The position numbers and the translations under genes are program-made. This document shows positions 1 to 64,000 of a DNA stretch of 64,000 nt, in pieces. Below the pieces are notes generated by a model. The model was not told the origin of the DNA and searched no databases. It saw only the letters and a list, made by a program, of their open reading frames with translations. Location: assembly GCF_900605495.1 (NCBI RefSeq), contig NZ_LR027603.1:433867-497866 (forward strand), written 5' to 3'. The stretch's first letter is position 1. Each line of letters opens with the position of its first letter. The stretch comes from Bacilliculturomica massiliensis. Its GTDB lineage: Bacteria > Bacillota > Clostridia > Peptostreptococcales > Anaerovoracaceae.

Positions 1-30
1 TAAATTGTATTTTTCGAGGAAAGGTGCATA

Positions 31-975
31 ATGAGTAAAGAAAAGATAGTAATCGCGCTGGGCGGAAACGCTCTGCAGGATGCAAAGGGACCCGCTACAG
101 CGGAGGCGCAGCTGGACGTAGTAAAGAGAACCTGTAAATATATCGCGGAGATCGTGAAGAGAGGCCATGAGATCGCCATCGTCCACGGCAACGGACCCCA
201 GGTGGGAAGGATTCTGCTGGCTTCCGAGACGGCCAAGGAGACCACTCCGGCCATGCCTTTTGACGTCTGCGGCGCCATGAGCCAGGGCTATATCGGCTAT
301 CACATCCAGCAGGGTATGAAGCCGGCGCTGGCGGGCATCGGAAGAGGGGACATTCCTGTCGTCACTCTGGTGACCCAGATGGTGGTGGATAAGGACGATC
401 CGGGATTCAAGAATCCCACCAAGCCCATCGGCCCCTTCTACAGCGAGCAAGAAGCGAAAGAGATGGAAGCCAAAGGCTACACCATGAAAGAGGACGCCGG
501 CAGAGGCTTCCGCCGCGTGGTAGCGTCCCCCATCCCCACGGAGATCTATGAGATCGATTCCGTGAACAGACTGTGGGATTCCACCATCGTGATCACCTGC
601 GGAGGCGGAGGCATTCCGGTGATCAAGAACGACAACGGAGAGCTGGAAGGCGTGGCCGCGGTGATCGACAAGGATTTCGCCGCAGAGCTGCTGGCGGAAA
701 AGACAGGAGCGGATGTCCTGATGATCCTGACGGAAGTAGACCGTGTGGCGATCAACTTCAATAAGCCGGATCAGAAGGATCTGGCGGAGATGACTGTGGC
801 GGAAGCGGAAAAGTACTGCGAGGAAGGGCATTTCGCCCCCGGCAGCATGCTGCCCAAGGTACAGGCCGCCATCAAGTTCGCAAAAGCCAATCCGGGAAAG
901 AAAGCGATCATCACATCGCTGTACAGCGCGGTGGACGCTCTGGACGGAAAGACTGGTACTGTTATCACACTTTAA
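31..975 (+). CDS. arcC: Carbamate kinase
   Basis: 314-residue cytosolic amino-acid-kinase-fold enzyme, full length for the family. It makes ATP from carbamoyl phosphate and ADP (or the reverse), as in arginine deiminase and ureide fermentation. The N-terminus carries the nucleotide and phosphate loop VIALGGNALQ, followed by VHGNGPQVG; later come TCGGGGIPV and ADVLMILTEVD, all carbamate kinase signatures. The start follows a GAGGAAAGG ribosome site. The gene that shares its transcript, if any, lies left of the window. A strong hairpin terminator directly follows, so it is probably not transcribed with the downstream island, but a carbamate-yielding step in that island is conceivable. Identity is secure; pathway is inferred. 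Confidence 0.95.
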   Translation: MSKEKIVIALGGNALQDAKGPATAEAQLDVVKRTCKYIAEIVKRGHEIAIVHGNGPQVGRILLASETAKETTPAMPFDVCGAMSQGYIGYHIQQGMKPALAGIGRGDIPVVTLVTQMVVDKDDPGFKNPTKPIGPFYSEQEAKEMEAKGYTMKEDAGRGFRRVVASPIPTEIYEIDSVNRLWDSTIVITCGGGGIPVIKNDNGELEGVAAVIDKDFAAELLAEKTGADVLMILTEVDRVAINFNKPDQKDLAEMTVAEAEKYCEEGHFAPGSMLPKVQAAIKFAKANPGKKAIITSLYSAVDALDGKTGTVITL

Positions 976-1000
976 GACACTATATACTCTCACCTATCGG

Positions 1001-1042
1001 CAGAAGGCTGATCCATTTGGATCAGCCTTCTGTCGTTTTTTT
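1001..1042 (+). terminator. Intrinsic terminator after arcC
   Basis: A 14-bp perfect stem, arms 1001-1014 and 1019-1032, with a 4-nt loop and a run of T residues at 1034-1042. It ends the carbamate kinase transcript and lies between that gene and the convergent racemase-like gene. Confidence 0.9.
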
Positions 1043-1180
1043 ATAACATGGGAAATGTCGTCCGCTGTTATTTCCGTATGTTTCAAAAATGTCTAACCTT
1101 GTGAAAATGAGCCCGGCCAGTCTCTTCGGATCCACGTTGACGCGTATCAGCAGTGTCTGCGGTCCGGCGGTCCGCCGCCG

Positions 1181-1963
1181 TTAAAAATATCCCTCGTAGG
1201 GGCGCTGACAGACAGAATGATAAAGCCAGTTCATCATCGTAATGTAGTCGTAGACCGGCAGGTTTACAGCCTTTTGAATGGCGTGGGCGTATGGAGGCAG
1301 ATCGCTGCACTCCAGAAGAATGGCGCCGATATTCTCCTCCTGACACAATTCCACAGCCGCCTGGGAGACCTGATCCGTCAGGATCGTGTCGTTGAATCCG
1401 TTGTCCTCCATATCCACCAGAGGCTTCCACTGCTCCAGATGCTGAATGCCTTTTACCACGAAGGCGGATCCGTCTGTAATTCCCACTGATTCAAGAAGAT
1501 AGGGCGTGATCGCGGCGCTGTTGGCTGTGATGATGCCGACCTTTTGATCTTTTTTGAGGGAGGATTTGATCCACGGCACCTGCAGGAGAGAAGACATGGC
1601 CACCGGCACGGGAAAGTGTTCCGCCAGCTCCCGCTGATAATTGGCGAAAAAGCCGCAGGCCCCGGAGAGCGCCCGCACTCCGTCCAGCATCAGTTCCTCG
1701 CCCGCCTGGATAAAATCGTCCAGAAGGGTGGGATCGTTGCGGAATATCCTGTCGATGGTGGCGCCTCTCACCACTTTGATCCTCACTGGGAAATCGTAAG
1801 TCCACGGATTGACCACATTGCCCGGCACAAGAGGATAGAAAAGCTCCAGCGCCAGTATGCCGATAGGATATCCGGCCACAGACTGCCCCGGCGTCGCGCT
1901 GAGTTTCTGGTTTGCATAGGATACGTGATCATAGTATCCATAATGTCTGATCGGTACTATCAT
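1181..1963 (-). CDS. Asp/Glu racemase-like protein (paralogue 1)
   Basis: 260-residue member of the aspartate/glutamate/hydantoin racemase superfamily (also includes maleate isomerase and arylmalonate decarboxylase). Two cysteines sit where the catalytic pair is expected: C103 in GACGFFANYQ and C219 in LLECSDLPPYA, consistent with cofactor-independent proton transfer at a carbon next to a carboxylate. The start at 1963 is chosen because GAGGAGGAATCAGC precedes it; a longer reading to 2110 would run through the promoter. It is divergent from the catabolic island and under a promoter covered by two palindromes. A second protein of identical length ends the island at 13812-14594. The substrate cannot be told from sequence. 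Confidence 0.8.
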   Translation of the reverse strand: MIVPIRHYGYYDHVSYANQKLSATPGQSVAGYPIGILALELFYPLVPGNVVNPWTYDFPVRIKVVRGATIDRIFRNDPTLLDDFIQAGEELMLDGVRALSGACGFFANYQRELAEHFPVPVAMSSLLQVPWIKSSLKKDQKVGIITANSAAITPYLLESVGITDGSAFVVKGIQHLEQWKPLVDMEDNGFNDTILTDQVSQAAVELCQEENIGAILLECSDLPPYAHAIQKAVNLPVYDYITMMNWLYHSVCQRPYEGYF

Positions 1964-2026
1964 GCTGATTCCTCCTCGTTTTTTACAGACCCTGACAAGT
2001 TGTAACGAATACTTTTTGCAATTCAA

Positions 2027-2073
2027 TGACTGATAGTCAACTAAAATGCTATCACGAAAATGACTGATAGTCA
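2027..2073. promoter_or_regulatory. Paired TetR-type operators TGACTGATAGTCA
   Basis: Two identical 13-mers TGACTGATAGTCA at 2027-2039 and 2061-2073, centres 34 bp apart. Each is an inverted repeat TGACT/AGTCA around GAT. One covers the -35 and the other the start site of the racemase promoter, a classic repressor layout. Size and symmetry fit TetR-family operators, and a TetR gene lies at 17233-17859. A degenerate relative (10 of 13 bases, TGACAGTTAGTGA) occurs at 18098-18110 upstream of that regulator. The regulator assignment is inference. Confidence 0.65.
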
Positions 2074-2074
2074 A
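2046..2074 (-). promoter_or_regulatory. Promoter of racemase-like gene 1
   Basis: Reading the minus strand, TTGACT (2074-2069), a 17-nt spacer, then TAGCAT (2051-2046). The predicted transcription start is near 2039, about 75 nt upstream of the ATG at 1963. The -35 lies inside one palindromic operator and the predicted start inside another. Confidence 0.75.
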
Positions 2075-2189
2075 TGAAAAAATCAAGAGAAAAAATGTTA
2101 TGGAGACCAACGGAACAGGATGTGTGGCAAGCCTTCATCGCTGAGACGGCGAACAAAAACGAAGAATAAGAACTTTCAGAAAATAAGCG

Positions 2190-2218
2190 TTGACATTCGA
2201 AAAAGATGGTGCTAATCT
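2190..2218 (+). promoter_or_regulatory. Promoter of the catabolic island
   Basis: TTGACA at 2190-2195, a 17-nt spacer, TAATCT at 2213-2218: close to consensus. It would start transcription near 2225, leaving a leader of about 240 nt before the dehydrogenase ATG at 2464. The rest of that leader, to 2450, is GC-rich and shows no convincing gene. Confidence 0.75.
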
Positions 2219-2227
2219 AAAAATGAA

Positions 2228-2239
2228 CAGTGGTCACTG
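2228..2239. promoter_or_regulatory. Palindrome at the island start site
   Basis: CAGTGGTCACTG has arms CAGTG/CACTG around GT and lies immediately downstream of the predicted start. Related GACCAGTGAATT follows at about 2246-2257 and shares GTGAATT/CTGAATT with it. It could be an operator or a 5' hairpin; no factor can be assigned. Confidence 0.35.
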
Positions 2240-2463
2240 AATTAAGACCAGTGAATTCAAGTTCTGACATCGATGCGGACGGGACCAGAGCCCTATCAGT
2301 CCTGTTCCATACGGTCTACGGCTGTATGGAAGTCTGCGGCAGGATCAGAGATCGCTGGCGGCGGCCCATGGGATGCACTGCAGAGACATTGCGGCAGCAT
2401 TGCAGCAGACGGCAGACCGGCCGCGTCATAACATTAAAAAACTGTGCGTAGAGAGGTGGAAAA

Positions 2464-3681
2464 ATGAAGGATTTAAGCTATCTTGAGAACAAACCCATCG
2501 CGGTGCTGGGAGCGGGCGGCATCGGCAAGGCCATGGCCGCAGACTGCGTGCTGGGCGGACAGGACGTCATTCTTTGCGATATCGAGCCCTTTGCGAAGGT
2601 CTCGCTGGCAAACCTGGAGAATGGCTTCCGTTTTCACGGCGATCAGCCCAGCCGTTACGGATTTCGCAGGGAAGGCACCGTGCATTTTAAAAAGGTCACT
2701 ACAGATCTGAAGGAGGCCATGGATGCGGCCGATATTCTGATCGTGGCGGTCCCGGCCGTGGGACACACCGCGTTCTTTGAGAAAATGATACCGTATCTGC
2801 GGGACGGGCAGATCATCCATATATTCCCGGATAACTATGGTACGCTGCTGTTCAGAAAAGTGATGCGCAGCATGAAGAGCGATAAAAAGATCGTGGTGGG
2901 CGGCTGGTCCAGCGCTCCCTTCGGCAGCCGTATCGACACGGAGGGACCTTATGTTTTGCCCAGCACCAGGATCATGTACAGAGCGGTCACGCTGAGAGGC
3001 GCGGCGCTGCCCATGACAGATCAGGAAGTATTTCTGGAAAGCGTCAAATACATCAGAGCCATGGACGCCATTACCACCGGCGACGGTCCTGTGGGCGCTG
3101 ACACGGTCATGGACACGGGCTTCAGCAACGTGAACCCCATTCTTCACTGTCCCGGCGTGATACTGGGCGCGGGCGCCATTGAAAATTACGGCGTCATTTA
3201 CGGCGACAACAAAAAGGATTTCTCCATTTATTGCCACGTCTACAGTCCTACGGTATCGAAGGTGCAGTACACGGTCTATCAGGAAGAGTGCGCCATTGCC
3301 AAGGCCATGGGAGTAGGGATCCAGCCTTTCCGCGAGGAACAGTTCTACTCCAGATCCAACATCCTGGGATGTGAATATATGGGAGACGAAATGTTCGTAC
3401 CCTTCGAGGATGTCTATGAGATGGCTCTGGGAACCGGTCCCTTCACGGTCAATCACCGTTATTTGACCGAGGATATCCCCATTGGCTGTCACGTGTTCCA
3501 CGAGCTGGGGAAAAAGTACGGCATAAAGACGCCTACCATTGATTCCATGATCTCCATGGCCTCCGCCATGCTGGGAAGAGATTTTTACGCCGAGGGCTAT
3601 ACGCTGGACTATCTGGGCATCGGTCACATGAACGAAGAAGAGCTGCAGGATTATCTGCGCCGCGGCGCGTATAAGGAATAG
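2464..3681 (+). CDS. NAD/NADP octopine/nopaline dehydrogenase family protein
   Basis: 405-residue cytosolic opine-type dehydrogenase. Family members reversibly couple an amino acid and a 2-oxo acid by reductive amination; in a catabolic setting they oxidise an N-(carboxyalkyl)amino acid to an amino acid plus a 2-oxo acid. The N-terminal Rossmann fold shows AVLGAGGIGKAMAAD (about residues 13-27), followed by DILIVAVPAVGH. The C-terminal helical octopine-dehydrogenase domain includes a region near GCHVFHELGKKYGIKTPTID. The start has AGAGGTGGAAAA upstream. It is the first gene of the island; a ferredoxin-linked 2-oxoacid oxidoreductase lies two genes on and could consume the 2-oxo acid released. 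Exact substrate unknown. Confidence 0.85.
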   Translation: MKDLSYLENKPIAVLGAGGIGKAMAADCVLGGQDVILCDIEPFAKVSLANLENGFRFHGDQPSRYGFRREGTVHFKKVTTDLKEAMDAADILIVAVPAVGHTAFFEKMIPYLRDGQIIHIFPDNYGTLLFRKVMRSMKSDKKIVVGGWSSAPFGSRIDTEGPYVLPSTRIMYRAVTLRGAALPMTDQEVFLESVKYIRAMDAITTGDGPVGADTVMDTGFSNVNPILHCPGVILGAGAIENYGVIYGDNKKDFSIYCHVYSPTVSKVQYTVYQEECAIAKAMGVGIQPFREEQFYSRSNILGCEYMGDEMFVPFEDVYEMALGTGPFTVNHRYLTEDIPIGCHVFHELGKKYGIKTPTIDSMISMASAMLGRDFYAEGYTLDYLGIGHMNEEELQDYLRRGAYKE

Positions 3682-3788
3682 CGGGCGGTCTGCCGGCGAA
3701 GGCGCGGAGGAAGGCGCCCTTTCGGCAACGGTCATGAACGGATCAAAGACGGTCTGCGGATGAACTGCAATTACAGGAGGAAATGAAA

Positions 3789-5246
3789 ATGGCACTGAAA
3801 ACAGGAGCGCAGTACATAGAAGAAATGAAAAAGATGCGTCCCAACGTGTACAAGTGGGGCGAGCTGATCAGAGATGTGACCACGCATCCCGCTACAAAGG
3901 CTCACATCGCCAATGTAGCCATGTGGTATGATAATTCTTTTGATCCGGAGAAGGAGGAGCTGTATACGACGACCTCCTATCTCACCGGGAAGAAGGCGCA
4001 CCGGTGGAACACTCTGATGACGTGCGCGGACGATGTGCTGGGCAACGCCAATATGAAGCGCGACGGATATCGGATGTGCGGCAGCTGCATGGGACCGGTC
4101 TGCGCGGGCTGGACCGTGATCAATGCGCTCTGGGGAGTGACCTGGGATATGGACAAAGCTCTGGGCACGGACTACCATGAACGGCTGAAGAAATTTGCGA
4201 TGTTCGCGGAAGAGAACGCGCTGGCTCTTTCCGGCGCGCTGACAGACGCGAAGGGCAACAGAGCGCTGAAGCCCGGTCAGCAGGACAACAGCGACATGTA
4301 CCTGCACGTGAAAGAGGTCAGGGAGGACGGCATCGTCATCCGCGGCTATAAAAATCAGATCTGCGGCGTGGCCGGATCGCAGTATATCATGGTCATTCCC
4401 ACCACCAGCATGTCCGAGGGGGAAGAGGCCTTTGCGGTGGCGGCTGCGGTGCCCAGAGACGCCGAGGGCATTACAGTGGTGGAGACCAGAAGACCCTCCG
4501 ATACGCGGACGGAGGCGGAGGGCTGGGACGGCATAAAGTCGGGGACCACTCAGGCCTTCGTCATCTTCGACGATGTGTTTGTACCAAACGAGCGGGTGTT
4601 TATGAACGGCGAGGTAAAATACGCCGGCGCCTGCGTGGGCAATTTCACCGCCATTTACAGAGCGGCGATCGGCGCCTGCGTGGCGGGACAGGGCGACGTG
4701 ATGATCGGCGCGGCCATCGGCATGGCCAGAGCCAACGGCCTGACGCAGAAGCCATTTCAGGATAAGCTGACGCAGATGGCGGTCAACAATGAGACCACCT
4801 ATGGACTGGGGATCGGCGCCATGTATATGGGGAAACAGCATCCCTCCGGCGCGTTCTATCCCAATCCGCTGCTTGCCCATGTGAATAAGGTCCACGTGGC
4901 GACGCTGCCCTACAACACGAAAGTGCTGGCGCAGGAAATATCCGGCGGTATCACGGAAACAGGCTGCATGCCCTCTTATCAGGATATGATGTCGCCGGTC
5001 TACGGCAAACAGCTGATCGAATCCCTGCGGGCAGGCGTAGGCGGTGAAGACAGGATCCGCATGGCCAGATTGGTGGAATGGCTCACCATCGGCGGCGGCG
5101 TACCGGGCTGCATGCACGGCGGCGGCTCGCCGGATACGGCTAAAATGGTGGTGAAAGGAGCGACCCGCTGGGATGATTATGTGGATTACGCCCGGTCGCT
5201 GGCCAAAGTGGAAGCGCCGCTGAAAGAGGAAAAGAAGAAAAAGTAG
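3789..5246 (+). CDS. 4-hydroxybutyryl-CoA dehydratase / HpaB-family flavoprotein
   Basis: 485 residues from the ATG at 3789, which is 8 nt from AGGAGG; an ATG at 3783 is too close. N-terminal TGAQYIEEMKKMRPNVY, LTDAKGNRALKPGQQ and IFDDVFVPNERVF mark the 4-hydroxyphenylacetate 3-hydroxylase/4-hydroxybutyryl-CoA dehydratase superfamily (acyl-CoA-dehydrogenase-like FAD fold). From memory, the characterised dehydratase AbfD binds a [4Fe-4S] cluster through three Cys and one His. Here the corresponding segments read MCGSCMGPVC (C97, C100, C105) and IYRAAIGACVAGQGD, with Y290 where that His would be and C297 retained. It may therefore dehydrate a hydroxyacyl-CoA with an altered cluster, or do another flavin reaction. 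Family secure, reaction not. Confidence 0.75.
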   Translation: MALKTGAQYIEEMKKMRPNVYKWGELIRDVTTHPATKAHIANVAMWYDNSFDPEKEELYTTTSYLTGKKAHRWNTLMTCADDVLGNANMKRDGYRMCGSCMGPVCAGWTVINALWGVTWDMDKALGTDYHERLKKFAMFAEENALALSGALTDAKGNRALKPGQQDNSDMYLHVKEVREDGIVIRGYKNQICGVAGSQYIMVIPTTSMSEGEEAFAVAAAVPRDAEGITVVETRRPSDTRTEAEGWDGIKSGTTQAFVIFDDVFVPNERVFMNGEVKYAGACVGNFTAIYRAAIGACVAGQGDVMIGAAIGMARANGLTQKPFQDKLTQMAVNNETTYGLGIGAMYMGKQHPSGAFYPNPLLAHVNKVHVATLPYNTKVLAQEISGGITETGCMPSYQDMMSPVYGKQLIESLRAGVGGEDRIRMARLVEWLTIGGGVPGCMHGGGSPDTAKMVVKGATRWDDYVDYARSLAKVEAPLKEEKKKK

Positions 5247-5258
5247 AGAGAGGTTGAC

Positions 5259-5828
5259 ATGATAGAAATAAGATGGCACGGAAGAGGCGGCAACGGCGCC
5301 TTTACGGCAGCCAGGCTATTGGGTCATGCCGCGTCGATCCACGAAGGGAAGGCCGCCCAGGCGTTCCCTTCCTTTGGACCAGAGCGGCGCGGGGCTCCGG
5401 TGCAGGGCTTTACAAGGATCGCGGAGCAGACGATAACCGATCACAGCCAGGTGTACCAGTGCGACTGCGTGATCGTGCTGGACGAGACGCTGTGCGATGC
5501 GGCGGACACCACGGCCGGTCTGAAGGAAAGCGGCGTCTACGTGATCAATACCGCCAGAAGCGCAGAAGAACTGCGGGCGGATCCCCGGTTTTCGGACATT
5601 AAAAATCTGTTTCCCATCGACGCTACGCAGATCGCGCTGGACCTGCTGGGAGCGCCTATCGTCAATACGGTGCTGCTGGGAGCCGCCGTGGGAGCCGCAG
5701 ATCTGGTAAAGATGGAGTCGGTGGAAATGGCCATCGACGACATGATGGGGGAGAGCCTGCGCGGGAAGAACAAGACAGCGGCGCGGGCGGCCTTTGAAAA
5801 AGTCAAGGAGGTGCGCCGGAATGAATAA
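5259..5828 (+). CDS. porC: 2-oxoacid:ferredoxin oxidoreductase, gamma subunit
   Basis: 189-residue gamma subunit of a four-subunit thiamine-pyrophosphate 2-oxoacid:acceptor oxidoreductase, which turns a 2-oxo acid, CoA and oxidised ferredoxin into acyl-CoA, CO2 and reduced ferredoxin. Diagnostic segments are EIRWHGRGGNGAFTAARLL near the N-terminus and AFPSFGPERRGAPVQGF at residues 36-52. The start lies 12 nt after the previous stop, with AGAGAGG upstream, and its end overlaps the delta gene by 8 nt. Sequence alone does not say whether pyruvate, a branched 2-oxo acid or another acid is used. Confidence 0.9.
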   Translation: MIEIRWHGRGGNGAFTAARLLGHAASIHEGKAAQAFPSFGPERRGAPVQGFTRIAEQTITDHSQVYQCDCVIVLDETLCDAADTTAGLKESGVYVINTARSAEELRADPRFSDIKNLFPIDATQIALDLLGAPIVNTVLLGAAVGAADLVKMESVEMAIDDMMGESLRGKNKTAARAAFEKVKEVRRNE

Positions 5829-6123
5829 GCCGCAGTGGAATAAAGAATTCAGACCTCCGTCGGGCTGGGATGAGATGTTTTTCGGCGCCAGCAACGGCGT
5901 GGGCATTCTGCCCACGGTAAACTCCGGATTCCGCACCTTCCATCCGGAGTTTGACAGAGAAAAATGCGTGAAGTGCATGCTGTGCTGGGTGTACTGTCCG
6001 GAGGGCTGCATCGACAAGAGCGCCGACCGGCTGGAGATCGACATGGATTACTGCAAGGGATGCGGGATCTGTGCCAATGAATGTCCAAGGAACTGCATTG
6101 CCATGGTAAAGGACGGTGAGTGA
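5821..6123 (+). CDS. porD: 2-oxoacid:ferredoxin oxidoreductase, delta (ferredoxin) subunit
   Basis: 100-residue iron-sulphur subunit passing electrons from the catalytic core to ferredoxin. Two complete [4Fe-4S] motifs are visible, CVKCMLCWVYCPEGC and CKGCGICANECPRNC. The start at 5821 is set by AAGGAGGTG just upstream, inside the end of the gamma gene; this 8-nt overlap implies translational coupling. About 45 residues precede the first cluster, as is usual for PorD/VorD. Confidence 0.92.
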   Translation: MNKPQWNKEFRPPSGWDEMFFGASNGVGILPTVNSGFRTFHPEFDREKCVKCMLCWVYCPEGCIDKSADRLEIDMDYCKGCGICANECPRNCIAMVKDGE

Positions 6124-6124
6124 G

Positions 6125-7300
6125 ATGAGCAGAAAAGCGTTTTTGTCAGCCAATGAGGCCGCGGCCCACGGCGTCCGCCTTTCCAGACCTGATGTGGTCT
6201 CCGCCTATCCCATCACGCCGCAGACCACGCTGGTAGAAAAGATCGCCGATTTTCTGGCGGACGGAGAGGCTGATTACAGATATATGATGGTGGAAAGCGA
6301 GCACAGCGCCATGGCCTCCGCTCTGGGAGCTTCCATGATGGGAGCCCGGACTTTCACTGCCTCCTCCTCCCAGGGGTTGCTGTATATGTGCGAGATGCTC
6401 AGCTATGTCAGCGGGGCCAGACATCCGGTAGTCATGGTGGACGCCAATCGCTCTACAGCAACACCCTGGAATATTTACGGCGATCAGCGGGACGCCTTTT
6501 CCATGAGGGATTCCGGCTGGATCATGCTGTTTGTGGAGAGCGGTCAGGAGGCGCTGGACACGGTGATCCAGGCTTATCGGATCGCGGAAGACCCTGAGAT
6601 CATGACGCCGGTCATGGTCAATCTCGACGGTTTTACGCTGACTCATACTTACGATATGGTGGAAATACCGGATCAGGAGACCGTGGACCGTTATCTGCCA
6701 GCCTTTCGCACGGACAACAAGATGTCGCTGTCGGCGCCGAAGACTCTGTGCCAGACTGTGGGGCCGGATTTCCATACGGAGGGCCGCTATCTGCAGCAGG
6801 CTGTCTTTGAGAAAGCGAAACAGGTCATCGCCGGGGCCGACGCGGAATACGGCAGGATCATCGGCCGCAGCTACGGCGGCATGACGGAAGAATACAGATG
6901 CGGCGACGCGGAGACGGCGCTGGTAGCGGCCGGCAGTGTGGCCGGCACGGCCAGAGTCGTGGTGGATGAGCTGAGGCGGCAGGGAAAAAAGGTGGGTCTG
7001 ATCAAACTGAGAAGCTATCGGCCCTTCCCCAAGGAATACTTTGCTGGTCTCAGAGACCGGTTCGCCGCGTTGGGCGTGATCGACCGCAGCATTTCCTTCG
7101 GATTTGAAGGCACGATCTATTCTGAGGTGAAGGCCTGCATGTACGGCGGAACCAAGACCGCCCTGGGCAATTTCATCGTCGGTCTGGGGGGCAGGGACAT
7201 TCCCAAGACTCAGATCGCGCAGATGTACGATAAGCTGGCCCGCATGGCGGCGGGCGAGCCGGAGAAAGAAATTCAGTTTTTGGGAATGAGGTGGGAATAG
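6125..7300 (+). CDS. porA: 2-oxoacid:ferredoxin oxidoreductase, alpha subunit
   Basis: 391 residues from the ATG at 6125 (a GTG at 6116 is possible). It contains the pyrimidine-binding domain of the TPP enzyme and transketolase-like C-terminal regions. Segments include SAYPITPQTTLVEKIADF, VESEHSAMASALGAS and the substrate-domain loop FTASSSQGLLYM, all characteristic of PorA/VorA alpha chains; QTQIAQMYDK-like sequence sits near the end. The start is one base past the delta-gene stop, and the beta gene starts on the last base of its own stop codon, so the four subunits are tightly coupled. Confidence 0.92.
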   Translation: MSRKAFLSANEAAAHGVRLSRPDVVSAYPITPQTTLVEKIADFLADGEADYRYMMVESEHSAMASALGASMMGARTFTASSSQGLLYMCEMLSYVSGARHPVVMVDANRSTATPWNIYGDQRDAFSMRDSGWIMLFVESGQEALDTVIQAYRIAEDPEIMTPVMVNLDGFTLTHTYDMVEIPDQETVDRYLPAFRTDNKMSLSAPKTLCQTVGPDFHTEGRYLQQAVFEKAKQVIAGADAEYGRIIGRSYGGMTEEYRCGDAETALVAAGSVAGTARVVVDELRRQGKKVGLIKLRSYRPFPKEYFAGLRDRFAALGVIDRSISFGFEGTIYSEVKACMYGGTKTALGNFIVGLGGRDIPKTQIAQMYDKLARMAAGEPEKEIQFLGMRWE

Positions 7301-8196
7301 TGGCGGTGAATTACAAAGATCTATCTGATCAGGAGCTGCTCTACGGCGCCAAGATGTGCCAGGGCTGCGGAGCGGCGGTGGCCGTCAGACTCGCTCTGAA
7401 AATTCTCGGAGAGAAGACTTGCGCGGCTTACCCGGCCTGCTGCTTCGCGGCTACCACATCCGTCTATCCCCAGTCGGCTCTGTTTGTGAACAACGCGGTC
7501 ACAGCTTTCCCGGCGCTGGCTTCCACAGCCTCCGGAATGGCGGTGGCGGCGGAGGCGCTGGGATGGGACGAGGATGTGACGATCCTGGCCATCGGCGGAG
7601 ACGGGGGTACGGTGGATATCGGGATCCAGGCTCTGTCCGGAGCGGCGGAGCGAAACGATAATATTCTGTATCTCTGCTACGACAACGAGGCTTACATGAA
7701 CACCGGCGTGCAGAGAAGCGGCAGCACGCCCTACGGAGCCAGCACTACCACGACGCCGGCGGGACCCTGTTCGATCGGCGAAAAGAATACCTTCCGCAAA
7801 AATTTATTCGATATTATCACCGCCCATCGCGTGCCCTACGCGGCTACGGCCTCCGTCTCCTATCCCAGGGATCTCATGGAGAAGATCGCCAGGGCTAAGG
7901 ACGTAAGGGGCTGCCGTGTCATCCACGTGTCTGCCCCCTGTCCCACAGGCTGGGGCTTTGACCCTGCCAAAACCATTGAGATCGGCAGGATGGCGGTGGA
8001 ATGCGGACTCTGGTATCTGGCGGAATACGAAAATGATCAGATAAAGCTGAATTATGTGCCCAAGGTGCTGAAGCCGGTGGGGGAGTATATCCGGTCCCAG
8101 AAGCGTTTTAAGCATCTGAAGGACGAGGAAGTGGCCCGGATCTCCGAAATAAGAGATGAAGAATGGGAACGCCTCATGAAGCGTTACGCTGAATAG
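7300..8196 (+). CDS. porB: 2-oxoacid:ferredoxin oxidoreductase, beta (TPP) subunit
   Basis: 298 residues from the GTG at 7300, which follows GAGGTG by a few bases and overlaps the alpha stop; GTG at 7291 or 7306 are alternatives. This chain binds thiamine pyrophosphate: MCQGCGAA carries N-terminal cluster/active-site cysteines, and GGDGGTVDIG followed by YDNEAYMNTGVQ is the TPP-Mg site. Later HVSAPCPTGW is the typical PorB sulfur-rich loop. It completes the gamma-delta-alpha-beta order. A 131-nt spacer with no clear terminator separates it from the TRAP genes. Confidence 0.92.
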   Translation: MAVNYKDLSDQELLYGAKMCQGCGAAVAVRLALKILGEKTCAAYPACCFAATTSVYPQSALFVNNAVTAFPALASTASGMAVAAEALGWDEDVTILAIGGDGGTVDIGIQALSGAAERNDNILYLCYDNEAYMNTGVQRSGSTPYGASTTTTPAGPCSIGEKNTFRKNLFDIITAHRVPYAATASVSYPRDLMEKIARAKDVRGCRVIHVSAPCPTGWGFDPAKTIEIGRMAVECGLWYLAEYENDQIKLNYVPKVLKPVGEYIRSQKRFKHLKDEEVARISEIRDEEWERLMKRYAE

Positions 8197-8327
8197 AACC
8201 GTCGGCCCCGGCGCCGAACAGGCGCGGCAGGCTGTGAAACGGGGGTGATCATGCAGATAAATTTCTCTGAATAAGACTGTCGTCCAGTAAATCATTTGCG
8301 AGAGAAGATCATTGAGGAGGAGAAGAA

Positions 8328-9386
8328 ATGAATAAGAAATTGAAAAAATCCATCTGCATCATATGCATGCTCACCCTGATCTCGGCCTGCTTTGCCGGCT
8401 GCGGCGGAGGCGGCAGCGGCGGAGAGACGGGCGATCCGGATAAAGTCTATAAATTGTCCTGGGCCGGGATCGGTTCCACGGAAGCCATCGACACCTGGAT
8501 CGCTGAGGAAGCGGCGAAAAACATCAGCGAGGCCACGGACGGCCACGTGGAGATCACCGTTTATCCGGCGTCCCAGCTGGGAGACTATGTGCAGGCCTAT
8601 GAGGAGATCATGCAGGGCACCATCGACATGGGACTCTTCACGATGACGGGCAGCCACGACATCTTTGCAGAATCCCTGTACATCCCCTTCTTTGTACAAG
8701 ACACGGAGGAATTCAAAGAAGCGTACGGGCAGGACAGCTATATCTATAAGACGTATTCGGAATTTCAGCAGAAGTACGGCGTCAAGACCTTCGGATTCTG
8801 GCCCAGCGGTTTCCTGGGTCTGGGTTTTGCGGACCTGACCGATAAGGCCAGAGGATCGCTGTTCGATTTCAGCGTGCACAAGGAAGATCTGGTGCGGGCT
8901 CCGGCCATGGAAACGATGGCGCTGATCATCAAGGCCATGAATTTCAACACCACCACCATCAACTACGCAGACCTGTACACCGCCCTGCAGACCGGCGTCG
9001 CCGACGGCTGGTACGGCGGCGGACCCTATCTGAACTACGTTTCCTTCGTGGACGTCATCGACCATTTTGTGGACTACAAGATCATGCCTGACGTCTACGC
9101 CTGCATCATGAATCAGGCCAAGTGGGACACCATACCGGAGGAATATCAGACGATCATCAACGACTGCATCGTGGACGCGCTGAATCAGGGAGCCGATCAG
9201 CTGGCCGTACAGGAGGAAGAGTCCATCCAGGGACTGCGCGACGCAGGCGTGGAAGTGATCATACCCTCGGATGAAGAGCGGGCGTCCATGAGCGAATTTA
9301 TGAAGACCAACGTGTGGCCCAGACTTGCCGACTACTACGGCGAGGATTATATGAATGAGCTGGCCGAGTATTCGGATACTCTGTAG
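8328..9386 (+). CDS. TRAP transporter substrate-binding lipoprotein (DctP family)
   Basis: 352-residue exported binding protein. The N-terminus has a basic start, a hydrophobic stretch and a lipobox ending in CFAGC followed by a glycine-rich linker, so it is a membrane-tethered lipoprotein. The mature part shows DctP features such as YPASQLGDYVQAYEEIMQGT and MGLFTMTG, and an ADLYTALQTGVADG segment in the second lobe. DctP proteins usually bind carboxylates, by an arginine salt bridge. AGGAGGAGAAG precedes the start. With the two permease genes that follow it forms a complete TRAP system, presumably importing the substrate of the island. Confidence 0.92.
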   Translation: MNKKLKKSICIICMLTLISACFAGCGGGGSGGETGDPDKVYKLSWAGIGSTEAIDTWIAEEAAKNISEATDGHVEITVYPASQLGDYVQAYEEIMQGTIDMGLFTMTGSHDIFAESLYIPFFVQDTEEFKEAYGQDSYIYKTYSEFQQKYGVKTFGFWPSGFLGLGFADLTDKARGSLFDFSVHKEDLVRAPAMETMALIIKAMNFNTTTINYADLYTALQTGVADGWYGGGPYLNYVSFVDVIDHFVDYKIMPDVYACIMNQAKWDTIPEEYQTIINDCIVDALNQGADQLAVQEEESIQGLRDAGVEVIIPSDEERASMSEFMKTNVWPRLADYYGEDYMNELAEYSDTL

Positions 9387-9416
9387 GCGCTGCATTGTAT
9401 GGATTGCGAGGCTGAT

Positions 9417-9959
9417 ATGAAAAAGATGAAACCGATCGAAGAGTGGTTTTTGTGGAGAGTCTGCGAGAAGCTGATGCGGTACATCCTGATCTTTTCCAGC
9501 GCCGTGCTGATCGTGGTGGTGGGAGCCGCGGTGTTCGCCCGGTATTGCATGGACGGAGATTTCTTCGGTTCCGACGAGATCATCACGCTGTTCGCCATGT
9601 GGGTCTACTGGCTGGGCGGCGCCTACGGCAGCTATGAGGCCAGTCACATCTCGGCGGATCTGACCAATTTATTTGTAAAAAGCGAAAAAGTCAAGAAAGT
9701 ACTGCAGATCATCGTAAACGCGCTGACCACGTGCATTGCAGGCGTGCTGGCCTACTGGTCCGTGGTGTACTACGCAGTTTGGAATATTCAGACCGGGGCC
9801 ACCACCCCCGGCCTGGGCATCCCGCTGCTGGCGAGCAACAGCGCCATCACTGTGAGCTTATGTCTGATGTTTTTGTACTCTCTGTATCATCTGGTGAGAG
9901 TATTCATACCGCGGGCGGACTCCGCAGCGCAGATCGCGGGGAAGGGGGAGACTGCGTAA
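9417..9959 (+). CDS. TRAP transporter small permease (DctQ family)
   Basis: About 180 residues with four predicted membrane segments (around LIFSSAVLIVVVGAAVFARY, FAMWVYWLGGAYGSYE, IIVNALTTCIAGVLAYW and SAITVSLCLMFLYSLYHL). DctQ subunits bridge the binding protein and the large permease. The ATG at 9417 has GCGAGG upstream; an in-frame ATG at 9399 would add six residues. Its stop overlaps the next start. Confidence 0.9.
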   Translation: MKKMKPIEEWFLWRVCEKLMRYILIFSSAVLIVVVGAAVFARYCMDGDFFGSDEIITLFAMWVYWLGGAYGSYEASHISADLTNLFVKSEKVKKVLQIIVNALTTCIAGVLAYWSVVYYAVWNIQTGATTPGLGIPLLASNSAITVSLCLMFLYSLYHLVRVFIPRADSAAQIAGKGETA

Positions 9960-11276
9960 ATGGAAATACTGATAATCGCACTGGTACTGCTGGTGCTGGT
10001 CGTACTGCTGGTGGCGGGAGTTCCCGTACCCTTCAGCTTTGGAGGCGCGGTGATCGTTCTCGTCATGATATTCGGCTACGCGCCCTCGGCGTTGATGTCC
10101 ACCAGCTACAGTAAGCTGGCTTCCGTGACGCTGCTGGCGATCCCCATGTTCATTCTGGCCGGCGGGATCATGGAAAAGGGGAAGATCGGCAAGGCGCTGA
10201 TCGACTGGGTAGATATTTTTGTGGGACGGATCAAAGGCGGGCTGTGCATCGTAACGGTGATCACCAGCGCCATCTTCGGCTCGATCTGCGGCAGCGGAGC
10301 CGCCACGCTTTCCTGTATCGGCTCCATTATCGCGCCTCAGGGCAAGGAGAGAAAGTATCCCATGGGCGTGATGGCGGCGGTAGCCTGCTGCGCCGCTCCG
10401 CTGGGGCTGCTGATCCCGCCCAGCGCGGCGCAGATCCTCATCGCATGGACGCTGAACATCTCCGTGCTGGCCTGTTTTCTGTCCACCATCGTGCCTGGAG
10501 TCATTCTGACGATCCTGCTGAGTCTGGGTTCCTGGATCCTGATGCGGAAAGAAGAGGGCGTCCTATACGAAGCCAGCAGGACGCCGTCGCAGTGGGGTTC
10601 GGAGTTCCTGAAACGGACGAAGATGGCCGTCCCCTCTCTGCTGATGCCGGTGATCATTCTGGGAGGCATCTACTCGGGGGCTATGACCGCCACGGAATCC
10701 GCTGGAGTCGCAGTGATCTATGCCATTCCGGTGGCCATGTTTGTCTATAAAAAGCTGAAGCCCAGAGATCTGCTGAACACGCTGGCTGAGACGGCCACCA
10801 CCACCGGCGTCATCATGGTGATGATCGGCGTGGTGTGCATGCTGAGCCGCATCCTGACTCAGCAGAACATTCCTCAGCTCGTGTCGGACACGCTGATGAG
10901 CATCTCCGACAACAAATACGTGATCCTGCTGATGATGAATCTGTTTCTGGTGCTCATCGGCATGGTCATGGATGACACCAGCGGCACGCTGCTGGCCGCT
11001 CCCATTCTCTTTCCCATCGCCATGGAGATCGGCATCTCGCCGTATCACTTTGCGGCTATCATGGGAGTCAATCTGGGAATGGGCAACATCACGCCGCCCA
11101 GCGCGCCTTTCATCTACCTGTCCGCCAGGATCTACAACGTGCAGGCAAGCGAGGTACTGAAGCCTACTGCGTTTCTGCTGCTGTTTGCCTACCTGCCCAC
11201 GCTCATTCTGGTGACGTACTGGCCCGCGGTCTCACTGACGCTGCCCAAACTTTTGCTGGGGACGGCGTTTGTGTAG
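9960..11276 (+). CDS. TRAP transporter large permease (DctM family)
   Basis: 438 residues, about 12 hydrophobic segments, the sodium-driven translocation subunit of the TRAP system. Typical DctM stretches include VPVPFSFGGAVIV, LLAIPMFILAGGIMEKG, GSICGSGAATLSCIGS and GVNLGMGNITPPSAPFIYL near the end. The start immediately follows the small-permease stop, giving coupled synthesis. The usual length is about 430, so the gene is complete. Confidence 0.95.
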   Translation: MEILIIALVLLVLVVLLVAGVPVPFSFGGAVIVLVMIFGYAPSALMSTSYSKLASVTLLAIPMFILAGGIMEKGKIGKALIDWVDIFVGRIKGGLCIVTVITSAIFGSICGSGAATLSCIGSIIAPQGKERKYPMGVMAAVACCAAPLGLLIPPSAAQILIAWTLNISVLACFLSTIVPGVILTILLSLGSWILMRKEEGVLYEASRTPSQWGSEFLKRTKMAVPSLLMPVIILGGIYSGAMTATESAGVAVIYAIPVAMFVYKKLKPRDLLNTLAETATTTGVIMVMIGVVCMLSRILTQQNIPQLVSDTLMSISDNKYVILLMMNLFLVLIGMVMDDTSGTLLAAPILFPIAMEIGISPYHFAAIMGVNLGMGNITPPSAPFIYLSARIYNVQASEVLKPTAFLLLFAYLPTLILVTYWPAVSLTLPKLLLGTAFV

Positions 11277-11313
11277 ACGGGGAATTGAAGCGGCATCCGC
11301 CCAGGAGAGCCGG

Positions 11314-11421
11314 CCGGCAGACGTGGACTGGAGGTCAGAATGTGGGTCGACCGTCAGGCGTGAGCTGGCCGTCAGGCGTGAACTGACCGACAGATATGGA
11401 TCGGCCGTCGAACGTGGGCTG
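11314..11421 (+). repeat. Degenerate 18-bp tandem repeat between dctM and mttB-like gene
   Basis: Six or so units of 18 bp. The clearest four run 11350-11367, 11368-11385, 11386-11403 and 11404-11421, for example GCCGTCAGGCGTGAACTG and GCCGTCGAACGTGGGCTG. A similar 18-bp GC-rich array lies before ktrA at 28059-28148. An in-frame reading (TTG 11269 to 11469) links the flanking genes but has no family resemblance, so it is treated as non-coding. Confidence 0.6.
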
Positions 11422-11465
11422 ACGCCGCAGGCGGCCGCGTCTTTGAGGCATAAAGGAGGAAGAGG

Positions 11466-12899
11466 ATGAAACGGAATTTTCCAATCGACATTGAATTCAG
11501 GATACTGGATCAGGAAAAGATCGAAAAGATCCATAGAGCAAGCCTGCGTATTCTGGAGGAAGTGGGGATCAAGGTCACAGGAGAACGGATGCGCGGCGCG
11601 CTGGCAGAACACGGCGCGGTTATGGAGGCCGGCGACATTGTGAAGATCCCCTCTGCACTGGTGGAAAAGGCGCTTGCCACAGTTCCGGAGGTGATCAGAC
11701 TGTACAACCGGGACGGGGAGCAGGTGGGCGAGCTGGGACCGGAGAGAAATATCTACTTTGGTTCCATCGCTGAACAGCTGGAATACCTGGACTATAAGAC
11801 GAACACAGCGCGGCGCTTCACGAGAGATGAGATGAAGATCATGTGTACGCTGCAGGATTATCTGCCCAATATCGCGTTTACCACGTCAGTGGGCATTCTG
11901 GGCGGAGTGCCCGCTCAGCTGGCGGGACAGATCGGCTTCATCGAGGTAGTCCGAAACTTTACAAAGAACATCCATGTGGTGACCTCCGATGTGGAGGCGC
12001 TGAAGGATATTGTAAAGATCGCCGCCGATCTGGCGGGAGGGCCGGAAGCACTGGCGGAAAAACCGCTGTTCGTCTATTATGCCGAGCCCATTCCGCCGCT
12101 TCTGCACCCCTATGAATCCAACGAGAGGATCGCAGTCTGCGCGGAACACGGGATCCCCTTCACCTATATGCCTTACAGCATGATGGGCGGAACAGGTCCC
12201 ATCACGCAGGCGGGCATCCTGGCCCAGAATAACGCGGAGGTGCTGGCCGGACTGGTGATGTCTCAGGTCATCCGTCAGGGCGCGCCCTATATCTACGGGT
12301 CCATGCCCACCGTATTTGACATGAAGACCACCATTGGTTCCTACGGCGCGCCGGAATTTCACCTGAATATCGCGGCAGCCGCTGAGATGGCGGAGTTTTA
12401 CGGTATCCCGTTCTACGGTTCCGCCGCTATTTCCGATGCCAAGACCATCGATCCTCAGAGTGCGGCGGAACTGGAGATGACGCTATTTTCCGCCATGCTG
12501 AGCAAGGCCGGACTGGTCCACGACGTGGGCCTGCTGGACCACTGCCGCAACATTTCGCCCATGGCCATCTATCTGGCCAATGAGATCATAGAGCAGTTAA
12601 AATATTATGTGAGAGGCGTGGATGTAAGCGACGAAACGCTGCTCCTGGATGTGATCGGAGAGGTGGGGCCCGGCGGACACTATCTGGAACATGTCAGCAC
12701 TCTGAAAAACTTTAAGAAATACTGGTACCCGAAGGTGTTTGAGCGAAATATGGTCAATCCGGAAAAATCGGACCTGCTGGAGAAAGGGGTGGAGGCCATT
12801 GACACGATCCTGGCCACCCATGTGCCCGCGCCTCTGGCGCCGGAGAAGGAAGCGATTTTGGCCAGACACGAGGCGGAGCTGCTTTCCAGAGTATTTTAG
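11466..12899 (+). CDS. MttB-family corrinoid-dependent methyltransferase, non-pyrrolysine
   Basis: 477-residue member of the trimethylamine methyltransferase (MttB) superfamily. Members without pyrrolysine demethylate quaternary amines such as glycine betaine, proline betaine, carnitine or butyrobetaine, passing the methyl to a corrinoid protein. The reading frame has no internal amber codon, so it is a non-Pyl type. Characteristic segments are HRASLRILEEVGIKVTGERM near the N-terminus, GGTGPITQAGILAQNNAEVLAG around residue 240, and a late glycine-rich GEVGPGGHYLEH. AAAGGAGGAAGAGG precedes the start. The corrinoid protein gene follows 50 nt later. No RamA-type reactivase or MtvA-type second methyltransferase is present in the window, so the methyl acceptor is unknown. 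Confidence 0.88.
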   Translation: MKRNFPIDIEFRILDQEKIEKIHRASLRILEEVGIKVTGERMRGALAEHGAVMEAGDIVKIPSALVEKALATVPEVIRLYNRDGEQVGELGPERNIYFGSIAEQLEYLDYKTNTARRFTRDEMKIMCTLQDYLPNIAFTTSVGILGGVPAQLAGQIGFIEVVRNFTKNIHVVTSDVEALKDIVKIAADLAGGPEALAEKPLFVYYAEPIPPLLHPYESNERIAVCAEHGIPFTYMPYSMMGGTGPITQAGILAQNNAEVLAGLVMSQVIRQGAPYIYGSMPTVFDMKTTIGSYGAPEFHLNIAAAAEMAEFYGIPFYGSAAISDAKTIDPQSAAELEMTLFSAMLSKAGLVHDVGLLDHCRNISPMAIYLANEIIEQLKYYVRGVDVSDETLLLDVIGEVGPGGHYLEHVSTLKNFKKYWYPKVFERNMVNPEKSDLLEKGVEAIDTILATHVPAPLAPEKEAILARHEAELLSRVF

Positions 12900-12949
12900 G
12901 GAATGTCTGATTCAGAATATGGAACGTGCTGCAGAATTGGAGGTGCCGT

Positions 12950-13582
12950 ATGGATATTTTAAAACAGATCAGTCAGTATGTTGTGGAAGGCGAGCCCGGC
13001 GAACTTGAAGAGCTGATGCGGAGAGCGCTGGATCAGGGGTCGACAGCCAGAGAACTGCTGGACGGCGGGCTGCTGGATGGAATGAATCAGGTGGGCGAGC
13101 TTTTCAGAGAGGGGGAAATGTTTGTGCCGGAAGTCCTCATGTCTGCCAGGACCATGGACTTGGGGATGGAGATCATCAAACCGCTGCTGGGCGAGGGGGA
13201 TGTGAAGGTCGCAGGCAAGATCGTGGTAGCTACCGTGAAGGGAGACCTGCACGATATCGGAAAGAAGCTGGTCTGCATGATGCTGGAAGGGGCGGGCTAT
13301 GAGATCCACGATCTGGGCGTGGATGTGAGCCCGGAGGATATCTGCAGGGCCGTGGAGGAAATTCGTCCTGATCTGGTGGGCATGTCTGCCATGCTGACCA
13401 CCACTATGACGGCCATGAAAGAGACTACGGAAGCGCTGCGGGCAGCCGGTCTGTACGACTCTGTAAAGGTCATGGTGGGCGGCGCACCTATCAACGCGGG
13501 GTTTGCGGAAGAGATCGGGGCCAATTACTCTCCCGATGCAACGGGAGCGGTGGAGCTGGCAAACGCGCTGATGGCATCGTGA
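12950..13582 (+). CDS. Corrinoid methyltransferase protein (MtbC/MtmC type)
   Basis: 210 residues, the usual size. An N-terminal four-helix cap (about 1-85, with GMNQVGELFREGEMFVPEVL) is followed by a Rossmann-like B12 domain with the DxHxxG motif: D99, H101 and G104 in GDLHDIGKKL. H101 would be the lower axial cobalt ligand. Later SAMLTTTM and VMVGGAPIN complete the cofactor pocket. The start is set by GGAGGTG seven bases upstream. It should shuttle methyl groups from the adjacent MttB-like enzyme. Confidence 0.93.
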   Translation: MDILKQISQYVVEGEPGELEELMRRALDQGSTARELLDGGLLDGMNQVGELFREGEMFVPEVLMSARTMDLGMEIIKPLLGEGDVKVAGKIVVATVKGDLHDIGKKLVCMMLEGAGYEIHDLGVDVSPEDICRAVEEIRPDLVGMSAMLTTTMTAMKETTEALRAAGLYDSVKVMVGGAPINAGFAEEIGANYSPDATGAVELANALMAS

Positions 13583-13811
13583 CCGCCTGCCATCGGCCGT
13601 TGGACGGAAGGCGGCAGATCCACAGCCGGTGATGCCGTACCGTAGGTTTCCTGCTGCCGAAAGGCCGCTGGTCGTGCGGGGCTGTGGGCTGGTGCAGAGC
13701 GCCTGCTACCGGAGACCGCCGGTCCGCGGGACTGTCGGATGCCGCGGGGGTGGAAGACGGCAGCCTGGAGCCGCCGGTGCGGATGACGGAGAAATCGAAA
13801 GGAAAAGAGAC

Positions 13812-14594
13812 GTGTTAAGAGATATTGGAATTCAACAGATATATGCGAGGAAGGATCGCGTTGGGTACGGTATGGGACTTGGTGTCATGCTGCTGGATGA
13901 AGTCTATCCGGGATTTCCCGGAGATCTGAGAAATCCCAGTGCATATCCGTTTCCCATCCAGTATGAGATCATGGAAGGCCTGAACTGCCGCAACGTCGCC
14001 TGGTGCAAGGGGGATGACGAAGCTCTTCTGCCGCCCATACTGAAGGCGGCGAAAAAGCTGGAGCGGATGGGCTGTCGTGGAATTTTGGCGGAATGTGGAT
14101 ATTTCGCGTATTTTCAGCCCATGGTGGCGGGGACTGTAAGCGTGCCCGTGTTCATGTCCAGCCTGCTGCAGATCCCCTTCATTCAACAGATCATCGGTCC
14201 GAAAAAATCGGTGGGAATCTTCTGCGCCACATCCGGGGGCCTGAGCGAGCAGCATTTGATCAATGTGGGGGTGGACCCGGACAGCAGATATCACATTAAA
14301 GGAGCCATGGACGAGGGAGGATGTCCTCAGTTCGTATCTCTCTGGGACGAGACCCGCAGGCCGGAGACGCCCACCGCCGATTACGGAAAAGCGGAGGCAG
14401 ATATCGTGGCCAAGTGCCGGGAGTACGTGAGAGAATACCCGGATATCGGCGCGCTGATGTTGGAGTGCACAGGATTTCAGCCTTTTGCCAGAGCCATACA
14501 ACGTGCGGTAGATCTTCCTGTATTCAGTTGGGCGACCCTGATGGATTACGCATATTCAGCGGTGGCCCACAGAGATTTTTACGGACACGTATAA
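13812..14594 (+). CDS. Asp/Glu racemase-like protein (paralogue 2)
   Basis: 260 residues from a GTG at 13812, preceded by AAAGGAAAAGAGAC; an upstream in-frame extension to 13629 looks non-coding. It is the same length as the divergent protein at 1181-1963 and resembles it throughout, with C95 in AECGYFAYFQ and C219 in LECTGFQPFARAIQ as the likely catalytic pair, plus shared VFMSSLLQIPF. It is the last gene of the island. Racemase, isomerase and decarboxylase activities all occur in this superfamily, so the reaction stays open; two copies suggest related substrates or paired stereochemistry. Confidence 0.8.
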   Translation: MLRDIGIQQIYARKDRVGYGMGLGVMLLDEVYPGFPGDLRNPSAYPFPIQYEIMEGLNCRNVAWCKGDDEALLPPILKAAKKLERMGCRGILAECGYFAYFQPMVAGTVSVPVFMSSLLQIPFIQQIIGPKKSVGIFCATSGGLSEQHLINVGVDPDSRYHIKGAMDEGGCPQFVSLWDETRRPETPTADYGKAEADIVAKCREYVREYPDIGALMLECTGFQPFARAIQRAVDLPVFSWATLMDYAYSAVAHRDFYGHV

Positions 14595-14819
14595 GCGGGC
14601 GGCAGAAGAATTTTCCGGGATCCGGTTCGGAACACCGGTATGGCAGACCACAGGCGCGGTCTTTCAATCTCCGCGTCGGGGCGCTTTCGCGGCGGCTTCC
14701 CGACGCAGGCCGCGCCTTCGCCGCGATATTCCGCTGGTTTCCTTCGGCAGGCCGATGTTTTTCTGGAGGCCGCTGACTTCCGGCAGCTGTCAGTACCCAA
14801 CCGGTGGCTGACAGGGAGG
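14595..14819. other. GC-rich non-coding stretch after the island
   Basis: 225 bases with no credible gene. Composition is GC-rich and compositionally like the other mosaic spacers of the window. No clear intrinsic terminator for the island was found here. Confidence 0.4.
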
Positions 14820-14919
14820 GCAAATAGGTCAAATCTGGATTTTTTTCTCGATCTCGCCGAAAACGAGCTTTCAAATAGGCGAGAATCACATTTTAATTGA
14901 GCGTTCACCTATTTTTGAA
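14820..14919. repeat. AT-rich block with AAATAGG words (left half)
   Basis: Contains CAAATAGGTC (14821-14830), AAATAGGCG from 14873 and the inverse form TTCACCTATTTTT at 14904-14916. The same words recur at 16703-16795 and 20961-21140. The IS3-type insertion appears to separate this block from the one at 16703. Confidence 0.5.
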
Positions 14920-14988
14920 TGGTACCCCATGTCAAGGACAATATCAATTTTTGATTTCCCTATTTTTTGGAATCAAGGTTTGGATAAA

Positions 14989-15018
14989 CCTGCATGTTAG
15001 ACAGTTGCTTTTTGTGTG
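14989..15018. repeat. Left inner inverted repeat of the IS
   Basis: 30-bp repeat related in inverted orientation to 16595-16624. Shared elements are CCTGCA, TAGACA and GCTTTT(T)GTGT. Confidence 0.6.
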
Positions 15019-15040
15019 CCCTGAATCATGGACAGCATGT

Positions 15041-16153
15041 TCAGGTGCTCTTTCTTTGATCGTTATCCTGGGCATTGTCCTTCGCAGGGAAGCTGGAACA
15101 GACGCCTGTTCCTTTTCTGCAAGGCTGTTCGACTGCACAGCCAGGCCTGCTGTTTCCTGGCTCCGCTTCCGCTCCCAATTCGCAAACCGGTTTGTGCGCA
15201 GCTGGCACAGCCGGTTTGTTGGGAATGTTTAATGGATACATTCCCGTCGTACAAAATTCATAGAACTCGGTTGGTGAAAGCTTTGCCAGATCCCACTGGT
15301 ATCGCCGGTTGTTGTAATAATCCATGTATTCGTCCACCACCGCCTTTACGTCCTTCCATTCCTTGCACTCACCCAGTTTTTCCTTGATGTGATCCTTCAT
15401 ATGGCCAAAGAAGCTTTCCTGTGGCGCATTATCCCAGCAATTGCCCTTCCGCGACATCGAACGCCGCAGCTGCTTATCCGTCAGGAGGTTGATAAAGCAG
15501 TGGCTGGTATAATGGCACCCTTGATCACTATGAACGATCGTCTCGGCGGTGAGCGCGATGCCATGCCGATCAACAAGCTGTTTTACTGTCTCCAAAACGA
15601 AGTCCATTTCCAGCGATTCGCTCACTACGTACGACAGGATCTCTTTCGTAAAGGCATCCAGAATGGTCGACAGGTAAGCAAATGTCCCGTTGTAAGGCAG
15701 GTACGTGATATCCGTCAGCAGTACCGTCCTCGGTCCATAGCATTCAAATTCACGCCGGAGTAAGTTCTCCGCAACGTTGTCCGTCTTCAGCGCCCTGGCC
15801 ATCCGCCGATAGGGATTCGCCTTCCTGATCGGACACGACAGGTTGTACTTGTTCATCAAGCGGCGGATCTTCTTCTGATTCATGATGACGGGTGGATCCT
15901 GATGCAGCAGCGCCATATGGATACCGCGGGCCCCCTTGGTGTAGCCATGCATCTTGTAAGCGCCAAGAATCTGATCGAACGCTCTGCGATCCGCTGCCTC
16001 TCGCCGTTCCCGGATCGGAGCCGCTTTTACCCAAGCGTAATAGCCGCTTCTGGATACCCCTGCGATCCGGCACAGTTCTGACACACAAAGCGGGGGCTCT
16101 CCGGCCGCGATCGTTTGATCGATCACTTCAAATACAAAGGAAGATTCATTCAT
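15041..16153 (-). CDS. IS3-family transposase, catalytic orfB
   Basis: About 370 residues from the ATG at 16153, normally made as an orfA-orfB fusion by -1 frameshifting. The DDE triad is intact: D in LLTDITYL, D in VHSDQGCHY and E in PQESFFGHM. An N-terminal HTH_21-like region includes CRIAGVSRSGYYAW. The last 65 or so residues after the usual end (SPTEFYEF) are an unusual extension reaching close to the IS end. Not needed for host functions. Confidence 0.9.
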   Translation of the reverse strand: MNESSFVFEVIDQTIAAGEPPLCVSELCRIAGVSRSGYYAWVKAAPIRERREAADRRAFDQILGAYKMHGYTKGARGIHMALLHQDPPVIMNQKKIRRLMNKYNLSCPIRKANPYRRMARALKTDNVAENLLRREFECYGPRTVLLTDITYLPYNGTFAYLSTILDAFTKEILSYVVSESLEMDFVLETVKQLVDRHGIALTAETIVHSDQGCHYTSHCFINLLTDKQLRRSMSRKGNCWDNAPQESFFGHMKDHIKEKLGECKEWKDVKAVVDEYMDYYNNRRYQWDLAKLSPTEFYEFCTTGMYPLNIPNKPAVPAAHKPVCELGAEAEPGNSRPGCAVEQPCRKGTGVCSSFPAKDNAQDNDQRKST

Positions 16154-16164
16154 TAGCAATGCAC

Positions 16165-16566
16165 CTACTTCCTTGTATTCTTGATCGAGGTAATTTTTTT
16201 TAAAAACTCAACCTCCTGACGGAGGTACTGTACCTCATGCAGAAGATCACGGATCGCCGCTTCGGGCGTATCCCCAATTAGGGGCAGTTCTCTCCTGCTC
16301 GTGGGACCTTCCCGGAACCCCTCCGGCCGCTTTGCTTCCTTGCGGATCATGGAAGAAATACCGCTGATCCGGCTCTCGCCCAGAATGCTCATCGGAAATC
16401 CATGCTCCTCAAGGATCTGCCGGGGCAGCTTCCCCTTTCTATATTCTTGATAAAAGAGTTCCTTGAATTCTTTCGTGAGATAGAGGGTGTTGGGTGTAAC
16501 GTTGTAGGTATATGGGTTCTCTTGCAGCAGTTTTATCTGCTCTTCTGTGAACGGTATTTTGCTCAT
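16165..16566 (-). CDS. IS3-family orfA, helix-turn-helix protein
   Basis: 133 residues. A helix-turn-helix segment (about 28-70, ...LPRQILEEHGFPMSILGES) recognises the IS ends, and a C-terminal leucine-zipper-like heptad region (IRDLLHEVQYLRQEVEFLKK) mediates multimerisation. The frame ends five bases before the first orfB start codon, and a slippery run of A residues lies about 30 nt before its stop. GGAGG precedes the start at 16566. Confidence 0.88.
   Translation of the reverse strand: MSKIPFTEEQIKLLQENPYTYNVTPNTLYLTKEFKELFYQEYRKGKLPRQILEEHGFPMSILGESRISGISSMIRKEAKRPEGFREGPTSRRELPLIGDTPEAAIRDLLHEVQYLRQEVEFLKKITSIKNTRK
16194..16206 (-). other. Probable programmed -1 frameshift site
   Basis: On the minus strand, TTTTT is followed by eight A residues, giving codons TTT TTA AAA AAA ATT in orfA. 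A -1 slip continues through NYLDQEYKEVGALL into orfB with no stop, so the fusion transposase can be made. Confidence 0.75.
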
Positions 16567-16594
16567 GACGACCTCCTGATGTCCCTAGCGTACC

Positions 16595-16624
16595 ATACAC
16601 AAAAGCGAATGTCTATTTTGCAGG
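16595..16624. repeat. Right inner inverted repeat of the IS
   Basis: Pairs with 14989-15018. Between here and 16702 lie two further related motifs, TGTCCATAATTGGGGTA at 16651-16667 and TGTCCACACTTATGGGTACA at 16683-16702, which may be transposase sites or remains of an older element. Confidence 0.6.
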
Positions 16625-16702
16625 ATGCACCAAAACCCTAGCGGGCTGTGTGTCCATAATTGGGGTATCTAAAATCTGGTCGTGTCCACACTTATGGGTA
16701 CA

Positions 16703-16795
16703 GTATATTTGCAGCGATTATTGAGAGACAATCGCTGATTTTTACGTGTTTATCGGTGATTTTCTAATTTTTTTTCTGTTTTCACCTATTCTGCG
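16703..16795. repeat. AT-rich block with CACCTATT words (right half)
   Basis: Contains TATCGGTGATTTT and TTTTCACCTATTCTGC, inverse forms of AAATAGGTGAAA. It is followed within a few bases by the 32-bp tandem repeat. Joined to 14820-14919 without the IS, it would give a block of about 190 bp, the size of the block at 20961-21140. Confidence 0.5.
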
Positions 16796-16800
16796 GGCAG

Positions 16801-16992
16801 ACAAGCTCGCCGTCCAATGATCCCGCAGCCAGACACGCTCGCCGACCGACGATCCCGCAGCCAGTCAAGCTCACCGTCCAACGGTCCCGCAGCCAGTCAA
16901 GCTCGCCGTCCAATGATCCCGCAGCCAGACACGTTCGCCGACCGACGATCCCACGGGCGGCCGAAGCTGTTGCCCAACAATCCTGCGGGCGG
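16801..16992. repeat. 32-bp GC-rich tandem repeat, six units
   Basis: Units begin at 16801, 16833, 16865, 16897, 16929 and 16961. Units 1 and 4 differ at one or two positions; units 5 and 6 diverge at the end. There are no unique spacers, so it is not a CRISPR array, and 32 is not a multiple of three, so it is unlikely to encode protein. Confidence 0.85.
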
Positions 16993-17153
16993 CCGAAGCT
17001 GACCGCTGATCCTGTGAACCGGCGATGCTGCAACGCCAAAAGGGTGGGAAGGCAGCCTGATGCCGCGGCGGCGGTAAGATCTCACAAGTCTCGCGGTGCT
17101 GTGTCCTTTCTGTTTGGGAAGAACCGTTGAGACAGCCCCCAGACTATAGACGA

Positions 17154-17208
17154 AGAAACGGAAATGCCTGCTGCAGATCATTATTCTGCAGCAGGCATTT
17201 CCGTTTCT
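17154..17208 (-). terminator. Long hairpin after the TetR gene
   Basis: A perfect stem of 21 bp or more, arms about 17156-17176 and 17186-17206, with a 9-nt loop. It lies 25 nt past the TetR stop. The T-run is short on either strand, so it may act mainly as a transcript-stabilising or bidirectional terminator. Confidence 0.7.
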
Positions 17209-17232
17209 TGTTCTTGCCGTATACGCAGGGAA

Positions 17233-17859
17233 TTATATATTCAGGAGCCCCTGTGTCAGCGCATAAATATTTTTTTGTGTAAAATCTGAGAAATTCAGAT
17301 CGTCGGAAGAGACGATCCAGCAATAGTCGATCCCCGCGATCTGTGTTCGGATCAAGCCGAGATAAAAGTCTGCGTCATATTGATCGTTCAGTTCACCGGC
17401 TGCCAGGCCGGCTTTCACGATCTCCTTGATGAGTTTGAACATAGTTCGGCTGGGACTTAAAAGTTTAGGGTCCTTTTCCAGAACACTGTTGTGATAAAGC
17501 GCTCTGGCCAGCTCCTTGACCATGTGGTTGTGAGACTCATAGGCGGTAGTCAGAAATGTGACGATCTGTTCGCCGAAAGGAGCAGAATGGTCGATCTTTT
17601 CGTAGGCCACCTCATAAACCTTATCTAATTCGTCAAAAGTGTGGTACAACAGTTCTTTTTTAGATTCAAAATAGATATAAAAAGTCCCCTTTGCCACATT
17701 GGCTGCGCGGGTGATCTCTTCGATCTTTACGTTTTCATAACCGTTTTTCAGAAAGAGACTGATCGCTGTGTCGTAAATGGTCTTCTTTGTGATAAGAGCG
17801 TTTTGCTGCCGCGTGGTCAGCCTTTTGGTCCTACTGCCGTCCTTGCTTTCCTTTTTCAT
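17233..17859 (-). CDS. TetR/AcrR-family transcriptional regulator
   Basis: 208 residues from the ATG at 17859, which has AAGGAATACCG upstream; a longer reading to 17904 lacks a ribosome site. An N-terminal TetR helix-turn-helix is clear: KKTIYDTAISLFLKNGYENV, then IEEITRAANVAKGTFYIYFESKKELL (about 25-70). The C-terminal ligand and dimer domain is of the generic TetR_C type. It was probably the neighbour of the catabolic island before the IS and repeats intervened, so it is a candidate repressor for the palindromes at 2027-2073. Its own promoter overlaps a different inverted repeat. Confidence 0.92.
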   Translation of the reverse strand: MKKESKDGSRTKRLTTRQQNALITKKTIYDTAISLFLKNGYENVKIEEITRAANVAKGTFYIYFESKKELLYHTFDELDKVYEVAYEKIDHSAPFGEQIVTFLTTAYESHNHMVKELARALYHNSVLEKDPKLLSPSRTMFKLIKEIVKAGLAAGELNDQYDADFYLGLIRTQIAGIDYCWIVSSDDLNFSDFTQKNIYALTQGLLNI

Positions 17860-17891
17860 TCGGTATTCCTTATCATTAATTATCTTTGAAT

Positions 17892-18015
17892 CTTGAAAAA
17901 TCAATATTTATGTGGCGCTGATCCGGCGGAGGGGATGGAGACCTGACCGTCAAAAACTGCGGCGTCTGCTGTAAAAGACCAGCTTTATGTAAAGCTAAAA
18001 TGTTGATTTTTCAAG
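17892..18015. repeat. Inverted pair CTTGAAAAATCAAYATTT near the TetR promoter
   Basis: One copy at 17892-17909 (plus) and one at 17998-18015 (minus), about 106 bp apart; each core TTGAAAAATCAA is itself an inverted repeat TTGA/TCAA. Position suggests autoregulation or loop formation. The wider gene-free stretch 17860-18348 also holds the promoter at 18204-18232. Confidence 0.5.
17986..18014 (-). promoter_or_regulatory. TetR gene promoter
   Basis: Minus strand TTGAAA (18014-18009), 17-nt spacer, TACATA (17991-17986). The -35 lies in one copy of a repeat, CTTGAAAAATCAA, whose inverted partner sits at 17892-17904. Confidence 0.6.
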
Positions 18016-18203
18016 GTTCTAAGCGTCTGTTAAGCCGAGACTCCAATTAAATTCTATATTAGCACGTTCCTTTTACCATGTCAATCCATTGCACCGCTGA
18101 CAGTTAGTGATACCTGACCGGGCGCGTGCCAGCATTTCGCCGCCTGGGGGGGCGATCGGGACAAGGCTGGAAAGACAGCGGGGCTGCTGCTGAAAAACAG
18201 GAA

Positions 18204-18232
18204 TTGAAAAAAACGGTAAATTATAATATAAT
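18204..18232 (+). promoter_or_regulatory. Promoter of the sensor kinase operon
   Basis: TTGAAA at 18204-18209, 17-nt spacer, TATAAT at 18227-18232. The kinase ATG is at 18349. Confidence 0.75.
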
Positions 18233-18348
18233 GAGGAAAAGCCGGCGTTGGCAGCTTATACGCAACAGATGCGGCAGGCTGACCGGCATTTGCGTGGCCG
18301 GGCGGTCTGAGTATTTTTTGTATGGTTCGCGGTGGATCGGAGAGCAAA

Positions 18349-19650
18349 ATGACAAAATGGAAAAAGGCCCTCGTGATGGCCATGTGCGTTTCCTTTGGAT
18401 CGCAGATCTACGTCAATTTATTTACCGATGGATTTATCATTACGCTGGCGGTGGTTCTGCTCGGCATTTTTATGTACCAGTACAACACGCTGGAGCCGAT
18501 CCCTTCCGGCATCCTGGTGGGGATCGCGTCGCCGCTGTTTCGCGGAATCATCCTGTTCTTTCAGACCGATATCGCAGATCTGGGACTGCGATTCGGCAGC
18601 GTGTTTTACCGCGTCTACCCTGACGTGGCATTTTATTGTTCTTATGGCGTCTTTTTCTATCTCTACTACTGGAACAATACCCGTAAAAAGACTTATGCCA
18701 ATTATTTTCTCTGCATGGTATTCTGCGATTTCATGTCAAATATGATGGAGATGATGGTGCGCTACGGCGGACATCCGGCGCCTTTGGAAGAGATGAAGGG
18801 CCTGTTTCTGGTAGCGCTGGGCCGCTCGGTCGTCATCACATTTGTCGTTGTCAGCATTGAATCCTATAAAAATCTGCTCAGCAGAAACGAACATGAAGAA
18901 CGTTATAAAAAATTGATGATCATGGCCTCGGTATTTAAGAGCGAAGTTTATTTCATGAGCAAGAATATGGTCGAGATCGAGGATGTGATGAAGAAGGCCT
19001 TCATGCTCTACCGAACAATGGAGAATGAGGGATATCCTGAGGAACTGAAAGATCTTTCGCTGGACATTTCCAAGGATGTCCATGAGATAAAGAAAGACTA
19101 TATCAGGGTCATCAAGGGGCTGCAGGACAATTTCCTTGCCGATCTGGACGAGGGCGGCATGAAGATCAAAGATGTGGTACAGATACTGGAATTGGATATC
19201 AACGAATTGATCCGCGAGCGAAAGCAGGATATCCAGTTTATCGCGAGAGTGCGGTACGATTTCGATGTGGATGATCATTTCAGCCTTATGTCCGTCCTGC
19301 GGAATCTCGTGATCAACGGCATTGATTCCGTCGGAGACAGAAAGTGTGGCATCGTGAGGCTGGATGTGTTTCCCGGAGTGGGAGAAAACAAAGATTTCTA
19401 TCTTTTCGATGTCACAGACAATGGTCCAGGTATACCGGCCGGAGATATGGACGTGATTTTCGATCCGGGGTACTCCACAAAGTTTGACGGGGAGACAGGC
19501 GACATCAATCGGGGCGTCGGTCTGACGCTGGTGAGGGATCTGGTGCGTGATAAGTTCCGCGGGCAGATTTGCGCCGAGTCCAAAGAAGGCGTGTACACGC
19601 GCTTTCAGATCAAGCTTCCAAAGCAGGCGGTAGAAGGAGGTCTGAAATGA
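18349..19650 (+). CDS. Membrane sensor histidine kinase (YcbA/GlnK-like)
   Basis: 433 residues. About six hydrophobic segments fill residues 8-180, followed by a helical linker with H245 in DISKDVHEIKKDY, the likely phospho-acceptor. A GHKL ATPase domain follows: N box LRNLVINGIDSVGD, G1 DVTDNGPGIPAGD and G2 NRGVGLTLVRDLV. The ATG at 18349 follows GGAGAGCAAA. Its stop overlaps the start of the response-regulator gene. The arrangement recalls the B. subtilis YcbA-YcbB (GlnK-GlnL) pair that responds to glutamine; the amino-acid transporter downstream fits that role. The ligand is unknown. Confidence 0.85.
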   Translation: MTKWKKALVMAMCVSFGSQIYVNLFTDGFIITLAVVLLGIFMYQYNTLEPIPSGILVGIASPLFRGIILFFQTDIADLGLRFGSVFYRVYPDVAFYCSYGVFFYLYYWNNTRKKTYANYFLCMVFCDFMSNMMEMMVRYGGHPAPLEEMKGLFLVALGRSVVITFVVVSIESYKNLLSRNEHEERYKKLMIMASVFKSEVYFMSKNMVEIEDVMKKAFMLYRTMENEGYPEELKDLSLDISKDVHEIKKDYIRVIKGLQDNFLADLDEGGMKIKDVVQILELDINELIRERKQDIQFIARVRYDFDVDDHFSLMSVLRNLVINGIDSVGDRKCGIVRLDVFPGVGENKDFYLFDVTDNGPGIPAGDMDVIFDPGYSTKFDGETGDINRGVGLTLVRDLVRDKFRGQICAESKEGVYTRFQIKLPKQAVEGGLK

Positions 19651-20507
19651 AGTTTTACATTGTAGACGATGTCCGGAGTGTAGTGAAGGTGCTGGACCGT
19701 ATTATCGAGCAGAAAAAGCTGGGTGAAGTCGTGGGCTTTTCCACTGATGCGGCAAAGGCGGAGATGGAGATCATCGCCAGGGAACCGGATATCGTGCTGG
19801 CGGATCTGCTGATGCCGGTGAAGGACGGGATCAGCATTGTAAACGATGTAAAAAAAGTACGGCCGAATATCAATTTCATCATGATCTCACAAGTGTCCGA
19901 CAAGGAGATGGTGTCGGAGGCCTATCGGGCTGGCGTGGAGTTTTTTATTCACAAGCCCATCAATATCATCGAGGTGGAAAACGTCGTTCGCCGGGTCATT
20001 GAAAAGGTGGAGATGGAAAAAACGCTGAACGGCATCCGGGGGATGATAAAGCTCACCGGGGACAGGGAGAAAGAGTCTGCCCCGGCAGCCGGACCCAAAA
20101 AGGACGGAATGAAGGATATCCGATATCTGCTGGGCGTCATGGGAATGCTGGGAGAGCGGGGCACTAAAGATATTCTGGCTGTCTGTGAAAAATGCCTGGA
20201 ACAGGGAGACAGCTGTGAACAGAGCGAGACTCTGACCCAGTACTGCCGGGAGATCGGCGAGGACGAAAAGGTAGTGAAGCAGCGCATGCGCCGGGCCATG
20301 AAAAAAGGGCTGATCAATATGGCCAACATGGGTATCGAGGATTCCTACAATGAAGTATTTCAGGATTATTCACAGCTGGTCTTTGAGTTTGAGAGCCTGA
20401 AAGCGGAAATGGATTATCTCCGGGACAGCCGGAACGTGGGAGGAAAGGCAAGCATCGGGAAATTCCTCGAAGGCTTGCTGATTTTCAGTGAGATGAAAGA
20501 ACAGTGA
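19647..20507 (+). CDS. Response regulator with YcbB-type output domain
   Basis: 286 residues from the ATG at 19647, with GGAGG upstream, overlapping the kinase stop by 4 nt. An N-terminal receiver has acidic pair D7 D8, phospho-acceptor D53 in VLADLLMPVKDG and a late lysine in FIHKPIN. After a charged linker (about 140-155) comes a helical C-terminal domain starting DIRYLLGVMGMLGERGTKDI that resembles the YcbB/GlnL DNA-binding domain. The nearest downstream gene on the strand is livK, 1.06 kb away, a plausible target. Confidence 0.85.
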   Translation: MKFYIVDDVRSVVKVLDRIIEQKKLGEVVGFSTDAAKAEMEIIAREPDIVLADLLMPVKDGISIVNDVKKVRPNINFIMISQVSDKEMVSEAYRAGVEFFIHKPINIIEVENVVRRVIEKVEMEKTLNGIRGMIKLTGDREKESAPAAGPKKDGMKDIRYLLGVMGMLGERGTKDILAVCEKCLEQGDSCEQSETLTQYCREIGEDEKVVKQRMRRAMKKGLINMANMGIEDSYNEVFQDYSQLVFEFESLKAEMDYLRDSRNVGGKASIGKFLEGLLIFSEMKEQ

Positions 20508-20569
20508 GAGCCGGCGGAGCCGGGATAAAACAGACATTAGAAGCAGTGGCAGCGATCTGCGAAAAACAA

Positions 20570-20960
20570 TGTGCAAAGGCGTCGTTATGCGAGCCCTGGG
20601 CCGATCGGTCCGGGGCTTTTGCGTGGAGCGAAGGGGGCGGTCTGCGTCGGGTTTATGTCGGGCGGTTTGCGTGTGGGGGCGTGGAGGTTTTGGCGGGCGG
20701 TTTGTGTGGGATGGTTTGCGCTGGGCGGTTGTGCGGCCGGCTGTGCGTTGTGCGGTCTGCGTGGCCGGCTGTGCTGGCCAGCTGTGGGGGGATGGTTCAT
20801 GTGCGTGAGTCGTATAGGCTGGATGTACAGAGGTTTTGCTGGATAACCTGTGGCGGGCGGTTTATGTGGGAGAGCCTGGATGGTTTGCTCTGGGTGATGC
20901 TGTGGTGTTGGATGATGTCTTGGCTCTGGGTGATGGTGAGGAGCTGGGCGGCGGTACTCA
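20570..20960 (+). repeat. Strand-biased G/T-rich tract with degenerate repeats
   Basis: About 390 bases where the plus strand is almost all G and T with few A or C. Variants of GGGCGGTTTGTGTGGGATGG recur, for example near 20690-20720 and 20855-20880. Several overlapping readings exist but all consist of W, G, V, C and R repeats, without a ribosome site or family resemblance. It occupies the gene-free stretch 20508-21567. Confidence 0.6.
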
Positions 20961-21140
20961 TCGATAGGTGAAAAGCGGGAAAAAAATAGGTTTTCGTCTA
21001 AATCGGGTTCTGAAATAGGTGAAACTTGCTGTTTTAATCAGAAATCACCCAATTGAAGCAAGAAATAGGACGTTTACAAGGGGAAAAGGCGCTGATTTAG
21101 GTGATATTGCAGATTTTTTGCACATTTCACCGATCTTTCA
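20961..21140. repeat. AT-rich block with repeated AAATAGGTGAAA words
   Basis: At least six forms of the word: ATAGGTGAAAA (20964), AATAGGTTTT (20985), AAATAGGTGAAA (21013), AAATAGGACG (21063), TTAGGTGAT (21097) and inverse TTTCACCGATC (21125). Spacing is irregular (22-50 nt). It closely resembles the IS-split block at 14820-14919 and 16703-16795. Confidence 0.6.
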
Positions 21141-21192
21141 AAGAAGAGCGAAGGCATGGAAGAGAATGAAACGGGATGGTCTACCGGCGCCG

Positions 21193-21346
21193 GCCGGAGT
21201 GTCCGGCACAAGACAGGCAGTCAGCCGGAATGTCCGGCACAAGACAGGCAGTCAGCTGGAATGTCCGGCGCCAGCCGGAAGTCGGCCGGAGTGTCCCGCG
21301 CCAGACAGGCAGCCTGCCGGCAGTCTGCACACGGCGGAGGATCGTC
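21193..21346. repeat. 31-bp GC-rich tandem repeat
   Basis: Units begin at 21193, 21224, 21255, 21285 and 21316, with core GCCGGAATGTCCGGC and tail GACAGGCAGTCA. Units 1 and 2 are nearly identical, later ones degenerate. No unique spacers, so not CRISPR. Confidence 0.8.
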
Positions 21347-21400
21347 TGCGATGGATGAGCAATTATCAGATCTCTGACCGCCGGGCATATATCCGGCGCA

Positions 21401-21422
21401 TATAATGTAACAAAAATGTTAC
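21401..21422 (+). promoter_or_regulatory. Possible -10 and operator upstream of livK
   Basis: TATAAT at 21401-21406 is followed at once by the perfect inverted repeat GTAACAAAAATGTTAC (21407-21422). No good -35 at normal spacing is visible, so it may need an activator. It lies 146 nt upstream of livK. Confidence 0.5.
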
Positions 21423-21567
21423 GGCGGTTTACCAATTCTGACGATTCGAAAAATTATGTGAATTATTCTGTTTCTTTTTGAAGCAAAGTGAAGCGGCCTC
21501 CTATAATCAGAATATCAGAAGCGCCCGGGTAAGGGCGGCCATCACTCGAATTTAAGGAGGAGAGGAA

Positions 21568-22788
21568 ATGAAGAAAAAGCTGACATTTTTGCTCGCAATT
21601 ATTATGATTTTCAGTCTTGCATTTACCGGCTGCAGCGGAAGCGGCGGCGATAGCGGCGGAGGGAATGGAGGGGATTCCGGAGGAGATTCCGGCGATACCG
21701 TAAAGATCGGCTGGATCGGATCTCTGACCGGCGATCAGGCGCCCTGGGGCAAATGCGAGAGCCAGACTGTTGAAATGCTCATCGAACAGACCAACGCCAA
21801 CGGAGGCGTTCTGGGCGGCCGCATGCTGGAGCTTGTAAAATACGACACGAAGAATGATCCCAACGAGGCGGTAAACGCAGTGAAGAGACTGGTATCCCAG
21901 GATAAGGTCTGCGCGATCCTCGGCCCCAACGCGTCGGCGCAGGCGCTGGCCATCACCAACGTTCTGAACTCCGCTCATGTTTCCGATATCGCCACTGTTG
22001 CCACAAATCCGAAGATCACAGTCAACGATAAAGGCGAAGTCAATCCGTACAATTTCCGGGTCTGCTTTACGGATCCGTATCAGGGCGCGGTAGCCGGCGG
22101 CTATGCTGCGGATGTTCTGAAGTACAAGAAGGCCGCTATTCTGTACGACGTAGCCAGCGACTATTCCCAGGGATTTATGCAGTATTTCATCGAGACCTTT
22201 GAAGCCAAGGGCGGCACTATCGTAGCGCAGGAAGCGTTTAAAGCAGGCGACACCGATTTCAGGCCGCAGCTGACCAAGATCAAGGAGGCTGATCCGGAAG
22301 TGATCCTGATGCCTTACTACTATAAGGAAGTAGCCCTCAGCGCCAATCAGGCCAGAGAGCTGGGCATCACGGCTACCTTAATGGGCGGCGACGGCTGGCC
22401 CTCCGACAATCTGTTCGAGATGGCGGGCAAGGCCATCGAGGGTAGCTATGTTGTAAACCATTTTGACTATAATGATCCGGATGTCATTCCTCTGACTGAG
22501 ATGTACATTGAGAAATACGGAACCACGCCGGAGATCAACTGCTACATGGTCCACGATGCTTACGGAGTACTTCTTGCAGCCATCGAGAAGGCGGGAAGCG
22601 CTGACAGCCAGGCCATCACGGACGCGCTGACTCAGGTTGAGTACAAGGGCGTGACCGGCACCATTACGCTGGGCGAAGATACCCACGACCCGGTAGGCAA
22701 GGAAGCTGCTATTCAGCAGATCCAGTTCAACACAGAAAAGGGCGAGTATGAATACGTATTCATGCAGAAATACGGTACTCAGGAATAG
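21568..22788 (+). CDS. livK: Branched-chain amino acid ABC transporter substrate-binding lipoprotein
   Basis: 406-residue type-I periplasmic-binding-fold lipoprotein. The signal ends with a lipobox LAFTGC, then a Gly/Ser linker. The mature protein begins VKIGWIGSLTGDQAPWGK and contains NGGVLGGRMLELVKYDTKNDPNEAV and AILGPNASAQALAITNVLNS, all classic for the LivJ/LivK family, which captures leucine-type or related amides and amino acids. AAGGAGGAGAGG precedes the start. It heads a complete five-gene transporter operon. Confidence 0.93.
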   Translation: MKKKLTFLLAIIMIFSLAFTGCSGSGGDSGGGNGGDSGGDSGDTVKIGWIGSLTGDQAPWGKCESQTVEMLIEQTNANGGVLGGRMLELVKYDTKNDPNEAVNAVKRLVSQDKVCAILGPNASAQALAITNVLNSAHVSDIATVATNPKITVNDKGEVNPYNFRVCFTDPYQGAVAGGYAADVLKYKKAAILYDVASDYSQGFMQYFIETFEAKGGTIVAQEAFKAGDTDFRPQLTKIKEADPEVILMPYYYKEVALSANQARELGITATLMGGDGWPSDNLFEMAGKAIEGSYVVNHFDYNDPDVIPLTEMYIEKYGTTPEINCYMVHDAYGVLLAAIEKAGSADSQAITDALTQVEYKGVTGTITLGEDTHDPVGKEAAIQQIQFNTEKGEYEYVFMQKYGTQE

Positions 22789-22815
22789 TTCCCTAAAACA
22801 GTGAAGCACAATTGA

Positions 22816-22842
22816 AACAGGGCAGCGGATCACTGCCCTGTT
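22816..22842 (+). terminator. Intercistronic hairpin between livK and livH
   Basis: AACAGGGCAG (22816-22825) pairs with CTGCCCTGTT (22833-22842), followed by only a few T residues. Such a partial terminator or 3' stabiliser often gives more binding protein than permease. Confidence 0.6.
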
Positions 22843-22867
22843 TTGAATCAAAAAGGAGGGACTGCAG

Positions 22868-23746
22868 TTGAGCGTATTTTTACAACAATTGATCAACGGG
22901 CTGTCCATAGGAAGTATTTACGCTCTGATGGCCGTAGGATACTCGCTGGTTTACAGTATCCTGAACTTTTCCAATTTTGCCCACGGCGGCGTCATCATGC
23001 TGGGTGCTTACTTCGGACTTTATGCCCTCAATCTACTGTCGCTGCCCTTTATGGGCGCGCTGGTGGTAGCGGCCTTCGCGGCGGGCCTGGTAGCCGTGGG
23101 GCTGGAGAAGATAGCCTACAGTCCGCTGAGAAAGCGGAACGCACCGTCCTTATATTTTATCATATCGGCCATGGGCGCTTCGATTTTTCTGGAGAATTTT
23201 GTTGTCGCCACCATCGGTCCCACATTTAAGACGTATCCGGAGATCTTCAGCACGACGCCTATCACCTTCGGCGCGATATCCGTCAGCCGCATCGACATTC
23301 TCATGTTTGTGATCGCGGCCATCAGCCTGGCGATCCTGGTCTTCATCATTGAAAAAACCAAAGTAGGGCTTGCTATCCGGGCCTGCTCCTACAGCGCCCG
23401 GGGAAGTAATCTGATGGGCGTCAACGTGAACCGGATCATATTTGTCATTTTCCTTCTGGGCGGCATGCTGGCCGGCGTGGCGGGAATGCTCTTCGGTATG
23501 AAGTACACCGTGTATCCGCAGATCGGGGTCATCACCAACAAGTCCTTTATCGCCGCGGTATTTGGAGGGCTTGGAAGTCTTCCGGGAGCGGTGGTGGGGT
23601 CCATCCTTCTGGGATTGATCGAGACCATCAGCGCCGGATATATCGCGTCGCAGTACAGGGATCTGATCGCGTTTTCGTTACTGATCATCGTTCTGGTAGT
23701 CAAGCCCAGCGGACTGATGGGCAAGATTACAGAAGACAAGGCGTAA
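22868..23746 (+). CDS. livH: Branched-chain amino acid ABC transporter permease LivH
   Basis: 292-residue inner-membrane permease with about eight hydrophobic segments. Typical LivH openings are visible: QLINGLSIGSIYALMAVGYS and LNFSNFAHGGVIMLGAY; the conserved GGLGSLPGAVVGSILLG is near residue 235. The TTG start at 22868 is chosen because AAAGGAGGG lies at proper spacing and the family N-terminus fits exactly. Confidence 0.93.
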   Translation: MSVFLQQLINGLSIGSIYALMAVGYSLVYSILNFSNFAHGGVIMLGAYFGLYALNLLSLPFMGALVVAAFAAGLVAVGLEKIAYSPLRKRNAPSLYFIISAMGASIFLENFVVATIGPTFKTYPEIFSTTPITFGAISVSRIDILMFVIAAISLAILVFIIEKTKVGLAIRACSYSARGSNLMGVNVNRIIFVIFLLGGMLAGVAGMLFGMKYTVYPQIGVITNKSFIAAVFGGLGSLPGAVVGSILLGLIETISAGYIASQYRDLIAFSLLIIVLVVKPSGLMGKITEDKA

Positions 23747-23761
23747 GGGGGTGCTTTCACA

Positions 23762-24700
23762 GTGTTTAGTTGGTTTTACATAGAAGGTATCCTGATCCTG
23801 GTCGGCATCAATGTGATGATCGTTCTGGGCCTTTCCCTTTTGACCGGTTTTACGGGGCTGTTTTCATTCGGACACGCCGGATTCATGGCCATCGGAGCTT
23901 ATGTGGCCGTCACCTGCACCATGCAGCTTGACGTCCCGTTTTATCTGGCGATCCTCATCGGCGGCATCGCGGCGATGATCGCCTCACTGTTCATCGGGTA
24001 TTTTACACTGAACCTGAAGGGGGATTATTTCTGTATCGCGACGCTGGGTTTCGGCGAAGCGATCCGGCTGATCCTGGACAATATGACGATAGTCGGCGGC
24101 GCCAGAGGCCTGCCCGGCATCCCGCTGGACACGACGCTTGTAAATGTGATCGTCATCGACATCATAGGGATCATGGCCATGGCCTACCTGATCAAATCCA
24201 GACACGGCAGAAACATGATCGCCATCCGCGAAGAAGAGCTGGCTTCCCAGGCCATTGGCATCAACGTCTTCCGTTACAAGATGGAGTCTCTGGCCATCTC
24301 CGCACTGTACGCGGGGATCGGCGGCGCGCTGTGGGCCCACTATGTGGGATTTATTCAGCCGCTGATGTTCCAGCTGACTAAATCCACAGAAATGACGATC
24401 ATGGTCATTTTCGGAGGACTGGGAAGCATTACAGGAAGTGTAGTGGGAGCGTTTATTCTGACCTTCCTGCCCGAGCTGCTGCGTGAACTGGCCAACTGGA
24501 GGCTGGTATTCTACGGCGCTGCGGTCATCGCTATCATGATCGCAAGACCGCAGGGCATGCTGGGAGGCATCGAGATCACCGATATGTTCCGCTGGATCAA
24601 GAGAACGGTGACCGGTGAAAACAGGCGGGCAAAGGCTGCCGCAGAAGCGGATAAAGAAGCGAAAACAGAGCTTCCCGGGGAAGGAGGCGGCGAATCATGA
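23762..24700 (+). CDS. livM: Branched-chain amino acid ABC transporter permease LivM
   Basis: 312-residue second permease with LTGFTGLFSFGHAGFMAIGA near the N-terminus and FGGLGSITGSVVGAF before the last segments, as in LivM. It begins with GTG at 23762 after AAGGGGGTG. A charged cytoplasmic tail (about 285-312) overlaps the livG start by 4 nt. Confidence 0.93.
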   Translation: MFSWFYIEGILILVGINVMIVLGLSLLTGFTGLFSFGHAGFMAIGAYVAVTCTMQLDVPFYLAILIGGIAAMIASLFIGYFTLNLKGDYFCIATLGFGEAIRLILDNMTIVGGARGLPGIPLDTTLVNVIVIDIIGIMAMAYLIKSRHGRNMIAIREEELASQAIGINVFRYKMESLAISALYAGIGGALWAHYVGFIQPLMFQLTKSTEMTIMVIFGGLGSITGSVVGAFILTFLPELLRELANWRLVFYGAAVIAIMIARPQGMLGGIEITDMFRWIKRTVTGENRRAKAAAEADKEAKTELPGEGGGES

Positions 24701-25611
24701 CTGACGTTTTAAAACTGGAACAGGTGACAAAACGCTTCGGCGGACTCACCGCTGTGGGGGACGTCACCTTTACCATAAAAGAAGGGGAGATCTTCGGCCT
24801 GATCGGTCCCAACGGAGCGGGCAAGACCACGATATTCAATTTGATCACGGCAGTCTACACTCTGACAGAGGGGAAGATCAGTTTTTACGGTGAACAGATC
24901 GCCGAAGCCGATCCTTACGGACCGGGGTTCGTAAACGGAATCAAACGCCGGTTTGCCTGGAAACCTCTCAAACCCTTCCAGATCGCTGAAAAAGGGATCA
25001 CGAGAACGTTTCAGAATATCCGGCTGTTCAAAAAGCTGACTACCTTTGAAAACGTACTGACGGCCTGTCACCGCTCGGCAAATTACAGTCTGTTTGAGTC
25101 TATTCTGCCCAGGCGGATACCGATCATTAATTATGTCCTGCCCTGGTCGAAGACGTTGTGGCGGGAAGAGACGGAGCTGAGGAAAAAGACGGAGGAGCTC
25201 CTGAAACTCATGGGCCTGTGGGATTATCGGGACATGGTGGCGGCAAACCTGCCTTATGGTCTGCAGAGGAAGCTGGAGATCGCCCGGGCACTGGCGCTGG
25301 ATCCGAAGCTGCTGCTGCTGGACGAACCTGCGGCGGGCATGAATCCGGAGGAAACGCTGGCGCTCATGGATCTGATCCGCAGGATCAGGGACGATTTTGG
25401 ACTGACCGTGCTCATTATCGAACACCACATGGATCTGATCATGGGGCTGTGCGACAAGATATTCGTTCTCAACTTTGGAAAAGCGCTGGCGGAAGGCACG
25501 CCGGCCCAGGTCCAGAACAATCCGAAGGTCGTGGAGGCCTATCTGGGCAGCGCGGAAGAAGAAGCGAAAGATGGAGAGGAAGCCGGAGAGGGGGACGCTG
25601 CTGATGCTTAA
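24697..25611 (+). CDS. livG: Branched-chain amino acid ABC transporter ATPase LivG
   Basis: 304-residue ATP-binding subunit. Walker A GPNGAGKTTIFN lies about residues 35-46 and Walker B LLLLDEPAAGMNP follows the signature region LPYGLQRKLEIARAL. It is longer than the usual 255 residues: there is an insertion around 65-90 before the ITRTFQNIRLF segment and an acidic tail of about 18 residues. ATGA overlap couples it to livM, and livF starts inside its end. Confidence 0.92.
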   Translation: MTDVLKLEQVTKRFGGLTAVGDVTFTIKEGEIFGLIGPNGAGKTTIFNLITAVYTLTEGKISFYGEQIAEADPYGPGFVNGIKRRFAWKPLKPFQIAEKGITRTFQNIRLFKKLTTFENVLTACHRSANYSLFESILPRRIPIINYVLPWSKTLWREETELRKKTEELLKLMGLWDYRDMVAANLPYGLQRKLEIARALALDPKLLLLDEPAAGMNPEETLALMDLIRRIRDDFGLTVLIIEHHMDLIMGLCDKIFVLNFGKALAEGTPAQVQNNPKVVEAYLGSAEEEAKDGEEAGEGDAADA

Positions 25612-26308
25612 AATTGAAGATCTCAATGTATATTACGGCGGTATCCACGCTCTGCGAGGGGTTTCCATCGACGTTCCGCAGGGGGAGATCGTGACCATCA
25701 TCGGCTCCAACGGGGCGGGAAAATCTTCTCTTCTCAACGCGATCAGCGGTGTGATCAAGTACAGCGGGCTCATCGAATACGAGGGACAGCCGCTGGCCAA
25801 GCAGGCGCATAAGGTGGTAAAATCCGGCGTCTGTCAAGTACCGGAGGGACGGATCATCTTCGCCAATCTGACGGTCCACGAAAACCTGAAGATGGGCGCC
25901 TATCTGAGAAACGACGCCAAGGGGATCAGCGCTGATTTTGAACGGGTCTACGATCTGTTTCCCCGATTGAAGGAGAGAGAAAAACAGCTGGCCGGCACGC
26001 TGTCCGGCGGCGAACAGCAAATGCTGGCCATGGGGCGCGGACTCATGTCTTCCCCCGAACTGATATTGCTTGACGAGCCGTCCCTTGGGCTTGCTCCGCT
26101 TTTGATCAACACGATCTTTGAGATCATTCTGGAGATCAAAGCCATGGGAAAGACGATCCTCCTGGTGGAACAGAACGCGTTCAAAGCCCTGTCCATCGCG
26201 GATCGGGCCTACGTGCTGGAACAGGGGAAGATCACCTCCAGCGGCAGCGCCAGAGAGCTGCTGGCGGACACCACGATCCAGGAGGCCTACCTGGGGAAGA
26301 AGCACTGA
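25604..26308 (+). CDS. livF: Branched-chain amino acid ABC transporter ATPase LivF
   Basis: 234-residue ATP-binding subunit, full length. Walker A GSNGAGKSSLLN, signature LSGGEQQMLAMGRGLM and Walker B LILLDEPSLGLAPLL are intact. The ATG at 25604 overlaps the livG stop by 8 nt and matches the family N-terminus (MLKIEDLNVYYGG). It is the last gene of the operon, closed by the terminator at 26372. Confidence 0.93.
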   Translation: MLKIEDLNVYYGGIHALRGVSIDVPQGEIVTIIGSNGAGKSSLLNAISGVIKYSGLIEYEGQPLAKQAHKVVKSGVCQVPEGRIIFANLTVHENLKMGAYLRNDAKGISADFERVYDLFPRLKEREKQLAGTLSGGEQQMLAMGRGLMSSPELILLDEPSLGLAPLLINTIFEIILEIKAMGKTILLVEQNAFKALSIADRAYVLEQGKITSSGSARELLADTTIQEAYLGKKH

Positions 26309-26371
26309 GCAGGTTTCGGCGTGAAGCCGGAATGCCGATGAAAATATTGCGTTTCGCTCCTTGAAATAAAT

Positions 26372-26420
26372 AAAGCGCTGCGGGCCGGGGCATGTTCCTC
26401 CGGCCCGCAGCGCTTTTTGC
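26372..26420 (+). terminator. Terminator of the liv operon
   Basis: 17-bp perfect GC-rich stem, arms 26372-26388 and 26400-26416, then TTT. A very stable intrinsic terminator. Confidence 0.92.
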
Positions 26421-26443
26421 GGTGCAGAAGCGGCCGTGGGGAT

Positions 26444-26509
26444 CACTTATGAAATCTTAATGCGAAACGGTTCTTCTTTACACCGATTTAACCGGGAAAC
26501 AGCTATAAT
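26444..26509 (+). promoter_or_regulatory. ktrB promoter with tandem KdpE-like boxes
   Basis: TATAAT at 26504-26509 without a good -35. Upstream lie two 11-bp-phased direct repeats: CACTTATgaaaTCTTAAT at 26444-26461 and TCTTTACaccgATTTAAC at 26475-26492, the second ending 11 nt before the -10. Layout fits activation by an OmpR/PhoB-type regulator, most simply KdpE. Confidence 0.55.
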
Positions 26510-26548
26510 GAGAAATCGGATTCATGGGATTAAGAAGAAATAAAAAAA

Positions 26549-26606
26549 GTTTCCTTTGGAAACATCATTCGCCCTGCGGGCTCACTTTCACAAGGTGAAG
26601 GGCGAT
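26549..26606 (+). ncRNA. Structured leader upstream of ktrB
   Basis: Two hairpins in the 5' leader: GTTTCC/GGAAAC with a 3-nt loop near 26549-26563, and an outer TCGCCC/GGGCGA stem at about 26568-26606 enclosing a TCAC/GTGA stem. It does not match the c-di-AMP (ydaO) riboswitch consensus I know. Function unknown; it may simply be a leader fold. Confidence 0.3.
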
Positions 26607-26649
26607 ATTTCTTACATATAAAAATATTTCAGGAAGGGCAGCGAAAAAA

Positions 26650-27996
26650 ATGATTCGCTTATCTGGACTTAAACTGTCACCTATGAAAATCATCATGTGG
26701 GGATATATTATTATTATCCTGGCGGGCGCGCTGCTTCTGATGCTGCCTGTTTCCAGCAGGGAAGGAACGGTGACGCCTCCTGTGGACGCAGTTTTTACCG
26801 CGGCCTCGGCCACCTGTGTGACAGGTCTGGTGCTCCACGATACATACAGCTACTGGTCGGGATTCGGTCAGACCGTGCTTTTGATCCTCATACAGATCGG
26901 CGGCGTCGGCTTCATGACCTTTACAGTGGCGCTGATCACGCTGACTAAGAAGAAGATAGGCCTGCGGGAACGCTATACCATGCAGGAATCCGTGGGCGCG
27001 CCGCAGATGGGCGGCATCGTGCGGATGACCCGCTACATCCTCTGCGGCACCCTGCTGTTTGAGGGGGCGGGGGCTCTGCTGCTGGCCCTGCGTTTCGTGC
27101 CTGAAATAGGACTCGGTCAGGGGATCTTTTTCGCGGTGTTCCACTCCGTGTCGGCGTTTTGCAACGCGGGGTTTGATCTCTTTGGAAAAATGGAGCCGTA
27201 CTCGTCGCTGACGGGGTTTCAGGGAGACGCGGTGGTCAACCTGACCATCATGGCGCTTATCGTGATCGGGGGATTGGGGTTCTTCGTGTGGCTGGACATA
27301 CAGAAAAACCGGCTGCGATTCCGGCGCTACCGGCTGCACTCCAAGCTGGTGCTGGCCTCCACGACGCTGCTGATCTTTAGCGGCGCATTTCTGATCGGTC
27401 TCTTTGAGCTGCACGGAACCGCGCTGGCGGGGCTTTCGGCGCCGGAAAAGGCGCTGGCCTGTCTGTTTCAGTCGGTGTCGCCTCGGACGGCCGGGTTCAA
27501 CACAGTAGTCCTTCCGGATATGACGGAGTCCAGCATTCTTCTGATGATCATATTGATGATCATCGGCGGGTCGTCGGGATCCACGGCGGGCGGCATTAAG
27601 ACCACTACATTTTCCGTGCTGTCGCTGAGCGTCTTTTCCGAACTGCGCCAGAAGAAGTCCATCGAGTGTTTCATGCGCCGGGTGGACGACGCGACGACGC
27701 GGCGGGCCTGCTGCGTAGTGACCGTCTATCTGCTGCTGAGTCTGTCGGCGGCCATGGCTATCTGTTTTCTGGACAGCACCTCGCTGCGGGACGCGTTCTT
27801 TGAGACCGTGTCCGCGCTGAGCACGGTGGGGCTTTCGCTGGGGATCACAGGGGAGTTGTCTGACGCCTCCCATCTGATCCTGGCCTTTCTGATGTACTGC
27901 GGCAGAGTGGGAAGTCTGACTCTGGTTCTGGCTTTCTCCGACAATCGGGAGCGGGCCAATTCTCAGATGCCGCTGGAGAAGGTGACGATCGGGTAA
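26650..27996 (+). CDS. ktrB: Potassium uptake channel subunit KtrB/TrkH family
   Basis: 448-residue membrane protein with the four-fold MPM (K+-channel-like) repeats of KtrB/TrkH. Selectivity-filter-like turns are visible: TCVTGLVLHD, SAFCNAGFDLFGK, SPRTAGFNT and STVGLSLGITGE. Length is typical of KtrB (about 450). The RCK partner KtrA follows in the same transcript, 248 nt downstream. Predicted to import K+ coupled to Na+ with regulation by KtrA nucleotide binding. Confidence 0.92.
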   Translation: MIRLSGLKLSPMKIIMWGYIIIILAGALLLMLPVSSREGTVTPPVDAVFTAASATCVTGLVLHDTYSYWSGFGQTVLLILIQIGGVGFMTFTVALITLTKKKIGLRERYTMQESVGAPQMGGIVRMTRYILCGTLLFEGAGALLLALRFVPEIGLGQGIFFAVFHSVSAFCNAGFDLFGKMEPYSSLTGFQGDAVVNLTIMALIVIGGLGFFVWLDIQKNRLRFRRYRLHSKLVLASTTLLIFSGAFLIGLFELHGTALAGLSAPEKALACLFQSVSPRTAGFNTVVLPDMTESSILLMIILMIIGGSSGSTAGGIKTTTFSVLSLSVFSELRQKKSIECFMRRVDDATTRRACCVVTVYLLLSLSAAMAICFLDSTSLRDAFFETVSALSTVGLSLGITGELSDASHLILAFLMYCGRVGSLTLVLAFSDNRERANSQMPLEKVTIG

Positions 27997-28058
27997 GAGA
28001 CGGCGGACGCCGGTCCTGTGCCGGCCGGCGATCTGTGGCAATTGACGGCTCTGTGCAG

Positions 28059-28148
28059 GCAGCCGGACTGGAAATGGCCGCCGGACGAGGAACAGCCGCC
28101 GGACTGAGAACGGCTGTAGGACTGGGAACAGCCGCCGGATCGGCTGGG
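28059..28148 (+). repeat. 18-bp GC-rich tandem repeat before ktrA
   Basis: Five 18-bp units at 28059, 28077, 28095, 28113 and 28131, for example GCCGCCGGACTGAGAACG. It would read in frame into ktrA as AAG-rich repeats, but the real start has its own ribosome site. Same unit length as the array at 11314-11421. Confidence 0.7.
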
Positions 28149-28244
28149 GCCGGCCGGCGCAGAGGGCGGCGGGGTAAGCCGGCCGAAGGAAAAACATGCA
28201 GCCGGCAGGTGCGGCGCTGCGGTCAGAGAAAAGAGGAGATAAAA

Positions 28245-28895
28245 ATGAAATCGATCTTGATCATCGGAATGGGACGGTTCGGCAGGCATCTGGCCGCCAG
28301 ACTGACAGAGCAGGGGAACGAAGTCATGGCCATCGACAAGGTGGAGGAGCGGGTAAACGAAGTTTTGCCCTTCGTGACCAACGCCCAGATCGGAGACAGC
28401 GTCAGCGAGCCGTTTATCGCCTCTCTGGGCGTGCGGAATTTTGATCTCTGCGTGGTGGCCATCGGCGATAATTTCCAGAGCTCCCTGGAGACCACGGCCC
28501 TGCTGAAGGACTGCGGCGCAAAACTGGTGCTGGCCAGAGCCAGCCGGGACGTTCACGCCAAATTCCTTCTGAGAAACGGAGCGGACAAGGTAGTCTATGT
28601 GGAAAAGGAGATGGCGGAACGCATCGCCTTTAAATATGGGACGGATAACATCTTCGACTATGTGAATCTGACGCCGGAGTATGGAATATACGAGATCCCC
28701 GTTCCCCCGTCCTGGCTGGGGAAGAGCATTATTCAAAAAGAGGTGCGTTCAAAATTTCACGTGAGCATTCTGGCCACCAAGATCGGAGAGCAGATCTATC
28801 CTCTGCCCAAACCGGACCACGTGTTCACGGATCTGGAGACGCTGATCATCATCGGCCACAATCAGGATGTGATGAAGATCTCTAAGATGAAATAA
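28245..28895 (+). CDS. ktrA: K+ channel regulatory RCK subunit KtrA/TrkA family
   Basis: 216 residues, one RCK_N plus one RCK_C domain, the size of KtrA rather than double-length TrkA. A Rossmann nucleotide site is seen in IIGMGRFGRHLAARL at the N-terminus, with later D and E (MAIDKVEE) for the ribose. The C-terminal domain (about 140-216) binds ligands such as c-di-AMP in related proteins. The ATG at 28245 follows AAGAGGAGATAA. Gates the KtrB subunit encoded just upstream. Confidence 0.93.
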   Translation: MKSILIIGMGRFGRHLAARLTEQGNEVMAIDKVEERVNEVLPFVTNAQIGDSVSEPFIASLGVRNFDLCVVAIGDNFQSSLETTALLKDCGAKLVLARASRDVHAKFLLRNGADKVVYVEKEMAERIAFKYGTDNIFDYVNLTPEYGIYEIPVPPSWLGKSIIQKEVRSKFHVSILATKIGEQIYPLPKPDHVFTDLETLIIIGHNQDVMKISKMK

Positions 28896-28930
28896 GCGGC
28901 CTGAAGGCAGCGCAATATGCAGTTATATGA

Positions 28931-28962
28931 AACGGTCCGGCAGACAGCCGGACCGTTTTTTT
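28931..28962 (+). terminator. Terminator of ktrBA
   Basis: 11-bp stem AACGGTCCGGC / GCCGGACCGTT, 5-nt loop, followed by a T run to 28962. Confidence 0.92.
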
Positions 28963-28996
28963 GTTTGCCCGCCATGGGCGGACCCCTGTATCCGGG

Positions 28997-29014
28997 TCTT
29001 TACGCACTCTTAAC
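28997..29014 (+). promoter_or_regulatory. KdpE-like direct repeat upstream of kdp operon
   Basis: TCTTTACgcacTCTTAAC, two 7-mers 11 bp apart, like the repeats before ktrB and kdpD. A weak -10 (TCTAAC near 29030) could follow. The rest of the stretch to 29175 is a GC-rich leader with the kdpF ribosome site GAAAGGAGCAGG. Confidence 0.55.
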
Positions 29015-29175
29015 TTCCCGCCGATCCTCTCTAACACCATCCTTATTTTTTCGGTGCTACACTGAGTGTGAATCAAGAAGAAACGAGATCCGCCAGGCCG
29101 CCGGGAAGCCGGCCGCTTTGAGAGCGGGCAGCGGCGGCCGCGGGAAGGCGGCGGAAGAGAAAGGAGCAGGCAGGA

Positions 29176-29271
29176 ATGAGTATGGATGTGATCGTAGGCG
29201 CGATCGGCGCCATAGCGATGGTGTTTCTGGTGTATTTGACGGTAATTTTATTTCGAGGTGATGAAAAATGA
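29176..29271 (+). CDS. kdpF: KdpF-like small membrane protein
   Basis: 31 residues: a single hydrophobic helix ([20 protein letters not shown]) followed by RGDEK. Its stop overlaps the kdpA start (ATGA). In known Kdp systems KdpF is a lipid-like peptide that stabilises the KdpABC pump. The sequence is too short for family assignment by motif; the call rests on size, topology, ribosome site and place before kdpA. Confidence 0.7.
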
Positions 29272-31010
29272 CACAGACTGTGCTGCAATACGTTTTATAC
29301 CTGGCGGTGCTGGTGGCGCTGGCTGTTCCGCTGGGGACCTACATGGGAAAAGTGATGAACGGGGAAAGGGTCTTTCTGACCCGTCTGCTGGCGCCCTGTG
29401 AGAATCTGGTCTACCGCATGATGGGCGTGGACCGGGACGAACAGATGAGCTGGAAAAAGTATGCGGCTTCCGCGGTGATGTTCAGCGTAATCTGCTTCAT
29501 CGGACTGTTTCTCATACTGATGTGTCAGGGCGTGCTGCCGCTGAATCCGGAAGAGCTTCCGGGACTGTCCTGGCACCTGGCGTTCAATACCGCCGCCAGC
29601 TTTGTGACGAATACCAACTGGCAGGCCTACTCCGGAGAGGTGACTCTCAGCTATCTGAGCCAGATGGCGGGTCTGACGGTGCAGAACTTTGTCTCCGCTT
29701 CCGTGGGGATCGCGGTACTGTTCGCCCTGATCCGGGGATTCATCAAAGTGAAGGATAAGGGGATCGGAAGTTTTTGGGTGGACCTGACAAAGACAGTGCT
29801 CTACATCATGCTGCCGCTGTGCCTGATCCTGGCCGTAGGGCTGGTGTCCCAGGGCGTCCCTCAGAATTTCAGCGAGTATAAAGAAGCCGCTCTGCTGGAA
29901 CCGATCACCGCCGACGACGGGACGGTGGTGACGGAACAGGCCGTCCCGCTGGGGCCCGCTGCCAGTCAGGTGGCCCCGAAACAGGCCGGGACCAACGGCG
30001 GCGGATACTACGGCGTGAATTCCGCCCATCCCATGGAAAATCCCACGCCTTTTTCCAACCTGTTGGAGATGATCTCCCTGCTGCTCATCCCTGCAGCGCT
30101 GTGCTTCACCTTCGGGAGGAACATAAAAGACAAGAAGCAGGGGATCGCCATCTTTCTGGCCATGTTCCTCATGCTCTGCGCGTTTCTGGCCGTCACAGCC
30201 GTGAACGAACAGCTGGGAACGCCGCAGCTTTCCCAGAACGGCGCGGTCAATATTGAAAACACGCCGGAGCAGTCCGGAGGAAATATGGAGGGCAAGGAGA
30301 GCCGGTTCGGGATCGCCGCGTCGTCTACCTGGGCGGTGTTTACCACGGCGGCATCCAACGGCTCCGTCAACTCCATGCACGACAGCTACACGCCGCTGGG
30401 CGGCCTGGCGACCATGCTGCAGATGCAGTTGGGCGAAGTCGTCTTCGGCGGAGTGGGCTGCGGACTTTACGGGATGATCGGTTTTGCCATTCTGACGGTG
30501 TTTATCGCCGGACTGATGGTAGGAAGAACGCCGGAATATCTGGGCAAGAAGATCGAGCCCTTTGAGATGAGGATGGCTACGCTGGTGTGTCTGGCTACGC
30601 CCCTGGGCATTCTGGTGGGAAGCGGCATAGCCGCGCTGATTCCGGAGGTGGCGGCCAGCCTGAACAACCCCGGAGCGCACGGCTTTTCCGAACTGCTGTA
30701 CGCATATTCTTCAGCGGGAGGAAACAATGGATCGGCCTTTGCCGGTTTCAACGCCAATACACCTTTCCTGAATACGAGCATCGGCCTTGTCATGTTGTTC
30801 GTGCGTTTTCTGCCCATGATCGCCACGCTGGCTATCGCAGGCAGCATGGCCCAGAAGAAGAAGGTGGCGGTCAGCGCCGGCACTCTGCCCACGCACAACG
30901 CGCTGTTCGTGTTCCTGTTGATCTTCGTCGTACTGCTGATCGGAGCGCTGAGCTTCTTCCCGGCCCTGGCTCTGGGCCCGGTGGCTGAGTTCTTCCAGAT
31001 GATTTCATAA
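29268..31010 (+). CDS. kdpA: K+-transporting ATPase KdpA, channel-like subunit
   Basis: 580-residue membrane protein, slightly longer than E. coli KdpA (557). It has the four-fold pore organisation with the filter regions [44 protein letters not shown] and [12 protein letters not shown]. KdpA selects K+ and feeds it to KdpB in the high-affinity KdpFABC pump. Translationally coupled to kdpF. Confidence 0.95.
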
Positions 31011-31032
31011 AGAGTAAGGAGAGGTGAGAACG

Positions 31033-33102
31033 ATGAATGCTAAAAATAAAGAGCATTTCGCAGACAGAGCCATGGCGGCGAGGGCGATAAAGGATTCTTT
31101 TATCAAACTGTCGCCCCGGACGCAGATGAAAAATCCGGTCATGTTTCTGGTCTATGTGTCTTCTATACTGACCACAGCGCTGTTTGTGTTCGCGCTGTTT
31201 GGACTGAGAGATGAAAACCCCGGCTTCATACTGGGGATCACGATCATATTGTGGCTGACCGTATTGTTTGCCAACTTCGCGGAAGCCATAGCGGAGGGCA
31301 GGGGAAAAGCGCAGGCGGATTCCCTGAGAGCGGCCAGAAAGGATGTGGCCGCCAATAAGATCCCTTCTCCGGAAGAAAAAGAGAAGATCACGGTGGTGCC
31401 GTCCGCCACCCTGAAAAAGGGCGATCTCGTGGTGGTGAGAGCGGGCGAGCAGATCCCGGCCGACGGAGATGTGATCGAGGGAGCGGCTTCGGTGGATGAG
31501 AGCGCGATCACCGGCGAATCCGCCCCGGTCATCCGGGAAAGCGGAGGCGACCGCAGCGCGGTCACCGGCGGGACGACGGTCATTTCAGACTGGCTGACGA
31601 TCCGGGTGACCAGCGAGGAAGGCGAAAGTTTTCTGGACAAAATGATCGCCATGGTGGAAGGGGCTGACCGGAAAAAGACGCCCAATGAGATCGCACTGCA
31701 GATCCTGCTGGTGGCGTTGACCATCATTTTCCTACTGGTGACGGTGTCGCTGTACGCATACTCGCTGTTCTCCGCCGGCCAGGCGGGGATCGAAAGTCCC
31801 ACGTCGGTGACGGCGCTGGTGGCGCTGTTGGTCTGCTTGGCTCCCACCACCATCGGAGCGCTGCTCTCCGCCATCGGCATAGCGGGAATGAGCCGGCTGA
31901 ATCAGGCCAACGTTCTCGCAATGAGCGGCCGGGCCATCGAGGCGGCTGGGGACGTGGATATCCTGATGCTTGATAAGACCGGGACCATTACCCTGGGCAA
32001 CCGGCAGGCCTGCGCGTTTCTGCCCGTGGACGGGGCCAGCGAACGGGAACTGGCCGACGCGGCGCAGTTTGCCTCGCTGGCGGATGAGACGCCGGAAGGC
32101 AGAAGCGTGGTGGTATTGGCCAAGGAGCGTTTCAATATCCGACAGCGGGAGATGAGCGACAGCGATATGGAGTTCGTGCCGTTCTCGGCCAAGACGCGGA
32201 TGAGCGGCGTGAATATCGGTTCTGTGGAGATCCGGAAGGGCGCCGCCGACACGATCAGAGAATACGTGCTGAAGGGCGGCGGCAAATACAGCAGGGAGTG
32301 CGAAGAGATCGTAAAAAAGATCTCCAATCAGGGCGGAACGCCGCTGGTGGTGGCGAAGGACCTGAGAGTTCTGGGGGTCATCCATCTGAAGGACATTATC
32401 AAGCAGGGGATCCAGGAAAAATTTGCGGATCTGCGGAGAATGGGGATCAAGACCATCATGATAACCGGCGACAATCCGCTGACCGCCGCGGCCATCGCGG
32501 CGGAGGCCGGTGTGGACGACTTCCTTGCGGAAGCGACGCCGGAGGGAAAATTGGCCATGATCCGTCAGTTTCAGTCTCAGGGACATCTGGTGGCCATGAC
32601 GGGAGACGGGACCAACGACGCGCCGGCTCTGGCTCAGGCGGATGTGGCTGTGGCCATGAACACCGGGACCCAGGCGGCCAAGGAAGCGGGAAATATGGTG
32701 GATCTGGATTCCTCGCCCACCAAGCTCATTGAAGTGGTGCGCATCGGAAAGCAGCTGCTGATGACCAGGGGCAGCCTGACCACATTCAGTATCGCAAACG
32801 ATCTGGCGAAGTATTTCGCCATCATTCCGGCGCTGTTCATCGGGCTGTACCCGGGTCTGTCGGCGCTGAATATCATGGGTCTGCAGAGTCCGCAGAGCGC
32901 CATCTTTTCCGCGATCATCTACAACGCGCTGATCATCGTCGCCCTGATCCCGCTGGCGCTGAAGGGCGTCAGGTACCGGGAGGTGTCCGCGGGCAGACTG
33001 CTGTCCCACAATCTGCTGGTATATGGACTGGGCGGCGTCATCGTTCCGTTCGCTGCGCTGAAGGTCATCGACGTGATCATCACAACACTTGGGATCGTGT
33101 AA
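31033..33102 (+). CDS. kdpB: K+-transporting ATPase KdpB, P-type ATPase subunit
   Basis: 689 residues from the ATG at 31033 (GTG at 31024 also possible), preceded by AAGGAGAGG. P-type ATPase motifs are complete: actuator TGES in ITGESAPVI, phosphorylation DKTGT with D314, and hinge [17 protein letters not shown]. Membrane segments flank these. It hydrolyses ATP to drive K+ through KdpA. Confidence 0.96.
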
Positions 33103-33117
33103 TCGGGAGGGGATCAA

Positions 33118-33723
33118 ATGAATACATTGAAAGCTGTCACAGGGAAAGCGCTGCTGTGCTTTCTGATCTTTACCGTCATCACAGGTCTTCTTTATCCGGC
33201 GGTGGTGACCGGCATATCGAAGACCTTATTTCCCTACCAGGCGGGAGGCAGTCTGTTTGAAGCCGGAGGGAAGACTTACAGCGCGCTGCTGGGACAGGAA
33301 TACAAAGAGATGGATCACATGTGGGGACGCATCATGAATGTGGATACCGGCTCCATGACAGACGATGAAGGAAATCCGCTGATGTACGGCTGGGCGTCCA
33401 ACAAGACGCCAGCCGGTGAGGAACTGGAATCCCTGATCGCGGAGCGGGTGGAACGGATTCGGGAAGCTCATCCGGATCAGGCGGGCGAGCCGATCCCGGT
33501 GGATCTGGTCACCTGCTCGGGAAGCGGCCTGGATCCGGAGATCTCCGTGGCTGCGGCTGAGTACCAGATCGGCCGGCTGGCGGAGCACACCGGCAGGAGC
33601 GAGGAAGAGATCGGCGAGATCATCGACAAATATACGACAGGGCGTTTCCTGGGCGTTTTCGGTGAAGCCAGGGTCAATGTGCTGAAAGTTAATCTGGCGC
33701 TGGACGGCGTGCTGGAAGATTAG
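33118..33723 (+). CDS. kdpC: K+-transporting ATPase KdpC subunit
   Basis: 201 residues with one N-terminal membrane helix (LCFLIFTVITGLLYPAVVTG) and an extracytoplasmic domain containing CSGSGLDPEISVAAAEYQ and RFLGVFGEARVNVLKVNLAL, both hallmarks. The start follows GGGAGGGGATCAA, 15 nt after kdpB. Completes the KdpFABC pump. Confidence 0.95.
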   Translation: MNTLKAVTGKALLCFLIFTVITGLLYPAVVTGISKTLFPYQAGGSLFEAGGKTYSALLGQEYKEMDHMWGRIMNVDTGSMTDDEGNPLMYGWASNKTPAGEELESLIAERVERIREAHPDQAGEPIPVDLVTCSGSGLDPEISVAAAEYQIGRLAEHTGRSEEEIGEIIDKYTTGRFLGVFGEARVNVLKVNLALDGVLED

Positions 33724-33750
33724 CCGGGCAACGGCAGGGAGGGAAAAACG

Positions 33751-34779
33751 ATGCAGAAAATGATGATTGCAAGCAGGGTGAAGCTGGCTGACGGCGAGCC
33801 GGAAGAGACCGCCGTTCCCATGGGCACAATCTGTCAGCTCATCTACTGTCTGAGCGGCGCATTTCAGATCAGACCTCAGACATACGAACCGGAAAACGGG
33901 CGGGAGCTCTGGGTCTCTTTCCCGCAGGCTGTGATCCAGTGCGACGCCTTCTTTGAGGAATACGGAGACTGCCTTGCATCTCTCTGCCGGCGCCGGCCTG
34001 TTTCAGTCTGCGGCTACGCCGACGGCCAGCCCGAGGAAGGGGAGCTGCTGGTCTCCGTTTCGGAGGAGGGAAGGGGCGGAGCCCAGACGGACTGTGTAAA
34101 ACGGAGCATCTCGGGCCGCGACTTCTCGTTCCTCTCCGAGGTGTGGCTCAGGATCCGCTTTGAACGATGCATGGAAGTAAAATTCGTGAGCCAGGTGGTC
34201 TCGTACCTGGATAGCTGCCAGGCGGCTGTGGGAGTCTGCGCCAGATGGGCGGATGTATTCCGTGAAGAAGGACTGTTTGAGGAAACGGACGCAGGGTACT
34301 TCAAGTACGTCTTTTTCAGGGAGCCGGAAGATCGGGAGATCAGCCTGATCTCGTGCCTGACTGTTACGCAGCTTGCGGAGCTGTGGCGTGTCTGGATGGA
34401 TGAAAGGGCTGATACGCTGGAATTTGAGCTGTTCTATGAGCACCTCGGTCAGCTTCCGCCGGCGGTGAGGAGCAGGCTCACCATGGGGCTGCGGCTGGCG
34501 CTGGAACGCGCGGATATACGGGTGGAAAACTGCGGAGAGGAGTTTCGCGTGACGGACAGCGCCGGGGCCAGACTGTGGTTCGATTTCCGCAGCGGATCTG
34601 CGGCGGAGAAGCTCTTTCTGAAGCTGCTGTTCCCCGCGGTTCCCGTGTCCGCCCCGGCTCCGGACGCCGCTTCCGCTCTTTCCCCGGTCTTCGCGGATAG
34701 ACCGGGATGCGGCCTTTCGCAGAGGGGCGCCCGGAGGCCGTGCGGAAAGGGAAGGGAGCGAAACAAGTCGGCAATGTAA
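33751..34779 (+). CDS. Uncharacterised protein in the kdp operon
   Basis: 342 residues that I do not recognise. GGGAGGG seven bases before the ATG, 27 nt after kdpC, and co-direction with kdpD argue for a real gene in the operon. No signal peptide or membrane helix is evident. The middle (about 120-275) looks helical with alternating charges (FLSEVWLRIRFERCMEVKFV, ...LEFELFYEHLGQLPPAV), and it holds many cysteines for a cytosolic protein. The last 50 residues are low-complexity proline/alanine then strongly basic. It could modulate KdpFABC or KdpD, but nothing in the sequence shows how. Confidence 0.65.
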   Translation: MQKMMIASRVKLADGEPEETAVPMGTICQLIYCLSGAFQIRPQTYEPENGRELWVSFPQAVIQCDAFFEEYGDCLASLCRRRPVSVCGYADGQPEEGELLVSVSEEGRGGAQTDCVKRSISGRDFSFLSEVWLRIRFERCMEVKFVSQVVSYLDSCQAAVGVCARWADVFREEGLFEETDAGYFKYVFFREPEDREISLISCLTVTQLAELWRVWMDERADTLEFELFYEHLGQLPPAVRSRLTMGLRLALERADIRVENCGEEFRVTDSAGARLWFDFRSGSAAEKLFLKLLFPAVPVSAPAPDAASALSPVFADRPGCGLSQRGARRPCGKGRERNKSAM

Positions 34780-34794
34780 CGGTGGATCTGCGCG

Positions 34795-34812
34795 TCTTAA
34801 TGAGATCTTAAT
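34795..34812 (+). promoter_or_regulatory. KdpE-like direct repeat upstream of kdpD
   Basis: TCTTAATgagaTCTTAAT: two identical heptamers 11 bp apart, with CATAAT at 34827-34832 as a possible -10. Suggests a separate, probably autoregulated, promoter for kdpDE inside the locus. Confidence 0.6.
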
Positions 34813-34922
34813 ATGGCGAGGAAAATCATAATGTACTTTTGATCGGAACTATAGTATATTTTTCTTGACCGCAAGAAAGATAAGACGGCGGTAAATGTGA
34901 AATATAATTCAGGAGAGACCAC

Positions 34923-37664
34923 ATGACGGAGAGAAGGCCGGACCCGGAGCAGCTGTTGGAGCAGATCAGAGAAGACGCGGCGGAGGGGACGAAAAAGGGA
35001 AAACTGAAGATCTTTTTCGGATATGCGGCAGGGGTGGGAAAAACCTATGCGATGCTGGAGGCCGCGCATCAGGCGCTGGCCCAGGGAGTGGACGTGGCCG
35101 CGGGCTACATCGAACCCCACACCAGACCGGAGACGCTGGCGCTGCTTTCCGGTCTGGAATGCATTCCTCCCCTGAAAATACCCCACCGCAATATTTCCAT
35201 GACGGAATTCGATCTGGACGGAGCCATCGGGCGGGCGCCGCAGCTGATCCTGGTAGACGAGCTGGCCCATACCAACGCGGAGGGCTGCAGGCACAAGAAG
35301 CGGTATCAGGACGTGGAGGAACTGCTGAAAGCCGGCATCAATGTTTACACCACCGTCAATGTACAGCACATTGAGAGTCTGAACGACATCGTAGCTTCCA
35401 TAACGGGAGTGGTGGTCAAGGAACGGATCCCTGACAGTGTGTTTGACTGCGCGGATCAGGTAGAACTGGTGGATATCGAGCCGGACGATCTGATCGAACG
35501 GCTGAATCAGGGAAAGATCTACCGGGAAAATCAGGCCAGAAAAGCGCTGAATCACTTCTTTACGCGGGAAAATCTGGTGGCGCTGCGGGAGATCGCTCTG
35601 CGCCGCACGGCGGACAGAGTCAACAAGACGGTGGAGCGGAATCAGGCGGTAAAAGGCGGATATTTTACAGGAGAGCACATCCTTGTCTGCATCTCGGATT
35701 CGCCGTCGAACCCCAAGGTCATCCGCACGGCGGCCAGAATGGCCGACGCCTTTCACGCGGCGTTTACGGCGATCTGCGTGACGGCTCCGCCGGCAATGGA
35801 AGGACGAGGGGAAACGGACGGGCGGAAAAAAGCCGGAGAAAAGGAGAAGCGGCTGGCAGACAATATCAAGCTGGCAGAACAGCTGGGGGCCAGGATCGCC
35901 GTGGTCGACGGAGACGACGCGCCTTTTCAGATCGCTGAGTACGCCAGGACCAGCGGCGTGTCCAAGATCGTGGCGGGCCGCTCCAACAACAGACGGAGGC
36001 CCTTCTTTCCCAAGCCCAATTTCGTGGAGCGGCTGACGGAGCTGGCGCCAAACATGGATATTTACATTATACCGGACTCCGGTCCCCGCTACAGTCCGGG
36101 AAGAATATCCGAAGCCTCTCCGCATCGGATATCAGGCGGGTTTAAACTGTCGCCGGCGGATCTGCTGAAGTCTCTGGGCATCCTGGCCTGCGCCACGCTG
36201 ATCGGATTCTGGTTCTACGATCTGGGCTTCAGCGAGGCCAATATCATAACCGTTTACATCCTGGGGGTGCTGGTGACGGCCATGGTGACCGAGGGCAAGG
36301 TCTGCAGCGCGGTATCCTCCATCCTCAGCGTACTGGTATTCAACTTTTTCTTCACCGTGCCGCGGTACACGCTGATGGCCTACGACAAGGGCTATCCCGT
36401 AACGTTTTTCGTCATGTTCCTGGCTTCCTTTCTGACCAGCACGCTGACCATGCGGGTCCGGGAGCAGCTCAGGCAGTCCGCCGGAAAAGCGTACCGCACG
36501 GAGGTCCTGCTGGAGACCAGCCAGAAGCTGCAGAGGGCTGCAGGGGGCAAAGATATCATAGAGCAGACGGCGGGCCAGATCAGAAAGCTTCTGGCCAGGA
36601 CCGTTCTGTTCTACACCGTGGAGGGAAAAGGCCTGAGCGAACCGCTCATTTATAAGGATGAGGACGACGGAGAGATCTACGACAGTCCGGACGAGCGGGC
36701 GGTAGCTCAGTGGGTGTGCCGCAACAACAAGCACGCCGGCGCAACCACCAATACCCTGCCGGGGGCCAGGTGCCTTTATCTGGCCGTGCGCAGCCATGAG
36801 ACAGTCTTTGCCGTGGTGGGCATCGCCATGAAGGGAAAAGACCCCATGGAATCCTTTGAAAAAAATCTGCTCATCGCCATGCTGGGTGAATGCGCACTGG
36901 CCCTGGAAAAGGAAAAGATCGGCGCTGTCAAGAAGCAGGTAGAGATGAAAGCACAGCAGGAACAGCTCCGCGCCGACCTGCTGCGGGCAATCTCCCACGA
37001 TCTGCGCACGCCCCTGACCAGCATCTCCGGCAACGCCGGCGTGCTCATGGAAAACTCGGAGATTCTCGACGAACCTCGGAAGAAACAGCTCTATACGGAC
37101 ATCTACGACGATTCTATGTGGCTGATCAATCTGGTGGAGAATCTTCTCTCTATCACGAGGTTTGACAACGGCAAACTGCGGATGGAGCTGCAGCCGGAGC
37201 TGATCGAAGACGTGCTGGACGAGGCGCTGGCTCATGTGAGCCGCAAGAAAGCGGAGCACCTGATCAGGGTGGATATGGGGGACGAACTGCTGATGGCTAG
37301 GATGGACGCCCGGCTCATCGTGCAGGTGGTCATCAATATAGTGAACAACGCGATCAAATATACCAGACAGGGATCCGAGATCGTAGTTTCCGCCAGAAAA
37401 GAAGGGGAAGACGTTCTGGTAGAGATCGCCGACAACGGGGAGGGAATATCGGACGGATCGAAAGAACGGATCTTCGATATGTTCTACACCGCGGGCGGAG
37501 AGGGGGGCGACAGCCGCAGAGGGCTGGGTCTGGGCCTGGCGCTGTGCAAGTCCATCATCGAGGCTCACGGCGGAAAAATCGGGGTGAAAGACAACGCGCC
37601 CTGCGGCACGGTCTTTTATTTCACGCTGAGATCAGAGGAGGTAAACTGCGATGACCAACAATAA
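34923..37664 (+). CDS. kdpD: Osmosensitive K+ channel sensor histidine kinase KdpD
   Basis: 913 residues, full length. Order: KdpD N-terminal domain with Walker A (GYAAGVGKTYAML, about 36-48) and LVDELAHTN; universal-stress-like domain (about 245-375); four membrane helices (about 415-510); GAF-like region; HisKA with H692 in AISHDLRTPLTSI; and a HATPase with NIVNNAIKYT, DNGEGISDG and GLGLGLALCKSI. KdpD phosphorylates KdpE when K+ is limiting. The start follows AGGAGAGACCAC, and its end overlaps kdpE by 14 nt. Confidence 0.96.
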   Translation: MTERRPDPEQLLEQIREDAAEGTKKGKLKIFFGYAAGVGKTYAMLEAAHQALAQGVDVAAGYIEPHTRPETLALLSGLECIPPLKIPHRNISMTEFDLDGAIGRAPQLILVDELAHTNAEGCRHKKRYQDVEELLKAGINVYTTVNVQHIESLNDIVASITGVVVKERIPDSVFDCADQVELVDIEPDDLIERLNQGKIYRENQARKALNHFFTRENLVALREIALRRTADRVNKTVERNQAVKGGYFTGEHILVCISDSPSNPKVIRTAARMADAFHAAFTAICVTAPPAMEGRGETDGRKKAGEKEKRLADNIKLAEQLGARIAVVDGDDAPFQIAEYARTSGVSKIVAGRSNNRRRPFFPKPNFVERLTELAPNMDIYIIPDSGPRYSPGRISEASPHRISGGFKLSPADLLKSLGILACATLIGFWFYDLGFSEANIITVYILGVLVTAMVTEGKVCSAVSSILSVLVFNFFFTVPRYTLMAYDKGYPVTFFVMFLASFLTSTLTMRVREQLRQSAGKAYRTEVLLETSQKLQRAAGGKDIIEQTAGQIRKLLARTVLFYTVEGKGLSEPLIYKDEDDGEIYDSPDERAVAQWVCRNNKHAGATTNTLPGARCLYLAVRSHETVFAVVGIAMKGKDPMESFEKNLLIAMLGECALALEKEKIGAVKKQVEMKAQQEQLRADLLRAISHDLRTPLTSISGNAGVLMENSEILDEPRKKQLYTDIYDDSMWLINLVENLLSITRFDNGKLRMELQPELIEDVLDEALAHVSRKKAEHLIRVDMGDELLMARMDARLIVQVVINIVNNAIKYTRQGSEIVVSARKEGEDVLVEIADNGEGISDGSKERIFDMFYTAGGEGGDSRRGLGLGLALCKSIIEAHGGKIGVKDNAPCGTVFYFTLRSEEVNCDDQQ

Positions 37665-38391
37665 ACCCAATATCCTGGTGGTGGAGGACGACCGCGCCGT
37701 GCGCAATCTCATTACCACCACGCTGGAGACCCAGGGATATCACTACCGCACGGCGGAGACGGGGGGAAGCTCGATCATGGAAGCGGCCTCCGCCAATCCG
37801 GATATCATCATTCTGGATCTGGGCCTGCCGGATATGGACGGGGTGGATATCATCAAAAAGATACGCACCTGGTCCTGCGTGCCCATCATGGTAGTCAGCG
37901 CCAGAAGCGAGGAGCGGGATAAAATTGCGGCGCTGGACGCGGGAGCCGACGATTATCTGACGAAGCCTTTCAGCGTGGATGAGCTGCTGGCCCGGCTGCG
38001 GGCCACCCTGCGCCGGATCAGTTACGAGCAGGGCCGCAGACCGGAAGACGACGCGGTCTTTGTGAACGGCGGGCTGAAGATCGACTATGCGGCTGGCTGC
38101 GTTTACGTGGACGCGAAAGAGATCCATCTGACTCCCATCGAATATAAGCTGATCTGTCTGCTGTCGCGCAATGTGGGAAAGGTGCTGACCCACAACTTCA
38201 TATTGAAAGAGATATGGGGAAACGCGCTGCCCGGCGACGTTCCGTCCCTGCGGGTGTTCATGGCGACGCTGCGAAAGAAGATCGAGCCCGTTCCTGCAAG
38301 TCCCAAGTATATCCAGACTCATATCGGAGTGGGATACCGTATGCTGCGCATTGAGGGCGCGGAGGACGCAGCGGCGGGAGGGCGCGGATGA
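37651..38391 (+). CDS. kdpE: Response regulator KdpE (OmpR family)
   Basis: 246 residues. The receiver has D13, D14, phospho-acceptor D56 in DIIILDLGLPDMDG and K in DYLTKPF; the C-terminal winged helix (about 145-235) includes LTPIEYKLICLLSRNVGKVLT and the HIGVGYRM end typical of OmpR/PhoB proteins. The ribosome site GAGGAGG lies within kdpD. It should bind direct repeats such as those at 26444-26492, 28997-29014 and 34795-34812. Confidence 0.95.
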   Translation: MTNNKPNILVVEDDRAVRNLITTTLETQGYHYRTAETGGSSIMEAASANPDIIILDLGLPDMDGVDIIKKIRTWSCVPIMVVSARSEERDKIAALDAGADDYLTKPFSVDELLARLRATLRRISYEQGRRPEDDAVFVNGGLKIDYAAGCVYVDAKEIHLTPIEYKLICLLSRNVGKVLTHNFILKEIWGNALPGDVPSLRVFMATLRKKIEPVPASPKYIQTHIGVGYRMLRIEGAEDAAAGGRG

Positions 38392-38431
38392 TCCGGAGGG
38401 CAGTCCCGCCCGCCGGTGAAAAGGACATAAA

Positions 38432-38474
38432 AAAGCAGCGTGACAGTTGTTCCCATCGTCACGCTGCTTTTCTT
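38432..38474 (+). terminator. Terminator of kdp operon
   Basis: 12-bp stem AAAGCAGCGTGA / TCACGCTGCTTT (38432-38443 and 38459-38470) followed by T-rich sequence. With an A-run on the other side it may also serve the convergent gene at 38526-39443. Confidence 0.88.
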
Positions 38475-38525
38475 TTCGTCTATGGCTTCGGATCACGGTC
38501 TCCCGAAAGGGGGACGGCCCCTCAG

Positions 38526-39443
38526 CTACATGATGCCGCCAAAGCCGGAGGAGGCGTCGTATTCGAAGGTGGAGACCTCAGTATTCGGGGCTTTGCCCTC
38601 ATAGGATGTCTCGTAGGTAACGGCGATCTGGTAGATGGAAGAATCGGTCTTCCCTTTGAAATCGTATCTGATATAGCCGCCGTCCAGATAGTCGTCCAGG
38701 GTCAGCTCGTCATTGTCCAGCTGTTCTTCGGTAAACCGTTCAAAGACGGCGTTCTTTCCGTCCACTGTCACGGACTTGATCTCGATCTTGTTCAGTCCCG
38801 CCATCTCGGCAAAACGGCCTTTATAGATCCCGAGAGCGTAATAATCGCCGCCATTTCCCAGGATGGATTCGTATGCTATATTGAGCATTCCGGTGGTGGA
38901 GTGCAATATCACGGTATTTGTGTATTCGTCCCAGCCCACCATGTAGCCCAGCGTCTCCGCCAGGTACTTTACGGGTGCGTAGGTCCGCTGGTTCTGAAGG
39001 ACCGCCGTGGTGTCCATGGCGATGGTTTTGGAAACGCCCATGTTGTCCATGGGTGCAGTCATCTCTTTGTCGTCTGCATTGAAGAAATGAGTGACGTAGG
39101 CTGCTTCCTTGCTGCCGATAGTAAAGGAAACGGTCTCGCTTCCCATAAAGAAGACGGCGTCGCCGTCTTTGACGACTATGGGAGAAGTCTCAGGCGTGAA
39201 ACTGCGGGTAAACGAGGCGCTTTCCTCCTCCTCATACCAGGTGACCTTCAGGCCCATGGCCGTGGCGATGGGGGACAGGGGCGTCAGCGTGCGGTCGTCG
39301 GCGTTGACAAAGGGCTTAGCGTCCGGAAAGGACACATCGGCGTCGTCAAGTTTGACGGTGACCGGGTCTGCGGCGAAAACGCTCATGGGCAGCAAAGTCA
39401 GAAGCAGGATTGCGGCCAGTACGATCGTTAGTGTTTTTTTCAT
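38526..39443 (-). CDS. Exported copper-amine-oxidase N-terminal-domain protein
   Basis: 305 residues from the ATG at 39443, which has AAGGAGGAACCG upstream. A signal peptide (KKTLTIVLAAILLLTLLPMSVFA, about 2-24) is followed by two copies of the 'stalk' copper-amine-oxidase N1-like module: PFVNADDRTLTPLSPIATAMG...VTWYEEEESA and NQRTYAPVKYLAETLGYMVGWDEYTN. These modules are common in cell-surface proteins of Clostridia and need not bind copper. The C-terminal 120 residues, rich in acidic residues, are not recognised. Function unknown, probably wall-associated. Confidence 0.8.
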   Translation of the reverse strand: MKKTLTIVLAAILLLTLLPMSVFAADPVTVKLDDADVSFPDAKPFVNADDRTLTPLSPIATAMGLKVTWYEEEESASFTRSFTPETSPIVVKDGDAVFFMGSETVSFTIGSKEAAYVTHFFNADDKEMTAPMDNMGVSKTIAMDTTAVLQNQRTYAPVKYLAETLGYMVGWDEYTNTVILHSTTGMLNIAYESILGNGGDYYALGIYKGRFAEMAGLNKIEIKSVTVDGKNAVFERFTEEQLDNDELTLDDYLDGGYIRYDFKGKTDSSIYQIAVTYETSYEGKAPNTEVSTFEYDASSGFGGIM

Positions 39444-39561
39444 CGGTTCCTCCTTGCGGTAGATGCTGTTATGACGATTGCTTTGCGCCTGTCCGGTACA
39501 GCCGCCCGCCTGCGGCGGGGGGACTATGGCGGGATATGGCGCGCTGCGTCTGATATAGAAG

Positions 39562-39590
39562 ATTGTACCATAAAATACGGAGGAATACAA
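39562..39590 (-). promoter_or_regulatory. Promoter of the copper-amine-oxidase-N protein gene
   Basis: Minus strand TTGTAT (39590-39585), 17-nt spacer, TACAAT (39567-39562). The plus strand also reads TTGTAC-N17-TACAAT, because the site is partly symmetrical. Confidence 0.55.
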
Positions 39591-39646
39591 TTATCGTTTG
39601 AGATGTTTCGATGGATGGCGGCCGCCATGCGGCCGTCCTTTAACGT

Positions 39647-40951
39647 TCAGCTTCCGGCGGCGACCCCGTCGATGACGATCTCCACGAAGCGCCGCAGGAC
39701 CACGGCGGCCTCGGCCCGGGCGGCGGCGTCTTTCGGGGCGAACAGGCGGCCGTCCTCAGGATGGATTCCGCTTTCGGCGGATGGGAGGGTCCCCAGGGGG
39801 ATGCCGCTCATCACGTCCGCCTGCTGCATGGCCTGTACCGCGTCTTTCATGCTGCCGGTGATCTCGTCGTCGTCTGCGAAAACCACCGCTTCACGGACTG
39901 CGGGGAGGGCGTATCCCAGCTTGTCTGCATACCGCTGCATCATGACCGCCATCTCTTCACGGGTCACGGGACGGTCGGGTTCAAAGGTATTGGCGCCGGG
40001 GCCGCTCACAATGCCCTTCGACGACGCCCACTCCACAAAGGAGGCGTAGTAGGCGGTGGCGGCAACGTCGGAAAACCGGCCGGAAGAAGCGTAGTCCGCC
40101 GGGTCGATTCCGGCCAGCCGTCCTAACGCTGTGACGAACATGCCCCGCGAGATGACGGTGTCGGGGCTGAATGTGGTCTCGCCGGTGCCGGAAAACAGGC
40201 CGCGTCTGGCGACAAAATCGATATCCCGCTTTGCCCAGTGAACCGCCGTGTCCGTAAATGCCGGGGCGAGCTTGTAACCCACGCCATAGACGGAAAAATG
40301 ATCGATGAAGCCGACCACGCTGCCGCTGTCGTCGTGCTGAAGGGCGTCTTCTGTTTTTCCGTCGGCAAGATCCGGCCTATAGCCGGAAGGGTAGAGCCAT
40401 TCCGCGCCGCCCGTGCCGTCCGCGTAGACGAGATACAGTCCCTCGACATCTTCCGCGGCGGCGGGGGTGTAGGCAAGGCCCACGGACACGCTGCCCACGT
40501 TGGACAGATAGACCGGCCGGCCGTCTTTCTGGAAGCTGATCTTTAAGTCATAAGCCGGCCGGGAGCCGACAGCGGAAAGGGCGTCCCCGGTCAGATCGGT
40601 GGCTCTGGCGGCAGTGAAAGTCACGTCCCCGCCGGTCTGGCGGGCGATCTCGGCCAGCTGAGCCGGTCCGAATGTCAGATCCGCAACGGATGTATTGATG
40701 GTCATGTACTTCACATTGTTGTTGGGGTCAACAAGCCGGTCAAGGGCCGCCCGCTTGATGGCGATGGAAAAACCGTCGCAGGCCGCTGTTGTGGCCGCAT
40801 CGTACTGCACCGCGATGCCATAATTCTTACGGCCCTTTTGCTCTGCGGCGTTCAGGGCCCTGGTAATGGCCTCCGACGTGCCGCCGTCGTCCGCCGTTCC
40901 CACAGCGGCGCCGTCTTTCACCGTGACGGGCGTTTCGATCACGGCCAGCAC
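39647..40951 (-). CDS. SLH-anchor half of a frame-shifted LRR/SLH surface protein
   Basis: 434 residues in the frame after the break, beginning at a GTG with no ribosome site, so probably not made independently at present. It carries a spacer domain (about 1-215) and three S-layer-homology modules: FTDTAVHWAKRDIDFVARRG, FSDVAATAYYASFVEWASSKG and FADDDEITGSMKDAVQAMQQ, each with a TxPDxxxxR-like part. SLH modules bind pyruvylated wall polymers. Deleting one of the two 40-bp copies at 41001-41080 joins it in frame to the LRR half, giving 1026 residues. Confidence 0.85.
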   Translation of the reverse strand: MLAVIETPVTVKDGAAVGTADDGGTSEAITRALNAAEQKGRKNYGIAVQYDAATTAACDGFSIAIKRAALDRLVDPNNNVKYMTINTSVADLTFGPAQLAEIARQTGGDVTFTAARATDLTGDALSAVGSRPAYDLKISFQKDGRPVYLSNVGSVSVGLAYTPAAAEDVEGLYLVYADGTGGAEWLYPSGYRPDLADGKTEDALQHDDSGSVVGFIDHFSVYGVGYKLAPAFTDTAVHWAKRDIDFVARRGLFSGTGETTFSPDTVISRGMFVTALGRLAGIDPADYASSGRFSDVAATAYYASFVEWASSKGIVSGPGANTFEPDRPVTREEMAVMMQRYADKLGYALPAVREAVVFADDDEITGSMKDAVQAMQQADVMSGIPLGTLPSAESGIHPEDGRLFAPKDAAARAEAAVVLRRFVEIVIDGVAAGS

Positions 40952-42767
40952 AGGGCTGTCCGGCTGGGGCGGCTGCGGGGCCGTGATCGCGATGCGGGAA
41001 CGGCCGCCCCCGGAGCTCGAATGCCCGCCTCCGCCGCTGGCGGCCGCCCCCGGAGCTCGAATGCCCGCCTCCGCCGCTGGGCGCGGACGGGTTTACGGTG
41101 ACGGTGCAGCTCGCTGTTTCGCCTCCTTGCCGGGCGGTGGCGGTGATGATGGCTGTGATGGCCGTGCCTGTGGAAACGGCGGTCACGCTGCCGCTTCCGT
41201 CCACCGTGACCACGCCGGTGTCGCTGCTCTCCCAACTCACGACAGGCACGGCGCCGGTGGGTCTCAGCGTGGCAGTTAGTTTTTGACTTTGACCGGTTTT
41301 CAGCTGCAGCGTGTTCAGGTCAAGGGTCAGGTCGTACTCCACAGTAAGCAGCTCTTCCCAGCCTCCGCTGTCATAGCCCTTCCCGTTTTTGGGGACATAA
41401 AAGGTCAGGCCGGAACTTGTATCCTCGAAAGTGGAGGAAGCGATCGCCGGAGCGGTGGTGGATTCCATAATGATGCGGTCGAGGCTGGTGCAGCCGGAAA
41501 ACGCAGATCCCCCAATTTGAGTCAGGCCGTTGGGCAGCGCCTGCAGGGCGAGGTTCTCGCAGCCGGAAAACGCATATTCTCCGATTTGTTTCAGCCCCTC
41601 CGGCAGCGCCTGCAGGGCGAGGTTCTCGCAGCCGGAAAACGCATATTCTCCGATTTGTTTCAGCCCCTCCGGCAGCGCCTGCAGAGCAAGGTTCTCGCAG
41701 CCGGAAAACGCAGATCCTCCAATTTGAGTCAGGCCGTTGGGCAGCGCCTGCAGGGCGAGGTTCTCGCAGCCGGAAAACGCATATTCTCCGATTTGTTTCA
41801 GCCCCTCCGGCAGCGCCTGCAGAGCAAGGTTCTCGCAGCCGGAAAACGCCGATTCCTCAATTTGAGTCAGGCCGTTGGGCAGCGCCTGCAGGGCGAGGCC
41901 CCTGCAGTTGGAAAACGCGGATTCTCCAATTTGTTTCAGCCCCTCCGGCAGCGCCTGCAGGGCGAGGCTGGTGCAGTTGGAAAACGCATAGCCGTCAATT
42001 TGAGTCAGACCCTCGGGTAGTGCCTGCAAGGCAAGGTTAGGACAGTTGGAAAACGCAGATTCCCCAATTTGAGTCAGGCCGCTGGGCAGCGCCTGCAGGT
42101 CCAGGTTTGAGCAGTGATAAAACGCATACTGCCCAATTTGAGTCAGGCCGTCCGGAAGGGTCAGCGTCTGCAGTTTTGTTATGTTGCCTACCTGAATAAT
42201 CGTATCGTTTCGCATGGTTTTAAGGTTCGCCATGGGGGACAAGTCAAGGGCTGTCAGACTGTCCCAGCCGCTATCCCTGTGAAACCGCTCTAACAGATAT
42301 CTCCAATTTTGTCCTGTGATCTCCACCGCGCTGCCGGTGAGCTCGATGGCGGTGACGGTCATTTTGTCGCCGGGCGGAAGGGCGGCAAGAGCGGTTTCAA
42401 TAGCTGTTTCCATCTCGTCGCCGTCGCCGTTGTCGTTAAAAGTCACTTCCAAAACAACGTCTTGAACGCCTTGCGCGTTCGACGGGACGTTTTCCGCTCC
42501 CATCCGCCTGACGTCCGCGAGGGCGATGGGTCCCGGCGCGGGTCTGGCGTCTTCTTTCTCTCCGCTGTAGATCTGGCAGACAAAGCCGCAGGGCTGACCC
42601 TCGGCCACCATATAGCCGCATTCCGTCGTGTGCGGCCGGCGGTGACCGCGCGGCCCCCCGGCGCCTGACGGCGTGGTTTCCGCATATGCCGCCGAGCTCA
42701 GCTGTCCCAACAGCAGGGCGGCGCACAGCAGCAGCGATAGGCTGCGTTTGTGTGTTCTGTTCTTCAT
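40827..42767 (-). CDS. LRR (BspA-like) half of a frame-shifted surface protein
   Basis: 646 residues as it stands. Signal peptide 1-29 (SLSLLLCAALLLGQLSSAAYA), an unassigned domain to about 200, ten 23-residue leucine-rich repeats of BspA type (LPxGLTQIGxSAFSxCxNLALQA), a bacterial Ig-like (Big2) domain with VSWESSDTGVVTVDGSGSVTA, then a Ser/Gly hinge. After the 40-bp duplication the frame turns into an arginine-rich nonsense tail ending at 40827, without the SLH anchor, so the current product would be released instead of wall-bound. GGAGGGAAAGAGC precedes the start. Probable target of the MalT-like regulator next door. Confidence 0.85.
   Translation of the reverse strand: MKNRTHKRSLSLLLCAALLLGQLSSAAYAETTPSGAGGPRGHRRPHTTECGYMVAEGQPCGFVCQIYSGEKEDARPAPGPIALADVRRMGAENVPSNAQGVQDVVLEVTFNDNGDGDEMETAIETALAALPPGDKMTVTAIELTGSAVEITGQNWRYLLERFHRDSGWDSLTALDLSPMANLKTMRNDTIIQVGNITKLQTLTLPDGLTQIGQYAFYHCSNLDLQALPSGLTQIGESAFSNCPNLALQALPEGLTQIDGYAFSNCTSLALQALPEGLKQIGESAFSNCRGLALQALPNGLTQIEESAFSGCENLALQALPEGLKQIGEYAFSGCENLALQALPNGLTQIGGSAFSGCENLALQALPEGLKQIGEYAFSGCENLALQALPEGLKQIGEYAFSGCENLALQALPNGLTQIGGSAFSGCTSLDRIIMESTTAPAIASSTFEDTSSGLTFYVPKNGKGYDSGGWEELLTVEYDLTLDLNTLQLKTGQSQKLTATLRPTGAVPVVSWESSDTGVVTVDGSGSVTAVSTGTAITAIITATARQGGETASCTVTVNPSAPSGGGGHSSSGGGRQRRRRAFELRGRPFPHRDHGPAAAPAGQPCAGRDRNARHGERRRRCGNGGRRRHVGGHYQGPERRRAKGP
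41001..41080. repeat. Exact 40-bp tandem duplication that breaks the reading frame
   Basis: Bases 41001-41040 and 41041-41080 are identical. Forty is not a multiple of three, so two copies put the LRR and SLH halves out of frame; one copy (or four) restores it. It lies in the Ser/Gly hinge between Ig-like and SLH parts. Confidence 0.95.
41469..42158 (-). repeat. Ten 69-bp leucine-rich repeat units
   Basis: Ten consecutive units of 69 bp, each coding 23 residues, several nearly identical (KQIGEYAFSGCENLALQA occurs three times). Such homogeneity invites recombination that changes repeat number without breaking frame. Confidence 0.9.
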
Positions 42768-42955
42768 GCTCTTTCCCTCCTATCATTTTATGAGCGGCCG
42801 GACAGGAGCGTTTCGAACCGCTCTGAAAGAGCTGCCTGCCGTCTCCAGGATATGACCGGTCAGCCGCGCTTCATCCGCCGCGGCTTTCCGGCCTTCCGGT
42901 TTCCCTCGCTTTTCTTTTAAGAAACGAACGATATCTTCCCCTCATTTTTAAAATG

Positions 42956-42999
42956 AGCTTAGCACAGGGCTGAAAGATATAAAATCATACGGTATGAGG
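42956..42999 (-). promoter_or_regulatory. LRR/SLH gene promoter with CCTCATAC box
   Basis: Minus strand CCTCATAC (42999-42992), within palindrome TCATACGGTATGA (42985-42997), lies 38 nt (start to start) upstream of TAAGCT (42961-42956), a likely -10. A second CCTCATAC is at 43053-43046. The gene-free stretch 42768-43109 shows nothing else. Confidence 0.65.
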
Positions 43000-43045
43000 T
43001 TTTTCCAACTTTATTTTCGGATGATATTGCACTGAGCTGAAAAAA

Positions 43046-43053
43046 GTATGAGG
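43046..43053 (-). promoter_or_regulatory. Distal CCTCATAC box
   Basis: Reads AAAACCTCATACTTTTTT on the minus strand, 54 bp upstream of the proximal box; both are preceded by AAAA. Confidence 0.5.
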
Positions 43054-43109
43054 TTTTTGCCCCAGAGAAAGGGGGCGGATCAGTTTCATCTTTTTGGGGT
43101 TGGCTCATT

Positions 43110-45701
43110 CTATTCGATCAGTCCCAGCTCCCTGGCCCTGATCACGGCGTCCATGGCGTTGTTCACCTCCAGCTTCCGGTAAGCCGCGGTGAGGTGGCTT
43201 TTGACCGTGGAGAGGGAAAGTCCGGTGCGTTCTGCGATCGCGGTGCCACGATAACCCAGGGACAGCAGCAGCACCATCTGACGCTGCTGACGGGACAGCT
43301 TGACGGGCTTGTCCTTTCGCCGGATATTTGCGGCGACGCCGGCGCGGCCCTTTGAAAACCGGTAGGCGGCCAGCATGATCTCGTTTACGCAGGACAGGGA
43401 CGGGCCGGTCTCCTTCCTTTGGCGTGTCTCATTCCTGTGATCCTGCCTGCTCAGCCTGGCGTACAGGCGCTTCAGCACGGGCAGGACGGCGGCGCCTTCG
43501 TCGGCCACGACGCGTGTGAAGGAATAGGGCTGCAGGATCCCAAGGGCGGTCTCCAGCGTGGAGACCGCTTCTTTTTTTTGCCCCAGAGCCCACTCCAGAA
43601 CGGACTGGAGCACGCAGGCCTCCCCCTCGTCCAGAGGGCGGTTAAATTCCCGGCCGTACCGCCGGAGCATGCCGATGTAGCCCATGGCTTCTTCGGTCCT
43701 GTTCAGGACCAGATAGGCGCGGGCGGTGGAAAAGTGCTGGTAGATGCGGAACAGCTCCACGTGGTCGGTCTCGACCACAAAGTACTGAGCGAGCCAGTCC
43801 CGAGCCGCCGCCCGGTCGCCGTGCCAAAGCCGCCGTCTGACCTGAAAAGCCGCCAGATTGGGTAGGAAAAACTTGGCGGAGGAACGGACAAAATCCTCAA
43901 GGACGCGGCCGGCCGTCTCAGCCTCCTCGAACCGCTCCAGCCGGTACAGGATGGAGATCTGCAGGATGCAGACGCAAATGCGGCCCTCGGGCCTGCTGTC
44001 TCCGTTCAGGAGCTCCAGAGCCCGGGAGTTTTGCAGCAGGGCGCTGTCCAGATGATTCCGCTCGTAATCGAAACAGGCCCAGATGTGGTGCTGCAGGTAG
44101 TTCCATTCCGGTCCGAGAAACAGGGCGAAGGTTTTCGCCACGCCCTGCCGGCTGGCCGGGTCCAGGCTCAGGTCGGAATAGTCCAGATTGCTGCGGTGCA
44201 TGAAGGGAAGATTCTGCGTGAAGGAGGCGATGCTGGTGGCCAGTCCCTCCGCCGTAAACTGATGGATGTAGCGGCCAAATTTACTGAAGTTTTTAATTTT
44301 GTCCAGAATACTGGTGCGGTAGTCCACGCTGTAGGCCAGGATCGCATACTCCACAAATTTGGACTGCGCCAGGGCGATGGAGGGGAGATTTTGATACACG
44401 GCGTCCATGTGGGACTCAAACTCTTCCCGGTGGCTGGTGAGGTAGTGATACCAGGCCGCCGCGATGTGGAGAGGCGGGAATTGGCCGAAAGCCTCGGCGG
44501 GAAAATCGCCGGAAAAAAAGGTGGAGAGAAAGTCGGCGTACTCCGCCACGGCTCCCCGGTTGTTTTCAAAGAGAAACAAATAGAGATATCCGCTGATCCC
44601 CCGGAAATCTCCGCTGGCCGCCCAGAAGCGCAGAGCTTTGGAGTAGTCGCCCTTCGACTTGTAGTAATCGGCTGCCAGCTTGTAAAGTCCGCTGGTATCC
44701 GCCTTGTTTTTTGCGGTCTGAGACCGGAGAAAATCCAGAAACATATGGTGATAGCGGTAAGTATCATCGTGCAGGTTGCTGAGAAAATCGTTAGCGCGGC
44801 TCAGCTCCCGCATGATCGGCAGGGCGTCTTCCTCGCCGGTGAGGAGCCGCGCCAGCTCGGCGTCAAATTCATCGGCCACCGAAGTCTTCAGGCAGAATTC
44901 CCGGATCCGCGGCTCCCAGCGGTTCCAGATGTGGATCTCAAAATAGCGGGCAAAGCCGGAAGCGATGCTTTCTTCCGGGATCCCAGATTTCGCCACGGCG
45001 TTGACGCCGATGGCCCAGCCCCCGGTAACGTTGCAGACGAACCGCGATTCTTCAGCGGTGAGTCTCTGGTTTAGACTGCTGAAGTACTGAAGGATCTCTT
45101 CCTCTGTAAAACGAAGGTTATCCTGGGTGATCACGCTCAGGGCCTCCTCGCGGAAAAGAGACTGAAATTCTCCGGGGATCTCTCCCCGGGAGAGGATCAG
45201 GACCACAAAGGAGCGGGGAAGCCGCCGGAGAATAGCGGGCAGAGACTTGAGGATCTCCCCGTTGTCGATCACGTGCATATCGTCCAGTACCAGAGCGTAA
45301 GAGCCCTTCCCGGCGTAGAGCTCTGAAAGCAGCTGCACCGTGTGCTCTACTGGGACGGAGGAAAAGGCCGGACTGGTGATGATCTTCAGCATATTCTCAT
45401 TCTCCGGACAGACGGAATACAATCCCTTGGAGAGGAGCTTGAAAAAAACAGACGGCGAGTCGTCGTAGCGGTCCAGGCCGATCCACACGCTCCTGCGTCC
45501 GGATCTCTTAAGCCAGAGCTGAGCGGAAACGGTCTTGCCGGAGCCGGAGGGGGCGCCTACAAAGACGAAGCGGTTCTCGGAGGCCCGCTGAAAAACCGCC
45601 ATCAGATTGTGGCGGGGCGCGTAGATATCCGGCAGCGCGGCGGGCGTATATTTTTCATTCAGCAGCCCTTCGATACGGGCGTTGATCCGTTTGTTTGGCA
45701 T
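43110..45701 (-). CDS. MalT-like LuxR-family ATP-dependent transcriptional regulator
   Basis: 863 residues, the size of MalT (about 900). A STAND-type ATPase leads: Walker A GAPSGSGKT (49-57) and Walker B LVLDDMHVID. A long helical TPR-like sensor region follows, then a C-terminal LuxR helix-turn-helix (LSRQQRQMVLLLSLGYRGTAIAERTG with TVKSHLTAAYRKL). MalT-type proteins bind an inducer and ATP, oligomerise and activate at boxes near -35. It lies between the LRR/SLH gene and the giant-protein operon, both with CCTCATAC boxes at the same place. Its inducer is unknown. Confidence 0.9.
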   Translation of the reverse strand: MPNKRINARIEGLLNEKYTPAALPDIYAPRHNLMAVFQRASENRFVFVGAPSGSGKTVSAQLWLKRSGRRSVWIGLDRYDDSPSVFFKLLSKGLYSVCPENENMLKIITSPAFSSVPVEHTVQLLSELYAGKGSYALVLDDMHVIDNGEILKSLPAILRRLPRSFVVLILSRGEIPGEFQSLFREEALSVITQDNLRFTEEEILQYFSSLNQRLTAEESRFVCNVTGGWAIGVNAVAKSGIPEESIASGFARYFEIHIWNRWEPRIREFCLKTSVADEFDAELARLLTGEEDALPIMRELSRANDFLSNLHDDTYRYHHMFLDFLRSQTAKNKADTSGLYKLAADYYKSKGDYSKALRFWAASGDFRGISGYLYLFLFENNRGAVAEYADFLSTFFSGDFPAEAFGQFPPLHIAAAWYHYLTSHREEFESHMDAVYQNLPSIALAQSKFVEYAILAYSVDYRTSILDKIKNFSKFGRYIHQFTAEGLATSIASFTQNLPFMHRSNLDYSDLSLDPASRQGVAKTFALFLGPEWNYLQHHIWACFDYERNHLDSALLQNSRALELLNGDSRPEGRICVCILQISILYRLERFEEAETAGRVLEDFVRSSAKFFLPNLAAFQVRRRLWHGDRAAARDWLAQYFVVETDHVELFRIYQHFSTARAYLVLNRTEEAMGYIGMLRRYGREFNRPLDEGEACVLQSVLEWALGQKKEAVSTLETALGILQPYSFTRVVADEGAAVLPVLKRLYARLSRQDHRNETRQRKETGPSLSCVNEIMLAAYRFSKGRAGVAANIRRKDKPVKLSRQQRQMVLLLSLGYRGTAIAERTGLSLSTVKSHLTAAYRKLEVNNAMDAVIRARELGLIE

Positions 45702-45770
45702 GAGTAGACCTCCGGTATGTTTAACGTTCCGTTCATGTGAACAGATCTAGGGGCGGTTTCTTTCGATTTA

Positions 45771-45800
45771 ATATAACACAGAGATCCGAATACGAACCAA
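45771..45800 (-). promoter_or_regulatory. Promoter of the MalT-like regulator gene
   Basis: Minus strand TTGGTT (45800-45795), 18-nt spacer, TTATAT (45776-45771), about 70 nt before the ATG at 45701. Confidence 0.5.
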
Positions 45801-45847
45801 AGCTCAACAAATTGTAAGCGTAAATTCGGAAGTTTTTCTTTTTTTAT

Positions 45848-45862
45848 CTCATCCGGTATGAG
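45848..45862. promoter_or_regulatory. Palindrome CTCATCCGGTATGAG
   Basis: 15-bp site, arms CTCAT/ATGAG, in the 385-base divergent spacer between the regulator and the giant-protein operon. It combines both orientations of the CTCATAC-type box and may serve autoregulation. Confidence 0.5.
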
Positions 45863-45975
45863 AAATAGACAACATAAATATTTACAGATACGAACAGGAT
45901 GCGGCCGGACGGCAAAAAAACCTCAGCCCGTCCTGTCTTTTGAACGTTAAAAAAACTGAAAAAATGTCGGAGAAG

Positions 45976-46019
45976 CCTCATACGGGCCGATTATGATTCA
46001 AATTGAGCTTCGGTATAAT
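45976..46019 (+). promoter_or_regulatory. Giant-protein operon promoter with CCTCATAC box
   Basis: CCTCATAC at 45976-45983, then TATAAT at 46014-46019, 38 nt start to start, the same spacing as before the LRR/SLH gene. The -35 position (TTATGA, 45991-45996) is weak, consistent with activator dependence. Confidence 0.7.
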
Positions 46020-46086
46020 AAAAGAATAAAACGCGGCGGACAGGACCGCGGGCTGAACAGAATGTGGAAAACAGGAGCGTGATGAT

Positions 46087-49000
46087 ATGAAAAAGCAGAC
46101 GGCATTTGTTATGGTTCTCTTGCTGACCGTCAATCTGGCGTTTTCAGCGCCGGCCGCGCTGACCGCGTACGGGGCGCAGACGGCAGCCGGCGATCTGTAC
46201 GCGAAGCTGAAATTTTTCAGGGCCGACGGCGGAGGCACGGATCCGGAGGAGGAACGTCCCTCCCAGGAGCAGTTCTCCGCCTATAACAACGTGGAAGCTT
46301 TCCGCAGCGCGGGCTTTGTGGAGAGCAAGGGGGGAGGCACGTACATCTACCCCAAAGGGATCGCCAGGGAAACGCCGGTGCTGCGCAGGGCTTTTGAAAA
46401 GCCGGGCAACGTGGAGATGCAGATGGCGGGCGTGGTCACCGCCACGGACACGGTGGGAACCATGAAGGGCGGCAGCTTCTACACGGCAAAGGAAACGCAG
46501 AAGTCGCTGCCGGGCAGAGATGATCAGTTTATCCGTTTCAGTCAGTGGTACGATGTGTCCGATATGGAGGAATGCTCCTGGGCCTACGATATCAGAGATA
46601 TGCCGGTCCTCCCGGATTGGAGCGGGGGCTGGACCGATGTGAGCGACGGGGAGATACCTCAGTGGACCCAGTGCTTTGTCATGCTTCGGGATCTGAAGCC
46701 GCCTCAGGTCTCCTCCGTGGACTATGTCTCCGGGGGAGAACCGCTGGGCGGAGACCTGTATGGCCGGCGATCGAAGATCATCGTGAGAGTGACCTTCGAC
46801 GAGCCTGTAGACCCTGCCGGAGCGGAGAATCTGAGAATGCTGATGGGAGGTAAAGTCCCGCTGAGATTTACTTATCAGGGCATGGTTGGGGACAGCGAGT
46901 TCACACAGTTCGAGTACGAAGTCAGAGTGCCTGACGGCATCGTGGGTTCGGACGTGATCTTTTATAACGCAGACCCCAACGATCCGGCCAAAACCGTCAG
47001 GGATTATTTCGGCCAAAACAGCATGGGAAACAGCAGCAGAAGCTATACCATGAGGGGAGCCGCTTTTGATACGCGCACGCCGGGGATGGATTCTGTAACC
47101 GTTGTGAATCCTCACTATGAGGACATGCCCCGTTACTATATCCAGCAGCTGTTGGGAGAACACCTGCCGGATGAAGATCAGAATGTGTATATCAAGCTCA
47201 ACATAGAGCCTCTCCGCACATATCCGCAGGGGTTTAAGGCGGCGATCTACAAGCCTGCGCCCGACGGCATTCACCGGACAGAGGAGCCGCTGAAGAAGGG
47301 GCTTGTGTTTGAATATGTGGAGGGATCGGAGGGCATCTACAAGCTTGACGCCCGCTATGGTTCCTGGCCGGGTTATACGACAGACCCGGCTCTGCGCAAT
47401 GGGATGATCGATCTGTACTGCGGGGACGATGTGACGTCCACCCACCTGGTCTATGAAAATGGCAGGTCGGTGGAATACTGGGATCTCCGCGGAGCCCTGC
47501 TGACCAGCGCTGCGATCGGAATACATCCGCCGGGTTTCTGGGAGACGACCCCCTTTTCACGAAAAATGTGGTCGGACTACAACAGCTATGAGGAGCTGCA
47601 GAGCTTTCAGACGCGCCAGGGAACCGCGCTTGGGGAGGAATCATTTTACACCAATATAAAAGCGGAGAGGACTGAGATCGGAGGCGTGACCGCGTATGAG
47701 ACAATACTGCCCAGACAGTTCTTCCGTCAGTCTCAGGCGAAAGTTGATATTGTAGCCGAACCGTTGGATAACGACCTGAGATATAAGAATGAAAAGATCC
47801 AAAACGTCTCGGATACAGGATACGCCAGGGGCTGGAAACTTTATGCGGCCGGCGACGACGAGGAAGTGTATCCAACCAGCACGCCGTACTATATGCTGGC
47901 CGGCCAGGATTCCGACAGCAGCAGGCTGAGAGCGATGAAGGGCATGGTGACCATGCTCCTGTCGACGAAGCGCAGCATGTCCACCATTGAGCTGCGCGAT
48001 GGAGAAGGAAACTTGGTGGAGGAGGACGACGTGCGAGGCCGGCTCGATCAGCCGGCCGGATACTGGTATGGCTACAATGTGGCGGCTAATCTGGATGGAG
48101 AGAGCCGATCTGCCATGACCGTAAGCTCGACACAGGACCAGTACATAGACCAGATCGTGAATATCGGCCTGTCGGCCATGGACGCAAACACCAGAAAGAT
48201 CTCCGCCGTCGGGGAGGTGAAGCTGGACAACAAAGCTCCGGAACTCTCCGCCAGCCCCGGTGAAGAGTTCGTCGATTCGGACGGAAGTCTGGAGCAGTCG
48301 GTGAGCTGGATCATCCAGGCGAAGGACGTCAGCCCCGTAATAGCGGTGAAATACCGCTATATTAAAGGCGGTGAGAAGCCGGGCGCAGATGAGGGCTGGC
48401 TGGATGCTCAGGAGGAATCCGACGGGACCTGGACGGCGCCGCTGACGATCCCGGCCAAGAGCACCTTCGTCGGCGCCCTGGAGTACTATGCTGTGGATCA
48501 GTTGGGGAATGACTCCAGGGAACAGGAGCGGAAGCCGCGCAGCCAGGCAGTGACCTACAGAAATCTGGAGTCCGTAAGCGAAGGAGCCATAACAGTAACC
48601 AGGTTTTTCGACGGTCAGGAAACGTCAGGCGACGGACCTGTCACGGAGGTCAATGTGGATTTCGGCGATACGGTGGAAGGCTACGAGGTCTGGTATTGCT
48701 GGACGAATCTCATCCCCGGGGCGAATCTCGATTACGTGAGCCAGCCTTATACGATGCATAGAAGCTCGGATCCGGCTATCGGCAGCAAGGAGGATCAGCT
48801 CAGGTGGAGTCCAATGATCGCTCCAGCCTATCGCTCCACTTATTTCAACCACCCTTACCGGCTCAGCATCATCATCTCCGATCCCGTAAAAGGGACGCCG
48901 TGGGAGCAGCTGGACAGTGTAGTCAGCGCGGAATATACCTTCGATTTTTGTACGGAAAAGCCGGCGGTGGCATGCAGGACGTTAGGGGAACCACAGCGGT

Positions 49001-52000
49001 ATGCGGGCCAGCCGCTGCAGATCGATCTGTCGTCTACAGCCGAGATAACGGGTGGTTACTGGGAGATCCGTAGGCCCGGCGAAATCACCGGCGCGGCTAT
49101 CGGAGAGGGAGCAGCAGGGTTTGAGGCAGGCGATGTTATGAGCGACAGCGCCCTGGAGGAAGGTCATCTGAGCATCGACCCGGCGCTGCTGGGCGGCGAC
49201 GGCCTGACCACGGGAGGCGGACTGAGCTCCGGGTACTACGAGCTGTACGTGGAAGCGGAGAATGCGCTCGGAATGACCTCCGCGGTCTTCGGACCTTTCA
49301 GATACGACAATTCTCAGACGGACTGGAAGCTGAATATAGAAAATATCAGGCTTTCGGGGGACTGCACAGGCGTTTTGACGGGAGGGGACCTGCTGGATGG
49401 GGGAAGTCTTCTCTTTGCGGAAAAGACCAATGGTTCCCTTACGGCGGATCTGGCTTATTCCCTTGAGTTTCACAATTACGATCTCTATCCTGACGGCAGG
49501 TGCACCCAGGTGAGAGCAGCCAGTCTGCTGGGCACGAAAGCCGGAATATACAGACCGGATCTCTCCTACGATGTGGAGTACAACGAGGCTTCCGGCTGCC
49601 TGGAAGGGAACGCCCAGGACGCTCCGATCTGCGGGGTGGGCGACGGGGGTCTGGTCGGCGTGGCGACGGATATGGGCGGTTATATACGGGGCGGCTACAC
49701 GGAGATCCCCGCGGTGAGGGCCGTGCCGGAGTACGGCCTGAATTATGCGCCTCAGCTCATGGAAAAGACCGGCGGCGCGGGGACGGCGGAGTACGAATTC
49801 AGGAAGACAGACCCCTACGGTATAGTGGGAGTCACGACGATAGCGGGCCTGAGCATCACGGAGACTCAGGTCTCCCACGACAACAAGACAATGCCTTACG
49901 ATGTGATCCACTACGATGAAACCAATGGCGTGGACTATCGGAATTATTCGGATTACGTGGAAGTGATCTCCTCCGACGGCTTTGTGGACAGCATAAAGAT
50001 CAGGAAAAACTGCACGGTGACTCTGACGCCCGTCTTTCAGGCCAGGGGGCTGGACCGTGACGTATCGTTCAGAATGGAAGAAAAGAAAATAAAAGTAGAT
50101 TATCTCCCAGAGCAGGCGGCGGACCCGGAGCAGTCGGTGGTGGAAAACGCGGAGGGACCGTACGCCGCCTTCAAGGAGAGCAATCAGAAATGGAAATGGA
50201 CCGAAGAAGACGGACTGACGACCTCAGATCCCGTTTCTAACGTGGGATTTAAGGGCGGATACGCCGGATACGAGAGAAATGGATTCGAGTTCTACTCGTA
50301 TCTGTATCCAGCGGTTGAATTCGCGTTGTCCGCCCCAACCACAGGTCTGAATGGATATGGAGACGTGCCGGACCAGAACGGAGACAGTCAGCTTGGCGCT
50401 GTGGATCTGAAGGCGTTTCCGGTGACCCAGGCCGATGTGGACCGATTCAGGGAGTATCAGAACGACGGACGATTGACTCTGAGCCGCCGGGTACTGGATG
50501 TGACATACCAGGACTTATATTCAGGTACGACGGAGGGCGCTTTCATCCGCGCGATGGAATCCTATTCCGTGGTGCTGAAGGAAGTGCCGGCAGGCGCTGC
50601 TCTCTGGGTCAGCGCGAAGCTTCAGACGCCGGGGGGCGAAGTGTGGGTGCCCATAATCACCTCCTATACGCCGGCAAGCGGCGACTTCAGGCCGTCATGG
50701 GCAGGCGGCGTATTCGTGTCCAGGCCCGGCGAGCTGGGACGATATACGCCTAAGATCTTCTTCGACGAGTCGCAGGCAGCGGGTATCCAGACGGTGAAGG
50801 GAACTATGCCCATGGAACGCACGGTTCTTCCGGTCAGCCGGGAGATGTTGTCAGAGTTCATCGGCGCCGACGTCACCGACGCCGCTTTGTATTTGAGCAG
50901 TATGGAATATGAAGAGCCGGAGCGTTACGATAAAATGATGGCGGTGGTAAAGAACTATGCGATGAACGCTCCCGAGGATCAATTCATTCATGAACAGGAG
51001 CTGTTCTTCACCCCCGGGAAGACATTCGAGCTGCTGTTTACCAATTACAGAGGCAGCAGCCTCGAAGTCATATCCATTGACGAGGCGGATTACGATATCA
51101 CGTATCCGGCTATCTCCACGAAAGTGGAGTATTACACGGACTACGGAGAGAAGACTCTGTGGAACGGAAGCGACTGGATCCCTCTGTATGAGGACGGCGG
51201 CGCGGGGGAGATGAAGGATCTGGCCCTGTCCGTTGAACCCGGCCAGGGGGAAGAAGAGTACTATTATTTTGAGAATGAAGCCAGTCTGATCCCGGTGGTG
51301 GACAGGAGAAATTCCCAGCAAGCCGGCTCTGCCGAGCTTTCGGGAAACGAGCGGCTGGCGGCTCTGGCCGCACAGGGCGTCACGGTCTATAAAAAGCTGC
51401 TGCTGCGGCCCAACGAGGCCAGTCCGGCAGATCCCTTCGGCAGGGATACTGTGATCAAAGCGGTGAACGTCACCCTGGGACAGGAACGGGACATCGCGGT
51501 AAAATTCAAGGTACAGGGCACGAAGCCCAATATCGACGTGCGCCTGCTGACAGGGGGAGCGATCGGATCAGTGTCCACGCCAGGAAGCTGGGCGCTGGCT
51601 GTCTCCGCCTACGACGGAAGGTCCGGTCTCGATCAGCTTCAGGTATGGATCGACGGTGTGGAGCAGACACAGGCGGACGGTCTGGGCGCGTCTTCCTATT
51701 ACAGAGTGTTTTCCGAGGACTCCATCGTGAAGCTCGACGCAAAGGCGGTAAATCGCGCCGGGATCATAGGAGAAGTCAGCGGCGTCTACGGCGGCGATGT
51801 TCCGGACCCGGGGATGCCGGGACCGAAGAAGGGATACGATTACAGGCTGAGCTACCAGTATCAGGATGCGGATGGAAATTGGAAGACGGCGGTTCCAGGC
51901 ATGAACTACAGCGTGGTGTTTGCCAGGATCGAGCTGCTGACCAGCGGCACGGCCATCCGAAACAACGGAGGCTCTCCCGATTACGCCTTCCTGCCGGGCC

Positions 52001-53775
52001 AGAGCGGGACCTTCGTTTTCGAGGTGGAGAAGGATGGAAATGTGACAAACGAGACTACCGGCTACAGCCAGCCCTCGCCGGCGGCCTTCGCTCTGGCGGA
52101 CTGGACGCCGAAAACGCCGGAGGCGGAGCAGGTCACGATCACGCTGGATGTGCTGGCCTCCGATCTTCAGGCTTCCGACATCAGTCTGAAGGACAGCAGG
52201 GGGCAGGCGGTGCCGCTGAAGGATAACGGAATGGTCCCGCTGAACGGGAGATCGTACAGAGAAATGACGGCGGTGACGAAAAAGAACGATATCTATACGT
52301 ATACGGTTACAAAGGGCCAGTATACGGTGCATTCCGGCAGTCTGACCGTGGACAATATCGCAGGGGGCGGTATTGTGGACAAGCCGCTGGAACTGACCTT
52401 TACCTACTCCATCCCGGAGGACACGCTCACCAGAAATCCCGTCATCGTGCGGGCGGTTACGAACCAGACCGCGTCGGTCACGGTGACCTCTTCCACCGGA
52501 GCGGTGAAGCGGCTGGCCGGAAACCGGTTCCAGTTCAGTACCAACGGAACCGTGGACGTGGTGGCTTCTACGGCGGCTTACCGGGTGGAAAAAACGGCGG
52601 CGGTGTCCAATATCGACGCCGCGCCGCCGCAGGTCCAGGCCAACGTCGCCTACACCACGGAATCCGCGCTGGTGACCTTTGAGCCGGCCGGCGGCGACGA
52701 TCCTATGTCGGAGATCACACTGGATTCCTTCCGGCAGCTGGACGCCGGTTTTGTGGGCGGCAGCGCCGAAACAGGGACCACGCTGGACCGGATCCAGGCG
52801 GTCCGCATCCGCAGAAACGGTCTCTACCGTCTCATCCTTTCCGACCTGGTGGGAAACACCCAGACCATTGATCTTGTGATCGACGGTCTGAGCAGCGCGC
52901 TGCCGGAGGTCACCGACGTAGCCTGGCAGTACAATGCATCGGACGCTGTGGTGACGGGAAACAAAGCGCCGGTAAACAGGTACGTAGAAATATTGGAAAA
53001 GGACTATCCGGTCACCAATCAGGATATGGAGCTCACGATCAAGACCAATCTGCCTGTCAGGGAGGTCGGGAAAAAGGGAGCGGACTACGCGGATACCTTC
53101 GTGAAGACGCTGCCTGGCAACGTGACGCAGAACTTCGTATTCGAGGATCAGCGGACCGCCGCCACAAATCTGCTGTTCAAGACCGACGTCATAGATAAGG
53201 GATTCCCGGTGATCGTGTTCAACAATGGGCAGACGCTTGCTTATTTTGAGCAGAATCAGGCGGCTTACGATAAAAACGATCTCTATGATTTTACTGCGGG
53301 CGACTTTAAGGACGGGGCGTATACGGCCATGAAAAAAGAGGACGTCAGGATCGACTTCGGCAGCTTCGATCCCAATGATCTGTCGGCCAACACCTTCGAC
53401 ATGAAAAAGCCCTACACCATCACCTACTCGGCGGTGGACGCCGCCGGGAACGAGACTGCCGTTGCCCGCACCATACGGCTGTTCGGCAAGGACGACCTGT
53501 GCGTGCTGGTAGACGGAAAGCTTCCAGACGGCGACACGGCGGAGAGCTTCGGAGGCCAGATCACCGTCAGCGTGGAAAATTACAGCGGTCAGCTGTTCGC
53601 CTCCATGGCGGCGGGCAAGTACAATGCGGCGGAACTGAAGCGGAGGGGCGTTCCCATGACGCCGGGCCCGGACGGGAAGAGCTTCGTGCAGCAGGTGACT
53701 CCCAGACGGTGGTATACCGTATTGGTGCGCACAGGCACCATGGAGTCCTTTACCGTTAAAATCTGGGTGAACTGA
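46087..53775 (+). CDS. Giant exported surface protein, 2562 residues
   Basis: A single uninterrupted frame. It opens with a signal peptide (KKQTAFVMVLLLTVNLAFSA..., about 2-30, cut near AYGA). The rest is beta-rich with many tryptophan/tyrosine and acidic residues and several Ig-like/Big-type modules, for example around 720 (DNKAPELSASPGEEFVDSDG) and near 2170-2270 (IDAAPPQVQANVAYTTES; LSDLVGNTQTIDLVIDG), and a late one near VDAAGNETAVARTI. No SLH, LPXTG or membrane anchor is visible at the C-terminus. AGGAGCGTGAT precedes the ATG. It is followed after 13 nt by the second giant gene, so the two are probably co-produced and may interact. Function unknown; an adhesin, scaffold or S-layer-associated role is inferred. 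Confidence 0.85.
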   Translation: MKKQTAFVMVLLLTVNLAFSAPAALTAYGAQTAAGDLYAKLKFFRADGGGTDPEEERPSQEQFSAYNNVEAFRSAGFVESKGGGTYIYPKGIARETPVLRRAFEKPGNVEMQMAGVVTATDTVGTMKGGSFYTAKETQKSLPGRDDQFIRFSQWYDVSDMEECSWAYDIRDMPVLPDWSGGWTDVSDGEIPQWTQCFVMLRDLKPPQVSSVDYVSGGEPLGGDLYGRRSKIIVRVTFDEPVDPAGAENLRMLMGGKVPLRFTYQGMVGDSEFTQFEYEVRVPDGIVGSDVIFYNADPNDPAKTVRDYFGQNSMGNSSRSYTMRGAAFDTRTPGMDSVTVVNPHYEDMPRYYIQQLLGEHLPDEDQNVYIKLNIEPLRTYPQGFKAAIYKPAPDGIHRTEEPLKKGLVFEYVEGSEGIYKLDARYGSWPGYTTDPALRNGMIDLYCGDDVTSTHLVYENGRSVEYWDLRGALLTSAAIGIHPPGFWETTPFSRKMWSDYNSYEELQSFQTRQGTALGEESFYTNIKAERTEIGGVTAYETILPRQFFRQSQAKVDIVAEPLDNDLRYKNEKIQNVSDTGYARGWKLYAAGDDEEVYPTSTPYYMLAGQDSDSSRLRAMKGMVTMLLSTKRSMSTIELRDGEGNLVEEDDVRGRLDQPAGYWYGYNVAANLDGESRSAMTVSSTQDQYIDQIVNIGLSAMDANTRKISAVGEVKLDNKAPELSASPGEEFVDSDGSLEQSVSWIIQAKDVSPVIAVKYRYIKGGEKPGADEGWLDAQEESDGTWTAPLTIPAKSTFVGALEYYAVDQLGNDSREQERKPRSQAVTYRNLESVSEGAITVTRFFDGQETSGDGPVTEVNVDFGDTVEGYEVWYCWTNLIPGANLDYVSQPYTMHRSSDPAIGSKEDQLRWSPMIAPAYRSTYFNHPYRLSIIISDPVKGTPWEQLDSVVSAEYTFDFCTEKPAVACRTLGEPQRYAGQPLQIDLSSTAEITGGYWEIRRPGEITGAAIGEGAAGFEAGDVMSDSALEEGHLSIDPALLGGDGLTTGGGLSSGYYELYVEAENALGMTSAVFGPFRYDNSQTDWKLNIENIRLSGDCTGVLTGGDLLDGGSLLFAEKTNGSLTADLAYSLEFHNYDLYPDGRCTQVRAASLLGTKAGIYRPDLSYDVEYNEASGCLEGNAQDAPICGVGDGGLVGVATDMGGYIRGGYTEIPAVRAVPEYGLNYAPQLMEKTGGAGTAEYEFRKTDPYGIVGVTTIAGLSITETQVSHDNKTMPYDVIHYDETNGVDYRNYSDYVEVISSDGFVDSIKIRKNCTVTLTPVFQARGLDRDVSFRMEEKKIKVDYLPEQAADPEQSVVENAEGPYAAFKESNQKWKWTEEDGLTTSDPVSNVGFKGGYAGYERNGFEFYSYLYPAVEFALSAPTTGLNGYGDVPDQNGDSQLGAVDLKAFPVTQADVDRFREYQNDGRLTLSRRVLDVTYQDLYSGTTEGAFIRAMESYSVVLKEVPAGAALWVSAKLQTPGGEVWVPIITSYTPASGDFRPSWAGGVFVSRPGELGRYTPKIFFDESQAAGIQTVKGTMPMERTVLPVSREMLSEFIGADVTDAALYLSSMEYEEPERYDKMMAVVKNYAMNAPEDQFIHEQELFFTPGKTFELLFTNYRGSSLEVISIDEADYDITYPAISTKVEYYTDYGEKTLWNGSDWIPLYEDGGAGEMKDLALSVEPGQGEEEYYYFENEASLIPVVDRRNSQQAGSAELSGNERLAALAAQGVTVYKKLLLRPNEASPADPFGRDTVIKAVNVTLGQERDIAVKFKVQGTKPNIDVRLLTGGAIGSVSTPGSWALAVSAYDGRSGLDQLQVWIDGVEQTQADGLGASSYYRVFSEDSIVKLDAKAVNRAGIIGEVSGVYGGDVPDPGMPGPKKGYDYRLSYQYQDADGNWKTAVPGMNYSVVFARIELLTSGTAIRNNGGSPDYAFLPGQSGTFVFEVEKDGNVTNETTGYSQPSPAAFALADWTPKTPEAEQVTITLDVLASDLQASDISLKDSRGQAVPLKDNGMVPLNGRSYREMTAVTKKNDIYTYTVTKGQYTVHSGSLTVDNIAGGGIVDKPLELTFTYSIPEDTLTRNPVIVRAVTNQTASVTVTSSTGAVKRLAGNRFQFSTNGTVDVVASTAAYRVEKTAAVSNIDAAPPQVQANVAYTTESALVTFEPAGGDDPMSEITLDSFRQLDAGFVGGSAETGTTLDRIQAVRIRRNGLYRLILSDLVGNTQTIDLVIDGLSSALPEVTDVAWQYNASDAVVTGNKAPVNRYVEILEKDYPVTNQDMELTIKTNLPVREVGKKGADYADTFVKTLPGNVTQNFVFEDQRTAATNLLFKTDVIDKGFPVIVFNNGQTLAYFEQNQAAYDKNDLYDFTAGDFKDGAYTAMKKEDVRIDFGSFDPNDLSANTFDMKKPYTITYSAVDAAGNETAVARTIRLFGKDDLCVLVDGKLPDGDTAESFGGQITVSVENYSGQLFASMAAGKYNAAELKRRGVPMTPGPDGKSFVQQVTPRRWYTVLVRTGTMESFTVKIWVN

Positions 53776-53788
53776 AAGGAGGCATATG

Positions 53789-56700
53789 ATGAAACGAATG
53801 ATCGCAGGTCTTCTCGCCCTGATCCTGGTCCTGGGACCGGCGCCGGCCGGCGTATCTGCGGCGGAGGACACGGAGCTGACGCTGAGCAACACCTATATGA
53901 AATATACCCTCAACACGAAAACAGGGGCGTTCATGGTCGGCACGCTGGAAGGACATCCGCAGAAGGCGAAGGACAATAATATGCCCCTGCTCTATGACGG
54001 AGGCAGTCAGACCAGCTACACTACAGTCCGCATCGACGGGGAGGACTACGTGTTCGGGAAGGATTACGGATTTCTCGGACTGGACAGTCAGCTCTCCCAG
54101 CCCGTGCAGGATCCGGGCAATCAGACGTTGAGCATCAGCTGGACCATAAAGGGGATCCAGATCACCCAGCTGGCGGAGCTGAAGAGCGACGCGGTGAACC
54201 CGCTGAGCGGCAATGTAGGCCTGCGTTATACGGTCAAAAACGTCGGCGCCGCCGGGAACCCGCAGGTGGGGATCCGGGTGCTTCTGGATAATGCGCTGGG
54301 CGAAAACGACGCGCCTTTTGTCATCGCCGAGGGCGGTATGCCGATGTTCTATGAGAGCGATATGGACGACGCAGGCGGAACGGCGGTGCCGACTCAGCTG
54401 CGATTCATGGACGACTACGGCAATCCCAACGTGATGGCCTACGCCATTCTCAACAGCTGGTCCGGCGCGGAGACGCCGGACCGGGCGGTGGTGGGACACT
54501 GGTGGAATCTGGCCAACACGAAGTGGGACTACACGGCAGACCGCAGCATGCGCTTCACCTCCGTTTCCAACAGCCTGAATACGGCGGATACTGCATCGCT
54601 GTATTACTTCAGTCCGAAGAGCTGCGCCCAGGGGTCGGAGCGCACGCTGGAGCTGATGTACGGAGTGGGAGATTTTTCCTATCAGAAGACGGAGAACGGC
54701 CCTAACGTTTCCATGAGCTTCAGCAATGCGCCGGAGCTAAACGAGACCGGAGACGGTTATAAGAACAACGGGGAGTTTACGCTGTCCGTCAAGATCGACA
54801 ACACCATCGACAACGCAGAGACGCACAACAACTCCGTCGTTATGCTGAACTTTGAGGACAATCTGGAGGTGATCCAAAAGCCCTCCGGCTGCGACGCGTC
54901 AGGCTCTGTGCTGGGCATCGGCATCATCAGCCCCGGCGATATCCTGACCTACGAGTGGACCTTCCGGGCGAAGGAGCAGACCTACTATATTTCCTCGGAA
55001 TTCGTCGCGTCTTTGAGCACCAGTCTGTCGGAGGTACTCTACCGGGATTACGTGCTGCTTCCCTCCGTGGAGGGGAACCTGCCGGATTTCACCGTAGACA
55101 GTATGGAGCCGGGGGAGGTCTATTTCCGCGGCACGAAGATGGTGACGCTGAAGGGAAGCTTCAGCGAGGCCACCCTGAAAAATACATACGGGACCCAGTG
55201 GAACGCTTACTTTGAAAACGTGGACACCGGGGCGGTCTATCAGTGCGTCAAGTCGGACGTGAGCTTCATCGGAAAGAACTCCGACACGCTGGTGGTCCGG
55301 TATTCCGGAGACATGGCCATGGGGACCTACCGGCTGGTATTCCGTTTTACCGGGGGACTGGCGGGCCTGTTCGACAACGGCAGCGGAAGGATCATTCCGG
55401 ACGGCACGCTGCTGGTATCCAACAACCCGGAGCTGGTGACCAAGACATACGGCGTTCTTACCGTCATGAGGACGGGGAACCGGGGAACCTCTTACGTCAT
55501 CGTCCCCTTTGAGACGGAGGAGGAATTTGAACAGTACGTGGAGGACCGGGGACTGCGGGGCATGGACTGTCCCTACGAAGAGATCATGCTTGAGCTCCGG
55601 GGAGCCGTGAAGTATTACGACGACGGCTCCGATCAGTTCTATTACGCCGATCCCAACGACGATCAGGTGACCATCAACAACATCCTCACCTACGGCAACA
55701 CAGACGAGCTGCTGTATCTCACCGAAATAAAGGATAACGGAAGCGTGAAGGGGATCCGCGTCCACGGCGGCGGAGATCTGGGCGTGGTAGGCGGCATGAC
55801 CTTCTTCAAGTGGGGCTTTGAGATCCAGTTTGACAATGGATTTTACTATACCCACAACAGAGAAAAGCTGGAGAATGTGGATAATCCCCAAAAGGAGCTG
55901 CTGACCAGAGATATCACCATAGACGCCACCGGAGGCATGGGCATACTGCAGAAGGTGGCGGGTTTCCTGTTCCAGCTCAACTACGGCACGCTGACCGAGG
56001 ACTGGTCTTCACTGGGCGGAGCTTACGATCCCGAGGAGAGCAAGGGCTACGCCGTGAATTTTGGCGGGAAAGTGGCTCTCAATTTCTTCGAGATCCCCGG
56101 TCTGCCTGGGGGCGGCGACGAGGAAGAGGGCGGCGGCTCCGGCAGTTCCGGCGGCACGGAGGGATCGGACGCCAAAGTGCCCGTGCCCACGCCCGAGGCC
56201 GATTCCGGCAATAAACCGGAGGAGGGTGATAAATCGGGCGGCGGCAACCCGCTGAACAGTCTGGCGGGTCTTGGGGCGTCGGTGGCCATCGACGACATTA
56301 TGTTCGGACAGAAAAAGGACGGCAGCGTGGGATTTTTGGGCATCAACACCACGGTGGAAGCCAGCCTGCCGGAAGCCTTTTTCGGCGATATGGTGAAGGC
56401 GGGGCCCAGCATGACGCTGACCATCAACACCATTGATAACGTCTACTCGATCCAGGGAGGCGTGGGCCTGAAGGTCGTCGAGTGTTCCGCGACCCTCAGC
56501 ATCAAGATGCTGCCGGTCTCGGAGGATCAGAAGGTAAAGATCCCCGTTCCTGACTCCATGGAATTCGGCCTGGGAGGCCTGCAGTCAGTGCGGATCATCC
56601 CGCCGGTCATGTCGCTGAACGCTTTGGAAGGCGGCATCAGCGATATCTACGACACACTCAGCGGGAACTTCGAGGGGCTGCCCCCGGTGACCATCAAACT

Positions 56701-58990
56701 GGGCGTGGGGGTCGATCTCTTTGAAGTCCTGCGCGGGGGAGGCGAGATCCGCATATCCCCCAGAAGCTTTTACGGGGAAGCGACGCTGGGGATGGCCAAT
56801 ATCCCATCTGTCACGCTGAAGGGAATCTTTGAGGCCCAGTGGGCCAGCCCCTTCTACGCCACGCTCACGGGCCAGGTGGAGATCCTCTCCAGCGCTATCG
56901 TGGGCGGCGTCACCGTGCATATGGGGGACGGCGAGCTGAGGGGCGTTCTCTTCGGAAATGTGAACGTGCCCGACATCATACCGATCATGGGAGGCATGCA
57001 GATCGCCAACGCGGAAGGTTACCTGTCCACCAGATCGGTGGGAGCCAGCGCCAAGTTTATGGGCGACTATGTGAATGTGGTCTACTACTGGGGCAGCGAC
57101 GGCGTGGACGTGAGCTCCGGAAGCGAACCGATGTACGCGCCCGGTTCCATGCTGGACAGCGTTCTGTCCGCAAGGGCGGAAGGGGCTGAGTTCGATACGG
57201 AGGGCCGGGTGCTCTACGGCTCCAACATCAGTCCGCTGGCAGTCAATGAGAACGGAGCGCCGGTATTCGGAAGCGGACGTTCCGGAAGTCGCAGCCCGGC
57301 TGTCTTCGGCGATGAAACAGAAAAATCCCTGAGCTTTACGGTGGACGACGCCATGGCCGCGGCCTCCACGCTGTTTATCGAGATCCCCTACGCCGCCGCG
57401 CCGGCCATCGGAGACGTCAAGCTGACGGCGGACGGCGCCGAAGTGCCGCTCACACAGGCGGATCTAACGTCCGGCGAAGGCAACTTCATGATAAACTCCG
57501 GGAAGCAGAGACTGCTGCTGTCCGTCCACAGTGATAAGTACAGCGAAGGAACGGTCATAAAAGTCGGTTTCACCCCTTCCTCCGCGGTGGACACCGAAAA
57601 CTACGCCGTATACGGCGCGGGGGCGGTGGCCAGACTGACAAGCGCCCAGACCTCGTACAGCGGCAGCGGCGGGAGCTTCCGCTACACGACTGCCACGGAG
57701 GGTCTGAAGGATCATTCACAGCTGCAGGTCTATCTGACCGAGAATCCGGACGCGCTGGAGACGCTTGAGGCCCAGGGCAGGCAGGCGTACAGTGCAGATC
57801 CGGAGAGGAAAAACCAGCTGGGCACGCCGGTGAACAGCGCCCCTATCACAGGAAGCGGGATATCCGGCGGAACGCTGCCGATCCCCGACACTCTGGCCAC
57901 TGGGACGTATTACGCCGTCTACTCGCTGATGACGGAGGGGGAGACCGCGTTCACCTGTGTGGACAAGGCCAACCCCATCAGCTGGACAAACGCGGAGCAG
58001 CCCTCCCCGCTGAGCAGCGCTGTGCTGATCCCGGCGGGGGACGGAGCCTTCCGCGTCAGCATGGGCGGCATCGAGAGGGCGAAGGCGGAAGGAGTCACCG
58101 ATCTGTTCGTGGAGCTGAAGGACGGTTCCGGTCATCCGGTGCCGGGTTATGAGATGCTTCGGTCCGGCATTGAAGGCGCGGACAATATCTACGTGGGCGG
58201 CGGCAAAACCGTTTCGGGCTTCCTGGCCGCCGGGACAAGCGCCGGCGTCCCGGAAACAAGCGGCTCTGCACTGGGAACCAGCGGCAGCGCTCTGGAGGCC
58301 GGCGGCAGCGCCGTCCGGGATACCTACGCGATCCGGCCGCTCACACCGGGGGAGAGCTATCACGTCACCGTGACTCCTGCAAAGTTTGCGCCTCAGACCG
58401 GCGGCGCGTACGATGAGAATCGGGTGTTCTACGGCTCTTCCACCGACTCCGCCCCTGTGGAACTGCCGGCGGTCAACACGCCGAAGCTCATCGGGATGCA
58501 GACCGACGCGCTGGAAGAGAAAAACGGAAGCAGATGGCTGAAGGGAGATCGTTTTACGGCGAAATATACCTTTGATCAGGATGTGCGGCTCTCGCTGACC
58601 GTCAACGGTTCGGTCTACAGCTATCCCGACGAGTATAAGAGCGTCTGGGAGGTGTCCGTGCCCCTGGAGGACGGCGATCACTCTGTGGTGTACACGGCCA
58701 GAAACCGGGGCGGAGATACGGCGCGCAGCGATCTGACGAAGAAGGAGGGCGTGTTTGCATTCACGAAAGATACCACGGCGCCCATCCTGTTCACTGAGGG
58801 CGGCAGCATCATCACCGCCTCCGCCGTGACCGGCGGGCTGAAGATCTCCGGCGTCAGCGAGAGGGCGGCATCTATCGTGATCCGCCCGGCTGAGGGCGCG
58901 GCCTCCAATATGGCGCTGTCAAGCGCGGCGGCGGCCGGCAGTGCAGTCTCCAACGCGGCGGCGGCCCAGCACGGCTGGCGGCCGACCTGA
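53789..58990 (+). CDS. Second giant exported protein, truncated before its SLH anchor
   Basis: 1733 residues from the ATG at 53789 (six bases after AGGAGG; ATG 53786 is also possible). Signal peptide about 1-25 ending GVSAAEDT. A beta-rich N-terminal part, a Gly/Ser/Glu linker near 775-818, glycine-rich beta-solenoid-like sequence (about 840-1150) and Ig-like repeats follow. The frame ends with ...QHGWRPT in an alanine-rich hinge, while LAADLKALTDKLGQENIIK in another frame leads directly into three SLH modules. Adding one base near 58955-58980 would give about 2082 residues. Either a real truncation, an ON/OFF switch or a sequence error. Confidence 0.8.
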   Translation: MKRMIAGLLALILVLGPAPAGVSAAEDTELTLSNTYMKYTLNTKTGAFMVGTLEGHPQKAKDNNMPLLYDGGSQTSYTTVRIDGEDYVFGKDYGFLGLDSQLSQPVQDPGNQTLSISWTIKGIQITQLAELKSDAVNPLSGNVGLRYTVKNVGAAGNPQVGIRVLLDNALGENDAPFVIAEGGMPMFYESDMDDAGGTAVPTQLRFMDDYGNPNVMAYAILNSWSGAETPDRAVVGHWWNLANTKWDYTADRSMRFTSVSNSLNTADTASLYYFSPKSCAQGSERTLELMYGVGDFSYQKTENGPNVSMSFSNAPELNETGDGYKNNGEFTLSVKIDNTIDNAETHNNSVVMLNFEDNLEVIQKPSGCDASGSVLGIGIISPGDILTYEWTFRAKEQTYYISSEFVASLSTSLSEVLYRDYVLLPSVEGNLPDFTVDSMEPGEVYFRGTKMVTLKGSFSEATLKNTYGTQWNAYFENVDTGAVYQCVKSDVSFIGKNSDTLVVRYSGDMAMGTYRLVFRFTGGLAGLFDNGSGRIIPDGTLLVSNNPELVTKTYGVLTVMRTGNRGTSYVIVPFETEEEFEQYVEDRGLRGMDCPYEEIMLELRGAVKYYDDGSDQFYYADPNDDQVTINNILTYGNTDELLYLTEIKDNGSVKGIRVHGGGDLGVVGGMTFFKWGFEIQFDNGFYYTHNREKLENVDNPQKELLTRDITIDATGGMGILQKVAGFLFQLNYGTLTEDWSSLGGAYDPEESKGYAVNFGGKVALNFFEIPGLPGGGDEEEGGGSGSSGGTEGSDAKVPVPTPEADSGNKPEEGDKSGGGNPLNSLAGLGASVAIDDIMFGQKKDGSVGFLGINTTVEASLPEAFFGDMVKAGPSMTLTINTIDNVYSIQGGVGLKVVECSATLSIKMLPVSEDQKVKIPVPDSMEFGLGGLQSVRIIPPVMSLNALEGGISDIYDTLSGNFEGLPPVTIKLGVGVDLFEVLRGGGEIRISPRSFYGEATLGMANIPSVTLKGIFEAQWASPFYATLTGQVEILSSAIVGGVTVHMGDGELRGVLFGNVNVPDIIPIMGGMQIANAEGYLSTRSVGASAKFMGDYVNVVYYWGSDGVDVSSGSEPMYAPGSMLDSVLSARAEGAEFDTEGRVLYGSNISPLAVNENGAPVFGSGRSGSRSPAVFGDETEKSLSFTVDDAMAAASTLFIEIPYAAAPAIGDVKLTADGAEVPLTQADLTSGEGNFMINSGKQRLLLSVHSDKYSEGTVIKVGFTPSSAVDTENYAVYGAGAVARLTSAQTSYSGSGGSFRYTTATEGLKDHSQLQVYLTENPDALETLEAQGRQAYSADPERKNQLGTPVNSAPITGSGISGGTLPIPDTLATGTYYAVYSLMTEGETAFTCVDKANPISWTNAEQPSPLSSAVLIPAGDGAFRVSMGGIERAKAEGVTDLFVELKDGSGHPVPGYEMLRSGIEGADNIYVGGGKTVSGFLAAGTSAGVPETSGSALGTSGSALEAGGSAVRDTYAIRPLTPGESYHVTVTPAKFAPQTGGAYDENRVFYGSSTDSAPVELPAVNTPKLIGMQTDALEEKNGSRWLKGDRFTAKYTFDQDVRLSLTVNGSVYSYPDEYKSVWEVSVPLEDGDHSVVYTARNRGGDTARSDLTKKEGVFAFTKDTTAPILFTEGGSIITASAVTGGLKISGVSERAASIVIRPAEGAASNMALSSAAAAGSAVSNAAAAQHGWRPT
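58951..58990 (+). other. Frame break in the alanine-rich hinge
   Basis: The SLH frame is open from 58894 and the upstream frame stops at 58988-58990, so the break lies between. CGCGGCGGCGGCC occurs twice, about 30 bp apart (from 58924 and 58954), beside the likely site. Confidence 0.6.
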
Positions 58991-59031
58991 AAGCACTGAC
59001 GGATAAACTGGGCCAGGAGAATATCATCAAG

Positions 59032-60033
59032 GTGATCGAGGCCCATCCCACCCGTCAGACCAGCGTGCAGACCGCGGAAAACGTCACGGTGGTGGTGCCC
59101 GTGGGCACTGTTGCCAGAGAAAACAGAATCGTGATGTACAAAAAGAATCCCGCTGCAGACACTTCGATGCTGGCCGGAGGGGACAAGGCTCTCAGCGGAC
59201 AGTTCTCCTTTGAAAAGCTTTACAATGAGAATTTCGCCAAGCCGGTCATCCTCCGTTTCGACGCCGCTGCGGCGGACGGATCTGTGGGACCGGACGGAGA
59301 CGCGGCCGCGGATATCCCGGGGACGGCGGGTCTGTACCGCTACAACAGTTATTTCGATAACTGGGAGCTGATAAAGGAAGAAAGCCGTCAGGGAAGTGTT
59401 CTGACCTGCGCTCTGGACGATCTGAGCGGACAGTTCATGTTCGCGGAGCGGTCGGGTGAAAAGACATTCCAGGATGTGGCGGCCACCCACTGGGCGGCCG
59501 GTTATATCTACAGGCTGTCAAGCCTGGGCGTAACCGCGGGCTATGAGAAGGACGGCCGGCTTCTGTTCCGGCAGGATGACAACATTACCAGAGCAGAGTA
59601 CCTGACTCTGCTGCTGAAAATGTTGCAGGTCGACGTTTCCAAGTACGGCGATTACGACCTGCAGGTGAAGGATCTGGCGGAGATCGAGGACTGGGCTCTT
59701 CCCTACCTCAAGGCCGGCTTCGCGCTTGGAATTATGAGCGGAAGCGCCACAGAGAACGGCGTGGAGACCAACTGGAACCAGCCCGTCAGCAGGGCGGACG
59801 CCATGACGATGATCTACAACGCGAAAAAGTTTGACCCGCCGGAGACGCCGGCAGACTTTGCCGATCAGGGGCAGATCCCATCTTACGCTGCGGAGGCGGT
59901 GAAGAACCTGGCGGCCGTCGGCGTGATATCCGGTTACTCCGATGGCACCGTTGGGCCGGCGAAGTCCATTTCCCGCAGCGAGACCGCGGCTATCATGGTC
60001 AAGTGGATGGAGAAGGTGCTGACCGGCAGGTAG
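59032..60033 (+). CDS. SLH-anchor module of the second giant protein
   Basis: 333 residues from a GTG without ribosome site; really the C-terminus of the preceding gene, in frame from about 58981. It has an Ig/ZU5-like part (TVVVPVGTVARENRIVMYKK) and three S-layer-homology modules: FQDVAATHWAAGYIYRLSSLG, VKDLAEIEDWALPYLKAGFA and FADQGQIPSYAAEAVKNLAA, the third with ISGYSDGTVGP. If joined, it would tether the giant protein to the wall. The operon ends at the terminator at 60046. Confidence 0.85.
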   Translation: MIEAHPTRQTSVQTAENVTVVVPVGTVARENRIVMYKKNPAADTSMLAGGDKALSGQFSFEKLYNENFAKPVILRFDAAAADGSVGPDGDAAADIPGTAGLYRYNSYFDNWELIKEESRQGSVLTCALDDLSGQFMFAERSGEKTFQDVAATHWAAGYIYRLSSLGVTAGYEKDGRLLFRQDDNITRAEYLTLLLKMLQVDVSKYGDYDLQVKDLAEIEDWALPYLKAGFALGIMSGSATENGVETNWNQPVSRADAMTMIYNAKKFDPPETPADFADQGQIPSYAAEAVKNLAAVGVISGYSDGTVGPAKSISRSETAAIMVKWMEKVLTGR

Positions 60034-60045
60034 ATCTTGTTTGAA

Positions 60046-60083
60046 AAAGGGCCTCCTATGATAAAAATCATAGGAGGCCCTTT
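60046..60083. terminator. Bidirectional terminator between convergent operons
   Basis: Perfect 17-bp stem, arms 60046-60062 and 60067-60083, with a 4-nt loop, between the SLH module and the convergent kinase gene. AAA precedes and TTT follows the stem core, so it works on both strands. Confidence 0.9.
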
Positions 60084-60127
60084 CACATTCAAAATACCAG
60101 AATAGAAGGCTTCGCCGGAGATCCTTC

Positions 60128-62080
60128 TCAGCGCAGTTTTGGACCTGCGGAAGGAGAAGGAACCGGCGTGTCCCCGTATTCCAGGGTGATAACTACAGAA
60201 AAGCTGTCCTCACGCCGCTGGATCTTTACGTCTCCGCCGTATTTTTCTGCGATCTCACGCAGAAGGGAGAGCCCGAACCCGTGAGCCTGCCGGTCTTCCT
60301 TGCTGGTGCGGGCGGGATCGCTGTCGCAGGGAGCCGCGTTGACACAGGAGATGACAAGGCTGCCGCCGGAGAGGCGGATGGCCAGGTCGATCCAGCAGGG
60401 GAGATCGGGCTGAAGACTGCGGAGCCGCAGGGACGCTTCCAGCGCGTTGTTCAGCAGGTTCATCAGCAGGGAGGTGAGGTCGCTGTCGGAATAGGGAAGC
60501 GTGGAGGGGAGCGCGTCCAGCTCTTGTTCCACATAGATATTCTCCCTGGCGGCCCGCGTCAGCTGTACGGAGAGAATGGCGTCCACTAAATTGTTTTCGG
60601 TATATTGGCAGGGACCATCCTCCGGATTTTTTTCCATCGAGTCTGTGAGTTCATGCAGATAACCGCGGAGCTCGTCCAGTTTCCCGGCTTCCAGATAATG
60701 AGAGATCAGAGTCAGGCGATTGCGGCTCTCGTGGAGCTGACGCCGTGTGCGCTGCACGTACTCCTGCTGCAGACGGGCATGTTCCGAGCGTACCTGAAGC
60801 TGAAGCTGCACCAGCCTGCCCTCGGCCCGCAGCTCCGCGTCCGTGCGGTAGATCTGAACGGTGTCGTAGAAAGCGATACCTCCGATGAGAAGGAGCAGGA
60901 TGCCGCCGGCCAGCTCCACAAACCATCCCAGATAAACGGGCTCAAAGGCGGGCAGCAGTTTATCCATGATAAGGGCCGAGGCGAACACACAGTTTCCCGT
61001 CAGAAGTGCCCGTGAATACGGCCTTTCGCGTGCCGTCGCCCATAGTGCGGTGCAGAGCAGCCAAACGGCGGTGAACCATTTGTAAGCCGCAAGGACGCGG
61101 GAGAAGGCCATGAGGGCGCCTGCGTGGGTCACCGGGAAAAGGGGCAGAAGCAGAACGCTCAGACAGATCAGAGCGCCTGCGGCGCAGGCGGGCAGAAAAA
61201 ATCTGCGGGGCAGCATGCAGATCTGTCCCTGTATGCCAATGAGAAGAAGAAAGATGCCGTAATAACAGCATCGCTCAACGGCGGGCCAGACTGCGGAAGA
61301 AAGATCCATGATCTGAAGCAGGGGCCAGGCCGTACTGACGCAGAAACACAGGAAGAGCAGTGACAGGGTCCCGTAGGGGCGGCGAAACCGGAAAAGCAGC
61401 GCGGCCAGCGCGCAGAAAACAGCCAGAGCCAAAGCCAGAGTACAGGCGGAACCGTGGATCAGCTGGCGGAGAAAGACCGTGCGTCCCACCTGATCGGGGC
61501 TGCCGAAAGCGGGAGGATAGACCATGCCGCTGTAAAAGCCGCTGTCGTCCGAAGCCTGGACCACGATATCCACAGAGTCCGTTGCCTCGAAGGTCAGAAA
61601 TCCTCTGCCGGCGGCGTGGTCGTCGCCAAAGCCTGAGCTGTACAGCAACCTGCCGTTTATCCACAGACGACATCGGCTGTAGATCTCCGTCAGTTCCAGA
61701 GCGTACTGCCGCGTTGTGCCGTCCGTTAGAATTTGGATGTGATAAGTGCCCTGGCCGTGGGGGTCGGCATGAGGATCGCCCAGATCAAAGCCGCCGTAAC
61801 GGCCGATATAGAAGGACGCGTCCGGGGAATGATCAGCGATCTCCTCCGGCGTCAGCAGTTTTCCCTGGTAGAAGGACCAGCCGTCCACCAGATAAAAAAG
61901 GGGATCGTCGTCATACCACCCCATGTTCAGATGGATCTGCCCTCCACCGGCCTGTGGCCTGGGGCGGGTGTACTTGTTGTCAAACTGATAGCAGAGGAGA
62001 AACAGGGCCGCCGACGCAAGAATGACTGCCAGCAGCATCAGGGCAAAGGAAAGATTCTTTTTGCCGGTCAAGTCCGTCAC
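60128..62080 (-). CDS. 7TM/GHKL sensor histidine kinase
   Basis: 650 residues from a GTG at 62080 that overlaps the upstream stop (GTGA). One N-terminal helix, an extracytoplasmic beta-rich domain (about 30-215, 7TMR-DISM-like: YHIQILTDGTTRQYALELTEIYSRCRLWINGRLL is its core, shown here only by its ends), then about seven helices (220-415). The kinase core has H in RRQLHESRNRL, N box LLMNLLNNALEAS and G box HGFGLSLLREIAEKYGGD. The AgrC/NatK-type H-box suggests a LytTR-type partner, but no response-regulator gene lies within the window. Coupled to the surface-protein gene before it, which may be its ligand presenter or co-sensor. Confidence 0.85.
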   Translation of the reverse strand: MTDLTGKKNLSFALMLLAVILASAALFLLCYQFDNKYTRPRPQAGGGQIHLNMGWYDDDPLFYLVDGWSFYQGKLLTPEEIADHSPDASFYIGRYGGFDLGDPHADPHGQGTYHIQILTDGTTRQYALELTEIYSRCRLWINGRLLYSSGFGDDHAAGRGFLTFEATDSVDIVVQASDDSGFYSGMVYPPAFGSPDQVGRTVFLRQLIHGSACTLALALAVFCALAALLFRFRRPYGTLSLLFLCFCVSTAWPLLQIMDLSSAVWPAVERCCYYGIFLLLIGIQGQICMLPRRFFLPACAAGALICLSVLLLPLFPVTHAGALMAFSRVLAAYKWFTAVWLLCTALWATARERPYSRALLTGNCVFASALIMDKLLPAFEPVYLGWFVELAGGILLLLIGGIAFYDTVQIYRTDAELRAEGRLVQLQLQVRSEHARLQQEYVQRTRRQLHESRNRLTLISHYLEAGKLDELRGYLHELTDSMEKNPEDGPCQYTENNLVDAILSVQLTRAARENIYVEQELDALPSTLPYSDSDLTSLLMNLLNNALEASLRLRSLQPDLPCWIDLAIRLSGGSLVISCVNAAPCDSDPARTSKEDRQAHGFGLSLLREIAEKYGGDVKIQRREDSFSVVITLEYGDTPVPSPSAGPKLR

Positions 62081-64000
62081 CGCCCTTTCTTTTTCAGGAT
62101 CAATGCGGCGCAGAACAGAAGAACGGCAGCGCCTGCCGCAGCCAGAAAGGCGTCCGGCCACAGGCGGGATCCGAAGAGTCCCGCATTGCCGGCGGTGTTA
62201 GTGGACGCAGGTTCTGGTGATGCGCCCGACGCCGGGGCGGAGGTTTTATCGTCTCCGTGGTACGGCGGATCGCCGGATCCCGGTTTTTCTGGTTTTTTCA
62301 GTTCGTGGCCTTCGGCTGGCTGAACCGCGGTAAGGGCTGAGCCTGCGGCGGAGAGACCGTCTGCAACGGCTGGAGCAGTGGAAAACCGTGCAGGCGTTTC
62401 AACGCCGGGGGCCGTAACGAAGGGTGTTTCCGCGGGACCCGCTGACAGTGCGCCCGGGGACGTCCCATCGCCGGAGTCGGGGTCAGATCCGGGATCGGAG
62501 TCGAGATGAGCCTGCGGCTGTTCTTCGGCTGGATCGGAGCCTACGCCGGAGCTGTGGGGCGGACGATGGGAGGACCCGCCGCCCGAGGGACGGGAGGAAT
62601 CATCGGCGTCCGGGTCCGGCGGGATGATCTCCACATCGGGAAGATCGCCCTGATCGTCTCTTCCATCGCCGTCCCGGTCGCCTCCCCCGTTGAGAGAGTA
62701 CAGATCGTAAAGCAGGAAGGTAAGATCGCCGGGGGCGGTGAGCATTGACGCAGGGGGAGCCGGGACGTCTATGCCCGAATCTGGTACAGAGATATGAAAG
62801 CGGTACGTATGATTCTTTTCCAAGGGTCCGATGATCGCTTTTGAAGGCCCGACAGCGGTCTGGGTCAGGCCCGCCGCGTCCAGCCATGGTCCCTCGTCAG
62901 CTGAATAGAGCAGACGGATTTTTTCCGGCTCCGGGAGTTCCGAAAAGAAACGGAGAGAGGCGCAGGATCCCGAATCCACAGCTTCGCTGATGGCGGGCCT
63001 TGAAGGATCGATGACCCGGATGGGCACGGTGAAAGGGGGAAGGGCTGCGGGAAACCAGGAGGGGGCCTGTGGATGGACTGTGGCTGAATAGATCCCCGGC
63101 AGGTCCAGATCATCCGGCAGACCGCTCCAGGAAACGGGAGTTTCCACGAAAAGATAGCCGGAGGAGATCTCATCAACAGGATCGTACAGGACATAGACGA
63201 CGTTCTGAAATCGTTTCAGGCGATCGTCCAGCTCTGAGCGGGACGCGCCGGCGGTAAAGCACAGGCCGTTTTCGCCGAGTCTTCCGTAGCTGACGGCCTG
63301 ACGGGATGTGATTTCTGCGCCGGAGGGAAGAGGGGAGACGAGACAGGAGTCCAGTGTGATCTCGCTCGATGCCGTACGGACGGCGGCGCAGTCAGGGTCC
63401 TGGGAACCGGAAGGCGCGGCGGCGCCGGCGGTGACGCTGCAGAGCTCCAGACGGACGGGCCCCTCCGTGCGGATCGCAGTAGAATTCCCGCCTGAGGCGC
63501 TGATCCGGCAGCGGTTCAGGTCAAGGGGACGGCCGCCTGTGATCTGCAGGGCCGTGCAGCCTGTCCCTTCGGCGTACAGCTCTGATTCTGTCAGAGACAG
63601 TTCATTGCCCCAGCGGGAAGTGTTCTGGTGAAATTGGATCGCAGGGGAGTCGTCTCCTTTGAAGTGGATGTTTACGTCGTTTTCCAGGACCAGATCGCCC
63701 TCCGCTGTAAAAAGAGGGCCGGCCAGATCCGCCGGGGCATTCTTTTCAAAACGGACGGGGCCCAGAAGAATGAAAGCGCTGTTCTCAGGAACGTGAATGG
63801 AATAACGGTCCGTTCGGACCGTGCAGGGGCGGGTGACAAAGATGGAGTCGTCCGTGCCCGGCCCTGTCCATTCGATATCCGCCAGCAGGACCGCCTCGCC
63901 CCCCGCATCCTGCGTTAAGAAACGCAGCAGGTCCTGGGCGCTGCCGCACTGGGCGGGCGCGGCATTGCCTGCCGGCGTGGTCGCGCTTGATGGCGCGGCG
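62077..64000 (-). CDS. Membrane-anchored surface protein, 5' end outside window
   Basis: The minus-strand frame is open from its stop at 62077 to the right edge (641 codons), so the start lies beyond 64000. The visible N-terminal 250 residues read as parallel-beta-helix-like repeats (TGPGTDDSIFVTRPC, LTESELYAEGTGCTALQITGG, LDLNRCRISASGGNSTAIR). A Ser/Pro/Asp/Gly-rich spacer follows (about 400-590), then one C-terminal helix DAFLAAAGAAVLLFCAALIL and a KKKGR stop-transfer. It is thus exported and held in the membrane by its C-terminus. The stop overlaps the kinase start. Confidence 0.8.
   Translation of the reverse strand, partial: AAPSSATTPAGNAAPAQCGSAQDLLRFLTQDAGGEAVLLADIEWTGPGTDDSIFVTRPCTVRTDRYSIHVPENSAFILLGPVRFEKNAPADLAGPLFTAEGDLVLENDVNIHFKGDDSPAIQFHQNTSRWGNELSLTESELYAEGTGCTALQITGGRPLDLNRCRISASGGNSTAIRTEGPVRLELCSVTAGAAAPSGSQDPDCAAVRTASSEITLDSCLVSPLPSGAEITSRQAVSYGRLGENGLCFTAGASRSELDDRLKRFQNVVYVLYDPVDEISSGYLFVETPVSWSGLPDDLDLPGIYSATVHPQAPSWFPAALPPFTVPIRVIDPSRPAISEAVDSGSCASLRFFSELPEPEKIRLLYSADEGPWLDAAGLTQTAVGPSKAIIGPLEKNHTYRFHISVPDSGIDVPAPPASMLTAPGDLTFLLYDLYSLNGGGDRDGDGRDDQGDLPDVEIIPPDPDADDSSRPSGGGSSHRPPHSSGVGSDPAEEQPQAHLDSDPGSDPDSGDGTSPGALSAGPAETPFVTAPGVETPARFSTAPAVADGLSAAGSALTAVQPAEGHELKKPEKPGSGDPPYHGDDKTSAPASGASPEPASTNTAGNAGLFGSRLWPDAFLAAAGAAVLLFCAALILKKKGR

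Follow-up and report, generated by a model that had tools for sequence, protein, structure and literature searches.

A frame-breaking 40-bp tandem duplication at the hinge of an LRR/Ig/SLH protein gene in Bacilliculturomica massiliensis as a candidate assembly join error

The split gene and its hinge repeat

The window analysed here, a 64,000-nucleotide stretch of contig NZ_LR027603.1 from B. massiliensis, carries on its minus strand an LRR_5/Big_2/SLH gene whose domains are all recognized by Pfam but are spread over two reading frames (Table 1). The first frame opens with a signal-like stretch, as judged by eye, followed by the LRR_5 array, the Big_2 domain, a Gly/Ser hinge and an Arg-rich tail that is out of frame. 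The second begins after a stop at 41093-41095 and ends at 39647, holding the hinge, a middle part and the SLH domains, and the two frames overlap by about 265 nt. No convincing start codon could be assigned to the SLH half itself; five GTG codons are present in the part scanned, with no clear ribosome-binding site by eye. In a GC3 frame plot, high G+C at the third codon position marks the LRR frame up to the repeat and the SLH frame after it, showing that the coding frame does change there.

Table 1. Features of the split gene, in window coordinates.
Feature	Position	Strand	Basis and remarks
LRR/Big_2 frame	40827..42767	-	646 residues; ORF and translation; LRR_5 and Big_2 by Pfam
LRR array, 69-bp units (23 residues)	41490..42151	-	TRF; LRR_5
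Big_2 (Ig-like) domain, residues 482-556	41100..41324	-	Pfam
First 40-bp copy in reading order	41041..41080	-	Hinge of the LRR/Big_2 frame; TRF and repeat search
Second 40-bp copy	41001..41040	-	Beyond it the LRR frame no longer matches that of the SLH half; TRF and repeat search
Out-of-frame Arg-rich tail and stop	40827..41000	-	Translation, stop position
SLH frame, stop to stop, 481 residues	39647..41092	-	Stop positions; GC3 frame plot
SLH region, residues 259-456 of P0002	39674..40267	-	Pfam SLH, E 7.8e-26, 2 stretches; matches to relatives' SLH proteins

The repeat occupies the Gly/Ser hinge (41001-41080, minus strand), where TRF reports a period of 40, 2.0 copies and a 100% match, and a second repeat search agrees. 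A preliminary description had placed two exact 40-bp copies at the hinge of a protein of this architecture, with the two-copy frame stopping at 40827, and the repeat searches, the Pfam domains and the ORF translation (646 residues) all bear this out. The duplication is blunt, its match being continued by the bases of neither flank, and chance is excluded as the origin of an exact tandem copy of 40 bases. As 40 is not a multiple of three, the LRR and SLH halves fall into different frames. By arithmetic from the stop positions, two copies end the first frame at 40827 and three at 40939, so that the SLH frame is kept with one or four copies and lost with two or three. The one-copy form of 1026 residues proposed earlier is correct as arithmetic, 3121 - 40 giving 3081 nt, or 1026 codons and a stop. 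Two traits of known variable genes are present: a non-triplet unit inside a coding frame, as at phase-variable loci, and a frame-shifting exact tandem duplication inside an ORF, as in pneumococcal genes. Reversion of tandem repeats by loss of one copy is plausible in general.

The close relative P0003 and homologues in other genomes

The close relative P0003 is an unbroken protein of 933 residues with the same parts in one frame and a single hinge unit, which confirms the earlier expectation that the single-copy gene is whole; between these two sequences, the hinge unit occurs twice here and once there. The P0003 cluster comprises five member sequences and one contig, a member count which is no proof that all five span the hinge, and the truncated two-copy protein is the sole member of its cluster, on a contig of 2,062,642 bases that matches the window's own contig in length; no other record of it was found. 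Identity to P0003 is 440 of 470 aligned residues on the LRR side and 449 of 463 residues on the hinge-SLH side. Decay of the SLH half had been named beforehand as the sign of a fixed loss; it was not seen, and given this identity and the clean open frame, the SLH half has not decayed behind the break. P0003 has the shorter LRR array, that of the window being longer by about four 23-residue units (93 gap columns in the alignment), so the number of in-frame LRR units varies in this gene as well. The order LRR_5, Big_2, hinge and SLH half is shared with P0003, P0005, P0010, P0018 and others; the four named are single proteins, whereas the gene studied here is split at the hinge.

Further homologues are more distant. 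Of the matches listed at E <= 1e-60 from 349 genomes of the family, those outside the own genome have at most 44% identity, and a scan of genome contigs gave two distant loci (34% and 28%). Overlapping samples of 391 genomes of the class and 393 of the order gave matches with E <= 1e-45 at 38 places spread over 21 other genomes. Of these places, 36 lie in open frames of at least 969 residues, a length that would take in the hinge, although for one of them the listed match contains a stop. Of the remaining two, L213 has a run of N inside the hinge and L218 has a frame that breaks just past it, and hinges in such homologues may be hard to assemble. At the protein level, a hinge block was located by a search expression in 37 of the 113 proteins given, P0003 among them, and none of the 37 carries tandem units at the hinge. 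With homologues in long frames and no repeat tract at the 37 located hinges, no conserved switch is seen.

When the SLH half was used as a query, the best identity among the best 120 of 148 proteins was 69%, and consequently no near-identical orphan SLH half is found among the matches listed. In the same best 120, 73 proteins begin either past the hinge or less than 60 residues ahead of it, in a search that was filtered to 255-812 residues, a filter which favours short pieces and may admit contig ends. Such orphan halves were not counted as a sign of recurrent switching, as 36 of the 38 places at the DNA level are in long frames; the orphan-half result nevertheless leans toward a switch and could not be fully explained away. 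P0127, P0132, P0133, P0134 and P0184, from other species, are SLH halves with a Met start at or just past the hinge and are perhaps fragments.

Similar tandem duplications elsewhere in the genome

Tandem duplications were surveyed in the window and 80 further stretches, together 1,657,778 bases or about 37% of the 4,516,356 of the genome, a total that includes twice the roughly 6.2 kb shared by the window with L063 and L064. Once rows of N, compound units (multiples of a shorter unit) and periods under 20 had been removed, 17 exact tandems with a period of 20-300 were found. Five of the 17 are blunt, with 0 or 1 extra base: the hinge repeat (40 bp) and those in L084 (23 bp), L112 (28 bp), L074 (43 bp) and L125 (30 bp). 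Their G+C is 0.75-0.87 against 0.555 in the sample; bluntness was adopted as a grouping after the data had been seen, which makes this a post hoc contrast, and a small one. The combination seen at the hinge, namely an exact, blunt, two-copy, GC-rich and frame-blind tandem, recurs elsewhere in this genome.

Three of the five blunt tandems, those at the hinge, in L084 and in L112, split genes. In L084 (10548-10593; C20:350548-350593), the blunt exact 23-bp tandem divides the gene of a secreted InlB-repeat protein, both pieces of which align to a paralog in L083 whose frame is continuous. The 28-bp tandem of L112 (7023-7079; C21:1007023-1007079; 2.04 copies) splits the gene of a PucR-type regulator; by Pfam, HTH_30 lies in a different frame from Diacid_rec and GGDEF_2, which share one. 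The 30-bp tandem of L125 keeps the frame. The 43-bp tandem of L074, considered as a further gene breaker, was not found to interrupt any gene; it sits downstream of a molybdopterin-oxidoreductase-type gene and is flanked by two opposite-strand frames lacking a Pfam match. The other 12 tandems have at least 2 extra bases, and nine of them have a period that is a multiple of 3, counting periods alone; the other three are a 32-bp tandem that precedes the domain in an EamA-type transporter frame and two 44-bp tandems. Control stretches from four relatives (800,000 bases), which are GC-poor (0.281-0.396) and not GC-matched, held six exact tandems and no frame break. No essential gene was found split in the roughly 37% of the genome that was scanned. 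A hairpin as the cause of the duplications was rejected: single-stranded DNA folds were no better than shuffles at the hinge (z 0.06 and -0.16) and in L112 (0.35), L084 standing at -2.53.

A second SLH gene in L084 (5470-7243) was also considered as a piece split from the 1219-residue frame upstream of it, and was dismissed on account of its own start and signal-like stretch; the upstream frame ends in a dockerin match. L075 holds an SLH-containing open frame from 15943 whose start lacks a clear signal-like stretch, and no tandem duplication was found at the start of that frame.

Origin of the second copy

The breaks ignore frame and function, which points to either an assembly join error or a recent spontaneous duplication. 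The reading put forward here, at a rough probability of 0.5, is that the second 40-bp copy would be an assembly join error rather than an evolved on/off switch. Two overlapping contig ends may have been placed in tandem and not merged, in which case the living cell probably has one copy and makes an intact LRR/Ig/SLH protein bound to the wall. Such a slip would fall in the very GC-rich pocket of the hinge, a setting in which both coverage and assembly are presumably often weak. Unmerged contig ends fit best with the indifference to frame and function, the GC-rich pockets, the blunt exact joins and the absence of any sign of age. The single hinge unit and single frame of P0003 favour this explanation, as do the undecayed SLH half behind the break and the record of the two-copy product from this contig only. 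Support also comes from the N run in the hinge of the L213 homologue, from the gene splitting by three of the five GC-rich blunt tandems, including that in the PucR-type regulator, and from runs of 130 and 1 N in the own genome sequence, which fit a scaffolded draft and may not be gaps. Counted against an assembly slip is that the three split genes are of no obviously essential kind, as would be expected of natural losses.

False tandem copies have a precedent in the first genome of Vibrio fischeri ES114, in which, in the part of the report dealing with them, 14 loci were affected and contig ends were held responsible (PMC2330054). As described there, extra sequence lay beside its own copy, ORFs were interrupted and the duplicates were missing in a conspecific strain; the duplicate studied here is likewise missing from the close relative P0003. 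The same section of that report gives artefacts of 318-1264 bp that were disproved by PCR (PMC2330054), whereas the tandems here span 23-43 bp and come from assembled sequence. The five blunt tandems, three of which split genes, are candidate false joins in the present assembly.

In the main alternative, put forward tentatively, the second copy is real and arose in this strain by a recent, spontaneous duplication within the GC-rich hinge. The cell would then make a truncated, unanchored LRR/Ig protein from an allele that could revert by losing one copy, with no evolved switching. Identical copies and an intact SLH half are what a young event would show, P0003 is without the second copy, and the split genes of L084 and L112 could be further young events. 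The pneumococcal capsule genes offer a parallel in the spontaneous sequence duplications of Waite (2001, 2003), cited in PMC4022640 and PMC4243769; in the passages of these papers that concern them, an exact tandem copy inside the reading frame stops expression and is reversible. Reversion was observed in that system (PMC4022640, PMC4243769, same passages), whereas the present case is one sequence, and of a gene for an SLH-anchored surface protein. Against a recent duplication, three frame-breaking blunt events in about 37% of the genome seem many for natural events, though the controls are not GC-matched, and the joins lack microhomology beyond 1 base.

The preliminary description had proposed that gain and loss of the unit would toggle the protein between a wall-bound and a released form, and such a phase switch now appears improbable. 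The unit is suitably placed, being no multiple of 3 and lying between a ligand-type part and an anchor, and P0003 shows a single copy to be in frame. There are, however, only two copies, repeated units are absent from the 37 located hinge blocks, 36 of the 38 homologous places are in open frames of at least 969 residues, and the fold of the unit (z 0.06) is no better than those of shuffles. The PucR-type regulator bears the same signature and is split in like manner, as is the secreted protein, and the two-copy product comes from this contig only. Translational phase variation, as set out in the relevant part of PMC4235727, shares a non-triplet unit in the coding frame with one state in three in frame; the tracts treated there consist of many short units that vary among isolates, whereas two long units, absent in the relatives examined, are present here. 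The caveat attached to the original proposal, which named an assembly error or a fixed mutation, is a better fit than the switch.

It is similarly doubtful that a frame-blind duplication process in GC-rich pockets reversibly flips several genes, converting the wall-bound LRR/SLH protein to a released form with an Arg-rich tail and toggling the PucR-type regulator and the second secreted protein, such that a clone would always be of mixed surface types. A programmed +1 frameshift by the ribosome at the hinge, rejoining the halves of the two-copy gene, is geometrically possible given the frame overlap of about 265 nt, but is highly implausible, with no recognized +1 shift site identified by eye (folds were run on DNA only) and no need of a shift in relatives.

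Implications and neighbouring genes

If the second copy is an assembly artefact, the split gene and perhaps two others in this assembly would be mistaken for broken genes, and a search for two-copy tandems that are exact, blunt and GC-rich and change the frame would provide a cheap screen for such errors. Taken as given, the sequence encodes an open frame of 646 residues with LRR and Ig parts that ends in an Arg-rich tail and lacks the SLH anchor. If the duplication is real, this product would be exported without the anchor, and its release from the wall is likely for that reason. This would amount to a simple and probably reversible shedding of a wall-bound surface protein, of the kind known from pneumococcal capsule genes; among the papers listed by the literature searches, none was seen to describe this for an SLH-anchored protein.

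Adjoining the split gene on the same strand is a gene for a MalT-type LuxR-family regulator (43110-45701). Beyond it lie frames of 2562 and 1734 residues (46087-53775 and 53786-58990) with no Pfam match above the cut-off, followed by a 333-residue SLH protein (59032-60033). The window further contains two imperfect tandem arrays detected by TRF, one with a 32-bp unit in 4.8 copies (16798-16952) and one with a 31-bp unit in 4.2 copies (21193-21320).
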